Shown here: in pieces, positions 1-64,000 of the stretch
How the letters are laid out: each line of letters opens with the position of its first letter
Numbering within the stretch: the first letter of the stretch is position 1
NCBI GenBank assembly: GCA_029706075.1
Contig: JAINUG010000135.1
Location: 1,365,501 to 1,429,500, forward strand
Origin: Aldrovandia affinis
Lineage: Eukaryota; Chordata; Actinopteri; Notacanthiformes; Halosauridae
Direction of reading: 5' to 3'
DNA length: 64,000 nucleotides
Notes under the pieces: generated by a model
Seen by the model: only the letters and a program-made list of their open reading frames with translations
The model's database searches: none
Told to the model about the DNA's origin: nothing
Position numbers and translations under genes: made by a program

Positions 1-478
1 ACAGAGCATTACATGTTGCCTAAGGAATGTAAAAATAAGCTTAATGTGGCGCTACTCTGTTCCATACAGTTATTATCCTTCCACCCACCATTGTGTACAC
101 AATGAGAATTCAGTCTGACATACACAGCCCATTGTGTTATCTAAGCATGCTGTATTTCCAACCGTTGCATTAGCCCAGCCAAATGGCCAGTTTGGTCCAT
201 CAAGGACATATATGGCCTTGCCAGTCCCTCTGACACACCCACTGAGTCTCATCACTCCCATTAAAATCCTGTCACAGACAGACCTGCCCTATTCATGAGT
301 TTAAAACCACACTTTTCCCTGACAAAAGAGTGTAATTACAGCTTAGTGGATAGAGAAAAGGGAATCACTTCCCATAATTCTGAAAAGATCCTGGTTGATA
401 ATTCACTTCAAAATAAAATTCCCATTTGCAAGAACCCAGTTACTATATACCTTTCCAGTAGCTACTGTATATGAGTAT
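1..478. other. Unique AT-rich sequence, no gene seen
   Basis: No recognisable coding, RNA or repeat signature was found. The short open frames lack any domain-like composition. Confidence 0.5.
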
Positions 479-551
479 TACATTACATCATTACATTACA
501 TTACAGGCATTTGGCAGACGCTCTTATCCAGAGCGACGTACAACAAAGTGT
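479..551 (-). repeat. SINE-type tail fragment (teleost)
   Basis: A run of CATTACATTACA is followed by GGCATTTGGCAGACG and CTCTTATCCAGAGCGAC. This is the reverse of the conserved tail shared by many teleost tRNA-derived SINEs. No tRNA-like head is visible, so only the tail remains, or another element uses the same tail. More complete copies lie at 40.2, 46.5 and 47.4 kb. Confidence 0.7.
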
Positions 552-659
552 TAACCGTAGTCAAGAACAGTTTAGCTGAAAGCTCATTTGCAAATATAGT
601 GTATGATGGGCACAAACTGTTTCATAAGATTTTATGCATTCCACTATCTAATGTCAAAA

Positions 660-790
660 GATCCTCAATCATTCATTCATTCTTATTCCTGGTCAGGTTC
701 ACGGTGGGGCTGGAGCCTATCCCAGCACGCATTGGGCGAGAGACAGGAATACATCCTGGACAGGTCGCCAATCCATCGCAGGACAGAGCA
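660..790. repeat. Unclassified teleost interspersed repeat
   Basis: After an ATTC-rich stretch the sequence reads GGTGGGGCTGGAGCCTATCC and then GGACAGGTCGCCAATCCATC. This block recurs widely in fish genomes by recollection. Its parent family is not clear to me. Confidence 0.55.
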
Positions 791-1873
791 GAAGACAATA
801 ACTAATAAATCCTATTCTCATTGTCTAACCAGGTGTATCCCAGGATTAATGTCAAAGCAGTGCTGACCATGTTGGACATCACCGCATGAATGTGAATCTC
901 AAGACCCGCAGTGAAGGCAAGTAGAACACAAGCATATCAGCACAGGCTACTCGATAAACATTTTGCTCATCCCTGATATTTCAAAGGAACATACAAATTA
1001 ATTTCCACAAAAAAGCACTCTACAGCTAAGCACGGAGTTAATCCATCATTTATGATCCATTTCACTGCGTGTAATGTAAAATACTGCCAGCTTGCCACAT
1101 CCAAGCTAAAAAAGATTTCACTAATTAAAAGTGTGAATAGAGTCAAAGATGGAGATTATTAAAATGAAATTAAAAAGAAAAAAAAATACTGGAATTCAAC
1201 CACAGCGATTCCACTAAGCGCATTCTGAAACGTACTGTAACCGCAGGTGGAACTAGCAGCTCAATCAATCGCATTTCTTTCACGCGGCAGAGAGAGATGT
1301 GCTTGATCGTAGATCCGAGACGGACGGTGTGGGGAAAACCCGGATTATAGATGACGGACTGGATGCCATCCATCAGTCGCCATTGCTGGTGGCAATTATT
1401 GGACTTATTGGGGGAATGTTTTAGACTCCAGTGCAGCTGCCTGCAGACACGAGCTGAATTTCCCACTTGATGTTTATCCAAACAGTAAAGCTATGGGCAA
1501 TTAATCCTAATGAAAAAGCTACTTTAAAAGATTAATCTGTTAGCTCAAGTGGAGCATGCAAAGAGGTTCAAGTGCAATATATTTGTCACCCAGTTTCATC
1601 ATTTTTCCCTCTTTTAAAAGGGCTCTCTTCTGAAATGAAGAATGTAAGCAGTAAAAGGGGGAGGGGGAGTTGTCCTACAACAGACCCGGGATCGATCTAA
1701 AACAAACATGTGATTATGGAAGTGGATCAAGATAACGCTTTCATCTAATGACGCAAAGATCTGCCCTCCTTTTGTATGCAAATTGATATGGGAAATGAGT
1801 GGAAAAGAGGACACATGGAAATAAGGAAAGGATTGATTTCATAAGCTCTGAAGTTTTCCCCACATGCAGGCAC

Positions 1874-1877
<4 letters not shown>
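791..1877. other. Unique sequence, no gene seen
   Basis: AT-rich DNA with only short frames. I see no splice-bounded exon, promoter or repeat that can be named. Confidence 0.45.

Positions 1878-1924
<47 letters not shown>
1878..1924. repeat. (CA)n microsatellite
   Basis: An essentially uninterrupted CA dinucleotide tract of about 47 bases. Confidence 0.97.
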
Positions 1925-1927
<3 letters not shown>

Positions 1928-4900
1928 TGCATGTCAAGCCATAGCTGTAAGCCCTAGAAATACAAATCCCAAGGATTACAATTAACATTGTTTTAGACAT
2001 GGATATTGTTATTTTTAGAACTGAAGTAAATTAGTAGAGATTAATTTGGTTTGTTTGGTGGGACAGGGGTAGAATACTGCCAATGCTCGATATAGTGTGA
2101 TAAAATTAGCAATCCTTTTTTTTAACAGCTAATGTCAAGCATTGCTATTGCCTGCCATAATACTTCACATTAATCACATTAGTTTGAAAATGTGACTAAT
2201 TTACTGTATATGCGTATGCACCATACATTTGTGCATCTTTAATGTCAGATAAAAAGTAACAAAATAATTGACTAGCTTGATTAAGGACTAATAGAGGTGG
2301 ATTTACAGATTATTGAATAAACTGAAATTTAAAAAAGAAAAAATGCACTACCTTATTTTACACCGAGTCATCAACTCCCCACCTTAAAAATAAATAAATA
2401 AATAATGTAGCATGCAATAAACTTTAGCTTAAGAAAATAAGAGCATGTAAGGATAACACTGTCAAGATACTCTACTGTGAACACACCCGCTAGGTATACT
2501 TAACAAACAGACAATCTGAGCACTGGGGTAAGATATCATAGAATTCCACCGCAGTGTGAATTTCAGGGTGAGAAGAAAGGTAACACTCTGGGACTGCCTA
2601 TTATGCAAAAAAGGAGTTTATTTCTACTTATAACCTTTTGGGTGATCAAAGACAGTGCGGGAGGACAGCCCTGTGGACATGCCATTGCTTCCGTGTGCAG
2701 GTTAATGGGACAGATATACTATGTTGCTGAATTATCAAGAAGCGAATATGTAATTTTTATTTATGCCGCCCCCTGGGGAAATTCTGAATAATAACAATAA
2801 AAACACACTGGATTAATATACAGGAGAGGAAATTGATACTCTACTTACTCCGTGAAGTGCATTATTTATATATATATACTTAAATCTGTGGACAAGGCAC
2901 AATGTATAATGAAAGGATACGTGATCAAAATTCCACGGAAGTCTCCATTTGGAAAGCTCTTAGACAATGCATTTTAAAGCCTCGCTTCCTGTACTTGTCA
3001 AACCTGATCAGCGCCACAGAAAACCCTCGTGGGACCACGGAGCCGAGGCAGGCAAGGCTCACACAGGCAAATACCATCTGGGAGTGCTTGTAGCGTATCC
3101 GCAAATCTAGCGGGGAGCAATCCGAAGTTTGTCAACAGACTTATTGATTTGACGTGACCTTTTGTAATGTCACGCGGCTTTTTAATATCCGTGTGCAGCT
3201 TGATTTTGTTGGTCAAAGCCCTCGTCCCGGGACAGGCGCTGTTGTGGCTCGGTTAGGGTGACGAGCTTGTGACTTAGATGTTGCAGCTGTGTGAATGGAT
3301 AATATGTAATAAGAGATAATATAGAAGGCGCTGCTAATCACCAAAAAAAGATGATGGAAAAGCACAATGCAGTTAGGCCATTGGCTCTAGCTTCTCCCAA
3401 GATCAAGTTCCAACAGCCAATAAGAGGCTAATAATGCTGTTTCCACTGTTGAATATGGAAGCCCTGGAAGATTTTCTACTGCGTTTCCTGGTGCGAGCAG
3501 CTCTGAGAAAGGACATGCCAGGATAGTGGCCAAGGGGGTAATGTGTTTGTCAAGATGAGCTTGCTGGCCACGTGAATATCAGAAATACAAACATGCGTCC
3601 AATACAAATAGTTCTTGTGCACGGAGGATTCAACGGGGTTTACACGGACACAGCTGGAGCACAACGGAAGAGAGGCAGAATAGTAATGATCTGAGCAGTG
3701 ATGTCTAGCAAAATCATTTCTGTCTTCAAGGAATTTTGCTCCGTAATCTTTTTGGGTATTATTTAGGCTGCTCAGCGAGAGTGTTCAAATAACAGCAGGG
3801 CGACCATGCCTTCCTCGGTTCTGCCTCGTAGCAGATGTCACTATGTTTCCATAAGCACATAATGTGTTTTCATAATTTGTCTTGTATTTTCTGTGCATTG
3901 TTTGTCCCAATAACTCAGAACTGATGAAATAATTATGCGTCTGTTCCTCGAACCAACCCAAGACAAATATGTCCTTTCCTGAACGTGCGAGAGGGAAAAA
4001 TGAAAGAGAAAGAAACCATTGCGCTTTTGACATTAAGGTGCGGGCGGGGCTGATGTAATAGCTCTGTTAAGGACCATCCTTGTGAAATCCTTAACCATAG
4101 ACTCCAGTAAAAAGTTGTGAAAAAGTGTGTTTGTTTTTAGGCTTATATACATTTTGAAATATCTGCATTCGTTATTGTTACCATTTCAACTGGTTTACTG
4201 TGTGACAGGCACTATTTATAGATTATTTTAGATAGTCAAAATGACAAGTCAAGATGAACTGAAAGGCATACTGTCACCACAGTGTTCCTATGCTCATTTG
4301 ATTAGCACACATGCAAGAAGCAGGTTTTTGGCACAAAAAACCCCAAATCGAGCTCTTATTTTGATTGCAGGGGCTGGCATCGCCATCCACAGTGAACTCA
4401 CTCACGCACTCAGCTCGAATACATTTGCCCCACAGAGCAGCAATCATTTAATTGTAAGTTACTGAATTGTGATTGATTGCCATTAAACCAGATCCTTGGT
4501 AAGTTTAACAGCTGTCCCAGATTCAGCAAGGGGAATTATAGTTGCCTCGTTTTAGTTTGTTTCTTTGTTTTGCTTTCATGATTGTATTTGAGAAGTTACT
4601 ATGTCTCTTTGCGACACTTGCATTTGGACGGGCTAAGTACAACACGCAATCCTAGACTTTTTCGTCTTGGCCTTGCTCCTGCAAGGCATCAACGGTGCCT
4701 CCGTAATTCAAGTTTAATTCTGAAACTACATCATAATAAATGTATTCAATAATGCTCCTTTAGTTTATGGCTCCGTGCACAATACGGAATCAATACGGGT
4801 ACCAATTAATGCAGTTTTGGTGATGTACTTATAAAAAGCTTTCATGGCTCAGTGGACGGTGAAATCACCTTTGGAGCCGTAGATCTTACAGTGGGACAGT

Positions 4901-5239
4901 CTGGGCTCCTTACGGCTGCTAACTACCATACAGAGCAGTCACTGGTGGTGGCAAACAGCAGCTCCAGTGCCAACACAAATGTGACGCTGACACTATACAG
5001 AACGCCTGGTTGCTACTAAAGATCTTTCGTTAGTTGTAGTGTTCCTTCTTGTGAGGAATCAGGGCTTGTGAGGGAACCATACATTGTTAAATTTTATTGG
5101 GTGGGGATTTCTCTTTTTCATGATTTTAAAATTGAAATATATGCCAGAACTATGGACATTGGCTTTCAGTAATTAATACATTGGTCTCTCTTCTGGTTAA
5201 AATATAGTGCATTTCCGGTTTGTATGTTAGAAAATTGCA
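1925..5239. other. Unique sequence, no gene seen
   Basis: This stretch is mostly AT-rich with a short AAAT repeat near 2385-2404 and a short TA run near 2866-2878. No frame has a recognisable domain. Single-copy regulatory DNA may be present but cannot be shown from one sequence. Confidence 0.45.
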
Positions 5240-5370
5240 TTAACCCATTTCGTTTAGGTCGCTTCGGAATAATTTGGTATTGCTGAAATAAAACTTTTTT
5301 TTTGAAATTTCCATAGTTGCTTAGGTTTTAATAGGCGTTTTTGCAGGCATTTTAGGTCTGAATGGGTTAA
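5240..5370. mobile_element. piggyBac-like MITE (131 bp with TTAA ends)
   Basis: The segment begins TTAACCCATT and ends AATGGGTTAA, so it has 10-base inverted ends that include TTAA. TTAA is the obligate target of piggyBac transposases, and CCC just inside the TTAA is typical of that superfamily. At 131 bp it has no room for a transposase and would have depended on an enzyme supplied elsewhere. The match is short, so chance cannot be excluded. Confidence 0.6.
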
Positions 5371-6051
5371 GGTTATAAAGTTGCTGTATTGACTCGATGG
5401 TGTTTATCAGTGAGAAGGTCATTGGGCCAGGCCACATTGTGCTTGACATACAAGTGCAAGGTTGACACTTCCAAGGTAGCGGCAAATCTTTTCAACGAGC
5501 AATATATTTGTATATTTATCGGGGCTATTAATTCCAAACGCAACTGCGAAATTGACCTGACCTTAGACATTCGGCAAACAGAAAAGTCGACATCTCGTCT
5601 CACATCTTTAGAGAAGGAGATTGGGAAGAAGATGCTGACAGCTATACGGTGTGGCGCACCTTCATTATCGGAATGGTCGCATAAGTCACTCCGGCTGGCC
5701 ATTAGTTTTGAATGTGGCGTGGCTAATGTGTTGCTGTCACATCATTTCACTGACGCTCACTGTGGGGGGAGGACGGAGAGAGAGACGAGAAAAGAAATCC
5801 ATATCTGCCCATCATCAATTGTCCCTGACACCTGTGCGATGGATCCTGCCGGACCGAGCCTGCTGCTGCTGAGAGCTCCTCCGCTCTCCGCGCGCGGAAT
5901 GCCTTGGCAACGGCTCTGACCTTGTGCCGTCTCCCCACTCGCCGCGCGATGCAGCCACGCTCCTGGCCGCGTCGCGGAACCGCGTCTGCGCCAGTCCTGT
6001 GCTTGCTCAAGTGAGCCGGAAACTTTGCTAATAATAGGCTCCCAGCATTAA
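5371..6051. other. Low-repeat block with CpG-rich patch (5750-6030)
   Basis: The right half is clearly richer in G+C and CpG than its surroundings, for example around 5880-5990. A 176-codon frame crosses the block at 5389-5919 on the plus strand, but it has no recognisable domain. Possible readings are a conserved non-coding element, a small CpG island or an unrecognised exon. The sequence alone does not decide. Confidence 0.35.
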
Positions 6052-6114
6052 ACAAACACACACACACACACATGCATGCACACACACACACGCACACACG
6101 CACACACACACGCG

Positions 6115-6145
<31 letters not shown>

Positions 6146-6283
6146 ACACACGCGCACGCATGCACACACACACATGCGCACACGGACACAGACACAGTCA
6201 CACACGCATGCACGCACACGCGCACACACAAACAGACACACACACACACACATGCACACACACACACACACACACACACACAC
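6052..6283. repeat. Compound (CA)n / (GCACAC)n tract
   Basis: About 230 bases of alternating purine-pyrimidine DNA, mostly CA with CG and TG interruptions (CGCACACG, CATGCACA). Long Cys/Val-rich and His/Thr-rich frames across it are products of the repeat. Confidence 0.97.
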
Positions 6284-6754
6284 CAAAAACAATAATCTCC
6301 CTTTTAAATTCCAGCTCCTGGAGGTCATGGGGGGTAGTGACCCGCAAAAAAACACACCAAATGTTTGCAGTTTTGCAGGGGCACTGCTCGCTATGAAAAG
6401 CAGGGGTTCGGAAGCCAGCAGAATTATTTCAGTAAAGCTGCAGTAGTGCGCTTTTTCCCATACAGTTCAATGCATATATTGGTATACTGTATGCATTTAT
6501 GTACTGTATACATACATATTTATACAGTGCTCATTTGGATTATGTATTGTAATCACACATGTCACTAGATTAAGGATTGAGGTGTTTCCATACAGCGCTT
6601 TATTGGCACCGTTTGTTCCACATGCACTGGAATACATCCCATAATATTCACACAGAACTTACACCTGCACTGTAAAATACGCAAGAGCAAGACGACTGGA
6701 ATGTTAAGCATTATCACACAGACAGAGTTGCTCTGCTGCGCATTCACTTAACGG
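6284..6754. other. AT-rich sequence, no gene seen
   Basis: Contains TATGCAT-rich and TACTGTA-rich stretches near 6460-6560 but no nameable feature. Confidence 0.45.
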
Positions 6755-7855
6755 CAGGGACATCGTTAGACCCCATTTACTGGGGCACGAGCCCCAGTAA
6801 TATTTTGCTGTGTCCCATTAAAATGATGAAAAATTAATCCATTTTGCATAGTGCTCTACTTGACCGATGCATGCCAGCAGGTTTTAGAACCTCCTGGATC
6901 ACCTTTCTCATTCGCCAGCGTGCAGCGACAACACATCACTGCCAAGAGTGCCCCAGCCCCTCCCCCACTTCAAGTGAGGTGGTAGTGACTCATATATGCA
7001 ATCTAGCATGACTGAGCAGGTAGATTCTCCGCTCTAAAGAATGGGATCCCAGCTTAGGGAGGGTAGGAGGTATAGCTAAACATCCACCAGATATTGTTCA
7101 ATGTATTATATATACAGTATGCTATTTGATACAAATAATACTATATATATTGTCAACATACATGTTTATAGCTAAGCTAAGATAACTAAGCTATAGGTTT
7201 TGGCTACTGGCAGCACGCTGTTGTTAACTAGAAAGCAGGAATGTTGTTTCCTGCTGCAAGACTTTGCATTGCATGTTAAAAATGTATTTAGCTGTCCAAA
7301 AGGTTACAACTTAAAAGCATTTGCAGCATTCTGTTCTTTCATCGATGGTTATACAAAAATGTTTTCAGGGGTTAGCTATGTCAGTTAGCTAAGCTCGATG
7401 AAAATGTATTTTGTTTGTTTCACTATAACTAAACCAGATATACCAATTTTATTCCTGGACATTCCTGTCCAGTTTAGTTGTGAAAATATTTAGTTACAGG
7501 AAATGTCTGAAAACAAAATGCTTGCTCAAATAAATGTACGTTTATCTTTGCAATGAATACATTTTTTTTAATTTTTAACATTTTTAACATTTTGTACCCT
7601 CTGATGTAATGGCAGCAATAACTGATGTGTGGTGTGTAGCCCCAGTGATTTGACAGGGAATGACCCATTGATTCTCAATAAGATTATCACACATTTTAGT
7701 GAGTGTGTGTATGTGTGTGTGTGTGAATCACCATGACTCTTAAGCTTATTGTCACTGTTGAACTTGGGTATGAGCATAGAATCAGAACAAATTTAACTGT
7801 AATATTTAGGGTGTGAGTGCTGGGGGCCCAGACCCCAAATGTAGCAACGCTCCTG
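6755..7855. mobile_element. hAT-like non-autonomous DNA transposon (about 1.1 kb)
   Basis: The left end reads CAGGGACATCGTTAGACCCC and the right end, reversed, begins CAGGAGCGTTGCTACATTTG. The pair forms imperfect terminal inverted repeats of the CAGGG type typical of hAT elements. Just inside lie GGGGCACGAGCCCC on the left and GGGGGCCCAGACCCC on the right. The 8-base flanks CTTAACGG and CCTAATGT agree at five of eight positions, as expected for a decayed 8-bp duplication. The interior is AT-rich, has a TG run near 7700-7727, and holds no transposase-like frame (no BED finger or hATC dimerisation region). Confidence 0.68.
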
Positions 7856-10019
7856 CCTAATGTTCTTCGTTGATCATTCTGCTGATTAACTCACGCTGCG
7901 TCTTTTCGTGTTGCAGGTTCATGCCGTTAAATATTGTGTCTGTCAATAATGAACAGCCATGCCCAAGGTTTCAAAACACTTCAACACCGAACTACTAAAA
8001 GCCTCTAATGTTGTTGATTTAAAAAAAGAAAATTTGCCGGGCAATCGGAACAATAACACTCTCTGTCCTCCAGTATTGGATGCCCCCAGCTCAAGAAAGG
8101 CCATCAAATATTCACTGTAGTGCCAGTCCGCTAATGATGTTGTTGCTGATGGTGGGATAACGGCCTAATACATCTCCCGGATGCAGCACTGCCCGCATTA
8201 TGAAAAAAGATTAGCCCTCGGTTTCAAGAATATTTCCAGCATACATTACCGGAAGACTTTGCGGACACTGTCGGAATAATAACACGCGCTGCTCATAAAA
8301 TGCAGCAGTTGTTTAAGTGTTGTTCAAGCACCGCTAATTACTACATTGCGGAGTAAGAGATTAATGCAAAGGGACAGGCTTCTCATTCCAGACATGAAAA
8401 GAAGAACAAGTCACAGACTGAAACAGCATCATCGAAAAAGCCACGATCATTTCATTTCTGCAGAGATTAGGCTTGATTAATGAACAAAGGCCTACTTTCA
8501 TTTCAAATTTCAAAGCCGTGCGGGCATCCCTTTGGAGTTTCTGTATTGTCCAATCATTTGGCCTTGTTTTTAAGGGCAATAGACCCGCCGCCTCACATGT
8601 TGTGAATGATTGACATTCCTGTGTATACAGTAAGTGCACTCAAGTGGATTTGCTGTTTGATCTGCTACGGTCACTCCACAGGCATTTTGGAATGTTTAGG
8701 TGCTGCATCTGCCTCTATAACAGAATTGCTTTCGTTCATTTATTTATCAATTTTGTTTTGATTTTTCTCAAACATTTGGAATAGCCAATCATATGTGTGG
8801 GCATGTTGCAATGCTGTAGCAGAGATGTAGGAGAGTGCAGACTGGCGCAAAAATCCCCTGAAAACGCGTTGCGCCAGCTGCCCTTTCTTTGCACTCTGCA
8901 GTCCATTAGCTGAACTCTGCAGTCGTTTCTCTGAAGCACAGCATGACTTACACCGCTGGCACGGGCAGACTGCATGCACCTGATCAATCGACCAGAGAAT
9001 TCGCCCTTGTGCGATGAGACGGGGAGTATTCTGCCAATGAAACCCTCCCTCTATGGGTGACACTATGGCCAATTAACATTCAGGCTTGTGGGGCCGATGG
9101 CCACAGCAGGTGCTTGCACAGTCAGAACTTGATTGGAGGACCATAGCTTTAGCTGGACGCAGCACCCCACAGCCCATTGTAACAACCCTATTCATCAAAG
9201 CAAACACTCGATGCTGGACGAGTAATGGAAATTCCTGCCTCAGGTTGTCATCATTTTTCGCCCCCAGGCATTGAGAGTAATATGACTCCCTGTGAAATTT
9301 TCAGCGATTCAGAATCATAATTTGACGCAAGCAGTCAAGTATGTGTTTCTGCGCACGACTCCCAATCCCATGATTTACTTTATACATTGCCTTTTATTTC
9401 CAGCTTGGAAACTGAGTGATAAATCTTGAGGACATATTCTCAAATTTAATATTTGCACTACTTGTGATATTTGTGTTTATAAATTACACATTCCGTATTG
9501 CCTGTTGGATCATGGGTCTGTAGCATGTGCGATGGAACGCAGAGCTTTCTCTGAGGGATTGCCTCCTGACGTCAGAGGCACAAATACACTTGCTCTTTAT
9601 GAAAGGAATCTGAAGGAAAAAAAACATTTTATTTTTACAGCGTGTGCCTTGGGCACAAAGCACATTGTAATGACATAATTTACATACAATATACGGGACA
9701 CGCACCTACGCCAATTAGAAACAGAGATACGGTACGTCTTACAACAGTGACATTAAGATTCACAACTCCCACGTGTCTGCGCTCAGCGGCCGGGAGCATC
9801 CGTTCAGCAAGATGGTTTAACCTGCTCTGCAGAAGATGGAGGCTGCTCTCCTCCCGTCAGTCATGTTGAACTTTTCTCCTGCTTTGTGCGACGCCTTCTG
9901 TGAAATTCTTCAGACTCTGTGGGCTTTGAAAAGTCACACTCAGCCAGCTTATGGAAAATCTGATTTCAGCAGAGGCTTTCTTTTAAATACTTCAGAATGG
10001 CCTTTTCAATTATTATTAT

Positions 10020-10020
<1 letters not shown>
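7856..10020. other. Low-repeat sequence, no gene seen
   Basis: The composition is even with little obvious repeat content. Several stretches (about 8040-8640) look like ordinary single-copy DNA. The minus-strand frame at 8740-9072 has no recognisable domain. It ends in an ATT run that leads into the AAG tract. Confidence 0.4.
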
Positions 10021-10050
<30 letters not shown>

Positions 10051-10090
10051 AAGAAGAAGAAGAAGAAGAAGAAGAAGAAGAAGAAGAAGA
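10021..10090. repeat. (AAG)n microsatellite
   Basis: About 23 AAG units over 70 bases, flanked by ATT on the left and GAT/GTT units at 10100-10135. Confidence 0.97.
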
Positions 10091-11580
10091 ATATGATTAT
10101 TATGATGCTGATGATATTGTTGTTGTTGTTGTTGCATCAGCCACTATGATTTGTCAGAAGATATGATTTGCTCCCCCAAGAATAGCATGATATTATAAGA
10201 CCATAATATTTTCAGTGGGTAGCAATTGTGCATTTGTAGTATTTTTGTGTTAGAGAACATTTATAGACACAGTAGATGTTGACAGAAATGTAGGAACAAA
10301 TATAACATTTGTTCCGAACGTAGACTCATATTTCACATGCAGTCACGGTAATCTCTTAGACTCCCGCCAAACCTTTAGAGGCTTATTCACTCGAACTACC
10401 TGACTAATGACTCACTGACTACCTGGTGTGCATTTGATCGAGGAATAAAGAAAAACTCACATCAGGACGGCGGCGCATTAAGACGTGCCCAGCTCCATTC
10501 CAGTCATTTTGTGACAAGAGATGGTAGCGCCCCCGCAGCACAGTATTAAAAGAGGCTGGTTTAAGAAGAATTCAAATGACTTGTGAGTGTGCTGGGGGTT
10601 TGGCTTCGTGTTGGGCAAACTGCTTCTTTCCCTAAATACCAGTGCGTGAATGCTGTAGTGAACTGCCAATTTCCTCACGTCTGGTGAACAGTTTTGAGAG
10701 GCTCCGTCATCCGGAGGGGGAGCAGGATGCGGCACATGTTATTAACAGTTTTATTATTATTACTTTTTGCATACCGGGCTATTTAAGCAACACAGTACAT
10801 ATTCACCACTTCAGCTACATTTCACTGGTGCACTTGTGATGGTCTGCAGCCAACCGGTCCTTGTCCCCTGTGCTCTGTGCCTCTGCAATATTCTCGCTTA
10901 ATTGGTTCTGTCGCATTGGCCGAATATAGCCTACGCTACACCCGTTTGTCAAATTATGTACTCCACTGTATTGTAGCGAATGCCTGTTATTGTATATAAT
11001 GAAACCAGTGTGCATACATGCGTATATTAATTTAATGAACATGTATCAGACACAGATGGGTGTCGAGATGGTCTCTCTTATCAAAGTGCACTCCTTACAA
11101 AGACACGATGCTTAAACACTTTGAAGTGCTTCATTAAAACACAGGTTGTATTTCAAATTGTAGGTTGAATGATTAGTCTCAGACTGAGGTCAAATCCACA
11201 AAGCAGTCTTGTGCGATGGGGGATTTTCAGTTTTCTGCGCTATCTGTTCATATGTGCGTTCACGATGCCAGCACAGTGGAAAGGTGAAGTATTCAGTAAT
11301 TAGCAATTACACACTACCGCCCAGGTGCGATTTTGCTACCGTTCTCATCAAAATAAAGCCCTATAAGAAATGTAATTTCTCATAATGTAACATGTAGAAC
11401 AATATGCCTCTGAGTGAAGCAGCTCCAAACGGCTGCATTCATTTCAGGAAATTGCTCCTCCATCGTGGAGGGCCCTTTGCTTCTATTTTTAGGCTGGATT
11501 TGCGTTTCAGCATAGAGCCTTCTGCTCTCTGCATTTAAGCCATAGATTTAGAATCTCATTCATTTCTCCTATTTTGGAAT
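10091..11580. other. Unique sequence, no gene seen
   Basis: After a GTT run (10119-10135) no repeat or coding signature is recognised. Confidence 0.4.
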
Positions 11581-11680
11581 TACAGGCCACACAGTGCACT
11601 GCTGGAGAGCTAGCACTGATTGTAGGTAACCTGGCAACCTGTAGGGGTGCTAATGCACCGGTAACCTAGGGAACCTGGCC
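11581..11680. repeat. Interspersed repeat related to 47223-47395
   Basis: It opens with ACAGGCCACACAGTG and ends with GGTAACCTAGGGAACC. The copy near 47.2 kb has ACAGGCCACGCAGTG and GGTAACCCATGGAACC in the same order and orientation. The shared edges mark two diverged copies of one family that I cannot name. Confidence 0.55.
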
Positions 11681-12796
11681 AGAATAAGCCTGGCCAGGTT
11701 CCATCCTTTTTGAGTCCCTGCTGCAGTTTCCTAGTCATAGTCAGCTAATCACATAGCCCAGACTCTAACCATGCTACCCAGACTACATTTCCCAGCCTGC
11801 ATTGGTTGGAAATGTCTTGCCTAACCAAGCCTCTTGGGATGCTATATTTTGGTCCATGTAGACCTGTGAATGTTTATTGGCCACCCTTACTGATATTTTC
11901 ATTTGATTTGATTAATAAAAAAAAGAAAATGACATATTATATATAATAGTAGACTTTGATAATGCGACAACTTCATATTGACAGAAAAACAATCATTAAA
12001 GTTTCATAAAAGTACTCAGATGAAACTGAAGCCACTCATGTTTATATAGGTCACAACATTTGCAAGACATTGTTTCTAATTGTCTCGAAATCCATAACTT
12101 AGTCAATCATCCTTATAATCGTGTCCAATCCTCAACGGTCTCATGAACCTGCTCAATCTAATCACCTCTTGATTACATCTGAAACACCAGGGTCAAATGT
12201 TGTCAGGTCACATGACAGACAGCCCCTCTGCCAGTGTGTTAAAGCCTCGGCTGCATTGCACTACATTACAAACTGTCTCCGGTCCTTACCCGCTGAGTTT
12301 TAATGGCCTGAATGACAGGAATAAAGTCATGCCCACATGAATAGTTGTCTCTGGCACAGTAGACCTTGTTAACAATTACAATGTCATTCTAAAAGATACT
12401 CTTAGCATTGTAGCCCTATTTAAAGTCAAAAAGCAAATGGTGGAAAAAACAAACATATCAACTTGAACATGACCTGGACTGGAATGCAAGTGGAGAGAAT
12501 TTAGCTGCAATTGTATTTGTATTATTTGCTTATTATTTGTCTTGTTGTTTACATGACAATGCAGAAAGTTGTGGAAAGAAATTGATATAGGCATTGCTGA
12601 TACTTCCCAAAGGCTTTCAGAACCTTGGACAGCAGTATCCGCAATACAGGCAAATGCCAACTTTTTGCTGACATCTTTATTTATTGATATGTAATTATGA
12701 CTTTAAAATACTTAATAATAATACACCATACTATTGGGGGGCTATGAATGCAAAACAAAAATTTGAGTTAACAAGACTCTTCCCAAGGAATTGGGT
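11681..12796. other. Unique sequence, no gene seen
   Basis: The left part contains an imperfect inverted pair (CCTGGCCAG and GCCTGGCCAGG, 11674-11698) and a ZNF143-like word listed separately. The rest is AT-rich and featureless to me. Confidence 0.4.
11782..11801 (+). promoter_or_regulatory. ZNF143/THAP11-like motif
   Basis: ACTACATTTCCCAGCCTGCA closely matches the remembered SBS consensus ACTACAATTCCCAGCATGCA. No transcription start or gene is recognisable nearby, so it may be chance or part of a repeat. Confidence 0.35.
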
Positions 12797-12850
12797 ATTT
12801 ACATTATGGCATTTAGCAGACACTCTTATCCAGAGCGACTTGCAAGATGT
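12797..12850 (-). repeat. SINE tail fragment
   Basis: Contains GGCATTTAGCAGACAC followed by TCTTATCCAGAGCGACTTGC, the reversed tail of the SINE family seen at 46.5 kb. The tRNA-like head is absent. Confidence 0.72.
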
Positions 12851-14454
12851 GCATTAATACATGGTAAGATAGTCAGCAAAAGAGATCAGTGCCGTAATAC
12901 AGTAATAGACATAATCGTTGGCAGCTGCATACCATACCTGTAACACAGGGAAGGAAAATTACGTTTAAAAATTTTTTTTTTATCCCTTTGCTAAGCTGCC
13001 ATTGTATATGTTAAGCTGAGGTTAATATAGTATATGTCAACTTGGAATGGGCTGACAAGGGAAGCTTTATATACACAACAACCCCAGCAGCTGCCGGCGA
13101 CCCCTAGCAGCCACACACCAGCAAACAAGTCGACTCTAATCTCTCTGAGCATTCGGAACATTCTCTCCCCATTTCGCTGATAAAAATAAGAATTGGTGTC
13201 TTTTTAATCGGCTCTTTCAAGATGTCCTTCTGTCCGCACATCAGCATAGCTTGACCGCATATCACTGCTTCTAATGCTATCAGTCAAGGTGATGTCTTAT
13301 CTATTGGCAAAGTATCAGTGTGCTTTCATTTACACCCACTTCTTTTTATATCTGGTACACCATATCGCCCCAACACAGGTCTGCGAACTGTGTTACGAGC
13401 GCTATGTGGAACACATTTCTATTTTGACTGAGATATCATTCCAGCTACAACACTCCCAGCCAAGTGGAGTTTTGTTTATGAGACCTTAACTCGCATGGTA
13501 ATTGAGTGGTTCATTATCGTTAGTCTGTTTTCTTCAGCCAAGCTCATTGTATTTCTGCGTCCTATCTCAAGGCGGCCAGATGAGACTCTTGCCGAACGAG
13601 TAAATAAGGGGAATGGCATACAGAGGAATGCTTTCGTAATGGTTATGATTCCCTTGTTATCAAACGGAGCTCGTAGACCGTTGGGTCATTTCCATCTCCC
13701 TATTTCCACGACCATTTGAAGCTTCTTCTTCTTCCTTTTTCTTTTCTTTCTTGGTCTTAATTAAGTCTTTGAAATGAAATGTGCTGCGCTGCTCACAGAT
13801 GTAAACTTGAGCGCTCTGCGTGTACAATTCCACGCACGCCAGGATCCAATATCCGCCACCTCTGTAATTATCTCCTCTACCCTCTCTGCTAATCCCTGAT
13901 CTGCACTGTAAATCCAGCACCTGGCTAGTAAAATATTGGAACAACATGTGATCCCCTCATAATACCCATAATAATACCCGTAATAACTCATAATACCTAA
14001 TGATTTATCATTAGGACACTGCGTGTGTATGTGCTGCAGATGATTGGCATGCGGTAGCGAGTCTTGCTGCTCGTTTTCTGACCTCCCGCTATTATTTCTA
14101 TGACAATACATTCAAGAGACATATCTGCAGATTTAAAGTGCCTGTTATATAACAACAACAAAACACTGTACAAATACTTCGCGATAGAACACAAACAGTG
14201 TATATTCTTCAAATCAATGTTAATTGCATTGGCTTTTATTGCACTAAGGGTTTCTGTTATTTTCTACTTTGGTCTCCCCAAATAAAAGGGGTTTAATCTA
14301 TGCCAAAAAACATTATTCAGTTTACTGTAGATAAATGTATTTTTAAGAACTAATAGGCCACAGGTAACTGAAGCTGGAAAGTGCTTCTGATATTATACCT
14401 GGGAAAGGTATTTATGCTGGAACATCGAGGAAGTTTGTCAATTTTCCCACTCTG
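12851..14454. other. Unique sequence, no gene seen
   Basis: Short frames on both strands around 13270-14280 have no recognisable domains. A pyrimidine-rich CTTCTTCTT run lies at 13721-13750, and ATAATACC units repeat near 13960-14000. Confidence 0.4.
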
Positions 14455-14541
14455 TATGGATGTATGTGTGGGCGGGTGTGTCTATCCACAAGAGTGCATA
14501 TGCGTGTGTGTGTGCGTGTGGCCGTGTCTGCGCATACGTGT
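14455..14541. repeat. TG-rich low-complexity tract (insertion site)
   Basis: A GTGTG-rich stretch with CGCATAC words that abuts the first LTR. Similar TG-rich DNA resumes at 34380. The pre-insertion locus was therefore one degenerate TG tract that the retroelement split. Confidence 0.85.
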
Positions 14542-14608
14542 TGTGGCAGCCCAAGGGGCTGCCCAAGAAAATGGCTGCCGGGTCCTTCAACAAATGGGAG
14601 CCGAAAAC

Positions 14609-14624
14609 ACTACATTTCCCAGCA
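14609..14624 (+). promoter_or_regulatory. ZNF143/THAP11-like motif in the LTR (U3)
   Basis: ACTACATTTCCCAGCA matches the core of the remembered ZNF143 consensus ACTACAATTCCCAGCATGCA. It lies about 70 bases into the LTR and 70 bases upstream of the TATA-like box. It recurs at the same place in the other LTRs with little change. Binding is an inference. Confidence 0.5.
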
Positions 14625-14693
14625 GACCACAGTCACACCTGAGCCAAGTGGAAGTAACAGGACTAACGAACAGCTGAAGGCCATTTCAAGGCC

Positions 14694-14701
14694 TATTTAA
14701 A
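14694..14701 (+). promoter_or_regulatory. TATA-like box of LTR 1
   Basis: TATTTAAA sits about 150 bases into the LTR, a usual place for the U3 promoter. The same box is found in each LTR, so the array holds eight potential promoters in tandem. Confidence 0.55.
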
Positions 14702-15002
14702 GGGCTGACTCCCATTACCCATGGAGAGGAGTAGGAACGTGGGTGGAAAGGAGTTGCTGTGTGTTTTTGGAGAGTGAAACTGTGGAAGTCGATTGACCAG
14801 CCAGTATTTGGAAAGTGTTGGAGTGTGTTTGTTTTGTGTAGGAAAATTGGATTGCTTTGGATAACGACTACGGACTGGATTACGGAACTGACTTGGATTT
14901 GGAATTGGAACGGACATTGACAACGAGAAGGATTGCGGACTTTGTGTGTTTGTATTCCCCTGAAGACCCCACCCTTTGTTTTGTGTTGTCTAGAGTTTAT
15001 TT

Positions 15003-15008
15003 ATTAAA
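15003..15008 (+). terminator. Poly(A) signal variant in LTR 1
   Basis: ATTAAA lies about 100 bases before the LTR end and is followed by T/G-rich sequence. This fits the R/U5 boundary region of an LTR. No canonical AATAAA is seen in the LTR. Confidence 0.45.
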
Positions 15009-15110
15009 TTATCATTTTGGTTTTGAATACTGCCTCCTCCTGGTTCTTGAACTTGCCTACGCCCTCTGCAAGGTCCGTGAGTGTCGCCCAACCCCTGGGG
15101 ACACCACATA

Positions 15111-15128
15111 TGGTGGAGAATGCGGGCA
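15111..15128 (+). other. Primer-binding site complementary to tRNA-Ala
   Basis: TGGTGGAGAATGCGGGCA starts two bases after LTR 1. It equals the reverse complement of the 3' end of vertebrate tRNA-Ala (…TGCCCGCATTCTCCA plus CCA) at 18 of 18 bases, from memory of the tRNA sequence. The same site follows LTRs 2-7, for example at 17860, 20599, 23341, 26092, 28857 and 31620. LTR 8 is followed by flanking DNA instead. Confidence 0.88.
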
Positions 15129-17281
15129 GAGGGCATCACATATAGGCAAGAGGAGGTAGTGCAACTGTGAGCAGGATTTAGTTTTTTTTTGTTTGTGATT
15201 TTTGGAAAGCGACACTCCATGATGGAAGGGGACTGGACGATGGATCCAGACATGGAGGCTTGGCTGGAGGCAGAGGGGCACAAGCATCTGTCTAAAGCGC
15301 ACCAACGGTCCCTCAAAGTGTTTTTCCAGGCAAGTCCAGCCCTCAAATGCTCCTTTTTGGCGGGAATGGCGCCCGACGTTGCTGAGGCCATTGATGAAAT
15401 GGAGAGGGTGTTGAGAACCCTGAAGGGACGACACAAAAAAAAAAAAAAAGTCCTAAAGAAGGATGGCCACTCCTGCTCTGTGGTGCCCCTAGGAGAAGAG
15501 AGAAAATGTCCCGGGTAAGCCGCAAAAGCAGCATACTACTGTCGCAGGCAAGTGTGCTGGTTTAGAGGCGGAGTTAGGAGAGGCACAACTTGTGATCAAG
15601 GGCAAAGAGGACGAGATCCAGAAATTGGAGAAATGTTGTCGGGACCAGAAGGAGGACCTGGTGAAGAACCAGAGATGGGCGGCCATGGTGGAGGACCAAT
15701 GGCGAGTCACCCTCCGGGAGGTCCAACAACTGAAAGGTGTCCAGACTGAGCTGTACCGGACGAAAGCTGAGTTGGGGACCTCGGAGGAGCGCCATCTGGT
15801 GGCCATTGGGAGATTGCTGCAGGAGCACACTGACTCCCTGAGAGTGCTGGGAATCATGGCTGGGGAGCTGGAGAAGGACAAAGCATCCCTGGGCGATGAA
15901 GTGAGGCAGGTAGAGTCCCACAACCTGGCGCTCAAAGAGCAGGTAAGAAACCTAACCCAGATGTTGGATAATAAGCATCTGCAGTGTCTGGACAATCAGG
16001 AGTCCCAAGACCAGGCCAAAGAGGAGTATGTCAGGGCCTTGGGGATGTACAGAACAGGCTCGAGCAGAAGGAGGCGGAGCTAAGGAGGGCAGCGGAGACC
16101 CATGCGTCGAAGCAGATAAACTCCAGAGCGAGTGGAGCATGAGAGTGAGGGAAGACGGGAGCTGGAGGCTCAGTTTGAACAGGTGAGGACTCAACTAAAA
16201 GAACAAGTAAGGCAGGTTGTAGAGCTAGAGGGAGTCCGAGAGGATTTTTCAAACCTGAAGAACCTTTCAATAAAACAAAAAGAAAATATTCAGGCTTTGC
16301 AGGAACTTCAGCAAACGACCTATGCAGCACTGCTAATGGAACAAGGAAAAAGTGAAGAGCTTCTGGTCCTGAGGGAAAAAGTGCATGTCTTGGGTGAGAG
16401 GCTGAACCAAAAAGAAGCCCAGCAGCAGGCTACAGGAACTCTTTCGGACGTCCTCCAAATCCAAACAGAAACTTTGCTCCATCTACAGGATGAACTAAAA
16501 GGGTGAGTGTGGAACTTGAGTGTATAAAATGTGTTCCTATCACGAAAGACTCTAGCACGCAGGTGGAGATCTCGCAACCAGTGGAGCTGACCGTCGATGA
16601 TGACCAGACAGAGTTGAATAGTTGGTCCTCAGTCCCCCCTCAGCCTGCCGGATCTTGGAGGGGAACTGGAGGAGCAGGATGCTGGTCTTGTTGAACACCC
16701 AACCCTCTTCTGATGTGGTGAGTCCAACTCCGTCAAAGTTTAAAAGACTGAAAAGAAAAGTGAAGATTAGAGGTTCTCCACTAAAAGAGAAAAGGAAAAC
16801 GGACCAGGCAGATGTGTAGATGGAATGACCGTGGGAAGCGTGTGTGGAGCAGAGATCCAAGAAGGACAAAAAGAAAGACAAGGGAAAATTAACAGGGTTG
16901 TGAAGAACATGTTTTCACTGGATGCTGAATTTGACCCCCTGGAAGCAAAGGGACGTGGAAGAAAATGCTAAAGCGAGGACACTGCATTCGAAACGGCACA
17001 AAGTGTACCGGAGGAGCCATGGAGGGCTGGTGAAGACCAGAGCAGGAGCGGTGACTGCTCCGTCTGTGGAGGCCAGAGCCAGTATACCCATATGGCCACT
17101 TGGTGGCAGTAAGGTGAGCCACCTGCGTCACTCACTAATCTGCCAGATGTTTTTTCAGGCGATGAAGGAGATGGAATCTGGACATTTGACCCTGGCGGAA
17201 AACTGCCTGAGTGGACCTGGAGAGGGGGCCCTCCTGGTGGCTGCTGGACATAGGCCGCTCAGCCCTCCCGAGGTCAGAGCT

Positions 17282-17292
17282 GAGGAGGAGGG
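17282..17292 (+). other. Polypurine tract
   Basis: GAGGAGGAGGG lies two bases before LTR 2, where the plus-strand primer of an LTR element is expected. Equivalent tracts precede LTRs 3-8. Confidence 0.75.
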
Positions 17293-17294
17293 TG

Positions 17295-17857
17295 TGTGGC
17301 AGCCCAAGGGGCTGCCCAAGAAAATGGCTGCGGGTCCTTCAACAAATGGGAGCGAAAACACTACATTCCCAGCAGACCACAGTCACACCTGAGCCAAGTG
17401 GAAGTAACAGGACTAACGAACAGCTGAAGGCCATTTCAAGGCCTATTTAAAGGGCTGACTCCCATTACCCATGGAGAGGAGTAGGAACGTAGGTGGAAAG
17501 GAAGTTGCTGTGTGTTTTTGGAAGTGAAACTGTGGAAGTCGATTGACCAGCCAGTATTTGGAAAGTGTTGAGTGTGTTTGTTTTGTGTAGGAAAATTGGA
17601 TTGCTTTGGATAACGACTACGGACTGGATTACGGAACTGACTTGGATTTGGAATTGGAACGGACATTGACAACGAGAAGGATTTGCGGACTTTGTGTGTT
17701 TGTATTCCCCTGAAGACCCCACCCTTTGTTTTGTGTTGTCTAGAGTTTATTTATTAAATTATCATTTTGGTTTTGAATACTGCCTCCTCCTGGTTCTTGA
17801 ACTTGCCTACGCCCTCTGCAAGGTCCGTGAGTGTCGCCCAACCCTGGGGACACCACA
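17295..17857 (+). repeat. LTR 2
   Basis: 563 bp with the same order of signals as LTR 1, with which it shares a diagnostic base about 120 bases in. Confidence 0.94.
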
Positions 17858-20031
17858 TATGGTGGAGAATGCGGGCAGAGGGCATCACATATAGGCAAGA
17901 GGAGGTAGTGCAACTGTGAGCAGGATTTAGTTTTTGTTTGTGATTTTTTGAAAGCGACACTCCATGATGGAAGGGGACTGGACGATGGATCCAGACATGG
18001 AGAAGCAGCTGGAGGCAGAGGGCACAAGCATCTGTCTAAAGCGCTAACGGTCCCTCTCAAAGTGTTTTCAGGCAAGTCCAGCCCTCAAATGCTCCTTTTG
18101 GCGGGAATGGCGCCCGACGTTGCTGAGGCCATTGATGAAATGGAGAGGGTGTTGAGAACCCTGAAGGGACGACACAAAATAAAAAAGTCCTAAGAAGGAT
18201 GGCCACTCCTGCTCTGTGGTGCCCTGAGGGAGGAGAGAGAAAATGTCCCGGGTAAGCGCAAAAGCAGCATACTACTGTCGCAGAGCAAGTGTGCTGGTTT
18301 AGAGGCGGAGTTAGAGAGGCACAATGATCAAGAGGCAGGGCAAGGGCGAGATCCAGAAATTGGAGAAATGTTGTCGGGACCAGAAGGAGGACCTGGTGAA
18401 GAACCAGAGATGGCGAAGCCATGGTGGAGGACCAATGGCGAGTCACCCTCCCGGGAGGTCCAACAACTGAAAGGTGTCAGACTGAGCTGTACCGGACGAA
18501 AGCTGAGTTGGGGACCTCGGAGGAGCGCCATCTGGTGGCCATTGGGAGATTGCTGCAGGGAGCACACTGACTCCCTGAGAGTGCTGGGAATCATGGCTGG
18601 GGAGCTGGAGAAGGACAAAGCATCCCTGGGCGATGAAGTGAGGCAGGTAGAGTCCCACAACCTGGCGCTCAAAGAGCAGGTAAGAAACCTAACCCAGATG
18701 TTGGATAATAAGCATCTGCAGTGTCTGGACAATCAGGAGTCCCAAGACCAGGCCAAAAGGAGGAGTATGTCAGGGCCTTGGGGATGTACAGAACAGGCTC
18801 GAGCAGAAGGAGGCGGAGCTAAGGAGGGCAGCGGAGACCCATGCGTCCGAAGCAGATAAACTCCAGAGCCGAGTGGAGCATGAGAGTGAGGAAGGCGGGA
18901 GCTGAGGCTCAGTTTGAACAGGTGGGGACTCAACTAAAAGAACAAGTAAGGCAGGTTGTAGAGCTAGAGGGAGTCGAGAGATTTTTCAAACCTGAAGAAC
19001 CTTTCAATAAAACAAAAAGAAAATATTCAGGCTTTGCAGGAACTTCAGCAAACGACCTATGCAGCACTGCTAATGGAACAAGGAAAAGTGAAGAGCTTCT
19101 GGTCCTGAGGGAAAAAGTGCATGTCTTGGGTGAGAGGCTGAACCAAAAAGAAGCCCAGCAGCAGGCTACAGGGAACTCTTTCGACGTCTCCAAATCCAAA
19201 CAGAAACTTTGCTCCATCTACAGGATGAACTAAAAGGGTGAGTGTGGAACTTGAGTGTATAAAATGTGTTCCTATCACGAAGAAAGACTCAGCACGCAGG
19301 TGGAGATCTAGCAACCAGTGGAGCTGACCGTCGATGATGACCAGACAGAGTTGAATAGTTGGTCCTCAGTCCCCTCAGCCTGCCGGATCTTGGAGGGGAA
19401 CTGGAGGAGCAGGATGCTGAGGTCTTGTTGAACACCCAACCCTCTTCTGATGTGATGAGTCCAACTCCATTCAAAGTTTAAAAGACTGAAAAGAAAAGTG
19501 AAGATTAGAGGTTCTCCACTAAAGAGAAAAGGAAAACGGACCAGGCAGATGTGTAGATGGAATGACCGTGGGGAGCGTGTGGAGCAGAGATCCAAGAAGG
19601 ACAAAGAAAGACAAAGGAAAATTAACAGGGTTGTGAAGAACATGTTTTCACTGGATGCTGAATTTGACCCCCTGGAAGCAAAAGGACGTGGAAGAAAATG
19701 CTAAAGCGAGGACACTGCATTCAAAGCGGCACAAAGTGTACCGGAGGAGCCATGGAGGGCTGGTGAAGACCAGAGCAGGAGCGGTGACTGCTCCGTCTGT
19801 GGAGCCCAGAGCCAGTATACCCATATGGCCACTTGGTGGCAGTAAAAGGTGAGCCACCTCGTCACTCACTAATGTCTGCCAGATGTTTTTCAGAAGCGAT
19901 GAAGGAGATGGAATCTGGACATTTGACCCTGGCGGAAAACTGCCTGAGTGGACCTGGAGAGGGGGCCCTCCTGGTGGCTGCTGGACATAGGCCGCTCAGC
20001 CCTCCCGAGGTCAGAGCTGAGGAGGAGGGTG
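17858..20031 (+). mobile_element. Internal region, unit 2
   Basis: 2174 bp, the shortest and most degraded internal region. It has the same layout as the other units (primer-binding site, coiled-coil region, basic region, purine tract). The coding region is heavily broken, with ten or more interruptions. It shares an internal base variant with unit 4. Confidence 0.88.
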
Positions 20032-20596
20032 TGTAGCAGCCAAGGGCTGCCCAAGAAAATGGCTGCGGGTCCTTCAACAAATGGGAGCGAAAACACTACA
20101 TTTCCCAGCAGACCACAGTCACACCTGAGCCAAGTGGAAGTAACGGGACTAACGAACAGCTGAAGGCCATTTCAAGGCCTATTTAAAGGGCTGACTCCCA
20201 TTACCCATGGAGAGGAGTAGGAACGTGGGTGGAAAGGAGTTGCTGTGTGTTTTTGGAGAGTGAAACTGTGGAAGTGATTGACCAGCCAGTATTTGGAAAG
20301 TGTTGAGTGTGTTTGTTTTGTGTAGGGAAAATTGGATTGCTTTGGATAACGACTACGGACTGGATTACGGAACTGACTTGGATTTGGAATTGGAACGGAC
20401 ATTGACAAACGAGAAGGATTGGCGGACTTTGTGTGTTTGTATTCCCCTGAAGACCCCACCCTTTGTTTTGTGTTGTCTAGAGTTTATTTATTAAATTATC
20501 ATTTTGGTTTTGAATACTGCCTCCTCCTGGTTCTTGAACTTGCCTACGCCCTCTGCAAGGTCCGTGGAGTGTCGCCCAACCCTTGGGGACACCACA
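20032..20596 (+). repeat. LTR 3
   Basis: 565 bp. It starts TGTAG, a variant found elsewhere only in LTR 8, the outer right LTR. Confidence 0.94.
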
Positions 20597-22779
20597 TATG
20601 GTGGAGAATGCGGGCAGAGGGCATCACATATAGGCAAGAGGAGGTAGTGCAACTGTGAGCAGGATTTTAGTTTTTTTTTGTTTGTGATTTTTGGAAAGCG
20701 ACACTCCATGATGGAAGGGGACTGGACGATGGATCCAGACATGGAGGCTTGGCTGGAGGCAGAGGGCACAAGCATCTGTCTAAAGCGCACCAACGGTCCC
20801 TCAAAGTGTTTTTCCAGGCAAGTCCAGCCCTCAAATGCTCCTTTTTAGCGGAATGGCGCCCGACGTTGCTGAGGCCATTGATGAAATGGAGAGGGTGTTG
20901 AGAACCCTGGAAGGGACGACACAAAATAAAAAAAGTCCTAAAGAAGGATGGCCACTCCTGCTCTGTGGTGCCCCTAGGGAGAAGAGAGAAAATGTCCCGG
21001 GTAAGCCGCAAAGCAGCATACTACTGTCAGCAGGCAAGTGTGCTGGTTTAGAGGCGGAGTTAGAGAGGCACAACTTGTGATCAAGGGCAAAAGAGACGAA
21101 TCCAGAAATTGGAGAAATGTTGTCGGGACCAGAAGGAGGACCTGGTGAAGAACCAGAGATGGGCGGCCATGGTGGAGGACCAATGGCGAGTCACCCTCCG
21201 GGAGGTCCAACAACTGAAAGGTGTCCAGACTGAGCTGTACCGGACGAAAGCTGAGTTGGGGACCTCGGAGGAGCGCCATCTGGTGGCCATTGGGAGATTG
21301 CTGCAGGAGCACACTGACTCCTGAGAGTGCTGGGAATCATGGCTGGGGAGCTGGAGAAGGACAAAGCATCCCTGGGCGATGAAGTGAGGCAGGTAGAGTC
21401 CCACAACCTGGCGCTCAAAGAGCAGGTAAGAAACCTAACCCAGATGTTGGATAATAAGCATCTGCAGTGTCTGGACAATCAGGAGTCCCAAGACCAGGCC
21501 AAAGAGGAGTATGTCAGGGCCTTGGGGATGTACAGAACAGGCTCGAGCAGAAGGAGGCGGAGCTAAGGAGGGCAGCGGAGACCCATGCGTCCGAAGCAGA
21601 TAAACTCCAGAGCCGAGTGGAGCATGAGAGTGAGGGAAGACGGAGCTGGAGGCTCAGTTTGAACAGGTGAGGACTCAACTAAAAGAACAAGTAAGGCAGG
21701 TTGTAGAGCTAGAGGGAGTCCGAGAGGATTTTTCAAACCTGAAGAACCTTTCAATAAAACAAAAAGAAAATATTCAGGCTTTGCAGGAACTTCAGCAAAC
21801 GACCTATGCAGCACTGCTAATGGAACAAGGAAAAAGTGAAGAGCTTCTGGTCCTGAGGAAAAAGTGCATGTCTTGGGTGAGAGGCTGAACCAAAAAGAAG
21901 CCCAGCAGCAGGCTACAGGGAACTCTTTTCGGACGTCCTCAAACCAAACAGAAACTTTGCTCCATCTACAGGATGAACTAAAAAGGGTGAGTGGAACTTG
22001 AGTGTATAAAATGTGTTCCTATCACGAAAGACTCTAGCACGCAGGTGGAGATCTCGCAACCAGTGGAGCTGACCGTCGATGATGACCAGACAGAGTTGAA
22101 TAGTTGGTCCTCAGTCCCCCTCAGCCTGCCGGATCTTGGAGGGGAACTGGAGGAGCAGGATGCTGAGGTCTTGTTGAACACCCAACCCTCTTCTGATGTG
22201 GTGAGTCCAACTCCGTCAAAGTTTAAAAGACTGAAAAGAAAAGTGAAGATTAGAGGTTCTCCACTAAAGAGAAAAGGAAAACGGACCAGGCAGATGTGTA
22301 GATGGAATGACCGTGGGAAGCGTGTGTGGAGCAGAGATCCAAGAAGGACAAAGAAAGACAAAGGAAAATTAACAGGGTTGTGAAGAACATGTTTTCACTG
22401 GATGCTGAATTTGACCCTGGAAGCAAAAAGGGACGGGAAGAAAATGCTAAAGCGAGGACACTGCATTCAAACGGCACAAAGTGTACCGGAGGAGCCATGG
22501 AGGGCTGGTGAAGACCAGAGCAGGAGCGGTGACTGCTCCGCCTGTGGAGCCCAGAGCCAGTATACCCATATGGCCACTTGGTGGCAGTAAAGGTGAGCCA
22601 CCTCGTCACTCACTAATGTCTGCCAGATGTTTTTTCAGGCGATGAAGGGAGATGGAATCTGGACATTTGACCCTGGCGGAAAACTGCCTGAGTGGACCTG
22701 GAGAGGGGGCCCTCCTGGTGGCTGCTGGACATAGGCCGCTCAGCCCTCCCGAGGTCAGAGCTGAGGGGAGGGGAGGGTG
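20597..22779 (+). mobile_element. Internal region, unit 3
   Basis: 2183 bp with the standard layout. The middle of the coiled-coil region is well kept (for example 21327-21566). The region as a whole is broken, with about five or more interruptions. Confidence 0.88.
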
Positions 22780-23338
22780 TGTGGCAGCCCAAGGGGCTGC
22801 CCAAGAAAATGGCTGCCGGGTCCTTCAACAAATGGGAGCCGAAAACACTACATTTCCCAGCAGACCACAGTCACACCTTGAGCCAAGTGGAAGTAACGGG
22901 ACTAACGAACAGCTGAAGGCCATTTCAAGGCCTATTTAAAGGGCTGACTCCCATTACCCATGGAGAGGAGTAGGAACGGGTGGAAAGGAGTTGCTGTGTG
23001 TTTTTGGAGAGTGAAACTGTGGAAGTCGATTGACCAGCCAGTATTTGGAAAGTGTTGAGTGTGTTTGTTTGTGTAGGAAAATTGGATTGCTTTGGATAAC
23101 GACTACGGACTGGATTACGGAACTGACTTGGATTTGGAATTGGAACGGACATTGACAGAAGGATTGCGGACTTTGTGTGTTTGTATTCCCTGAAGACCCC
23201 ACCCTTTGTTTTGTGTTGTCTAGAGTTTATTTATTAAATTATCATTTTGGTTTTGAATACTGCCTCCTCCTGGTTCTTGAACTTGCCTACGCCCTCTGCA
23301 AGGTCCGTGAGTGTCGCCCAACCCCTGGGGACACCACA
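22780..23338 (+). repeat. LTR 4
   Basis: 559 bp, slightly shorter than the others. TATA-like box and ATTAAA signal are kept. Confidence 0.94.
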
Positions 23339-25522
23339 TATGGTGGAGAATGCGGGCAGAGGGCATCACATATAGGCAAGAGGAGGTAGTGCAACTGTGA
23401 GCAGGATTTAGTTTTTTTTTGTTTGTGATTTTTGGAAAGCGACACTCCATGATGGAAGGGGACTGGACGATGGATCCAGACATGGAGGCTTGGCTGGAGG
23501 CAGAGGGGCACAAGCATCTGTCTAAAGCGCACCAACGGTCCCTCAAAGTGTTTTTCCAGGCAAGTCCAGCCTCAAATGCTCCTTTTACGGGAATGGCGCC
23601 CGACGTTGCTGAGGCCATTGATGAAATGGAGAGGGTGTTGAGAACCCTGAAGGGACGACACAAAATAAAAAAAGTCCTAAAGAAGGATGGCCACTCCTGC
23701 TCTGTGGTGCCCCCTAGGGAGAAGAGAGAAAATGTCCCGGGTAAGCCGCAAAAGCAGCATACTACTGTCGCAGGCAAGTGTGCTGGTTTAGAGGCGGAGT
23801 TAGGAGAGGCACAACTTGTGATCAAGGGCAAAGAGGACGAGATCCAGAAATTGGAGAAATGTTGTCGGGACCAGAAGGAGGACCTGGTGAAGAACCAGAG
23901 ATGGCGGCCATGGTGGAGGACCAATGGCGGAGTCACCCTCGGGAGGTCCAACAACTGAAAGGTGTCCAGACTGAGCTGTACGGACTTTAAAAAGCTGAGT
24001 TGGGGACCTCGGAGGAGCGCCATCTGGTGGCCATTGGGAGATTGCTGCAGGAGCACACTGACTCCCTGAGAGTGCTGGGAATCATGGCTGGGGAGCTGGA
24101 GAAGGACAAAGCATCCCTGGGCGATGAAGTGAGGCAGGTAGAGTCCACAACCTGGCGCTCAAAGAGCAGGTAAGAAACCTAACCCAGATGTTGGATAATA
24201 AGCATCTGCAGTGTCTGGACAATCAGAGTCCCAAGACCAGGCCAAAGAGGAGTATGTCAGGGCCTTGGGGGATGTACAGAACAGGCTCGAGCAGAAGGAG
24301 GCGGAGCTAAGGAGGGCAGCGGAGACCCATGCGTCCAGCAGATAAACTCCAGAGCCGAGTGGAGCATGAGAGTGAGGGAAGACGGGAGCTGGAGGCTCAG
24401 TTTGAACAGGTGAGGACTCAACTAAAAGAACAAGTAAGGCAGGTTGTAGAGCTAGAGGAGTCCGAGAGGATTTTTCAAACCTGAAGAACCTTTCAATAAA
24501 ACAAAAGAAAATATTCAGGCTTTGCAGGAACTTCAGCAAACGACCTATGCAGCACTGCTAATGGAACAAGGAAAAAGTGAAGAGCTTCTGGTCCTGAGGG
24601 AAAAAGTGCATGTCTTGGGTGAGAGGCTGAACCAAAGAAGCCCAGCAGCAGGCTACAGGGAACTCTTTTCGGGACGTCCTCCAAATCCAAACAGAAACTT
24701 TGCTCCATCTACAGGATGAACTAAAAAGGGTGAGTGTGGAACTTGAGTGTATAAAATGTGTTCCTATCACGAAAGACTCTAGCACGCAGGTGGAGATCTC
24801 GCAACCAGTGGAGCTGACCGTCGATGATGACCAGACAGAGTTGAATAGTTGGTCCTCAGTCCCCCTCAGCCTGCCGGATCTTGGAGGGGAACTGGAGGAG
24901 CAGGATGCTGAGGTCTTGTTGAACACCCAACCCTCTTCTGATGTGATGAGTCCAACTCCGTCAAAGTTTAAAAAGACTGAAAAGAAAAGTGAAGATTAGA
25001 GGTTCTCCACTAAAGAGAAAAGGAAAACGGACCAGGCAGATGTGTAGATGGAATGACCGTGGGAAGCGTGTGTGGAGCAGAGATCCAAGAAGGACAAAGA
25101 AAGACAAAGGGAAAATTAACAGGGTTGTGAAGAACATGTTTTCACTGGATGCTGAATTTGACCCCTGGAAGCAAAAGGGACGTGGAAGAAAATGCTAAAG
25201 CGAGGACACTGCATTCAAACGGCACAAAGTGTACCGGAGGAGCCATGGAGGGCTGGTGAAGACCAGAGCAGGAGCGGTGACTGCTCCGTCTGTGGAGCCC
25301 AGAGCCAGTATACCCATATGGCCACTTGGTGGCAGTAAAGGTGAGCCACCTCGTCACTCACTAATGTCTGCCAGATGTTTTTTCAGGCGATGAAGGGAGA
25401 TGGAATCTGGACATTTGACCCTGGCGGAAAACTGCCTGAGTGGACCTGGAGAGGGCCCCTCCTGGTGGCTGCTGGACATAGGCCGCTCAGCCCTCCCGAG
25501 GTCAGAGCTGAGGAGGAGGGTG
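23339..25522 (+). mobile_element. Internal region, unit 4
   Basis: 2184 bp with the standard layout. The 5' part codes for the N-terminal and first coiled-coil stretch. The unit is broken, with about five or more interruptions. Confidence 0.88.
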
Positions 25523-26089
25523 TGTGGCAGCCCAAGGGGCTGCCCAAGAAAATGGCTGCCGGGTCCTTCAACAAATGGGAGCCGAAAAACACTACATTTC
25601 CCAGCAGACCACAGTCACACCTGAGCCAAGTGGAAGTAACGGGACTAACGAACAGCTGAAGGCCATTTCAAGGCCTATTTAAAGGGCTGACTCCCATTAC
25701 CCATGGAGAGGAGTAGGAACGTTGGGTGGAAAGGAGTTGCTGTGTGTTTTTGGAGAGTGAAACTGTGGAAGTCGATTGACCAGCCAGTATTTGGAAAGTG
25801 TTGGAGTGTGTTTGTTTTGTGTAGGAAAATTGGATTGCTTTGGATAACGACTACGGACTGGATTACGGAACTGACTTGGATTTGGAATTGAACGGACATT
25901 GACAACGAGAAGGATTGCGGACTTTGTGTGTTTGTATTCCCCTGAAGACCCCACCCTTTGTTTTGTGTTGTCTAGAGTTTATTTATTAAATTATCATTTT
26001 GGTTTTGAATACTGCCTCCTCCTGGTTCTTGAACTTGCCTACGCCTCTGCAAGGTCCGTGAGTGTCGCCCAACCCCTGGGGACACCACA
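25523..26089 (+). repeat. LTR 5
   Basis: 567 bp, near-identical to LTRs 6 and 7. Confidence 0.95.
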
Positions 26090-28287
26090 TATGGTGGAGA
26101 ATGCGGGCAGAGGGCATCACATATAGGCAAGAGGAGGTAGTGCAACTGTGAGCAGGATTTAGTTTTTTTTTTTGTTTGTGATTTTGGAAAGCGACACTCC
26201 ATGATGGAAGGGGACTGGGACGATGGATCCAGACATGGAGGCTTGGCTGGAGGCAGAGGGGCACAAGCATCTGTCTAAAGCGCACCAACGGTCCCTCAAA
26301 GTGTTTTTCCAGGCAAGTCCAGCCCTCAAATGCTCCTTTTTGGCGGGAATGGCGCCCGGCGTTGCTGAGGCCATTGATGAAATGGAGAGGGTGTTGAGAA
26401 CCCTGAAGGGACGACACAAAATAAAAAAGTCCTAAAGAAGGATAGCCACTCCTGCTCTGTGGTGCCCCTAGGGAGAAGGAGAGAGAAAATGTCCCGGGTA
26501 AGCCGCAAAAGCAGCATACTACTGTCGCAGGCAAGTGTGCTGGTTTAGAGGCGGAGTTAGAGAGGCACAACTTGTGATCAAGGGCAAAGAGGACGAGATC
26601 CAGAAATTGGAGAAATGTTGTCGGGACCAGAAGGAGGACCTGGTGAAGAACCAGAGATGGGCGGCCATGGTGGAGGACCAATGGCGAGTCACCCTCCGGG
26701 AGGTCCAACAACTGAAAGGTGTCCAGACTGAGCTGTACCGGACGAAAGCTGAGTTGGGGACCTCGGAGGAGCGCCATCTGGTGGCCATTGGGAGATTGCT
26801 GCAGGAGCACACTGACTCCCTGAGAGTGCTGGGAATCATGGCTGGGGAGCTGGAGAAGGACAAAGCATCCCTGGGCGATGAAGTGAGGCAGGTAGAGTCC
26901 CACAACCTGGCGCTCAAAGAGCAGGTAAGAAACCTAACCCAGATGTTGGATAATAAGCATCTGCAGTGTCTGGACAATCAGGAGTCCCAAGACCAGGCCA
27001 AAGAGGAGTATGTCAGGGCCTTGGGGGATGTACAGAACAGGCTCGAGCAGAAGGAGGCGGAGCTAAGGAGGGCAGCGGAGACCCATGCGTCCGAAGCAGA
27101 TAAACTCCAGAGCCGAGTGGAGCATGAGAGTGAGGGAAGACGGGAGCTGGAGGCTCAGTTTGAACAGGTGAGGACTCAACTAAAAGAACAAGTAAGGCAG
27201 GTTGTAGAGCTAGAGGGAGTCCGAGAGGATTTTTCAAACCTGAAGAACCTTTCAATAAAACAAAAAGAAAATATTCAGGCTTTGCAGGAACTTCAGCAAA
27301 CGACCTATGCAGCACTGCTAATGGAACAAGGAAAAAGTGAAGAGCTTCTGGTCCTGAGGGAAAAAGTGCATGTCTTGGGTGAGAGAGGCTGAACAAAAAA
27401 GAAGCCCAGCAGCAGGCTACAGGGAACTCTTTTCGGACGTCCTCCAAATCCAAACAGAAACTTTGCTCCATCTACAGGATGAACTAAAAAGGGTGAGTGT
27501 GGAACTTGAGTGTATAAAATGTGTTCCTATCACGAAAGACTCTAGCACGCAGGTGGAGATCTCGCAACCAGTGGAGCTGACCGTCGATGATGACCAGACA
27601 GAGTTGAATAGTTGGTCCTCAGTCCCCCTCAGCCTGCCGGATCTTGGAGGGGAACTGGAGGAGCAGGATGCTGAGGTCTTGTTGAACACCCAACCCTCTT
27701 CTGATGTGGTGAGTCCAACTCCGTCAAAGTTTAAAAGACTGAAAAGAAAAGTGAAGATTAGAGGTTCTCCACTAAAGAGAAAAGGAAAACGGACCAGGCA
27801 GATGTGTAGATGGAATGACCGTGGGAAGCGTGTGTGGAGCAGAGATCCAAGAAGGACAAAGAAAGACAAAGGGAAAATTAACAGGGTTGAAGAAGAACAT
27901 GTTTTCACTGGATGCTGAATTTGACCCCTGGAAGCAAAAGGGACGTGGAAGAAAATGCTAAAGCGAGGACACTGCATTCCGAAACGGCACAAAGTGTACC
28001 GGAGGAGCCATGGAGGGCTGGTGAAGACCAGAGCAGGAGCGGTGACTGCTCCGTCTGTGGAGCCCAGAGCCAGTATACCCATATGGCCACTTGGTGGCAG
28101 TAAAGGTGAGCCACCTGCGTCACTCACTAATGTCTGCCAGATGTTTTTTCAGGCGATGAAGGGAGATGGAATCTGGACATTTGACCTGGCGGAAAACTGC
28201 CTGAGTGGACCTGGAGAGGGGGCCCTCCTGGTGGCTGCTGGACATAGGCCGCTCAGCCCTCCCGAGGTCAGAGCTGAGGAGGAGGTG
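26090..28287 (+). mobile_element. Internal region, unit 5
   Basis: 2198 bp. A 285-codon stretch of the coiled-coil region is read at 26535-27392, rich in Glu, Gln, Lys and Leu at heptad spacing. The unit is broken in roughly three or four places. Confidence 0.9.
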
Positions 28288-28854
28288 TGTGGCAGCCCAA
28301 GGGGCTGCCCAAGAAAAATGGCTGCCGGGTCCTTCAACAAATGGGAGCCGAAAACACTACATTTCCCAGCAGACCACAGTCACACCTGAGCCAAGTGGAA
28401 GTAACGGGACTAACGAACAGCTGAAGGCCATTTCAAGGCCTATTTAAAGGGCTGACTCCCATTACCCATGGAGAGGAGTAGGAACGTGGGTGGAAAGGAG
28501 TTGCTGTGTGTTTTTGGAGAGTGAAACTGTGGAAGTCGATTGACCAGCCAGTATTTGGAAAGTGTTGGAGTGTGTTTGTTTTGTGTAGGAAAATTGGATT
28601 GCTTTGGATAACGACTACGGACTGGATTACGGAACTGACTTGGATTTGGAATTGAACGGACATTGACAACGAGAAGGATTGCGGACTTTGTGTGTTTGTA
28701 TTCCCCTGAAGACCCCACCCTTTGTTTTGTGTTGTCTAGAGTTTATTTATTAAATTATCATTTTGGTTTTGAATACTGCCTCCTCCTGGTTCTTGAACTT
28801 GCCTACGCCCTCTGCAAGGTCCGTGAGTGTCGCCCAACCCCTGGGGACACCACA
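28288..28854 (+). repeat. LTR 6
   Basis: 567 bp with all LTR signals in place. Confidence 0.95.
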
Positions 28855-31050
28855 TATGGTGGAGAATGCGGGCAGAGGGCATCACATATAGGCAAGAGGA
28901 GGTAGTGCAACTGTGAGCAGGATTTAGTTTTTTTTTGTTTGTGATTTTTGGAAAGCGACACTCCATGATGGAAGGGGACTGGACGATGGATCCAGACATG
29001 GAGGCTTGGCTGGAGGCAGAGGGGCACAAGCATCTGTCTAAAGCGCACCAACGGTCCCTCAAAGTGTTTTTCCAGGCAAGTCCAGCCCTCAAATGCTCCT
29101 TTTTGGCGGGAATGGCGCCCGACGTTGCTGAGGCCATTGATGAAATGGAGAGGGTGTTGAGAACCCTGAAGGGACGACACAAAATAAAAAAAGTCCTAAA
29201 GAAGGATGGCCACTCCTGCTCTGTGGTGCCCCCTAGGGAGAAGAGAGAAAATGTCCCGGGTAAGCCGCAAAAGCAGCATACTACTGTCGCAGGCAAGTGT
29301 GCTGGTTTAGAGGCGGAGTTAGGAGAGGCACAACTTGTGATCAAGGGCAAAGAGGACGAGATCCAGAAATTGGAGAAATGTTGTCGGGACCAGAAGGAGG
29401 ACCTGGTGAAGAACCAGAGATGGGCGGCCATGGTGGAGGACCAATGGCGAGTCACCCTCCGGGAGGTCCAACAACTGAAAGGTGTCCAGACTGAGCTGTA
29501 CCGGACGAAAGCTGAGTTGGGGACCTCGGAGGAGCGCCATCTGGTGGCCATTGGGAGATTGCTGCAGGAGCACACTGACTCCCTGAGAGTGCTGGGAATC
29601 ATGGCTGGGGAGCTGGAGAAGGACAAAGCATCCCTGGGCGATGAAGTGAGGCAGGTAGAGTCCCACAACCTGGCGCTCAAAGAGCAGGTAAGAAACCTAA
29701 CCCAGATGTTGGATAATAAGCATCTGCAGTGTCTGGACAATCAGGAGTCCCAAGACCAGGCCAAAGAGGAGTATGTCAGGGCCTTGGGGGATGTACAGAA
29801 CAGGCTCGAGCAGAAGGAGGCGGAGCTAAGGAGGGCAGCGGAGACCCATGCGTCGAAGCAGATAAACTCCAGAGGCGAGTGGAGCATGAGAGTGAGGGAA
29901 GACGGGAGCTGGAGGCTCAGTTTGAACAGGTGAGGACTCAACTAAAAGAACAAGTAAGGCAGGTTGTAGAGCTAGAGGGAGTCCGAGAGGATTTTTCAAA
30001 CCTGAAGAACCTTTCAATAAAACAAAAAGAAAATATTCAGGCTTTGCAGGAACTTCAGCAAACGACCTATGCAGCACTGCTAATGGAACAAGGAAAAAGT
30101 GAAGAGCTTCTGGTCCTGAGGAAAAAGTGCATGTCTTGGGTGAGAGGCTGAACCAAAAAGAAGCCCAGCAGCAGGCTACAGGGAACTCTTTTCGGGACGT
30201 CCTCCAAATCCAAACAGAAACTTTGCTCCATCTACAGGATGAACTAAAAAGGGTGAGTGTGGAACTTGAGTGTATAAAATGTGTTCCTATCACGAAAGAC
30301 TCTAGCACGCAGGTGGAGATCTCGCAACCAGTGGAGCTGACCGTCGATGATGACCAGACAGAGTTGAATAGTTGGTCCTCAGTCCCCCTCAGCCTGCCGG
30401 ATCTTGGAGGGGAACTGGAGGAGCAGGATGCTGAGGTCTTGTTGAACACCCAACCCTCTTCTGATGTGGTGAGTCCAACTCCGTCAAAGTTTAAAAGACT
30501 GAAAAGAAAAGTGAAGATTAGAGGTTCTCCACTAAAGAGAAAAGGAAAACGGACCAGGCAGATGTGTAGATGGAATGACCGTGGGAAGCGTGTGTGGAGC
30601 AGAGATCCAAGAAGGACAAAGAAAGACAAAGGGAAAATTAACAGGGTTGTGAAGAACATGTTTTCACTGGATGCTGAATTTGACCCCCTGGAAGCAAAAG
30701 GGACGTGGAAGAAAATGCTAAAGCGAGGACACTGCATTCCGAAACGGCACAAAGTGTACCGGAGGAGCCATGGAGGGCTGGTGAAGACCAGAGCAGGAGC
30801 GGTGACTGCTCCGTCTGTGGAGCCCAGAGCCAGTATACCCATATGGCCACTTGGTGGCAGTAAAGGTGAGCCACCTGCGTCACTCACTAATGTCTGCCAG
30901 ATGTTTTTTCAGGCGATGAAGGGAGATGGAATCTGGACATTTGACCCTGGCGGAAAACTGCCTGAGTGGACCTGGAGAGGGGGGCCCTCCTGGTGGCTGC
31001 TGGACATAGGCCGCTCAGCCCTCCCGAGGTCAGAGCTGAGGAGGAGGGTG
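28855..31050 (+). mobile_element. Internal region, unit 6 (one of the best-kept)
   Basis: 2196 bp. The 5' part encodes a short leader segment (MEGDWTMDPDMEAWLEAEGH) and then a long coiled coil with recurring Leu at heptad positions and many Glu, Gln and Lys. The 3' part encodes a final helical stretch, a Ser/Pro/Asp-rich linker and a strongly basic segment (for example KFKRLKRKVKIRGSPLKRK). The basic segment could bind nucleic acid, as the C-terminus of a Gag does, but no CCHC knuckle is visible. Only about two interruptions are present. Confidence 0.9.
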
Positions 31051-31617
31051 TGTGGCAGCCCAAGGGGCTGCCCAAGAAAATGGCTGCCGGGTCCTTCAAC
31101 AAATGGGAGCCGAAAACACTACATTTCCCAGCAGACCACAGTCACACCTGAGCCAAGTGGAAGTAACGGGACTAACGAACAGCTGAAGGCCATTTCAAGG
31201 CCTATTTAAAGGGCTGACTCCCATTACCCATGGAGAGGAGTAGGAACGTGGGTGGAAAGGAGTTGCTGTGTGTTTTTGGAGAGTGAAACTGTGGAAGTCG
31301 ATTGACCAGCCAGTATTTGGAAAGTGTTGGAGTGTGTTTGTTTTGTGTAGGAAAATTGGATTGCTTTGGATAACGACTACGGACTGGATTACGGAACTGA
31401 CTTGGATTTGGAATTGGAACGGACATTGACAACGAGAAGGATTGCGGACTTTGTGTGTTTGTATTCCCCTGAAGACCCCACCCTTTGTTTTGTGTTGTCT
31501 AGAGTTTATTTATTAAATTATCATTTTGGTTTTGAATACTGCCTCCTCCTGGTTCTTGAACTTGCCTACGCCCTCTGCAAGGTCCGTGAGTGTCGCCCAA
31601 CCCCTGGGGACACCACA
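31051..31617 (+). repeat. LTR 7
   Basis: 567 bp with all LTR signals in place. Confidence 0.95.
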
Positions 31618-33812
31618 TATGGTGGAGAATGCGGGCAGAGGGCATCACATATAGGCAAGAGGAGGTAGTGCAACTGTGAGCAGGATTTAGTTTTTTTTTG
31701 TTTGTGATTTTTGAAAGCGACACTCCATGATGGAAGGGGACTGGACGATGGATCCAGACATGGAGGCTTGGCTGGAGGCAGAGGGCACAAGCATCTGTCT
31801 AAAGCGCACCAACGGTCCCTCAAAGTGTTTTTCCAGGCAAGTCCAGCCCTCAAATGCTCCTTTTGGCGGGAATGGCGCCCGACGTTGCTGAGGCCATTGA
31901 TGAAATGGAGAGGGTGTTGAGAACCCTGAAGGGACGACACAAAATAAAAAAAAGTCCTAAAGAAGGATGGCCACTCCTGCTCTGTGGTGCCCCCTAGGGA
32001 GAAGAGAGAAAATGTCCCGGGTAAGCCGCAAAAGCAGCATACTACTGTCGCAGGCAAGTGTGCTGGTTTAGAGGCGGAGTTAGGAGAGGCACAACTTGTG
32101 ATCAAGGGCAAAGAGGACGAGATCCAGAAATTGGAGAAATGTTGTCGGGACCAGAAGGAGGACCTGGTGAAGAACCAGAGATGGGCGGCCATGGTGGAGG
32201 ACCAATGGCGAGTCACCCTCCGGGAGGTCCAACAACTGAAAGGTGTCCAGACTGAGCTGTACCGGACGAAAGCTGAGTTGGGGACCTCGGAGGAGCGCCA
32301 TCTGGTGGCCATTGGGAGATTGCTGCAGGAGCACACTGACTCCCTGAGAGTGCTGGGAATCATGGCTGGGGAGCTGGAGAAGGACAAAGCATCCCTGGGC
32401 GATGAAGTGAGGCAGGTAGAGTCCCACAACCTGGCGCTCAAAGAGCAGGTAAGAAACCTAACCCAGATGTTGGATAATAAGCATCTGCAGTGTCTGGACA
32501 ATCAGGAGTCCCAAGACCAGGCCAAAGAGGAGTATGTCAGGGCCTTGGGGGATGTACAGAACAGGCTCGAGCAGAAGGAGGCGGAGCTAAGGAGGGCAGC
32601 GGAGACCCATGCGTCCGAAGCAGATAAACTCCAGAGCCGAGTGGAGCATGAGAGTGAGGGAAGACGGGAGCTGGAGGCTCAGTTTGAACAGGTGAGGACT
32701 CAACTAAAAGAACAAGTAAGGCAGGTTGTAGAGCTAGAGGGAGTCCGAGAGGATTTTCAAACCTGAAGAACCTTTCAATAAAACAAAAAGAAAATATTCA
32801 GGCTTTGCAGGAACTTCAGCAAACGACCTATGCAGCACTGCTAATGGAACAAGGAAAAAGTGAAGAGCTTCTGGTCCTGAGGGAAAAAGTGCATGTCTTG
32901 GGTGAGAGGCTGAACCAAAAAGAAGCCCAGCAGCAGGCTACAGGGAACTCTTTTCGGGACGTCCTCCAAATCCAAACAGAAACTTTGCTCCATCTACAGG
33001 ATGAACTAAAAAGGGTGAGTGTGGAACTTGAGTGTATAAAATGTGTTCCTATCACGAAAGACTCTAGCACGCAGGTGGAGATCTCGCAACCAGTGGAGCT
33101 GACCGTCGATGATGACCAGACAGAGTTGAATAGTTGGTCCTCAGTCCCCCTCAGCCTGCCGGATCTTGGAGGGGAACTGGAGGAGCAGGATGCTGAGGTC
33201 TTGTTGAACACCCAACCCTCTTCTGATGTGGTGAGTCCAACTCCGTCAAAGTTTAAAAGACTGAAAAGAAAAGTGAAGATTAGAGGTTCTCCACTAAAGA
33301 GAAAAGGAAAACGGACCAGGCAGATGTGTAGATGGAATGACCGTGGGAAGCGTGTGTGGAGCAGAGATCCAAGAAGGACAAAGAAAGACAAAGGGAAAAT
33401 TAACAGGGTTGTGAAGAACATGTTTTCACTGGATGCTGAATTTGACCCCCTGGAAGCAAAAGGGACGTGGAAGAAAATGCTAAAGCGAGGACACTGCATT
33501 CCGAAACGGCACAAAGTGTACCGGAGGAGCCATGGAGGGCTGGTGAAGACCAGAGCAGGAGCGGTGACTGCTCCGTCTGTGGAGCCCAGAGCCAGTATAC
33601 CCATATGGCCACTTGGTGGCAGTAAAGGTGAGCCACCTGCGTCACTCACTAATGTCTGCCAGATGTTTTTTCAGGCGATGAAGGGAGATGGAATCTGGAC
33701 ATTTGACCCTGGCGGAAAACTGCCTGAGTGGACCTGGAGAGGGGGGCCCTCCTGGTGGCTGCTGGACATAGGCCGCTCAGCCCTCCCGAGGTCAGAGCTG
33801 AGGAGGAGGGTG
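31618..33812 (+). mobile_element. Internal region, unit 7
   Basis: 2195 bp, nearly the same sequence as unit 6. Long stretches of both the coiled-coil region and the basic region are open, with about two or three interruptions. The open frame at the 3' end runs on into LTR 8, so no stop closely precedes the purine tract. Confidence 0.9.
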
Positions 33813-34379
33813 TGTAGCAGCCCAAGGGGCTGCCCAAGAAAATGGCTGCCGGGTCCTTCAACAAATGGGAGCCGAAAACACTACATTTCCCAGCAGACCA
33901 CAGTCACACCTGAGCCAAGTGGAAGTAACGGGACTAACGAACAGCTGAAGGCCATTTCAAGGCCTATTTAAAGGGCTGACTCCCATTACCCATGGAGAGG
34001 AGTAGGAACGTGGGTGGAAAGGAGTTGCTGTGTGTTTTTGGAGAGTGAAACTGTGGAAGTCGATTGACCAGCCAGTATTTGGAAAGTGTTGGAGTGTGTT
34101 TGTTTTGTGTAGGAAAATTGGATTGCTTTGGATAACGACTACGGACTGGATTACGGAACTGACTTGGATTTGGAATTGGAACGGACATTGACAACGAGAA
34201 GGATTGCGGACTTTGTGTGTTTGTATTCCCCTGAAGACCCCACCCTTTGTTTTGTGTTGTCTAGAGTTTATTTATTAAATTATCATTTTGGTTTTGAATA
34301 CTGCCTCCTCCTGGTTCTTGAACTTGCCTACGCCCTCTGCAAGGTCCGTGAGTGTCGCCCAACCCCTGGGGACACCACA
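33813..34379 (+). repeat. LTR 8 (outer right LTR)
   Basis: 567 bp. It differs from LTR 1 at two single positions and has no length change relative to it. It ends CCACA and is followed by GTGT. Confidence 0.95.
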
Positions 34380-34460
34380 GTGTATATATGCGTTTGTGTG
34401 TCTCAACGTGCAAGTGTGTGTGTCTATGCACAAGTGTGTATATATATGTGCATCTCCACC
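34380..34460. repeat. TG/TA-rich low-complexity tract
   Basis: Continues the TG-rich DNA seen left of the array (14455-14541), with TATATATG words. It begins with the right copy of the candidate target duplication. Confidence 0.85.
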
Positions 34461-34494
34461 GTGTATCTGATGTGCTGTGAGCTTGTACTGGCGC

Positions 34495-34612
34495 ACTATG
34501 GCTGCTGTCGCGTTCACCCAGGTGGGTGCTGCACATTGCTGGTGGTTGAGGTGAGTTGCCCCCCTATCATTGTAAGCGCTTTGAGTTGAGTTTGAGTAAA
34601 TCAAATTATCAT
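34495..34612 (+). repeat. LINE 3'-end-like fragment
   Basis: The words GTGGGTGCTGCACATTGCTG and TTGTAAGCGCTTTGAG resemble the 3' untranslated end of fish L2/CR1-like LINEs, which often read 'aagcgctttgag'. No coding part is attached. Confidence 0.45.
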
Positions 34613-34620
34613 TCATCATT

Positions 34621-34790
34621 CATGTGTGTGTGTGTGTGTGGCTGTGTCTTTACACACCTGTGTGTGTGTGCTTGCGTGTGGCTCAAATGCGCAAGACTGC
34701 ATGCGTGCACATCCACACACGTGCGCGCGTGCGTGCGTACTACGTGGAGGTGGGTACGTGCGCGCCCGCGTATGGGCGTTCACGTACATG
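34621..34790. repeat. (TG)n and CGTG-rich tract
   Basis: A TG run (34622-34640) followed by alternating purine-pyrimidine DNA with many GTGCGCGCGTG-type words. Confidence 0.9.
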
Positions 34791-34799
34791 AGCAACAGC

Positions 34800-35110
34800 G
34801 ACAGTGAGGCGGGGCCGAGGACCATTAGCCGCGTACCGCGGTGTGAACCGAAGGGCAGGGAGCCGCGATCCGCCGGGCCCACCTCCGGAACACGAGCAGC
34901 GGGTTAAGCATCTGCCGGGGGGGATGATGCACGACGCGCTGACGGCACATCGCTCATGCTGTCAGCCTCTGACGGGCGCAAAGGCACAGCGCAACGCCGT
35001 AGTCAAAAATGAACCCGCCGTGGCAAGTCCCTCCTCGAAAGCGGCGGGAGATATATATAGTCGTGAGCATCATGGAGGCCGGACACGCGCTCAGTCAAAG
35101 CCCCTTTCCT
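34800..35110. other. CpG-rich low-repeat block
   Basis: About 300 bases with dense CpG (for example GCCGCGTACCGCGG). A 106-codon frame at 34804-35124 lacks any recognised domain. It may be a small CpG island or conserved non-coding DNA. Confidence 0.35.
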
Positions 35111-37558
35111 TAAAAGGCATGTAAACATTGGTTAATCACACAAAAGGAATATGCTCATTTGATTCCCCCCCCCCGATTCTCCCCCACTGCCCCCGTTCTG
35201 CAGCATAAAAGGGAAGGACAATCACGGGAGACTGCACAATGGAACGACTGCGTAAAAAAAGAGCGCAAAAAAAGAGAGAGGAAAATATAAACTGGTTAAA
35301 AAATGGGTGAACATTGAACTGTGAAATTGTGTACGGTGAATTACGCACAATGAACAGAAAGTAAGATAAGCGCATGCTACAAAAATACATTTTCTTCTGT
35401 TTTAAGAACACATTTTGTTCTGACTCGTATTAATATTCTGCTTCTTGACATTGCTCCTGAACAATGGCGAATTTGTCGATAAGCCTAAATCATGTGGTTA
35501 AGTGCGTATTTTTTATTAGATTGAACACAAATAAATGTGGTGAAAGGCATTGACATTTGCATTACAAAGAGCTTTTCAAAAAAGAAATTACAGCGATTGG
35601 TAGTATGTTGCGTATATAATATAATATTTCTGTAATCAACAAATCAAATTAACGGTAACTGTCAGGTCACAGGCACAGCTAATTGGGGTGCACAGCTATA
35701 CTGGAAGCAAAGTCTGAAAATATTTCGAAAATATTTCTCGCTGTATAGGCCCCAGACATGAATGAGAACCAACCAGTAAATTATGGTTTCATAACCATAA
35801 AGTCCAGATCATAAAGTCCAGTTGAGCTCTGCAGCAGCTTCATAAAACAATAAAACTAACCTTTCATTCAATGTAGTGCACATAGAAGCTTTAATGTATG
35901 ATTTTAATCCCCTTTTTAAAATTATTTAATTAATAACGTTTTCGGTATGGTACATAGTTGCTTTTGCCAAATTTGGGTTTGCATTCATGGAAATGTTTTC
36001 CTTGTGCCATTGGTGCAACCTGAATGGCTCTAAACAGGTGAATAAAACAAAAATGTGTTTTCACTGGGATACACAGCACAAACAATGCAGTATATGAGCT
36101 ACTTGTTTTTTGCTTCTTGTCTCAAGGAATAAAACGTCACCGTGATCGCCTCTACATCGCGACAGAAGACTTTAAATAGATTTCTTAGTCCCTGAGGGAC
36201 AACAGCACCAGATCACTTTTGCAGAATGAAACAATCGTTGGCAGCATGCAGCATGCCATGCGCTTTCAATCACAACACAGGGCGCCCAGTTGGCTAGAGG
36301 AGGCCATGCCAACTGAGCCTCCCCCTCCCTGGACGATTCTACGTAGCCAAGCAGGCAACACTCTGCAGGAGACCTGGCCACTGCTGGCACTGGGATGGGT
36401 CAGAATGTGATACAGACCATAGGGCTCACTGCACAGAGATAGTACTGCATCTGCATGCACCACTGCGGTCAACCCAAAATTAAATCACAAAAACAATATC
36501 AAAATTAACAAAATAACATCTAAATTTAGAGGAGTAGAGAGGGCTGCGCCTCCTCTTTGGCTGCAGTCGATTCCAGAGCCGTGGAGCCTACAGGACCTTG
36601 GACAGCGGCGGCCTAACACAGGCGTGCTCAAATGAGGCTGTTCAGAAATCAACTCAGGTGTTGCCTATTGCCTTCATTAGGCCGTATATAAACACACAGC
36701 TGGCCATGCCTGGGGGGAGAGGACCTCCCCAACTGTAACAGAAGACAAATATCACTTCCAATTAATTTCATAATTTCTATTTGAACATTCTGTAAGCGTG
36801 CAAACAGACATTTATTGTACAAATGGATTCGCCAATCCTAAACACAGCACAGATTTTGTCAAAGAACTACTTGGTATTCCTACATTTTTGTAGAAAGGTA
36901 TTGATCAAAACCTGCTGTCTGTTTTTTTTACAAAGGAATCAAAAGTAAGGAAAATAGATGTTGAATTGTTGTTGGGAAAGCGATTTGAATCCAAGCAAAT
37001 GCATTGTCAGACACACCTGAACATTGTTTGCAAATATCTGTGACAGAAGGTCCACAAGATTTTCTGGCTGACATCTAATGGCTGTTTAGAGATCATTTCC
37101 ACTTCAGCTTGGATAAAATCCACTCTAATGAAAACATTAAAGTATCTGGATAATTGGTAGCGATCATGTAGAAAGATTGAACAAATAGCTTTTGGATGAG
37201 GATTATGTGGAAACAGTCATCCTAATAGATAAAAGAGACTCTCAAAAGGTTGAAACAAAATGCTACGGTTTGATAATGTAGAGAAAAGAAGGAAAAAAAA
37301 CGCTACAGTGATTTCAGACTAAAGAGAAGACATGCTGCTTTATCTAGATCAGAATTTCAATTAGCCCCACAACACAGAACAGCAGACATCTTAGAACTTG
37401 TCACTTTCTGGCTTTACAATTTATGGTCACAAAGTGCTGTACAGTGGCGTTTTATGATTACTGTAGTATCCTCCACAATTTTTCATCTCTGCATTCTGTG
37501 TTATTTACAATCAGAGGAAATTATGAAATAGCAGTATATAACCATACCTGATACATCC
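35111..37558. other. AT-rich sequence, no gene seen
   Basis: Contains a poly-C run at 35166-35175. The segment 36540-36725 has TATATAAACACACAGC and a GGGGGGAGAGGACCTCCCC near-palindrome, and might be an LTR or transposon fragment. I cannot place it. The rest shows nothing nameable. Confidence 0.35.
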
Positions 37559-37711
37559 GGGCCCGTGTGCATAAGGCATCACAGAGTAGGAGTGCTGATC
37601 TAGGATCAGTTTTGCATTTCAGCTCATAATGGATAAGGTTAGGATATGGACAGGGGAAACCTGATCCTGGATCAGCACTCCTACTCTGAGACGCTTTACA
37701 CATATGGGCCC
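37559..37711. mobile_element. Palindromic MITE (153 bp)
   Basis: The left end GGGCCCGTGTGCATAAGGC mirrors the right end GCGTTT…CATATGGGCCC. Inside these, AGAGTAGGAGTGCTGATC mirrors GATCAGCACTCCTACTCT. The two halves form a long imperfect hairpin with a central segment near 37610-37655. The hairpin words are, by recollection, common in teleost genomes. No coding capacity. Confidence 0.8.
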
Positions 37712-37739
37712 AGGTCCTACATACATATAGAGATGTATA

Positions 37740-38035
37740 CAGGTAGTGGCCAAAAAGGTGGAAACACCAATATGATGTCATTATTGATGAAACTGTCTGC
37801 TCAAGCCCTAGATTTAAAATTGCAGTCAATTGCTTTACAGTTGTTCACCTCACACTTTGGACTAATGCACGGATATCCTGATCCAGGACTATGCACTTCC
37901 AACCACAGTTGCCCTTTTTTTGATGATGTCTTTCCTTCAGTTTCATGCTGGCATCGCCTCAGACACTGTTCCTCATGAAACATGAGCCGAAGTTCCTGCC
38001 AAATGTACCCGTACAATCGCACCTCTTTCAAAGTC
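37740..38035. repeat. Probable DNA-transposon fragment
   Basis: Begins CAGGTAGTGGCCAAAAAGG then GGAAACACC, words I associate with the ends of a widespread fish DNA transposon. The right boundary is uncertain, and the family is not identified. Confidence 0.4.
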
Positions 38036-38179
38036 TTTCAAAGGACTCGTCTTCTAGCCATGCTCGCCATAATTATAGACAACCAGGCCTGCCTAGCATT
38101 TTTTTTTGCAAAGCCTTGAGCATACTGGGGTATTAATTGCTTAATTAAGTGATTTATTCATCTGAAAGTTGGTTTCAAT

Positions 38180-38527
38180 GTCCGACGCTGGCCATGGCGA
38201 CCGGGGTTCGATTGCCCGTCACGCCAGAGTCGGCTCTGGCCAGGAGTGCCACCGAGGCGGCAATTGGCTGTCCGCCCCAGGGAGGGGGGAAGGAAGCCGA
38301 CACAGTTCGCTGCACACAGGAGTGGTTCTGGGGTGCCTGAATTACAGTCGACAGCATGACGAGTACTGTCTCGGAGGAGGCAGTGCTTCGCCATTATCAC
38401 TGCCGGTCACAGGGCTACGGCAGCGAACTACGAGGGAGGGGATTGAACTAAGAACTACAAGGGAGGGGATTGAACTAAGACTAGCAGGAGTAATTGGGAG
38501 AAAAACGGGGTAAAAAAAAAAAAAAAA
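38180..38527 (+). repeat. tRNA-derived SINE with poly(A) tail
   Basis: The head contains GGGGTTCGATTGCC, a good pol III B box. The body is followed by GGGAGAAAAACGGGGTAAA and an A run. Near the tail a GAACTAC(G/A)AGGGAGGGGATT block occurs twice in tandem (about 38425-38480), giving an internal duplication. The A box is poor, so the 5' end may be truncated. Confidence 0.75.
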
Positions 38528-40235
38528 ATGGCATACATGGCAATATGTTCAGTGCTCATATGTTACATACATGCTCATGTTCAGTGATGAGAAATTCATA
38601 TAGAGTGTATTTTATCTCTACATGGCTCATATAAACTATTAGAGTGTACGCAGAGCCGGACATCTTGCTATGTACCGCTTTCTAATAAAGGCGGATCAGA
38701 GAACATTTCGGCCTGTTAAGTAGGCCGTGTACATGACGAGTTTAGGTGAAAATTGTCAGCATGGTCAAGAATTGGTCATCTCAAACGCGTAATCTTTCTC
38801 AGCGTTAGATTTAGCACTGGTATGTCCACTGCAAGCACAGACGCTGTCCCTGAAGGCAAATTAACACCATCGGTCTCGATCTGTCTGACTCTCGGCGCAC
38901 CGTAGAAACATCCCCCTGTCAGTCTGCTCCGATCTCACGTTTCTGTCCATCAAAGGAGAGTGATTTTGGGGATACGTACAGTCCGCCTCGCTAAAGGCCA
39001 AAAGGTCAAACCTTCCAACGTTTCCGACGTGTCCATTAATCCGGCGTGACGAACAACCCCCGTAAATCTTCCGGGCCGACGCCGCTAATTGGAATGCAGG
39101 TGGCGGAGCCTCCCCAACATCGGCCCCAAAACAACGAGAAAGGTTTCTACGGGGACCATGCTTATTTTATTAATTTCAATCATTCCTTTTGCACCGGATT
39201 TAGGAGATTAAAGTCCTAAATCTTGCCACTTTAGGTGCCATTTCCCTGACACCCCAAAGAGGGAAGAATAAATAATTGCGGGCAGCCTGACAAGTCGGAG
39301 CATTAGTTTGTGTTGACAGGGCCATATGCCTCGGAGGCAGGGGGTGTATTAGCGGTGAATCCGGAGCCCTTAGGGAACGCGACGCCAAAGAGGGGGCTTG
39401 ACAGTTTGATACCTCGTGGAAAGTTTTGCCCTGTTCCCTGTCACTGATGACGCCTTGCCCGGCTAGTTTGATCCACGGAATAATCTGAAACGCTAATATC
39501 TACCTCAGAAAAAAAAAAAGTTTTTAAAAAGTGCCAAGCTAGAAACCACGGCACTAAGGTATTTGAACGCAATGTCACAACTACCACTGCTACGGGGGAG
39601 GGGGGGGGGGGAAATGAACCGTGCGATCGGTGTTGGCAAATAACCATAATTATATTGAATGCAAATGATTTATGCGTGCCTGTGTGTGGCAGGGTTTACC
39701 GCGGGTCTACACTTATAAAGGTCTAAACGGGGCATTTGCGGTCCACTCAGTGTGATTTGAATAATGGCATCAAGACGGGGGAAATGAACGATTACCGCTG
39801 CGAGTCTGGCGGTGTCATTAGTAGCAGTGTTTTCACTACTTTCTCACGCCGGCGCCATTGTCACATGGCTTGCTGGAGCCATTCGTCAAAGGTAATTTGC
39901 GAGATGTCCTTTCCAAATCAGAGACGCCGTTTACAATGAAAATACTATCGGGTATTACACCCATACCACTGACCTTTCGTGTTGGATATCAATAATGCGG
40001 CAGTACTTGCACATGTGTCATAGTGACAATGGATGGTGAGAGATGACCTGGTGGGAGAAACAGCCCCAGAGGCTGATAGGGCAATGGCCAGTAAGGAGCT
40101 AGGCTTGGACCCCTGGAGCAGCAGCTAAACAAGCAAGTACCTTGAGCTGATTTTGTGACTGTCAAACTGTAAAACTGGATAATAATGATGGAAAAGTATG
40201 ACCGTATGTATGTTTGTGCTGGATACTGGGTGATG
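38528..40235. other. Low-repeat block, possible conserved non-coding DNA
   Basis: From about 38750 to 39990 the sequence is GC-balanced, rich in CpG for its surroundings and free of recognised repeats except a poly-G run (39594-39611). No frame has a recognisable domain. Such blocks in fish gene deserts are often enhancers, but nothing here proves it. Confidence 0.35.
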
Positions 40236-40440
40236 GCATATTACATTACATTATAGGCAGTTGGCAGACATTCTTATCCAAAGCAACTTGCACATTTTCA
40301 CATTTCTTTACATACAATCCATTATACAGCTGGATATTTACTGAAGCAATCCAAGGGTACAACGGCAGTGCCCCACCTGGGCATCGAACCTGCACCCTTT
40401 GCGTTGCAAGCCCAGTTCTTTAACCATTAAGCTAACATTA
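40236..40440 (-). repeat. tRNA-derived SINE (reverse orientation)
   Basis: The reversed tail (GGCAGACATTCTTATCCAAA) is followed by the body (TATACAGCTGGATATTTACT), GGGTACAACGGCAGTGCC, and the tRNA-like part, where GGCATCGAACCTGCA is the reversed B box. Same family as 46540-46735 and 47432-47655. Confidence 0.85.
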
Positions 40441-40501
40441 TCGTATAGATAATGCAATGCACGTAATGTGTACAGTCGCTTCTCTTAGTGGAGCCAAATT
40501 A

Positions 40502-41035
40502 TTAGGGCTCCAAGCAGCGAAGCTGCGCTGGAACCTTATTGTTTTTGATCCGATTATTATATATATATATTTTGCCATAAAAGTGGAGCTCAGAAACTGT
40601 AAGGCCTAGAGCAACAAAACCTGGCATACACATAGGCTCCAAATCTAACCCACTACTCAGGCAGCACAAATGACAGCGATCAGCCAAATGGTGGTGCTAT
40701 AACAAGTGATTCTACACTTTTGGCCCGGAAATCCTGAACCGTGAAGCCTAGAAACACAATTGTTTCCCCTGAGTCCTTGGCTCAAGGCAAATCTATTTGC
40801 ACCATATTGAATTTTGTCAAAAACAATTTTTTTCTTCTTCTCCTACAAAGTTGATCAAATCTTCGCCAGGAAGACATTTCACTCTGAGCATGCAGAAAGC
40901 ATAAACAGGAAGAGCTTGTAGATTAAATGTTTGCACCATTCATCCAATACGCAATGAGTGGCACATTTTGCTTGGACCCTGTTAATTGCCACTTGCGGCT
41001 ATATTTTTATTATTATTATTATTATTATTATAGAT
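40502..41035. repeat. Interspersed repeat with hairpin end and (ATT)n
   Basis: Opens with GGGCTCCAAGCAGCGAAGCT, which folds with the following GCGCTGGAACC into an end hairpin. It closes in an (ATT)n run (41009-41032). The internal words GGCCTAGAGCAACAAAACC and CACTTGCGGC recall a common teleost repeat of this layout. Class unknown. Confidence 0.55.
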
Positions 41036-43479
41036 TTTTTTTAAATTCACAGTTAATGTGAGATGGTGTGTACTGGGCCTCTATGGGGAAGTGATGGCAT
41101 GATGACCTCATCATCAGATTTAGATTGTTTACTGGGCCATTCCAGGAATGGAAGACAGGGGGACACTTAAGCCCTCGAGGCTGTTGCAAGGCAAAGAGGT
41201 GGGGCACCTTCACACACAGCCTGACAGCCTATCCCCAGCCCCCTAGTGGCTCGTACCTGTTATGACAGTACCTGTTAATGACTCATCACATATCTGTAAT
41301 GCATAAAATCATATCCAACAAACCTGCCACAATTTCACACTCGCAGCCTTCTCGCGACTAGTCTACAGCTAACACCACCATTTTGAGCCTGATCACCTCT
41401 TCCACCAGCTCAGGGCAATAAAAAACATAAACCCCTTACACCCTGTACCACATCAACCTTTTTTTCTCAGAATTTATAGTCACTACATCTCATATCTTTC
41501 TGTCCTAAAAACAGATACCCTTTCAGCTTTCAGGACAACATGTTGAAACACTTCAGAACCTCCAATAAATCATTTTATCATAATTTTCTACAATGTACTC
41601 ACTTTTTACAATGTACTCAAGTCCAAAACAACAAGCTTCATATGGCTGTTGCGTTCATGAATATGATTATTATCCACATGAAACCACTGTAAAATGAAAC
41701 CATGAAACCCACAGGGCTTTTTACTTCCGCGTTTTAGGCTGAAACATTTCTGTAGAATGAATGACATCAAAATACCAATCATGTTGCTATACACAATGCA
41801 GGGGGAAGGGTATGTGTTTTGTACTCCAGGCAACGATTGGTTCAATTGCATGCTAATTCAGGTTGTTGGATGAGTCCAACAATGTTGTATTTTTAAAATG
41901 GCACCCCATACGTGTATGTTTGATTAACCCTTCACATTCAAGTTAGGTAGGTAAGTGTGTATGGGCACACGACTGGTTTCATAAAGTCTGTTTCACAGAC
42001 ATTAGCAGGAACAATATCCCAAGGCTAGGGTAAGGGATTCAATTGGCCCTCTATGATGTCAATATCACTTATGACACATTCTTATGGCTGGGGCAGGGGT
42101 GAAGAGGACACATATTTCTCTTAAAGTGACAGAGGAAAATAGAGGCCAAACAGAGGGCTACTTGGAGAACCCCTGCTGAACTGTAATGCTTTTAGATATT
42201 TAAGGCAAATGTGTTGCATAATAATTTACCCCCTGGCTGATATAGAATTTGCCTAAATAAAAAGTAAATTAAGTACAGTATGAAGTGATTTCAGATTTTC
42301 TTTTACATTCTTGTGTATATTGTGTGTATACCTTGAACGTTTACTGAAATATTTAATAGGTTTGAAACATGAGTCTTGATGTCTCTGCAGTGTATTACTA
42401 ATAAGTTCAAATGATTTATTTAAGAATAGTGCAAGGCAGGCAGAAATAGCCTTTGTAGGTGCTTGGGGATGAACTCATGTGTACACACATATGCAGATGC
42501 TCCGGTTGGCTTGACAACCATATGCACAAAACGGCACCCACTGTGAATGTCTCTCACACAGCCACATGTAGCCGCCGCCGAGTTGTCAATCTTATTTAAA
42601 ATGAAACACAGAAACAATTTTGTTTTGAAAAGAAACCAGGGAATCACACCATCACGTCTTCAGTACCACAGTGTGGTCATTTTACAGTGATAGCATCTCC
42701 ACACAGTTAGTGTGGAAAGAATGATTAATGAACGCAATTAAATAACTCACTTACTCATATCTTTCTCCAAACTGTTTTTATGATGCCTTCAAGAATCACA
42801 CAGCAATCTGGCTGCGTCTCTAATGTTCTTTTCCCTATTACCAAAGGGCTGTTTTTGGCCTCGTACAACAAAGATGACAATCTGATCCAGCCTTAATCAC
42901 AAAATAAAGACCTGTCGAGTTACTCCGGGAAATATCATAACAGCAACTGAAATGAGCGTTCTTGCTGTTTCACAGTGTCCTTTGCCTTCTCCACATATTC
43001 GTGAATAATGTCTAGCAGACGTAGGCTGCTTTCTGTAAATAATACATTGTAATGAATCAAATTTCAATTGGGATATAACATAATTCTTAATTTATTGTTT
43101 TTCAAGAACTCATTTTATGGCTCACTGTAATTATATTGAGCATTATAAATTCAAGAATCCTGTACTCTGAAATGCCATTCAGAGAAATAATGCCATTTTA
43201 TTCATTTTTAATAGCAGATAATCCCATAAACTGTGAGTTTGTATTAGTGCATAGCCTCATCGTGGCTTCACCCGGGTCCACCCCACCCCTACACTTAGGA
43301 TGCCGAAGAATGCCCTTCCGGTGGTCTGTTAAGCCACATGAGCCTCAAGGACTATTTGTTTTTGTTTTTCTCTGTATCCCACCATTTTCCAGGAGTTCAC
43401 CTTGACCGCCTTTTAAGGGGTCAGGGAATAATTTTCCAGTTTCCCACATTGGCTCCAATGGTTTTCTGTTTTTTTGATT
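41036..43479. other. Unique sequence, no gene seen
   Basis: AT-rich, with no recognised repeat or coding signature. Confidence 0.4.
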
Positions 43480-43569
43480 CCCTCTGGAAAATGCCATTTG
43501 TGAAGCGCTGTGTGACAACCTGTTTGTAAATGGCGCTATACAAAAATAAAGATTGATTGATTGATTGAC
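43480..43569 (+). repeat. LINE 3' end with (ATTG)n tail
   Basis: GTGAAGCGCTGTGTGACAAC leads to GGCGCTATACAAAAATAAAG and then a GATT repeat. This is the usual 3' end of L2/CR1-like fish LINEs. It is severely 5'-truncated. Confidence 0.7.
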
Positions 43570-46539
43570 TCATTCAAATTGGGCAGAGGAAGTGACGTTC
43601 TTTCATAATTATACAGGTAAGATCTCTCTAATGAATTGGACACACTCTCACAGCCTTTGGTCACACAAGACTGAAGCAAGTCTAGTGTAAAATAAACAAG
43701 CAGGCCCTCAGCCGAACGCTAACGGACCAGCACAAATCTGCCCAGGCCTGCACACAAACAACAGGTTATTATCGGACTCTGAAGAAAAACAAATCACGCT
43801 GTCGGCTTGCAAAGTCTTCATAAATATATAACCAGCCGTTGAAAAGGACAACACAGACTTTTTTCATATATAAAGAGGGGGGAAATGATAGGTGTACTGT
43901 ACATGGCAATCTAGTATGTGATAATGAAATGTACTTCATAACGAATCATTTACAATTCAAGTCAATTACAATTCAAAGCCAATATATCACTGCCTCTGTA
44001 TCCCATACCCAATTAATCGTTTAACACACAATTGCAATTATTAAGCAATGAAGTGTTAACATTTCGGAAGCCAGAATTAGAAAACGAGTTGCTTTAAATA
44101 AATGCAGTCGTACAGAATGCCAGATAACATGACACATGCCATCACCCAGGCTGGGGAAGGACTTAATGGAAATCAAATAACAGGTCAAATCAATCAGACC
44201 GCCAATGTCCAGCACGGTCTTCAAGTACGAATAGCATGAAGTTGCGCTCGAAGGTTTAGGTAGCACCAGCTATCCATCAGAGATCAGGGGAGTGTTTCAA
44301 GCAGTGATTGTCCCGGCAACGCAGGAGCTTGCTTTGGAAACCAGGAGAGAGACGTTCTTAAAGAAATATTACCTTCACAGGGGCAAAAGCTAAGAGCTAT
44401 AATAAAATGACCCAGTGCTGTGTGCATCCTCTGAGAAACTCGCCGAGTAAGCAAATTATGTGACCAAAAAAATTCTCACTTTCTTGGTAAACAGGCCTAC
44501 CAGAGGGGGGGGTAAATGCGATCAATACTTATCGACAAGGGACTTTTATTCTCTTTCTTGACATCGTCGCGGATCCCCAGGGGGCACATCAGTGTGCCCC
44601 TGTCCGAGGTCATCATAATTGCTCACGATCATCATCGTGGTTGTCGTGGTTGTCAGTTGATCGTTACTAATTTCATGAGCGTTTGAAGACAAGGTGCACC
44701 GCTACAAGTGTGCCCGCTAGGCTAATCCTCGGAAGCCAGAGCACGATCGATCCCACGGAGAGTGCGGCTCACGTCGCGAAAGCCAATCGATACATCCCAA
44801 GCCTAAAAGAACGAGGGCACGGTGACCTGTGCCTCACCTGTGACCTTTATCTCTTTTTAACACAGAGCGACGAATCAACTTTATTTCGGATGAAGCGTGT
44901 TGACTTATTTTTACAGCCGAAAAGGAGCAGGGTTAGGGGGTGTCACATTTATTCCAATCCGGACCGTAAAAGAGCCGATAATATTTCCACCACAGTCCCA
45001 TTCACAATAGTGCTTTCTCGTTTCGCATCAGCCCGATTGTATCAGGGACTGCATAAAAAGGGTTGTGATGTTAACCTCCTAGCACAAATGATTTGCATTT
45101 ATATCAGCATATAAACACGTTCAGCCTTTGAGGCGACTTGCTTCATTTCCCCACCGGACACGGAAGGCCATCCGCTTCTGATGTACAGTACGGAGAGTTG
45201 ACAGAGCTGGATGCGTGCTTTAAGTGCTTAATCGAAAGCGTGCGGCGAAAGCGTTTAAGCGTCGGCCACCTCGTCAGTGACTGGAATCTCAGAGGCACTG
45301 AAGATGCTTGACATGTTTGTGAATTATTCTTCCTTTTTTCCCCCCTCTCTTTGGCATCTAGTTTCCATGTTCGAGGCAGCGTGTACTGCTGTAAGTCATT
45401 TTTACTGCTTAGTTGGTTTTCAAAACCTGCAGAGTCAACCATCTTTGAGCAGCCATTTGATTTGTGGGCTGAATTATATTATTATTATTAGTAGTAGTAG
45501 TAGTAGTCGTATTGTTATGTACATAAAGTATATCTGGGATAAAAAAAACTGAAACAGAAAAAGATAGAAATCTAAAAAATGTATCATGCTAAAATGCCCA
45601 TGTGCAACGCAAGGCCTACACAAAGTGACAGCTTAGTTTGTAATTCAAATTAGGAAAGAAATAGGATGACACTCAAAGACGGCAATCTAATATTCAAAAA
45701 CCCGGGCAATAAATGGCGGGACGAGAGTCACGGGGTGCAACGTTGCCGCGGTCGTGGCGCAGAAACCGCCGGTAATGGGACCGTGATTATGCGATCGCCG
45801 ATAGAAGGTCGACAATGAGTGATTGATCTGCAGAAATGATACGTTCCTCGCGAAGCCATCGACATTAATCACGCGCAGAGTGTATTAATAATGACAGAGT
45901 CGGGCCGGCACTGCATTGCAGATGAGGAACGGCACGAACCGATCACTGGTAAAAGCACCCAAACGACGGCCGTAAAGGGGGCTTTCCTTTTACTGCTAAA
46001 CATCGCTGGCTCTAAAAACCCCGTCTTGCTTTTTTAACGGGTTTTTGTTGCGGGAGACAACTGCTGCGACATCTGCTCGACATCTATAAACACGACCCTG
46101 GTGTCTCTTTTGTAAATCATTTTGCCATCAATAATTCAGGGGTGAAGGAGGCTTTCCTGAAAAACCACAGTTGAGTTAATTGCGCTCCAAGAACATTTAA
46201 CAGAACAGCGGTTAAGGCGTAGTATCGAGGCCTTCCCACACGAGCGGCCTGCTGCATGAGTTGTGTTTTGTCCACCTGTCTCTCGTTCCATCCAGAAATG
46301 TCCCTTTGTCATTTCCGTGGCTGGAGTAACAGAATCGATCACTTCCTGAATGGTTTCAGGGAGGTCAATTAGAGGGCAATATTTATCGCAATTGTCACAA
46401 CGATGGGTCTTCTCTTTACATTTGGATTTTTTTACATTTAGAATCACTACTCGATCAACCAATCTAATTATATGTGTTACATTGCACTCTTTAAGGAATT
46501 GACAGTGAGCTTTGCACAACTGACTTACAAAGTCAGTGT
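43570..46539. other. Low-repeat block, possible conserved non-coding DNA
   Basis: From about 44450 to 46130 the DNA is CpG-richer and repeat-poor, apart from a TTA/TAG run at 45478-45510. A perfect short hairpin GGGGCACATCAGTGTGCCCC lies at 44581-44600. The frames at 44683-45114 and 46136-46585 have no recognisable domains. Confidence 0.35.
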
Positions 46540-46735
46540 AGTGTAATGGGTAAGGGAACTGGGCCACAATTCCCAGGTGGAGCACTGCCCATTGTACCCT
46601 TGAGCGAGGTACTTAACCTGAGTTGCTTCAGTAAAATATCCAGCTGTATAAATGGATTGTATGTAAAGAAATGCAAACTGTGTAAGTCGCTCTGGATAAG
46701 AGTGTCTGCTAAATGCCTAAGACATAAGAGGTAAG
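46540..46735 (+). repeat. tRNA-derived SINE
   Basis: The most complete forward copy of the family. It runs from the tRNA-like head GTAATGGGTAAGGGAACTGG through CTTGAGCGAGGTACTTAACC and CAGCTGTATAAATGGATTG to the tail GTCGCTCTGGATAAGAGTGT and CTGCTAAATGCC. The B box is degenerate. Confidence 0.85.
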
Positions 46736-47222
46736 ATGCAAACAATTCAAGACATAGTTGATATGCAACTCAAGAGAATAGTAATCAAGCTGGAGCGGCA
46801 GAGAGAAAAATCACCCAGCTGATAATGGAGCCAATGTGATGTGATCCATCTCTGTTTGATCTGAGACGGAGATGTCCCAAGCGGACAGGCCACAGCTACT
46901 GCTCATTTACCACAATATCATTTTATTAACAGTCTGGTCTTGGGAGAACAAAAAAACTATGAAATTATTCATATCGATTCCCTTCATAAATAAAACATGT
47001 ACGTATTTAATTTTTATTTCCAAATGTTTCTTTCATTTACTCACACATATTTACGCCCACATATTTTCCCTGCCAATATGGAGCTGTCAGCCGGGCCTCC
47101 CGAGCCGCCACCGCGAGCCACCCCTGATGGCGCATGGCGCACTGCAGCTGACTCTTGTACAACCAACCCCTACCCCCCTCCCCCGATGCACTCACCTGCA
47201 AGCCAATAACTATTTTTCACCC
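46736..47222. other. Unclassified sequence, no gene seen
   Basis: Nothing nameable. The stretch 47085-47220 is GC-rich with CCGCCACCGCGAGCC words and may be part of a repeat. Confidence 0.4.
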
Positions 47223-47395
47223 TACAGGCCACGCAGTGTCTCAGAAGAGCTGTGCTGCGTGGAGGAAAGCCCTGTCTTTTGCTGACGACGGCTGGTTATC
47301 TATGGGCGCCTGGCACATTTTAGGAAGGGGCTAATACAGCGGTAACCCATGGAACCCTGGCTGAACCTGCCTTACTTACCTCTGGCGTGGTGGAG
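47223..47395. repeat. Interspersed repeat related to 11581-11680
   Basis: Starts ACAGGCCACGCAGTG and contains GGGGCTAATACAGCGGTAAC, in the same order as the copy at 11.6 kb. Family unknown. Confidence 0.55.
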
Positions 47396-47431
47396 CCAAT
47401 TTCTCCCCCCGCCACCGCAAACTCCAGGACA

Positions 47432-47655
47432 TACATTACATTACTGGCATTTAGCAGACGCTCTCATCCAGAGAGACTTACACAGTTGACATTTCTTTAC
47501 ATGCAATCCATTTATACAGCTGGATGTTTACTGAAGCAATTCAGGTTAACTGCCTTGCTCAAGGGCATGACAGCAGTGCCCCACCTGAAAATCAAACCAG
47601 CAACCTTCGCATTGCAAGCCCGGTTCCATAGCCATTGGCCTACAATGCCGCCCAC
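47432..47655 (-). repeat. tRNA-derived SINE (reverse orientation)
   Basis: Reversed tail TACATTACATTACTGGCATT, body CATTTATACAGCTGGATGTT, then CCTTGCTCAAGGGCATGACA and a tRNA-like head ending near GGTTCCATAGCCATTGGCC. Nearly full length. Confidence 0.85.
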
Positions 47656-48566
47656 ATTTGGCTAGTGGCATCACAGAAGCTCGAACCTGTTACATCTTGG
47701 GTATAGGGCCCTACTGACTGAGCCATTCATTCCCCCATTTTATTAAGCTAGACAGTTTCTCCCACCCAGATGCAAAACTACTGAATCTGCAGACATGAAT
47801 GTGTGATCAAACAGCATGTTTGGCATGTAGCTGTACAAGTTTTCTAAATAAATAAGTCTGTTATCAAAAAGTTATGACTGATCAAAACAGTAGCTATATT
47901 ACATTAGGATCATTCGCTTTCACATATAATCCTGCACAGCATATTCCAGCCACCCCCTTTTTACTCTTGATGTACTCTTTTTTCCTATACAGAAGCACTG
48001 GCTTGCAACGAGAGCTTACTGGATGAGCATTAGTCATATAAACTGAAGGGTTTCATATATTTTTGTACATTTTAATATGTTTGACAAACAAAAAAAAACA
48101 TATTGTCTCTGATATTAAAGGACCTCCTGAGAAAGTTTATATTTTCACAAGAGAAAAATACATTTTATGCAACCATCAGCTAAGTTAAAGTAGTTCTTAC
48201 ATTATGCAGTCAGACACAGTGTACAGTACGCTGCCTCTCTACATCAGCTCTTTCTCGTACACTCAAAATATCTCGCAGGTTATTTTTAAAAACGTGTTTC
48301 ACTTCATTCCAACGGAAAAATCTATAATGATCTTTCCGTAACACATTCTTCATAGATCATGATATTGGAAGTGACATAGGTCACATTAATTTCATTAGCC
48401 AAAATAATACGTTGTCAAATGGGTAGGGATGGATAGATACTAAGAAAGAAATAAAGATTTTGGGGTTACGGCAGTAACAGGGCCCCATCCGATGTTCAAA
48501 TGAAACCTATGCCCTTAAAGGCAGGGAACACACATTTTCAAACACAATTACATCCTTTAGTAGCAT
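47656..48566. other. Unique sequence, no gene seen
   Basis: AT-rich, with an A run at 48091-48098. No recognised feature. Confidence 0.4.
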
Positions 48567-48763
48567 TTGTGGGAAGCCTTAATGTTTGTTATTCCTCTCT
48601 GTGCAACTGGCTGTTGGACTTCCTGACTGGGAGACCACAGAAACTTTTGGTTTCACCCCTTTTAATACAAAGACCTCTGTCCAGGGAAACGGTTTACACA
48701 GTAAAAAGAAAAATATTGTACCACTGCTGCTCTTCTTGTGGGAAGCCTTAATGTTTGTTATTC
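48567..48763 (+). mobile_element. LINE reverse-transcriptase scrap between 28-bp direct repeats
   Basis: The 28 bases at 48567-48594 recur exactly at 48736-48763. The 141 bases between them read as LCNWLLDFLTGRPQ, the motif that precedes the thumb of many fish LINE reverse transcriptases (usually 'LCxWIxDFLTxRPQ'). Direct repeats around a LINE piece suggest a target duplication. The piece is internal rather than 3'-terminal, so template switching or repair-associated insertion is also possible. Confidence 0.55.
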
Positions 48764-49734
48764 TCCAAGGGGAACAATGCTACACAACCTTATCACATGT
48801 TGAAAATCAGCTGTACAGGCTAGCATGGTGATATAGGAATGTTGATATAATGACAAGAGCAACAAAATCGAAACATTTTCAGATAGTATTCTATGCTTTG
48901 AATGATGCACCTGCACACTGTGGTTCTGGGGATTTTGTACTGGCTCACACTCAGTTGTACTTTGTTTTCCAGCTGTGTGTGTTGGGTGCATTGCTCATCC
49001 TGATTTTTCCAAGTGAAAACTTTTCCTGAGTCATCATAATTCATTGTCCTATGACCAACAACCCTATCAGCCAATCAAACATGGGGCAGTTTTCATCAGA
49101 ATTTAGCTAGCTAACTAGTTACTAAATTGTGAGCTGATCCTTAATATTCAAGATACATCCATCCATCCATCCATCCACAGCCTATTCCTAGCTAATCTGA
49201 TCCTTAATATTCAAGATACTACAGCTAATTACTCTTAGATAGTTAAGATAATTGAGTTAGATTAGTTATGAATAAAATGTCAAAAAGAACAAATCATCAC
49301 CTTGCTCAAGCTGTCTTGCATTTGATTGGTTAATATGATTGTTGGTCCTGGGACATTCCTCACTTGGGAAAATCAAGATGAGTGAGTCATTTAATCTCTG
49401 TCGCGATTGTGTCATGCCATTTTTATGTCTAGGATTTAATGTTTATTAAGGTAGTAAACCTACATCTGTAGATTTTATGTTGAATATTTTGTCTTTGTCT
49501 TAGTGTTGTGACCTAATAAACAAGCTCTTTATTTTAATCTGATTGATTCAGTTGTATATTTTGACTAACATTGATCCACCAGATTGCTCTGCCTATAAAA
49601 TAATTAAGAGATTAAATTAATAATTCAATCATTATGTAATTCAATCAAATATATTTTACATGTAGGATATGTGATGAGTTTTAACACGTGCAGTAATACC
49701 TCATGTTCAGTATTCAGAGTGCTGAACTTTAAAC
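48764..49734. other. Unique sequence with a small duplication
   Basis: The 23 bases at 49134-49156 recur at 49197-49219, bracketing an (ATCC)n run (49157-49177). No gene seen. Confidence 0.5.
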
Positions 49735-49965
49735 CAGTGTAACGGAGTTGGTTCTGCCCGCAGCAAGTTTTGAACCAAGGATCTCGACACGACAAGAGAG
49801 CAATTTAGCCCGCTGAGCTAAAGACTCAAGTCCCTAACTCCGGGAACTAATCACACTCTTATTGACGTCACATTCTGTAGCGGACGCTCACGTACCAGAG
49901 CTCACCTGCCACACAAGGGCATTTGCCATTTAAGGTTACTCGATTCAGGAATAAACATGTTTTTT
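49735..49965 (-). repeat. tRNA-like SINE or solo-LTR fragment
   Basis: On the minus strand TTTAGCTCAGCGGGCTAAAT is a plausible A box and CCTTGGTTCAAAAC a plausible B box, spaced as in a tRNA-derived SINE. The plus strand also begins TGTAACGG and ends in an AATAAA-bearing stretch, so an LTR is an alternative. Confidence 0.45.
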
Positions 49966-51838
49966 ATTAAATCCTCACTTGCCCAACATTATCAAAAATA
50001 TATTCATTTTCATTTGCAAAAATGAGCCATTATGTAATATTAAAATGTTCATACACTCTCTCCACATCTAATTGTAGATTGTTGGAAGACAGTAGTGGTT
50101 TTCAGCATTTGTGTAGTGGCAGTCCCCCAACAAGACGTTTCAACGTCAGTAGGTCTGTATCAATAAAACAAAACAGAAAATACCTTGTCAACCTGCTTCA
50201 GCATTACACTGAGGAATTACAGAATTATGTACGTTGATAAAGTATTTACAAGTAAGCAATTCCTAAAAAGGAGCAGACATAGCCAGCGATGTGCATTAAA
50301 TGGAATGTGATGTGTTCACAGCCTGAAATGAAAACTCATTTTACACCGCAGTGTAATTTTCCCCTCCGAAGGACCATTACATGAGACAAATAATAATTGT
50401 GGAGTAACCAGGGCAAAAGTTTTCTACAATATAAAGAGGCTATACAAAGACATGGCACACAATTTAGAAAAATTTACCGGCCTGTGTGCTTATTGATCAT
50501 TTCCCATTTGTGCCACTTATTGTTATAAATCACAGTTTTGTTCAAAAACAAAACGACAACAATAATAGGTTAATAATTCTAATAATGACAAAGTATGTGA
50601 TGCTATATGTTTAAACATGACATAAAACATGCCAAAACTCAATTTCGAATAAAATTTGCTAGCTAGTGAAGTAAAGTTTGCAGAACTTCCAAAAAATTGA
50701 TGAATACATTTTAGCCACACCACGATGTTGACGTTAACATCGACGATACTTATTTTGTGGTTATATAATCATCTAGAGTTGCGATCAACCAGGTTCTGGA
50801 TATTATCTGAATAGCTGTCAATGCTTCGAAAATATATTGAACAATGAGTGCCTCTCTCCCTTGTCTTGCTAATTGTGGTTTTCTCAGCAATGCCTTCCCC
50901 GTCGTTGGCCACATGTTTTGTCCAGCCTCCCCCTCCATGAATTCAAAATCAACCATCAGTTCCTCTTTCTTTTCTTTCTCCAGTGAAATAACAAGCATCC
51001 GTGGCACAATGAGGGAAAATACCATGTTCATTTATACGTTTGTCCTGCTCAGCAAGCTGCCACTTGGCAGACAGCAGGGGGCGATATAACAAGGTAAAAT
51101 ATAATGGTTCTCCATCGGAAGAGATTTGTTCACACACAATTGTCAACGGTAAGCGTGGGTGGCGGTATAACAGGGGGGGCGGTATAGCAGGGGAACACTA
51201 ATATATACCTGCGCCACTAAGATATGTCACATACATTTTATGGTTTTGTGCATCTCTGTAGTTAAATGAAGCCAGACTGCTTTAATCTGTTGTGAGTCGA
51301 CAGCTGTAATATTGCACATCTTCACTGCAGATGACAAGGTATGTTGCTTGAACGTCTTTCACCGTGCAAAAAAGAGAGAAAAGAATAGTAACACTTGAGG
51401 ACTGCATTCATAGTCCATGCAATCCAAGGACACAAAGCTTCACAAATGCTCCATTTATATACCGCAGAACCATTTTGTATTGAAGAAAAGAAAGAAGAAG
51501 CAGGGGAACTTTTTTATAATTTGTCCCTCTCCATGGCAACACTGAGTGTAACAAGGACACTCACAATCAGAGCCATAGCCAAAATGGGCTCAGAATGCTT
51601 TCATACATTTTTATTTATATTCTTTTCAAGGAAAAACTGAAACACTGACTCATGGGTACATTGTTATATTGGTATTCTGAAATAAAATGTGTATCAATCA
51701 ATGAGTTGATCAATTTTTACTGTCCTTGATGGGCAATTCAATTTTAGTATGTATAAGGAACAGTGCCTCAGTATTTGAATGAATGCGAAGGCATCTAATG
51801 AATACAGGGGCCTTCGTCTCAACCTCCACATTGAATAA
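49966..51838. other. AT-rich sequence, no gene seen
   Basis: Short frames at 50022-50237 and 50750-51089 lack domains. A GGCGGTATA(A/G)CAGGGG word occurs twice near 51162-51196. Confidence 0.4.
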
Positions 51839-52010
51839 TAATAGACTGCATTTATACAGCAATTTTCTCAAATCTCTTTACAGTGAAGGGGGAAAACTCA
51901 CCTCAACCACCACCAATGTGTAACACCCACCTTGGTTATGCCTAGCAGCCATTTTGAGCTAAAATGCTGACCACACCTCAGCTGAGGTTGAGAGGAAGGG
52001 AACTTTAATG
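51839..52010. repeat. Unclassified teleost interspersed repeat
   Basis: ATAATAGACTGCATTTATAC, CTTTACAGTGAAGGGGGAAA and CCACCACCAATGTGTAACAC occur in the order I recall for a common fish repeat. It ends near a CTCAGCTGAGG palindrome. Confidence 0.55.
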
Positions 52011-52241
52011 ACCACAGTGAGTCTCGTCTGAAATAGGGTTGTAACTGTAGCTTTTGTAACTGCATAACAATGAACTATACTTAGTACCTGCAAACATTTT
52101 GTAACACACTTGTGTTCCCGTGACTGGCTGTGTAATTAAGCTGTCCTCTCTTCTGTAATGAACACCTGGTCTGTCCTGTCAATATGAATATTATTTTATT
52201 CCATTCGGTATTCAGAATTTGCATCCACATGATTGTGCATG

Positions 52242-52248
<7 letters not shown>

Positions 52249-52314
<66 letters not shown>
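52249..52314. repeat. (GT)n microsatellite
   Basis: A pure GT tract of 66 bases. Confidence 0.97.
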
Positions 52315-52316
<2 letters not shown>

Positions 52317-53094
52317 CAGTGTTTAAAAACTGCATCCAGAAACCATCTAGGGCATTTAGGGTTAGATTAAAATAGTTTTAAATCTATACACTTCGGGAAT
52401 ATAGTTTCAAGATGTGAAGCCAGTGTTTTCTATAAATGGTTGTGGACAAGACCATTGAGTTGGAAGGAAGCTGATCCAACATCAGCAGATAACGGCAGAA
52501 AATAACCAGAGCACTTCAGTGCAACCAAGTTGTTGGCTCGAAATCAGTCACACATCCGCCCACAGTAAACAGAGAACCTTCCTGGCTTCGATCACTTGAA
52601 TCACATGGGTATCACTGAAAGAAGCCTGCATCGATTAAACTGTGGTTTAAGGGCAAAGCATTGATTGTGACGTTTCGCTTTAGCTGGAACATGCCGCAAT
52701 GGTAGCCTGATAAGCAAGCAAACGGGCATGAAACACTGATTAAACATGTGTTCCGTCCATTGATTCATGATCTTGTTGAGCGGTATATTTTTCAAGTACA
52801 ATCCAGCTGCTGTAACAGGCCATCAGTTGTAGATCAATACAAAGAAATATTGAATGTGACTATGACCAGAAACTTTGCTAGCGGGAAATTCACCTTCTGG
52901 TCCGTTAAAATGTTATATCTGAGTCCAAGCGGATATCTCTGAATAGATCCGTTTCATAAAAGCGATATGGAACATCAACCCATGTTGTATCATGGATATT
53001 GTATATTGATGATATTAATGGTATAATACAGGTTCTCGTGTCATTACACTTAATTATATAGCCCTTTGAGCGTTCTGGATATCCGCTGTATCCT

Positions 53095-53125
53095 GGCTAT
53101 ACTTCTTGAGTATAGAAGTATAGCC
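53095..53125. repeat. Perfect 12-bp inverted repeat
   Basis: GGCTATACTTCT and AGAAGTATAGCC are exact reverse complements separated by 7 bases. Confidence 0.85.
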
Positions 53126-53489
53126 AAGTGCTTCCGGTTTAGCATTTACGAGTACAAGTATGAGTACCCCACTGAGTACAGATACACTTACCAGTACAAG
53201 TAATGTTTTGTCTGCACACCCCTAGATCAAAGTCATTGTATTTTGATGTATGGTTCTGTCCAATATTCCAACACTACCTAGAAATACACACAGAACAGTT
53301 TTTACTTTGCTGGATTGAATGTAATTGGCCTTATTCCAGTCCATGATGTGATTCTCCCATTTGCATGATTGGCGATTTGAGATGAGAATCTTAAATATAT
53401 CTAATCTGGCTACACACACACACACACACACACAGACACACACAAGCAGGTAGGAAAATATAACTGATATAGAAGAAAATATATGTAAA

Positions 53490-53554
53490 TTGGAAATTTG
53501 ATACCCACTTGAAAGATCATATATGTTGGAATTTGATACCCACTTGAAAGATCG
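53490..53554 (+). repeat. Short tandem duplication
   Basis: ATTTGATACCCACTTGAAAG with its flanks occurs twice with a 35-36 base period. Confidence 0.9.
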
Positions 53555-54280
53555 TATTAAATTTGCACCTGGTCTTAATTTGCTCTGAATGACAAATGCA
53601 TCCCACACAAATATCAATTGAATGAACAGGTGCAGTTTGTATAAATGTTAATTAAAATGATTCTACCCTACAGTCAATTTATTTCACTAGTTGTGTGACT
53701 TAAATGAGCATACTGAGTCAATTTAATATTATATAATTGCTTATTTCAATGATTTTTATTCAAAATGTACATCAAATCTTTATATCTTTGCATATATTTA
53801 CAGATTATTGATTGTCAATGTACACACTTCGAAATGAATAGGAATACATTATGAATCTGATGAATATGAATCTGTTATGAATATAAACACCGTTGTGAGT
53901 AATATAATCACCATTGATCTCTTCAACGGACCTTAAAGTGAAATAAAGACTATGACTTCTCGGGATCAAATAAATATAAAGATAGTATTCAATATTACTA
54001 ATTAGTTTATGCTGAAATGAATGATTGTAATCAAGACTATAGCCTGAACCCAATCAACATTTGTCCTTTGACAATTTTTTTTTTTTTTCTACACAAACAC
54101 AGTTTGGCGGTTTAGCAATCTCCAAAATTAAGTCACCAAACTATGTTAGTGAAGTGAAAAAGCACACTTTCGTATTCAATTGCCAGTCACATTTAAGGAC
54201 AAATATTGATGTTGAATCCAGCCCTATGAATCAATAAATATCTTCACTAATTACTCATTTACTCAATGCCTTTTTCAAAC

Positions 54281-54370
54281 TCAATGCCTTTAGCACTACA
54301 CCAGGTGATTATACTTCTTCAACTAAGGAGGAACCTATTGAAATCACCTGGTGTAATGCATTGGTTGAAA
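54281..54370. repeat. Palindromic interspersed repeat
   Basis: ACACCAGGTGAT (54298-54309) and ATCACCTGGTGT (54343-54354) are exact inverted arms. The flanking AATGCCTTTAG and TAATGCATTGG partly extend the pairing. The layout recalls a MITE. Confidence 0.6.
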
Positions 54371-55443
54371 CCTCTCTTGATGGAATGAGTTTCAATGCCT
54401 TTAGAGATTATAAACAGGACTATGACACTATGATCTCTTCAATGTTGTGTAGAATCTCATTAGCAATCAAGATTATGGCTGTAGTCATAGGCCGTGGATC
54501 ATGGCTCTATCAGATTTAGGCAGAAAAGCATATTCCAACCATGAGTTTGAAAATCTCACTAGGCTGTATAGTTTGTTATCTTTTATTTATTTATTTATAT
54601 AAAAAAATACCACAAATAAATTATATTTTGCCCACCCCTTCTGGATTTTCTTTTCTAGTAACTATATTTGGAGTTATCTACATCTGTACTTTGTTGATCA
54701 TCCCCAATTCAAACACAGATGCTGCTAGCACATACATAGACCGTTGCAAGCCAGCTGCGAAAAACAACGACAACAACACTACCACAGATATTTTCAGTTA
54801 ATCTGCCGAGTTAGCTGGAGATTACAAATCAAAATGAAGAAAAATATGTGAAAAATGACATGTTCACAAAAAAATGTTGACAAACAGTGGATTAGAAGAT
54901 AGCGGCAAGCAGTAGTAGGCGAGTAGGAAGATAATTAAATAAAGGATATGTTGCTTGTTTCCAAAGATAATATGACCACTATTGACATGTTGTAGTGACT
55001 TATTATTTAGTAAGGTGTGATGAGTCATGGTAGTGCTATAGTACTGCCAATCATATGTAGAGTTCTGGAAGGCACAAGAAACATAGAAGGACAGGCTATG
55101 AGATATTTCTGCCCGTACCTGATGCTATGAATGCATTCTTTAAAAAGTGCTCTTAGAAGTGTCATAGGGGAATATCATGCAACATCCGTGACTCACTGCA
55201 TTGGGGTTTGTGATTCAGGAAGACTGAGCAAGCTGAACAGGTTGCTTCAGGAGGTCGCTGGTGTGCAACTGAATCCCTCCTGCCTGGCCGACACTACCAC
55301 CAACAGTGTTGATCTCTTTGAGCAACAATGAATTTGAGATTTCAATAAGGACTATGGCTCAGGTAATCCCTGAGGCATGTGGCAGAAACGAAGTGTTCAC
55401 ACAAGTGCTTCATATAACCAAACTGACAGCATCAGTATATCAG

Positions 55444-55445
<2 letters not shown>

Positions 55446-55498
<53 letters not shown>

Positions 55499-55525
55499 GT
55501 CTCTGTCTCTCTCTCCATCTCTGTG
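55446..55525. repeat. (CT)n microsatellite
   Basis: A CT dinucleotide tract of about 80 bases with a few G interruptions towards its right end. Confidence 0.96.
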
Positions 55526-56701
55526 TCTCGTTTTTCATAAAATCTCTAGATATGGAGATAAACCTGCTGATTGAGTTAATATTACAGTGAGGGGAATAAT
55601 GGATGACACTGCACTTTTATTCGGTGTGAGTGCACACAGCTTCAGTTTTTAAAATAAACACACTGCTCGTGTTTCTGCTTAGAGGTGCAAACATTACAGC
55701 TTGCAATTGGGGGAATTATTTAATTTGTGACCCTTCATTAGGCTGCGCGGGATAAATGATGAATAAGCAAGGTGAAAACTTTCATCGGTTAAAGAGAGAA
55801 TAAACAGTGCGCTCAAAAGCACCCGGCACACACAAACACACGCTCACATGCGCACAGGGAATGTTCGAAAGCACCTAGCAAAGCCAGGCAGACAGGCACA
55901 CCTGCACGCGCACACACTATTCCCCAACACTGTCAAAATCACTATTGGGCTCAGATTAACACATAGGGCCCAATTTTTATGCTCATAAAATTTCCAATTT
56001 CATCCAAGCACAAAAGCTCCACAAGCACTTACACATTACACAGATGAAATATATGGCCTTACAAAATTAAATTAATTAAATTAAATTAAATTAAATGACA
56101 AATACACTCAAAACCAGGCTTTGGTCCTATATGAAAAATGAATAAGATATATAATGATTCATAAAATATAATGAATGATACAATGATATTGTTTCTTGAT
56201 ATATATAAATTGAACCTGGGATATGTACATTGTTTATATATATATATATATATACATATATTTAGATTGGCACAGGCATATATTTTGCCATCCCATTGGG
56301 TCCTTATAGAGACATAATCAACACAATCCAAATAAAATTAATTGGATTTGAACTGCAAATGATATAATATTATATTTTTTATAAGAACTTTGATGTGAAT
56401 ATAACCGTGACATAGTCAAATGTAGCTATCTGTCTGATTTGAATACAGGCATTTAATACTGTCTGATTTTAATATAGGCACGTTTTGGGTCTTCATGCAA
56501 TTTATGTTGTGCAGTGCAACTTTCCAGCAAGCGATCACTGCACGTTGTCACGTTTTTAAGACTATTTAAGGGGGGGAGGGGGGGTTAGTGGCAAAACTAC
56601 TGCATATGTGTTTGACAATGCGACTGTTTTGCTACGTACAACCCACTTTCCTTTTGCATTATGCGACTTGCTGAGCTCACTGCAGAGCTACTTGCGAATT
56701 G

Positions 56702-56861
56702 ACTTTCCTAATAGTTTTACTAATGGTTTTACTAATGGTTTTGCTAATCGTTTTTTTCGAATGCTTTTACTAATGGTTGTGCTAATTGTTTTACTAATGG
56801 TTTTGCTAATCGCTTAGCCATTGGTTTTGCTAATGTTTCTACATATGGTTCTACTACAAGG
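56702..56861 (+). repeat. 12-bp minisatellite
   Basis: About 13 degenerate copies of GGTTTTACTAAT / GGTTTTGCTAAT in tandem. Confidence 0.85.
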
Positions 56862-56999
56862 GCATAACCACATATTCAATATTGGGGGGGACATAATGAA
56901 AGGGAATGTTTTATATCTACAAATTATTGGTGGGGGGGGCAGATTTAACTCAGCCCATTATGGCAGCGAATAACACACACGTTGAATATAGGATATTAC

Positions 57000-57788
57000 G
57001 AGTTACAAGTACCTGGGAGTCTGGCTGGATAAGGACCTAAAATTCTAAGAGCACATCAGCAAATTGACAAAAAAACTCAAAGTTAAGCTTGGTTTCCTTT
57101 TTCGAAACAAATCCTGCTTTTCTCAATACCCCAGGCAAAGACTAGTTTCCTCCACCTTCATACCAGTTCTAGACTACTGTGACATTATTTGTATGCACGT
57201 CCCAGTCTCCACACTCCAGACTCTTGATTCCCTATACCACTCAGTTCTATGTTTTATCACTAACCTCAAACCATGTGGTTCTCTGTGGCTCAGTTGGTAG
57301 AGCAGGTTGTTGGCAACGCTTAAGTTGTGCGTTCAATTCCCACTGGGACCACATATACTGAAAAATGTATGCATTCACTACTGTAAGTCACTTTGGATGA
57401 AAGCGTCTGCTTTTATGGCATTATATTATATTATATCGTTAACTCACCACTGTGTCCTGTATCAGAAATTACACTGGAACTCATTAGCCACCAGAAGATT
57501 GATAAACTGGTACATTTTAATTAACAAAGCCATTATTGGTAAACTGCCCTCTTACTTGACCACTCTCCAAATATCCACCAATGCCTATAGTTTAAGATCA
57601 CAGTCCTGCATTCCTCTTAAAGTCCCCAGAATCAGAACTGTTTTTGATGAAAAGGCTTTTGATTACTTTGCACCCTGGTCCTGGAACAATCTCCAGTCAA
57701 AGCTTCAGCTTGACCACTTTGTCCCTCTAAGCCAGTTCAAACTAAATATTCACAGTCTTATGCAAGATGTGTGCTCTTGTTTCTGATC
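57000..57788 (+). pseudogene. LINE ORF2 C-terminal remnant, split by a SINE
   Basis: Left of the SINE the frame reads YKYLGVWLDKDLKF, then KLKVKLGFLFRNKSCF and STFIPVLDYCDIICMH, the region after the catalytic core in fish LINE reverse transcriptases. Right of it comes LTHHCVLYQKLHWNSLATRR, then KLPSYLTTLQ and VPRIRTVFDEKAFDYFAPW, the usual C-terminal tail ('VPR…T…G…AF…APxxWN'). The element is 5'-truncated and lacks the YxDD catalytic motif. At least one stop follows DKDLKF, and the frame shifts across the SINE. It is dead. L2/CR1-like or Rex-like origin is possible. Confidence 0.85.
57277..57437 (+). repeat. tRNA-derived SINE nested in the LINE
   Basis: CTCTGTGGCTCAGTTGGTAG is a good A box and GTTCAATTCCCACTGGGACC carries the B box. 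The tail GTAAGTCACTTTGGATGAAA and GCGTCTGC matches the HpaI-type tail of fish SINEs, and a TTATA run ends it. Its position inside the LINE frame shows it arrived later. Confidence 0.88.
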
Positions 57789-57843
57789 TAGATTATGACT
57801 TTGACCTTTTTATTGTACTTTTAAAAAAATCACTTTGTATTCC

Positions 57844-57998
57844 TACTGTACTGCAAGGCCGTAACCATGGAGTCAACATTGGGGGGGACATTTAAAAAAA
57901 AATATCAGCTAGGCTATATATTGCGGGGGACATTTTGAGCATGATGTCTGAGGGATGTCCCCCAATATATATGGTAATTTCGGCCTTGCTGTACTGTA
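57844..57998. mobile_element. MITE (155 bp) in the LINE 3' region
   Basis: TACTGTACTGCAAGGCCGTA on the left and, reversed, TACAGTACAGCAAGGCCGAA on the right form terminal inverted repeats. The interior has ATTGGGGGGGACAT and its complement-like ATGTCCCCCAATAT. A related GGGGGGGACAT word lies at 56883-56893. Confidence 0.7.
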
Positions 57999-58484
57999 TG
58001 TGTGATGGCTATCATGCAAAAGGCAATTAGCCACCGTCCTGATATAATTTCAATAATTTCAACGCTTCAACGCTTGTTGCTTCTGTTCATCGTCCGTCAT
58101 CCGAAATCCGTAATCCAATGAATTAAAGTGCTCTCAAATGTCAAGTTACAGTCATTGTATTCAAGTCAGTAGCCTATACTGTCTGTATCAAAAAACAAAA
58201 AGAAAATCGCAGCCTGTGCCGCCTTGTGCGTGTGCCTGTGATTGAAAAACTGTCGCACCCACACCTATCAGGACTCAACTCCCCAATCAAGAGAAAAACA
58301 CTTCCTTAAAAGTCCATCATGTGTCCTTAGAAGTTAGGCGGGACCCACTAACAACGACCAATAAAAAGTTTATATTGTTCATTTTTCAGATAGGCCAAAC
58401 TACAACTCAAAAATAGGAAGTTTTTCACAAATAATAAACATAAAGCTATTTTGGCTCCAACAGTATGTTTTACATGTTTACTGT

Positions 58485-58595
58485 GCAACCTCTGCTGCCA
58501 TTCTTGGCCAGGTCTCCCTTGGAAAATAGATTTTGAATCTCAATGGGACTTCCTGGTAAAATAAAGGCTAAATATATAAATGAAATAAAGATATG
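58485..58595 (+). repeat. LINE 3' end
   Basis: CTTGGCCAGGTCTCCCTTGG, TCTCAATGGGACTTCCTGGT and AAAATAAAGG form the classic 3' untranslated end of a fish LINE. It may be the end of the LINE at 57000-57788. Confidence 0.75.
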
Positions 58596-58735
58596 ACTGT
58601 TTTGAACATTTGGGGGACATTCTAGCTTTTGATAATTTTTGTTCACTTGGAAGTTGGAGGGTAAATTGTGGAAATAAAGGTGGATTTAATATGTTTTAAT
58701 TTCAGGCTGTAAGGCAACAAAGGGTGGACAGTTTT

Positions 58736-58922
58736 GATAGTGTGTGAGAGAGTATGATAGTGTGTGGCACAGAGTATGATAGTGTGTGAGAGAGAGTAGG
58801 ATAGTGTGTGAGAAAGTATGATAGTGTGTGAGAGAGTATGATAGTGTGTGTGAGAGTATGATAGTGTGTGACACAGAGTATGATAGTGTGTGAGAGAAAG
58901 TATGATAGTGTGTGTGATAAAG
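58736..58922. repeat. About 20-bp minisatellite
   Basis: Roughly nine copies of GTATGATAGTGTGTGAGAGA with small variations (GACACA in place of GAGAGA in some). Confidence 0.92.
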
Positions 58923-60420
58923 AGGCCCTGCCTGCCCACCCACCTCAGCTAGCAGCCAGCCCGCACACAGCGGTATGTATTTATCTATTATAGCACATGC
59001 TAGCAAATCATTTGGTTACATCGTGTAAAATTGTGTGCTTTAATTTGAGCTCTTATAATTGAAACCTGACTAACATAATCTTATTTCCCATTGTTACATA
59101 ACCTGCATTTCTCCAGTAATCATTAATTGGTTGGAGGATGAACTATGAATTTATGTATTTAAACATATGTTAAATTATCACAGCCTTTACTGGGAAACTA
59201 TTGGAAAATCGTATATTTATTTTATGTGTACATAGTGTTCTGGAATTGATTGTATCTTGAAGGCTATTCATCTTCAATATGAATGCATGTGGTATTTTCT
59301 TTTCAGTTGGTCTACTCAGTCTTAACTGGAATCAAGTCATGAGTAGAATATAAATTTCAGCTGGCTGAATCTGACAAGATGACAAAATGCAGTTTGCTTA
59401 AATAAAACATAAAATAAACCATTTTAAAGCAAGTTAAATTGTGCTAGAAAATAAAAATAATAGGCTGTTTTATTTATTTATTTTTTCCAAACAGTTTAGC
59501 AAGCAGAAAAATCACCAACCTTATTTCACTAAAACTTGCATTCAATTGTGAGTCGAAGTTAAAGACAAACGTTGATCGATCGTATACCGGCCTATGTTTT
59601 AAGTGACCTATACATTTCTGTATTTTTTCATTAAAAAATAATAATAATGAATTAAAAATCTGTCCCATCGCTGCGACATCATGTGTCAACATCCTCTGGG
59701 AGAGACAAGCATGCGCTTCCTCTAAAATGGGTGCAGTCAGCCGACAGCTTCAAAACTGCAGTCTGCCAGCTCAGCTACTGAAGCCCCTGATTCTGAATAG
59801 TTCAAATGTATTTTTTTCAGCAACGGATTGTTATCAAATTTGAGGAAGAAAAATATCCTTGACATATCGACGGGACATACAACATTTCATCCGATTTTTC
59901 CTACAGGCTGCTGAGAAATCCTACCCTACAAAATCAGTAACTCTGAAGTTGATCCCTGATCAAACATAAGAGCTTGTTACGCTGTAGGAGATACAGTGCA
60001 TCTTCTCAAATGTGCCAAGCATGACTGGGGGGGCAGGGGGGCTGCTTGGGTATCTGTATATAGGTACTGTAGATATAAATACAAATATATCAACTTCTTG
60101 TTGTAGTTTTTCACTTTTTTATTGTAAAAAAATCTCAAACATGTCCAGGCATAAACACAACATAATTTACATACAAAATAGTGCTGCTAACACGTGTACA
60201 ATATGTACTACTACCCATTCATATACAATCTTGAGAAATCCTCTATGACTAGAGACTATGTTATATCTCACACGTTAATGAAGGTGTTTTTTTCTCTTTT
60301 TTTTCTTGACAATAATTTAGCTTAGGCAGAAATTAATCCTTTAACTATTTACTAATGGGAGCTGTCAACCTTATCTGCAGTTCATTCCAGCACGGCCCCC
60401 ATTGTGGGTTTGTGTATTTG
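58923..60420. other. AT-rich sequence, no gene seen
   Basis: No recognised feature apart from a poly-G run near 60026-60041. Confidence 0.4.
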
Positions 60421-61110
60421 TGAATGACTGCAGGAGGAGCGACTTCAGCGCCGCGGCTCGGGGAACATATCCGCCGCGGCGCGCCCGACGTGATAAATAA
60501 CATCCGCTGCTTAAGTACGGGCTGCACCGGCGGCTCTGTGAGCTCCAGAATATCAAACAGCCATTCAATTTTTCATAAGAGGGGCGCGTTGCCGCCTGCC
60601 CGTTGTCACGGCGCCACGCTTCCGCGATTCCCGCTAATGGCTGTCACTTTGGAATATGGGGGCATCGCTGCAGCAGCCTTCGCTCCCCCCGCGAGGGGAG
60701 GCAGGGTCGACGTCAGCCCCTCGCACATTACCGCCGGCTTCCATTTACTGATCAAGGGCAATAAAGATGCCTGGTACTATCGCAGCCCTAACGCAATGCC
60801 ATTAAACTCCTCCCCCCCCACCCGCCATGACTTAAAAGTTACCCAGGCTGCCAAAAACATGCATCATGTTTCTCTGCAGCGAAGCTCTCCGCTAATGTTT
60901 CTTTATCGACAAGCTTCCTGACCTTCCTTTATGCCCGTGGCACTGTGGGAGATAGCCACACAGGCAGTGTCAACACAGGGTTACCGCATGAGCTCTGGGG
61001 CATGTCCACAAACACATAACCGAGACCGAGGGGGAGCAAAGGCCGCTAAACCTATTAAATAAAATAAGCTCTTGGGGCGGTTTCCCATTATGGTTCCTTC
61101 AAATTCGACT
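60421..61110. other. CpG-rich low-repeat block
   Basis: Dense CpG at 60440-60490 (GCGCCGCGGCTCGGGG, CCGCCGCGGCGCGCC), then GC-balanced DNA. A 165-codon frame (60424-60921) shows no recognisable domain. It is a candidate CpG island, first exon or conserved enhancer. Confidence 0.35.
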
Positions 61111-61136
61111 TGCCGAAAGCGCTGGTGATCCCCGGG

Positions 61137-63014
61137 CAAAGGCAGATCTAGAAGCGAGTGCGTGAGGACAAGACCCCGGGGCCCATACCACTAGGGGCCC
61201 CGCAAGAAGCGCTCGCAAAATCAACAGAAATTTCTGAAATAGTAAGAAAGTGTCTTATTAAGAAACATTAATAAACGCCATGAGTCAATGTGTCTTTATG
61301 TTAAATGTTTTGCACTAGGAATGACTGTGATGGCTAGCCTTCTAATCTATATCCATGGAATAATATACAATTTGAAATTCACAGAAGCTACTTTATTACC
61401 ATGTAGTCCCAAAAACATTGCTTACTTTCTCCATTATTAACAATCTACACAGCTCCCATAAAATGTTTGACATAAACCCACCCTTACTTTAACCAATAGA
61501 TTTTTAAACAATACTTCATCAATGCCAATTTTGATTGGTTGTTGCAGAACGCATTTGCAGTTGGTAAATTGAAAAATAAACAGAAAAATGGTTGAACACA
61601 ACATGAGTGGATGACTGAAAATAAAAGGAAAAGCAGGAAAAGTAAAAGTATTGTAAAAATAAATTAACTAATAGGGCGTGCCTTAAAGGAAATGAGAGTG
61701 TGTGATATTGAGATGATGGGAATGAGAGCAGCGCTGATGAAGCCACTGTTAAATACAGATTCATCAGACACAGATTTTTCTGCAGCTAGTGTGCTAGCTT
61801 CAACAAGTGAGCTAGCTAGCATTGACAGTGAATGGCGGGAGATCTGAATGAACCTGTGAGCGCTGTGGCCTGAGTGCTAGCTACAACAAGCATTACTTTA
61901 TATTCAGCTAGCTAACTAATAGAGCATTAGCTAGCATCGCAATACAATGAAATTGACACAAGCTACTGCACAGATGTTGTATCTTATCGGGCTAACTAAC
62001 ATTTGGTAAACGGTTAGTGCAATACTCACTAGCTAGCTACTTGTGAACTTGGCTATCTAACGTTATGCAATATCCTCTGTTGGCTTGCAAGCTACATTGT
62101 TTTTCAAATATTAGACATTGTAGCTAGCTCTCGATTCTATTAAATGAACAGCCGATTAATGTTTAGTTATGGCATTGTATCAGCGGGGCAGTTTGTTAGC
62201 TTAAATGTATAGCATGTATTGCTCTCTGACTTCAAACAAAAATAAACTTCTCGAAAAGTAATGCGATGCAAATAGGCCTAAACATTCTCAGGTGCACATG
62301 ATTGACGAAGTGGCTCTTTGTCCGGTCATTAATGCCCACCAAATCCTAACTGTTGCGAGAAAATGATTTTGACGACATTGTGATGGATTTCGCCATGAAG
62401 ACACCTAGGAGGAAGACCGCGGCTTAAAAGGTAAGGCTATCGGTTTACTTATGCTGTTTTGGTCCGGAATGAAAACAATATCTGACATTTAAATCAATGT
62501 GAAGTGCAATGCATACTCCTACGTTGATCTGGTGAAACCGCAGTTTGGGTGATAAATGGTCACATTATTGAGCCCAATCATAACTTTTATAAATATGAGG
62601 TATGAAACTATGAACTATAAAAGTGAGATAACACCTTGTTGTTGGCTTCACTTCTGATGATTAGCGACACAATTGGGCCGTCTTATTGGTTTTATATTAA
62701 TGCGCTGTCAGAGTTACTGCTTTTGGCTGACGTGACTGTTTGGTTTAGCCTCCATGATCATGTTGCGGTTGGCAGTGTGTGTTGCACTATATAACTTGAG
62801 TTATTAGGTTCCTGTATGTGTGCAGAAATCATTGTGCTGTGGTTAATGTGCTGTGTATACAGACCTACATACTAAATTATGTGATTATATATCCTACTCC
62901 TTGTATTCGTGTTTTTGTTTTGTTCATTCTTATGTTTTGTTTTTGTTTCATTTCTTTTTTTGGGGGGGAGGCACATTTGTGCCCAGTCCCTCAGATTTCC
63001 TAAATCCGCTGTTG
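61137..63014. mobile_element. Probable hAT-like non-autonomous element (about 1.9 kb)
   Basis: The left end CAAAGGCAGATCTAGA and the right end, reversed, CAACAGCGGATTTAGG are imperfect versions of the hAT end CAGGGGCGGATCTAG. Inside, CCCCGGGGCCCATACC on the left and GGGGGGGAGGC…GCCCAGTCCC on the right suit this class. No 8-bp target duplication is visible and no transposase frame is present. The interior holds many GCTAGC words (61785-62130). Confidence 0.42.
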
Positions 63015-64000
63015 CTCGCAGGGAAAACACCCATTGGCATGTACTGTATGACCACGTATATGCCAAGTACAAATTCTCCCACCCATGTAAACGAAAAATT
63101 GATTCTCATGCTGTTATGATGGTGTGAAGTCCAAAAGGACAGACAGAGGACACAGCGAGATAATGTGACAAATTACCTCATATCATATTGTTAGATCTGT
63201 ATTTAGACTGATCATATCCGAGAAGACATGCTCCCAACAACCTCGACCATACAAAGCGGCACACAAAGCCAACATCATACCTTATGTCCTTGTGTTGAGG
63301 CATAAAACAAATATGCTTTGATTTGAGTGTCAAATCAGGGGCAAAATCCATGTTTCTGGAAGTTAAATAATGAACAATATCAATAAATAAAGAGACATGA
63401 GGATTACAATTCAGTTGAGACAGTGAACAACACAGATGGCTTATCGGAGACAGCTAATGGCATGTGGTGCATATGGTACCTTTGTATAATAGATGCATGA
63501 AACCAGAATAAATCAATGTTGATTAACCTCCTTGGAAAAATAATGTACCTCATGGAAAATTCCAATCACCACATGGGACAGTTCATCATTCTCCTGGCAC
63601 TTCATTATACCTGTGTCTCATGAAGCTATCACAGTTGTCAGTCTGAGTTTCCCATCATCTGCAATCCACGATGATGTGTCAATTATGAGAGAATCTGTCC
63701 AGGGGGAATGAAAATTCCCTTAAAGCCCACGATATTTCATGCATACTGTCAACAGCATCGGTGGTTATGCTCAACGCTGCGTGTCAAAAAGTGGCCAGTC
63801 GAATGGGCGGCCCTTGGCGAAATGTTTGGCCTTGATGTTTATTTCTTAACTACGGACAGCACATCTTCTGAAAATTGCAGAAGAATATCGCGTCGATTCC
63901 TTTGCAGTACAATCGCATTAGTTGGCCAGGTGTGTTCGTGTAATGTGGATTTGCAGTTTGTGGAAACCTTCAATTTGACTTGGTGTACAACATCAACTGA
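63015..64000. other. Unique sequence, no gene seen
   Basis: No recognised repeat or coding signature to the window end. Confidence 0.4.

What the first reader, a model, noticed from the sequence alone, without database searches (positions are those of the whole stretch)
14542..34379. A 20 kb LTR-retrotransposon 'ladder': eight LTRs sharing seven internal regions
Seen directly: period 2737-2765 bp, same orientation, one LTR between neighbouring internal regions. Single insertions normally have two LTRs or collapse to one. An n+1 LTR to n internal ladder of this length is unusual in a vertebrate and implies repeated unequal LTR-LTR exchange or integration of a concatemer. It also places eight promoter-bearing LTRs in tandem.
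Basis: partly seen in the sequence, partly recalled or inferred. Interest (0 to 1): 0.88.

Follow-up and report, generated by a model that had tools for sequence, protein, structure and literature searches.

The report
Eight-LTR retrotransposon ladder in fish
A mobile DNA element in a fish genome has been copied head to tail, most likely by misaligned exchange between its repeated ends; it is a long, clear example of a known process, and the same element family has done this at several other places in the same genome.

Summary
[quoted passage not shown] Differences between units are mainly small indels, fewest at the array's edges, as expected of poorly polished long reads, so the count 8:7 is plausible but unverified. 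The ladder is not alone: internal-LTR-internal probes found interior LTRs at 12 further loci of this fish genome; five that I read look like clean 3- or 5-LTR ladders. The 5-LTR ladder (C935) decides the mechanism for that locus: its outer LTRs differ at 7 of 583 sites, three of its internals at 1-3 of about 2050, and interior LTRs are hybrids, 3'-LTR type on the left, 5'-LTR type on the right. That is the footprint of unequal LTR-LTR exchange after one insertion. The window array shows such sharing at two sites only. Ladders with n+1 LTRs are in print for plants, bivalves, zebrafish, kangaroo and human HERV-K. New member of a known kind.

The parts
14538..14541 (.). 5' copy of the 4-bp target-site duplication GTGT
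14542..15108 (+). LTR1 (5' outer LTR), TGTGG...CCACA
15111..15128 (+). primer-binding site of unit 1 (18 of 18 to the 3' end of this genome's tRNA-Ala plus CCA); the same at 17860, 20599, 23341, 26092, 28857, 31620
15109..17294 (+). internal region 1, ending in a purine tract (GAGGAGGAGGGTG)
17295..17857 (+). LTR2 (interior; shares the derived base at LTR position 118 with LTR1)
17858..20031 (+). internal region 2 (unit 2 has the most indels of units 1-6)
20032..20596 (+). LTR3 (interior; shares the derived base at LTR position 4 with LTR8)
20597..22779 (+). internal region 3
22780..23338 (+). LTR4 (interior)
23339..25522 (+). internal region 4
25523..26089 (+). LTR5 (interior)
26090..28287 (+). 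internal region 5
28288..28854 (+). LTR6 (interior)
28855..31050 (+). internal region 6; holds a stop-free stretch of 338 codons from 28917
31051..31617 (+). LTR7 (interior)
31618..33812 (+). internal region 7; holds a stop-free stretch of 375 codons from 32688
33813..34379 (+). LTR8 (3' outer LTR)
34380..34383 (.). 3' copy of the 4-bp target-site duplication GTGT

Best explanation
One copy of a non-autonomous LTR retrotransposon inserted once (4-bp target duplication). Later, recombination out of register between its 3' LTR on one chromatid and its 5' LTR (or another LTR) on the sister or homologue added whole LTR-internal units, step by step, giving eight LTRs and seven internals; the reciprocal or intrachromatid outcome is the solo LTR, which is common in this family. 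Shown: the anatomy, one duplication around the array, near-identity of units, sister ladders, and hybrid LTRs at the sister ladder C935. Inferred: that the window's ladder grew the same way, the number and order of steps, and the exact present copy number.
For: Single 4-bp duplication round the array. Mean within-array LTR divergence 0.3% against 7-11% to 22 outside LTRs; the eight array LTRs form one supported clade, 100/99, so amplification was local. Sister ladder C935 (5 LTRs, 4 internals): outer LTRs differ at 7/583 sites while three of its four internals differ at 1/2063, 1/2051 and 3/2053 (Fisher p = 0.00016 to 0.0016); LTR2 and LTR3 carry LTR5's derived base at 541 and LTR1's at 578, LTR4 carries LTR1's derived bases at 346, 357 and 398 but the 3'-LTR (ancestral) state at 31 and 260, the left-3'/right-5' polarity that exchange predicts. 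Outer LTRs are identical at integration (established knowledge), so these sites changed afterwards. In the window, LTR2 shares LTR1's derived base (position 118) and LTR3 shares LTR8's (position 4). Over the six ladders examined, an interior LTR shares the derived base of one outer LTR at 9 of 19 sites where outer LTRs differ. 16 of the 22 outside LTRs that I read (of 33 listed) are solo LTRs with matching 4-bp flanks.
Against: In the window only two sites are informative, and both interior LTRs concerned lie in the poorly polished part. LTR1-LTR8 divergence (2/567) is not significantly above internal divergence (2/2176, p = 0.19; 1/2192, p = 0.11); nor is it in C1580 (3/577 vs 6/2093) or C1001 (1/581 vs 4/2091). 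Ten of the 19 outer-difference sites are private to one outer LTR or ambiguous and say nothing; two of the nine (357 in C935, 391 in C2500) are less clearly polarised. C935's LTR4 also carries assembly-type indels. No second haplotype or other individual was available. Six of the 16 solo-LTR duplications, and three of the five clean sister ladders' (ATAT), lie in TA-rich flanks where a 4-bp match is cheap.
Confidence: 0.72

Rival explanations
1. A tandem (multi-unit) cDNA, made from a read-through transcript or a one-LTR circle, was integrated at once by integrase, and the copies have only mutated since.
For: One target duplication with exact LTR ends round the whole array; LTR4-LTR7 of the window differ from each other by no substitution; proposed for plants in PMC11899658 (Discussion read).
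Against: Does not predict that interior LTRs share derived bases with one outer LTR (9 of 19 sites in six ladders), nor C935's outer LTRs being 8 to 25 times more diverged than its internals. A concatemer followed by gene conversion among LTRs is harder to exclude.
Confidence: 0.15
2. The ladder is partly an assembly artefact: the true locus has a different number of units (possibly only one or two), inflated or reshuffled when noisy long reads were assembled.
For: 182 indel events against 28 substitutions between units 1-6 and unit 7; indels are densest in unit 2 and absent between the two outer LTRs, so the inside seems to lack uniquely placed read support; units of ladders C1580 and C1001 are indel-rich too (10 substitutions to 18 indels, 5 to 21).
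Against: Interior LTRs recur at 12 other loci; two solo-LTR pairs used as yardsticks have 7 substitutions to 1 indel and 4 to 3, so the assembly is not indel-ridden everywhere (a 2-LTR element near a contig end has 4 to 10); units carry distinct substitutions.
Confidence: 0.1
3. Several independent insertions, or a segmental duplication that carried host DNA, built the array.
For: Such an event exists in this genome: C380 (L039) duplicated half an internal, an LTR and about 600 bp of host flank; C213 has an AB-AB arrangement.
Against: No host base lies between any of the window's LTRs and internals; the junctions sit at PBS and purine tract in all seven units, with small indels in two purine tracts; only one target duplication exists.
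Confidence: 0.02

Closest known systems
Tandem LTR-retrotransposon structures of rice and other plants (PMC11899658; abstract, background, results and discussion read)
   Same: Alternating LTRs and internals, starting and ending with an LTR, one target duplication round the whole, mostly recent, sharing interior LTRs.
   Different: Plant elements, mostly Gypsy, with coding domains; the two loci described in detail have 3 LTRs; here a fish non-autonomous element with 8 LTRs. There the mechanism could not be decided.
biv-TRIM arrays of bivalves, TDRx_I(x-1) (PMC6934838; passages read)
   Same: n+1 ladder notation and structure; solo, canonical and tandem copies coexist; recombination proposed.
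   Different: Longer arrays there (up to TDR58_I57) of smaller elements.
Helenus family LTR-11_DR of zebrafish (PMC10886601; passages read)
   Same: Non-autonomous fish LTR element, 4-bp duplications, tandem arrays observed.
   Different: Helenus LTRs hold a tRNA-like sequence; none is found in the window's LTRs (ARAGORN) or in unit 1 (Rfam); the internal here is 2.2 kb with a conserved frame.
Tandem provirus HERV-K(HML-2) K108 / HML-2.HOM at 7p22.1 (PMC4425911 and PMC3228705; passages read)
   Same: [quoted passage not shown] provirus, tandem repeat and solo LTR are all listed for the locus.
   Different: Two copies, proviral; here 8 LTRs and no pol.
Kangaroo KERV centromeric tandems (as cited in PMC11899658; the KERV paper itself not read)
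   Same: Tandem LTR elements sharing LTRs in a vertebrate, recombination between LTRs proposed.
   Different: Centromeric endogenous retrovirus; the present array's position relative to the centromere is unknown.
Cassandra long tandem arrays in plants (PMC7215508; passages read)
   Same: LTR-internal ladders, up to 13 LTRs and 12 internals by PCR; multi-unit transcripts reported.
   Different: Cassandra LTRs carry 5S rRNA sequence and the internals are small.

Membership tests
LTR retrotransposon | Direct terminal repeats TG...CA | tested here: met
   8 of 8 LTRs; TGTGGC (TGTAGC in LTR3 and LTR8) ... CCACA
LTR retrotransposon | Primer-binding site complementary to a host tRNA just inside the 5' LTR | tested here: met
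   7 of 7 units; 18 of 18 to tRNA-Ala 3' end plus CCA; such tRNA genes found in the same genome
LTR retrotransposon | Purine tract before the 3' LTR and short target duplication | tested here: met
   GAGGAGGAGGGTG before LTR2-LTR8, with small indels in two; GTGT duplication; 4-bp matches at five other clean ladders
Autonomous LTR retrotransposon or endogenous retrovirus | Encoded protease, reverse transcriptase, integrase | tested here: not met
   2.2-kb internals; no Pfam family over its cut-off in 5 stop-free pieces of units 5-7; no partner element identified, and hardly searched for
Tandem LTR-RT array (n+1 LTRs to n internals) | Alternation of LTRs and internals, LTR at both ends, one target duplication | tested here: met
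TRIM | Very small element without coding capacity (definition recalled) | tested here: not met
   2.75-kb unit with a frame conserved between loci, dN/dS 0.33-0.65 in 15 of 16 comparisons, the other without a match
Helenus | tRNA-like sequence in the LTR | tested here: not met
   ARAGORN finds none in 14542-34379; Rfam none in 14400-17400 at E up to 1
Satellite DNA | Long array of units, expanded independently of the element's ends | tested here: inconclusive
   Seven units with exact element ends; at most an early stage

The most novel reading that the evidence does not exclude
A non-autonomous, pol-less fish LTR family whose only product is a coiled-coil-like protein of unknown kinship repeatedly converts single insertions into ladders, by unequal LTR-LTR exchange frequent enough that solo, 2-, 3-, 5- and 8-LTR states coexist in one genome; the 8-LTR locus would be a proto-satellite caught growing, and would be expected to vary in unit number between individuals and to give multi-unit transcripts.
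Probability: 0.3. Interest if true: 0.6.

Novelty: new member of a known kind. Interest (0 to 1): 0.42.

Why it matters
How tandem LTR arrays arise, by concatemer insertion or by exchange after insertion, was left open in the plant study that I read (PMC11899658). A genome that holds solo, 2-, 3-, 5- and 8-LTR states of one young family lets the question be tested by reading diagnostic sites in interior LTRs; at one locus the answer is exchange. It also shows a likely birth route of long-period satellites and a class of loci that may vary in copy number and that under-polished assemblies can misrepresent.

Tried and rejected
Nested or independent insertions: rejected, no host DNA between units. 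Helenus/TRIM membership: rejected on features. Known protein domain in the internal frame: none convincing (the hits are below cut-off or at E 0.18 and above). Autonomous partner: not found, but hardly searched for: the frames downstream of one LTR-plus-PBS copy (L016) were listed and not scanned against a library. Empty site or second haplotype: the left flank has 1 match in the genome, itself; the right flank matches elsewhere only in short stretches of a dispersed repeat. A mafft alignment of units gave clusters of apparent substitutions that a lenient pairwise alignment resolved into indels; counts are from the latter. The Drosophila double-insertion paper was not held.

Full report
1. The observation. 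Window 14542-34379 is an exact ladder of eight direct LTRs and seven internal regions. Unit lengths are 2753, 2737, 2748, 2743, 2765, 2763 and 2762. Each of LTR1-LTR7 is followed after two bases by an intact 18-base primer-binding site; each of LTR2-LTR8 is preceded by the same purine tract, with small indels in two; LTR8 runs straight into host DNA. The outer ends carry the same four bases, GTGT. The left flank (1001 bp) is unique in the genome and the right flank is unique apart from short stretches of a dispersed repeat.

2. What genome. The window lies in a 1.22-Gb assembly of 2576 contigs, the longest seen reaching beyond 22 Mb. Pfam's FISNA domain (recalled as fish-specific) has 65 matches there and none in 14 control genomes of kinds not told, so I take it for a ray-finned fish; the species is unknown to me.

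3. What element. The primer site matches, 18 of 18, the 3' end (with CCA) of tRNA-Ala genes of the same genome: a 19-base pattern has 17 matches, its backward control 0, and the two fetched examples are called tRNA-Ala by ARAGORN, anticodons tgc and agc. The internal region is 2.2 kb. Its + strand frame is split, differently in each unit, into stop-free stretches of which the longest are 130 to 375 codons; long stop-free stretches also occur on the - strand (up to 360 codons), so openness alone proves little. Five + strand pieces from units 5-7 have no Pfam match over the cut-off; two pieces have no convincing solved relative. Against eight other loci the + frame shows dN/dS of 0.33 to 0.65 in 15 of 16 comparisons; the other had no match. 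Out-of-frame stretches inside matches probably push the ratio up; some matches contain stops (6 in one L036 comparison, 1 each in four others). The - strand frames were not tested. I infer that the + frame was under purifying selection while the family spread. No pol was found. [quoted passage not shown] superfamily not settled.

4. Quality of the array's sequence. Compared with unit 7, units 1-6 have 25, 59, 41, 28, 20 and 9 indel events but only 3, 11, 4, 4, 5 and 1 substitutions. LTR1 and LTR8, next to unique flanks, differ by no indel and two substitutions, whereas LTR2, LTR3 and LTR4 differ from the other LTRs by 6 to 14 indels. Two solo-LTR pairs elsewhere show 7 substitutions to 1 indel and 4 to 3; the 2-LTR element C2397, near a contig end, shows 4 to 10; units of ladders C1580 and C1001 show 10 to 18 and 5 to 21. 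The simplest reading is that polishing failed inside near-identical tandem repeats. Using unit 7 as yardstick makes the right-hand decline partly built in; the LTR-only comparison does not depend on it. Hence copy number and fine sequence of units 2-5 should not be trusted to the base.

5. The family elsewhere. With one LTR as query, 41 matches are listed (40 of 5208 candidates scored): eight in the array at 98-100%, the other 33 at 91% or less. I read 22 of these 33: 16 are solo LTRs with matching 4-bp flanks (6 of them in TA tracts), two form a 2-LTR element, three are 5' or 3' ends of other copies, and one has no matching flanks. The eight array LTRs form one clade (100/99) on a stem of 0.034 changes per site, next to the C2397 pair and one C1800 copy.

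6. Other ladders. Probes made of about 400 bp of internal 3' end, an LTR and 400 bp of internal 5' end reveal interior LTRs. Five such searches (40 of 5393 to 6064 candidates scored in each) show matches that run from position 107 or less to position 1121 or more at 13 loci: the window and C147, C1580, C1001, C935, C2378, C1680, C2245, C213, C2500, C2466, C1646, C2066. I read seven of these 12, three of them (C213, C2500, C2378) only at their LTRs. C935 has 5 LTRs and 4 internals (ATAT flanks); C1580 and C1001 have 3 and 2 (ATAT in a TA tract; CCAG); C2500 and C2378 have 3 LTRs by their flanks (ATAT in a TA tract; ATAC). C147 is a 2-internal ladder with both outer LTRs truncated and no duplication seen. 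C213 is an AB-AB arrangement with 22 to 26 substitutions between neighbouring LTRs, not a clean ladder. A further locus, C380, is a segmental duplication that carries host flank. Five (C1680, C2245, C2466, C1646, C2066) are known from probe matches alone.

7. The mechanism test. The two outer LTRs of an insertion are identical when it integrates. If a concatemer integrates, internals should since have diverged as much as the outer LTRs, and interior LTRs should not share new bases with one outer LTR. In C935 the outer LTRs differ at 7 of 583 sites and three of the four internals at 1/2063, 1/2051 and 3/2053 (the fourth spans two fetched loci and was left out): at the LTR rate about 25 differences would be expected (Fisher p 0.00016 to 0.0016). 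Polarised by 27 other LTRs of the family, LTR1 and LTR4 share derived bases at 346, 357 (outgroup 22 to 4) and 398; LTR2, LTR3 and LTR5 share one at 541; LTR1-LTR4 share one at 578. LTR2 and LTR3 are thus 3'-LTR type on the left and 5'-LTR type on the right, and LTR4 changes from the 3'-LTR (ancestral) state to LTR1 type between 260 and 346. Unequal exchange between a 3' and a 5' LTR makes exactly such LTRs. In the window, position 118 (LTR1 and LTR2) and position 4 (LTR3 and LTR8) are shared derived sites; C2378 has one (524) and C2500 one (391, less clearly polarised, outgroup 25 to 2). In all, 9 of 19 outer-difference sites in six ladders are shared in this way; 10 are private or ambiguous. 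The window's own outer-LTR versus internal divergence does not reach significance (p 0.11 to 0.19), nor does that of C1580 or C1001.

8. Comparison with print. Ladders of this form are reported for rice and other plants (PMC11899658, main sections read), bivalve TRIMs up to TDR58_I57 (PMC6934838, passages), Cassandra (PMC7215508, passages), zebrafish LTR-11_DR, where tandem arrays are mentioned without sizes in the passages I saw (PMC10886601), HERV-K 7p22.1 (PMC4425911, PMC3228705, passages) and, as cited in PMC11899658, kangaroo KERV. As far as titles and abstract openings show, my eight literature searches listed no paper on this fish family or on an 8-LTR ladder in a fish; that is no proof of absence. 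The finding is a new, long, recent member of a known kind, with better than usual evidence for the mechanism in a sister locus.

Noticed in passing
G000 C147, L036 1412-6009: Two-internal ladder whose outer LTRs are both cut inside the LTR (at 117 and about 300) with no target duplication seen; could be an insertion of circular DNA or a trimmed ladder.
   Followed up: partly
G000 C380, L039 2239-6643: Tandem duplication of half an internal, an LTR and about 600 bp of host flank, 99.5% identical; a different duplication route in the same family.
   Followed up: partly
L028 4544-5724 (C1878): Two solo LTRs 32 bp apart in a TA tract, 0.7% diverged.
   Followed up: no
window 28917-29930 and 32688-33812: Conserved coiled-coil-like frame of unknown kinship in an LTR element without detected pol, dN/dS below 1 between loci.
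   Followed up: partly
G000 C1578:849-7994 and C1372:1677-12247: tRNA-Ala gene ends recur at steps of about 1.4-1.5 kb or more, suggesting tandem tRNA gene arrays.
   Followed up: no
window 57278-57352: ARAGORN tRNA-Ala call (anticodon ggc) with a 3' end unlike the primer tRNA; perhaps a tRNA-derived repeat.
   Followed up: no
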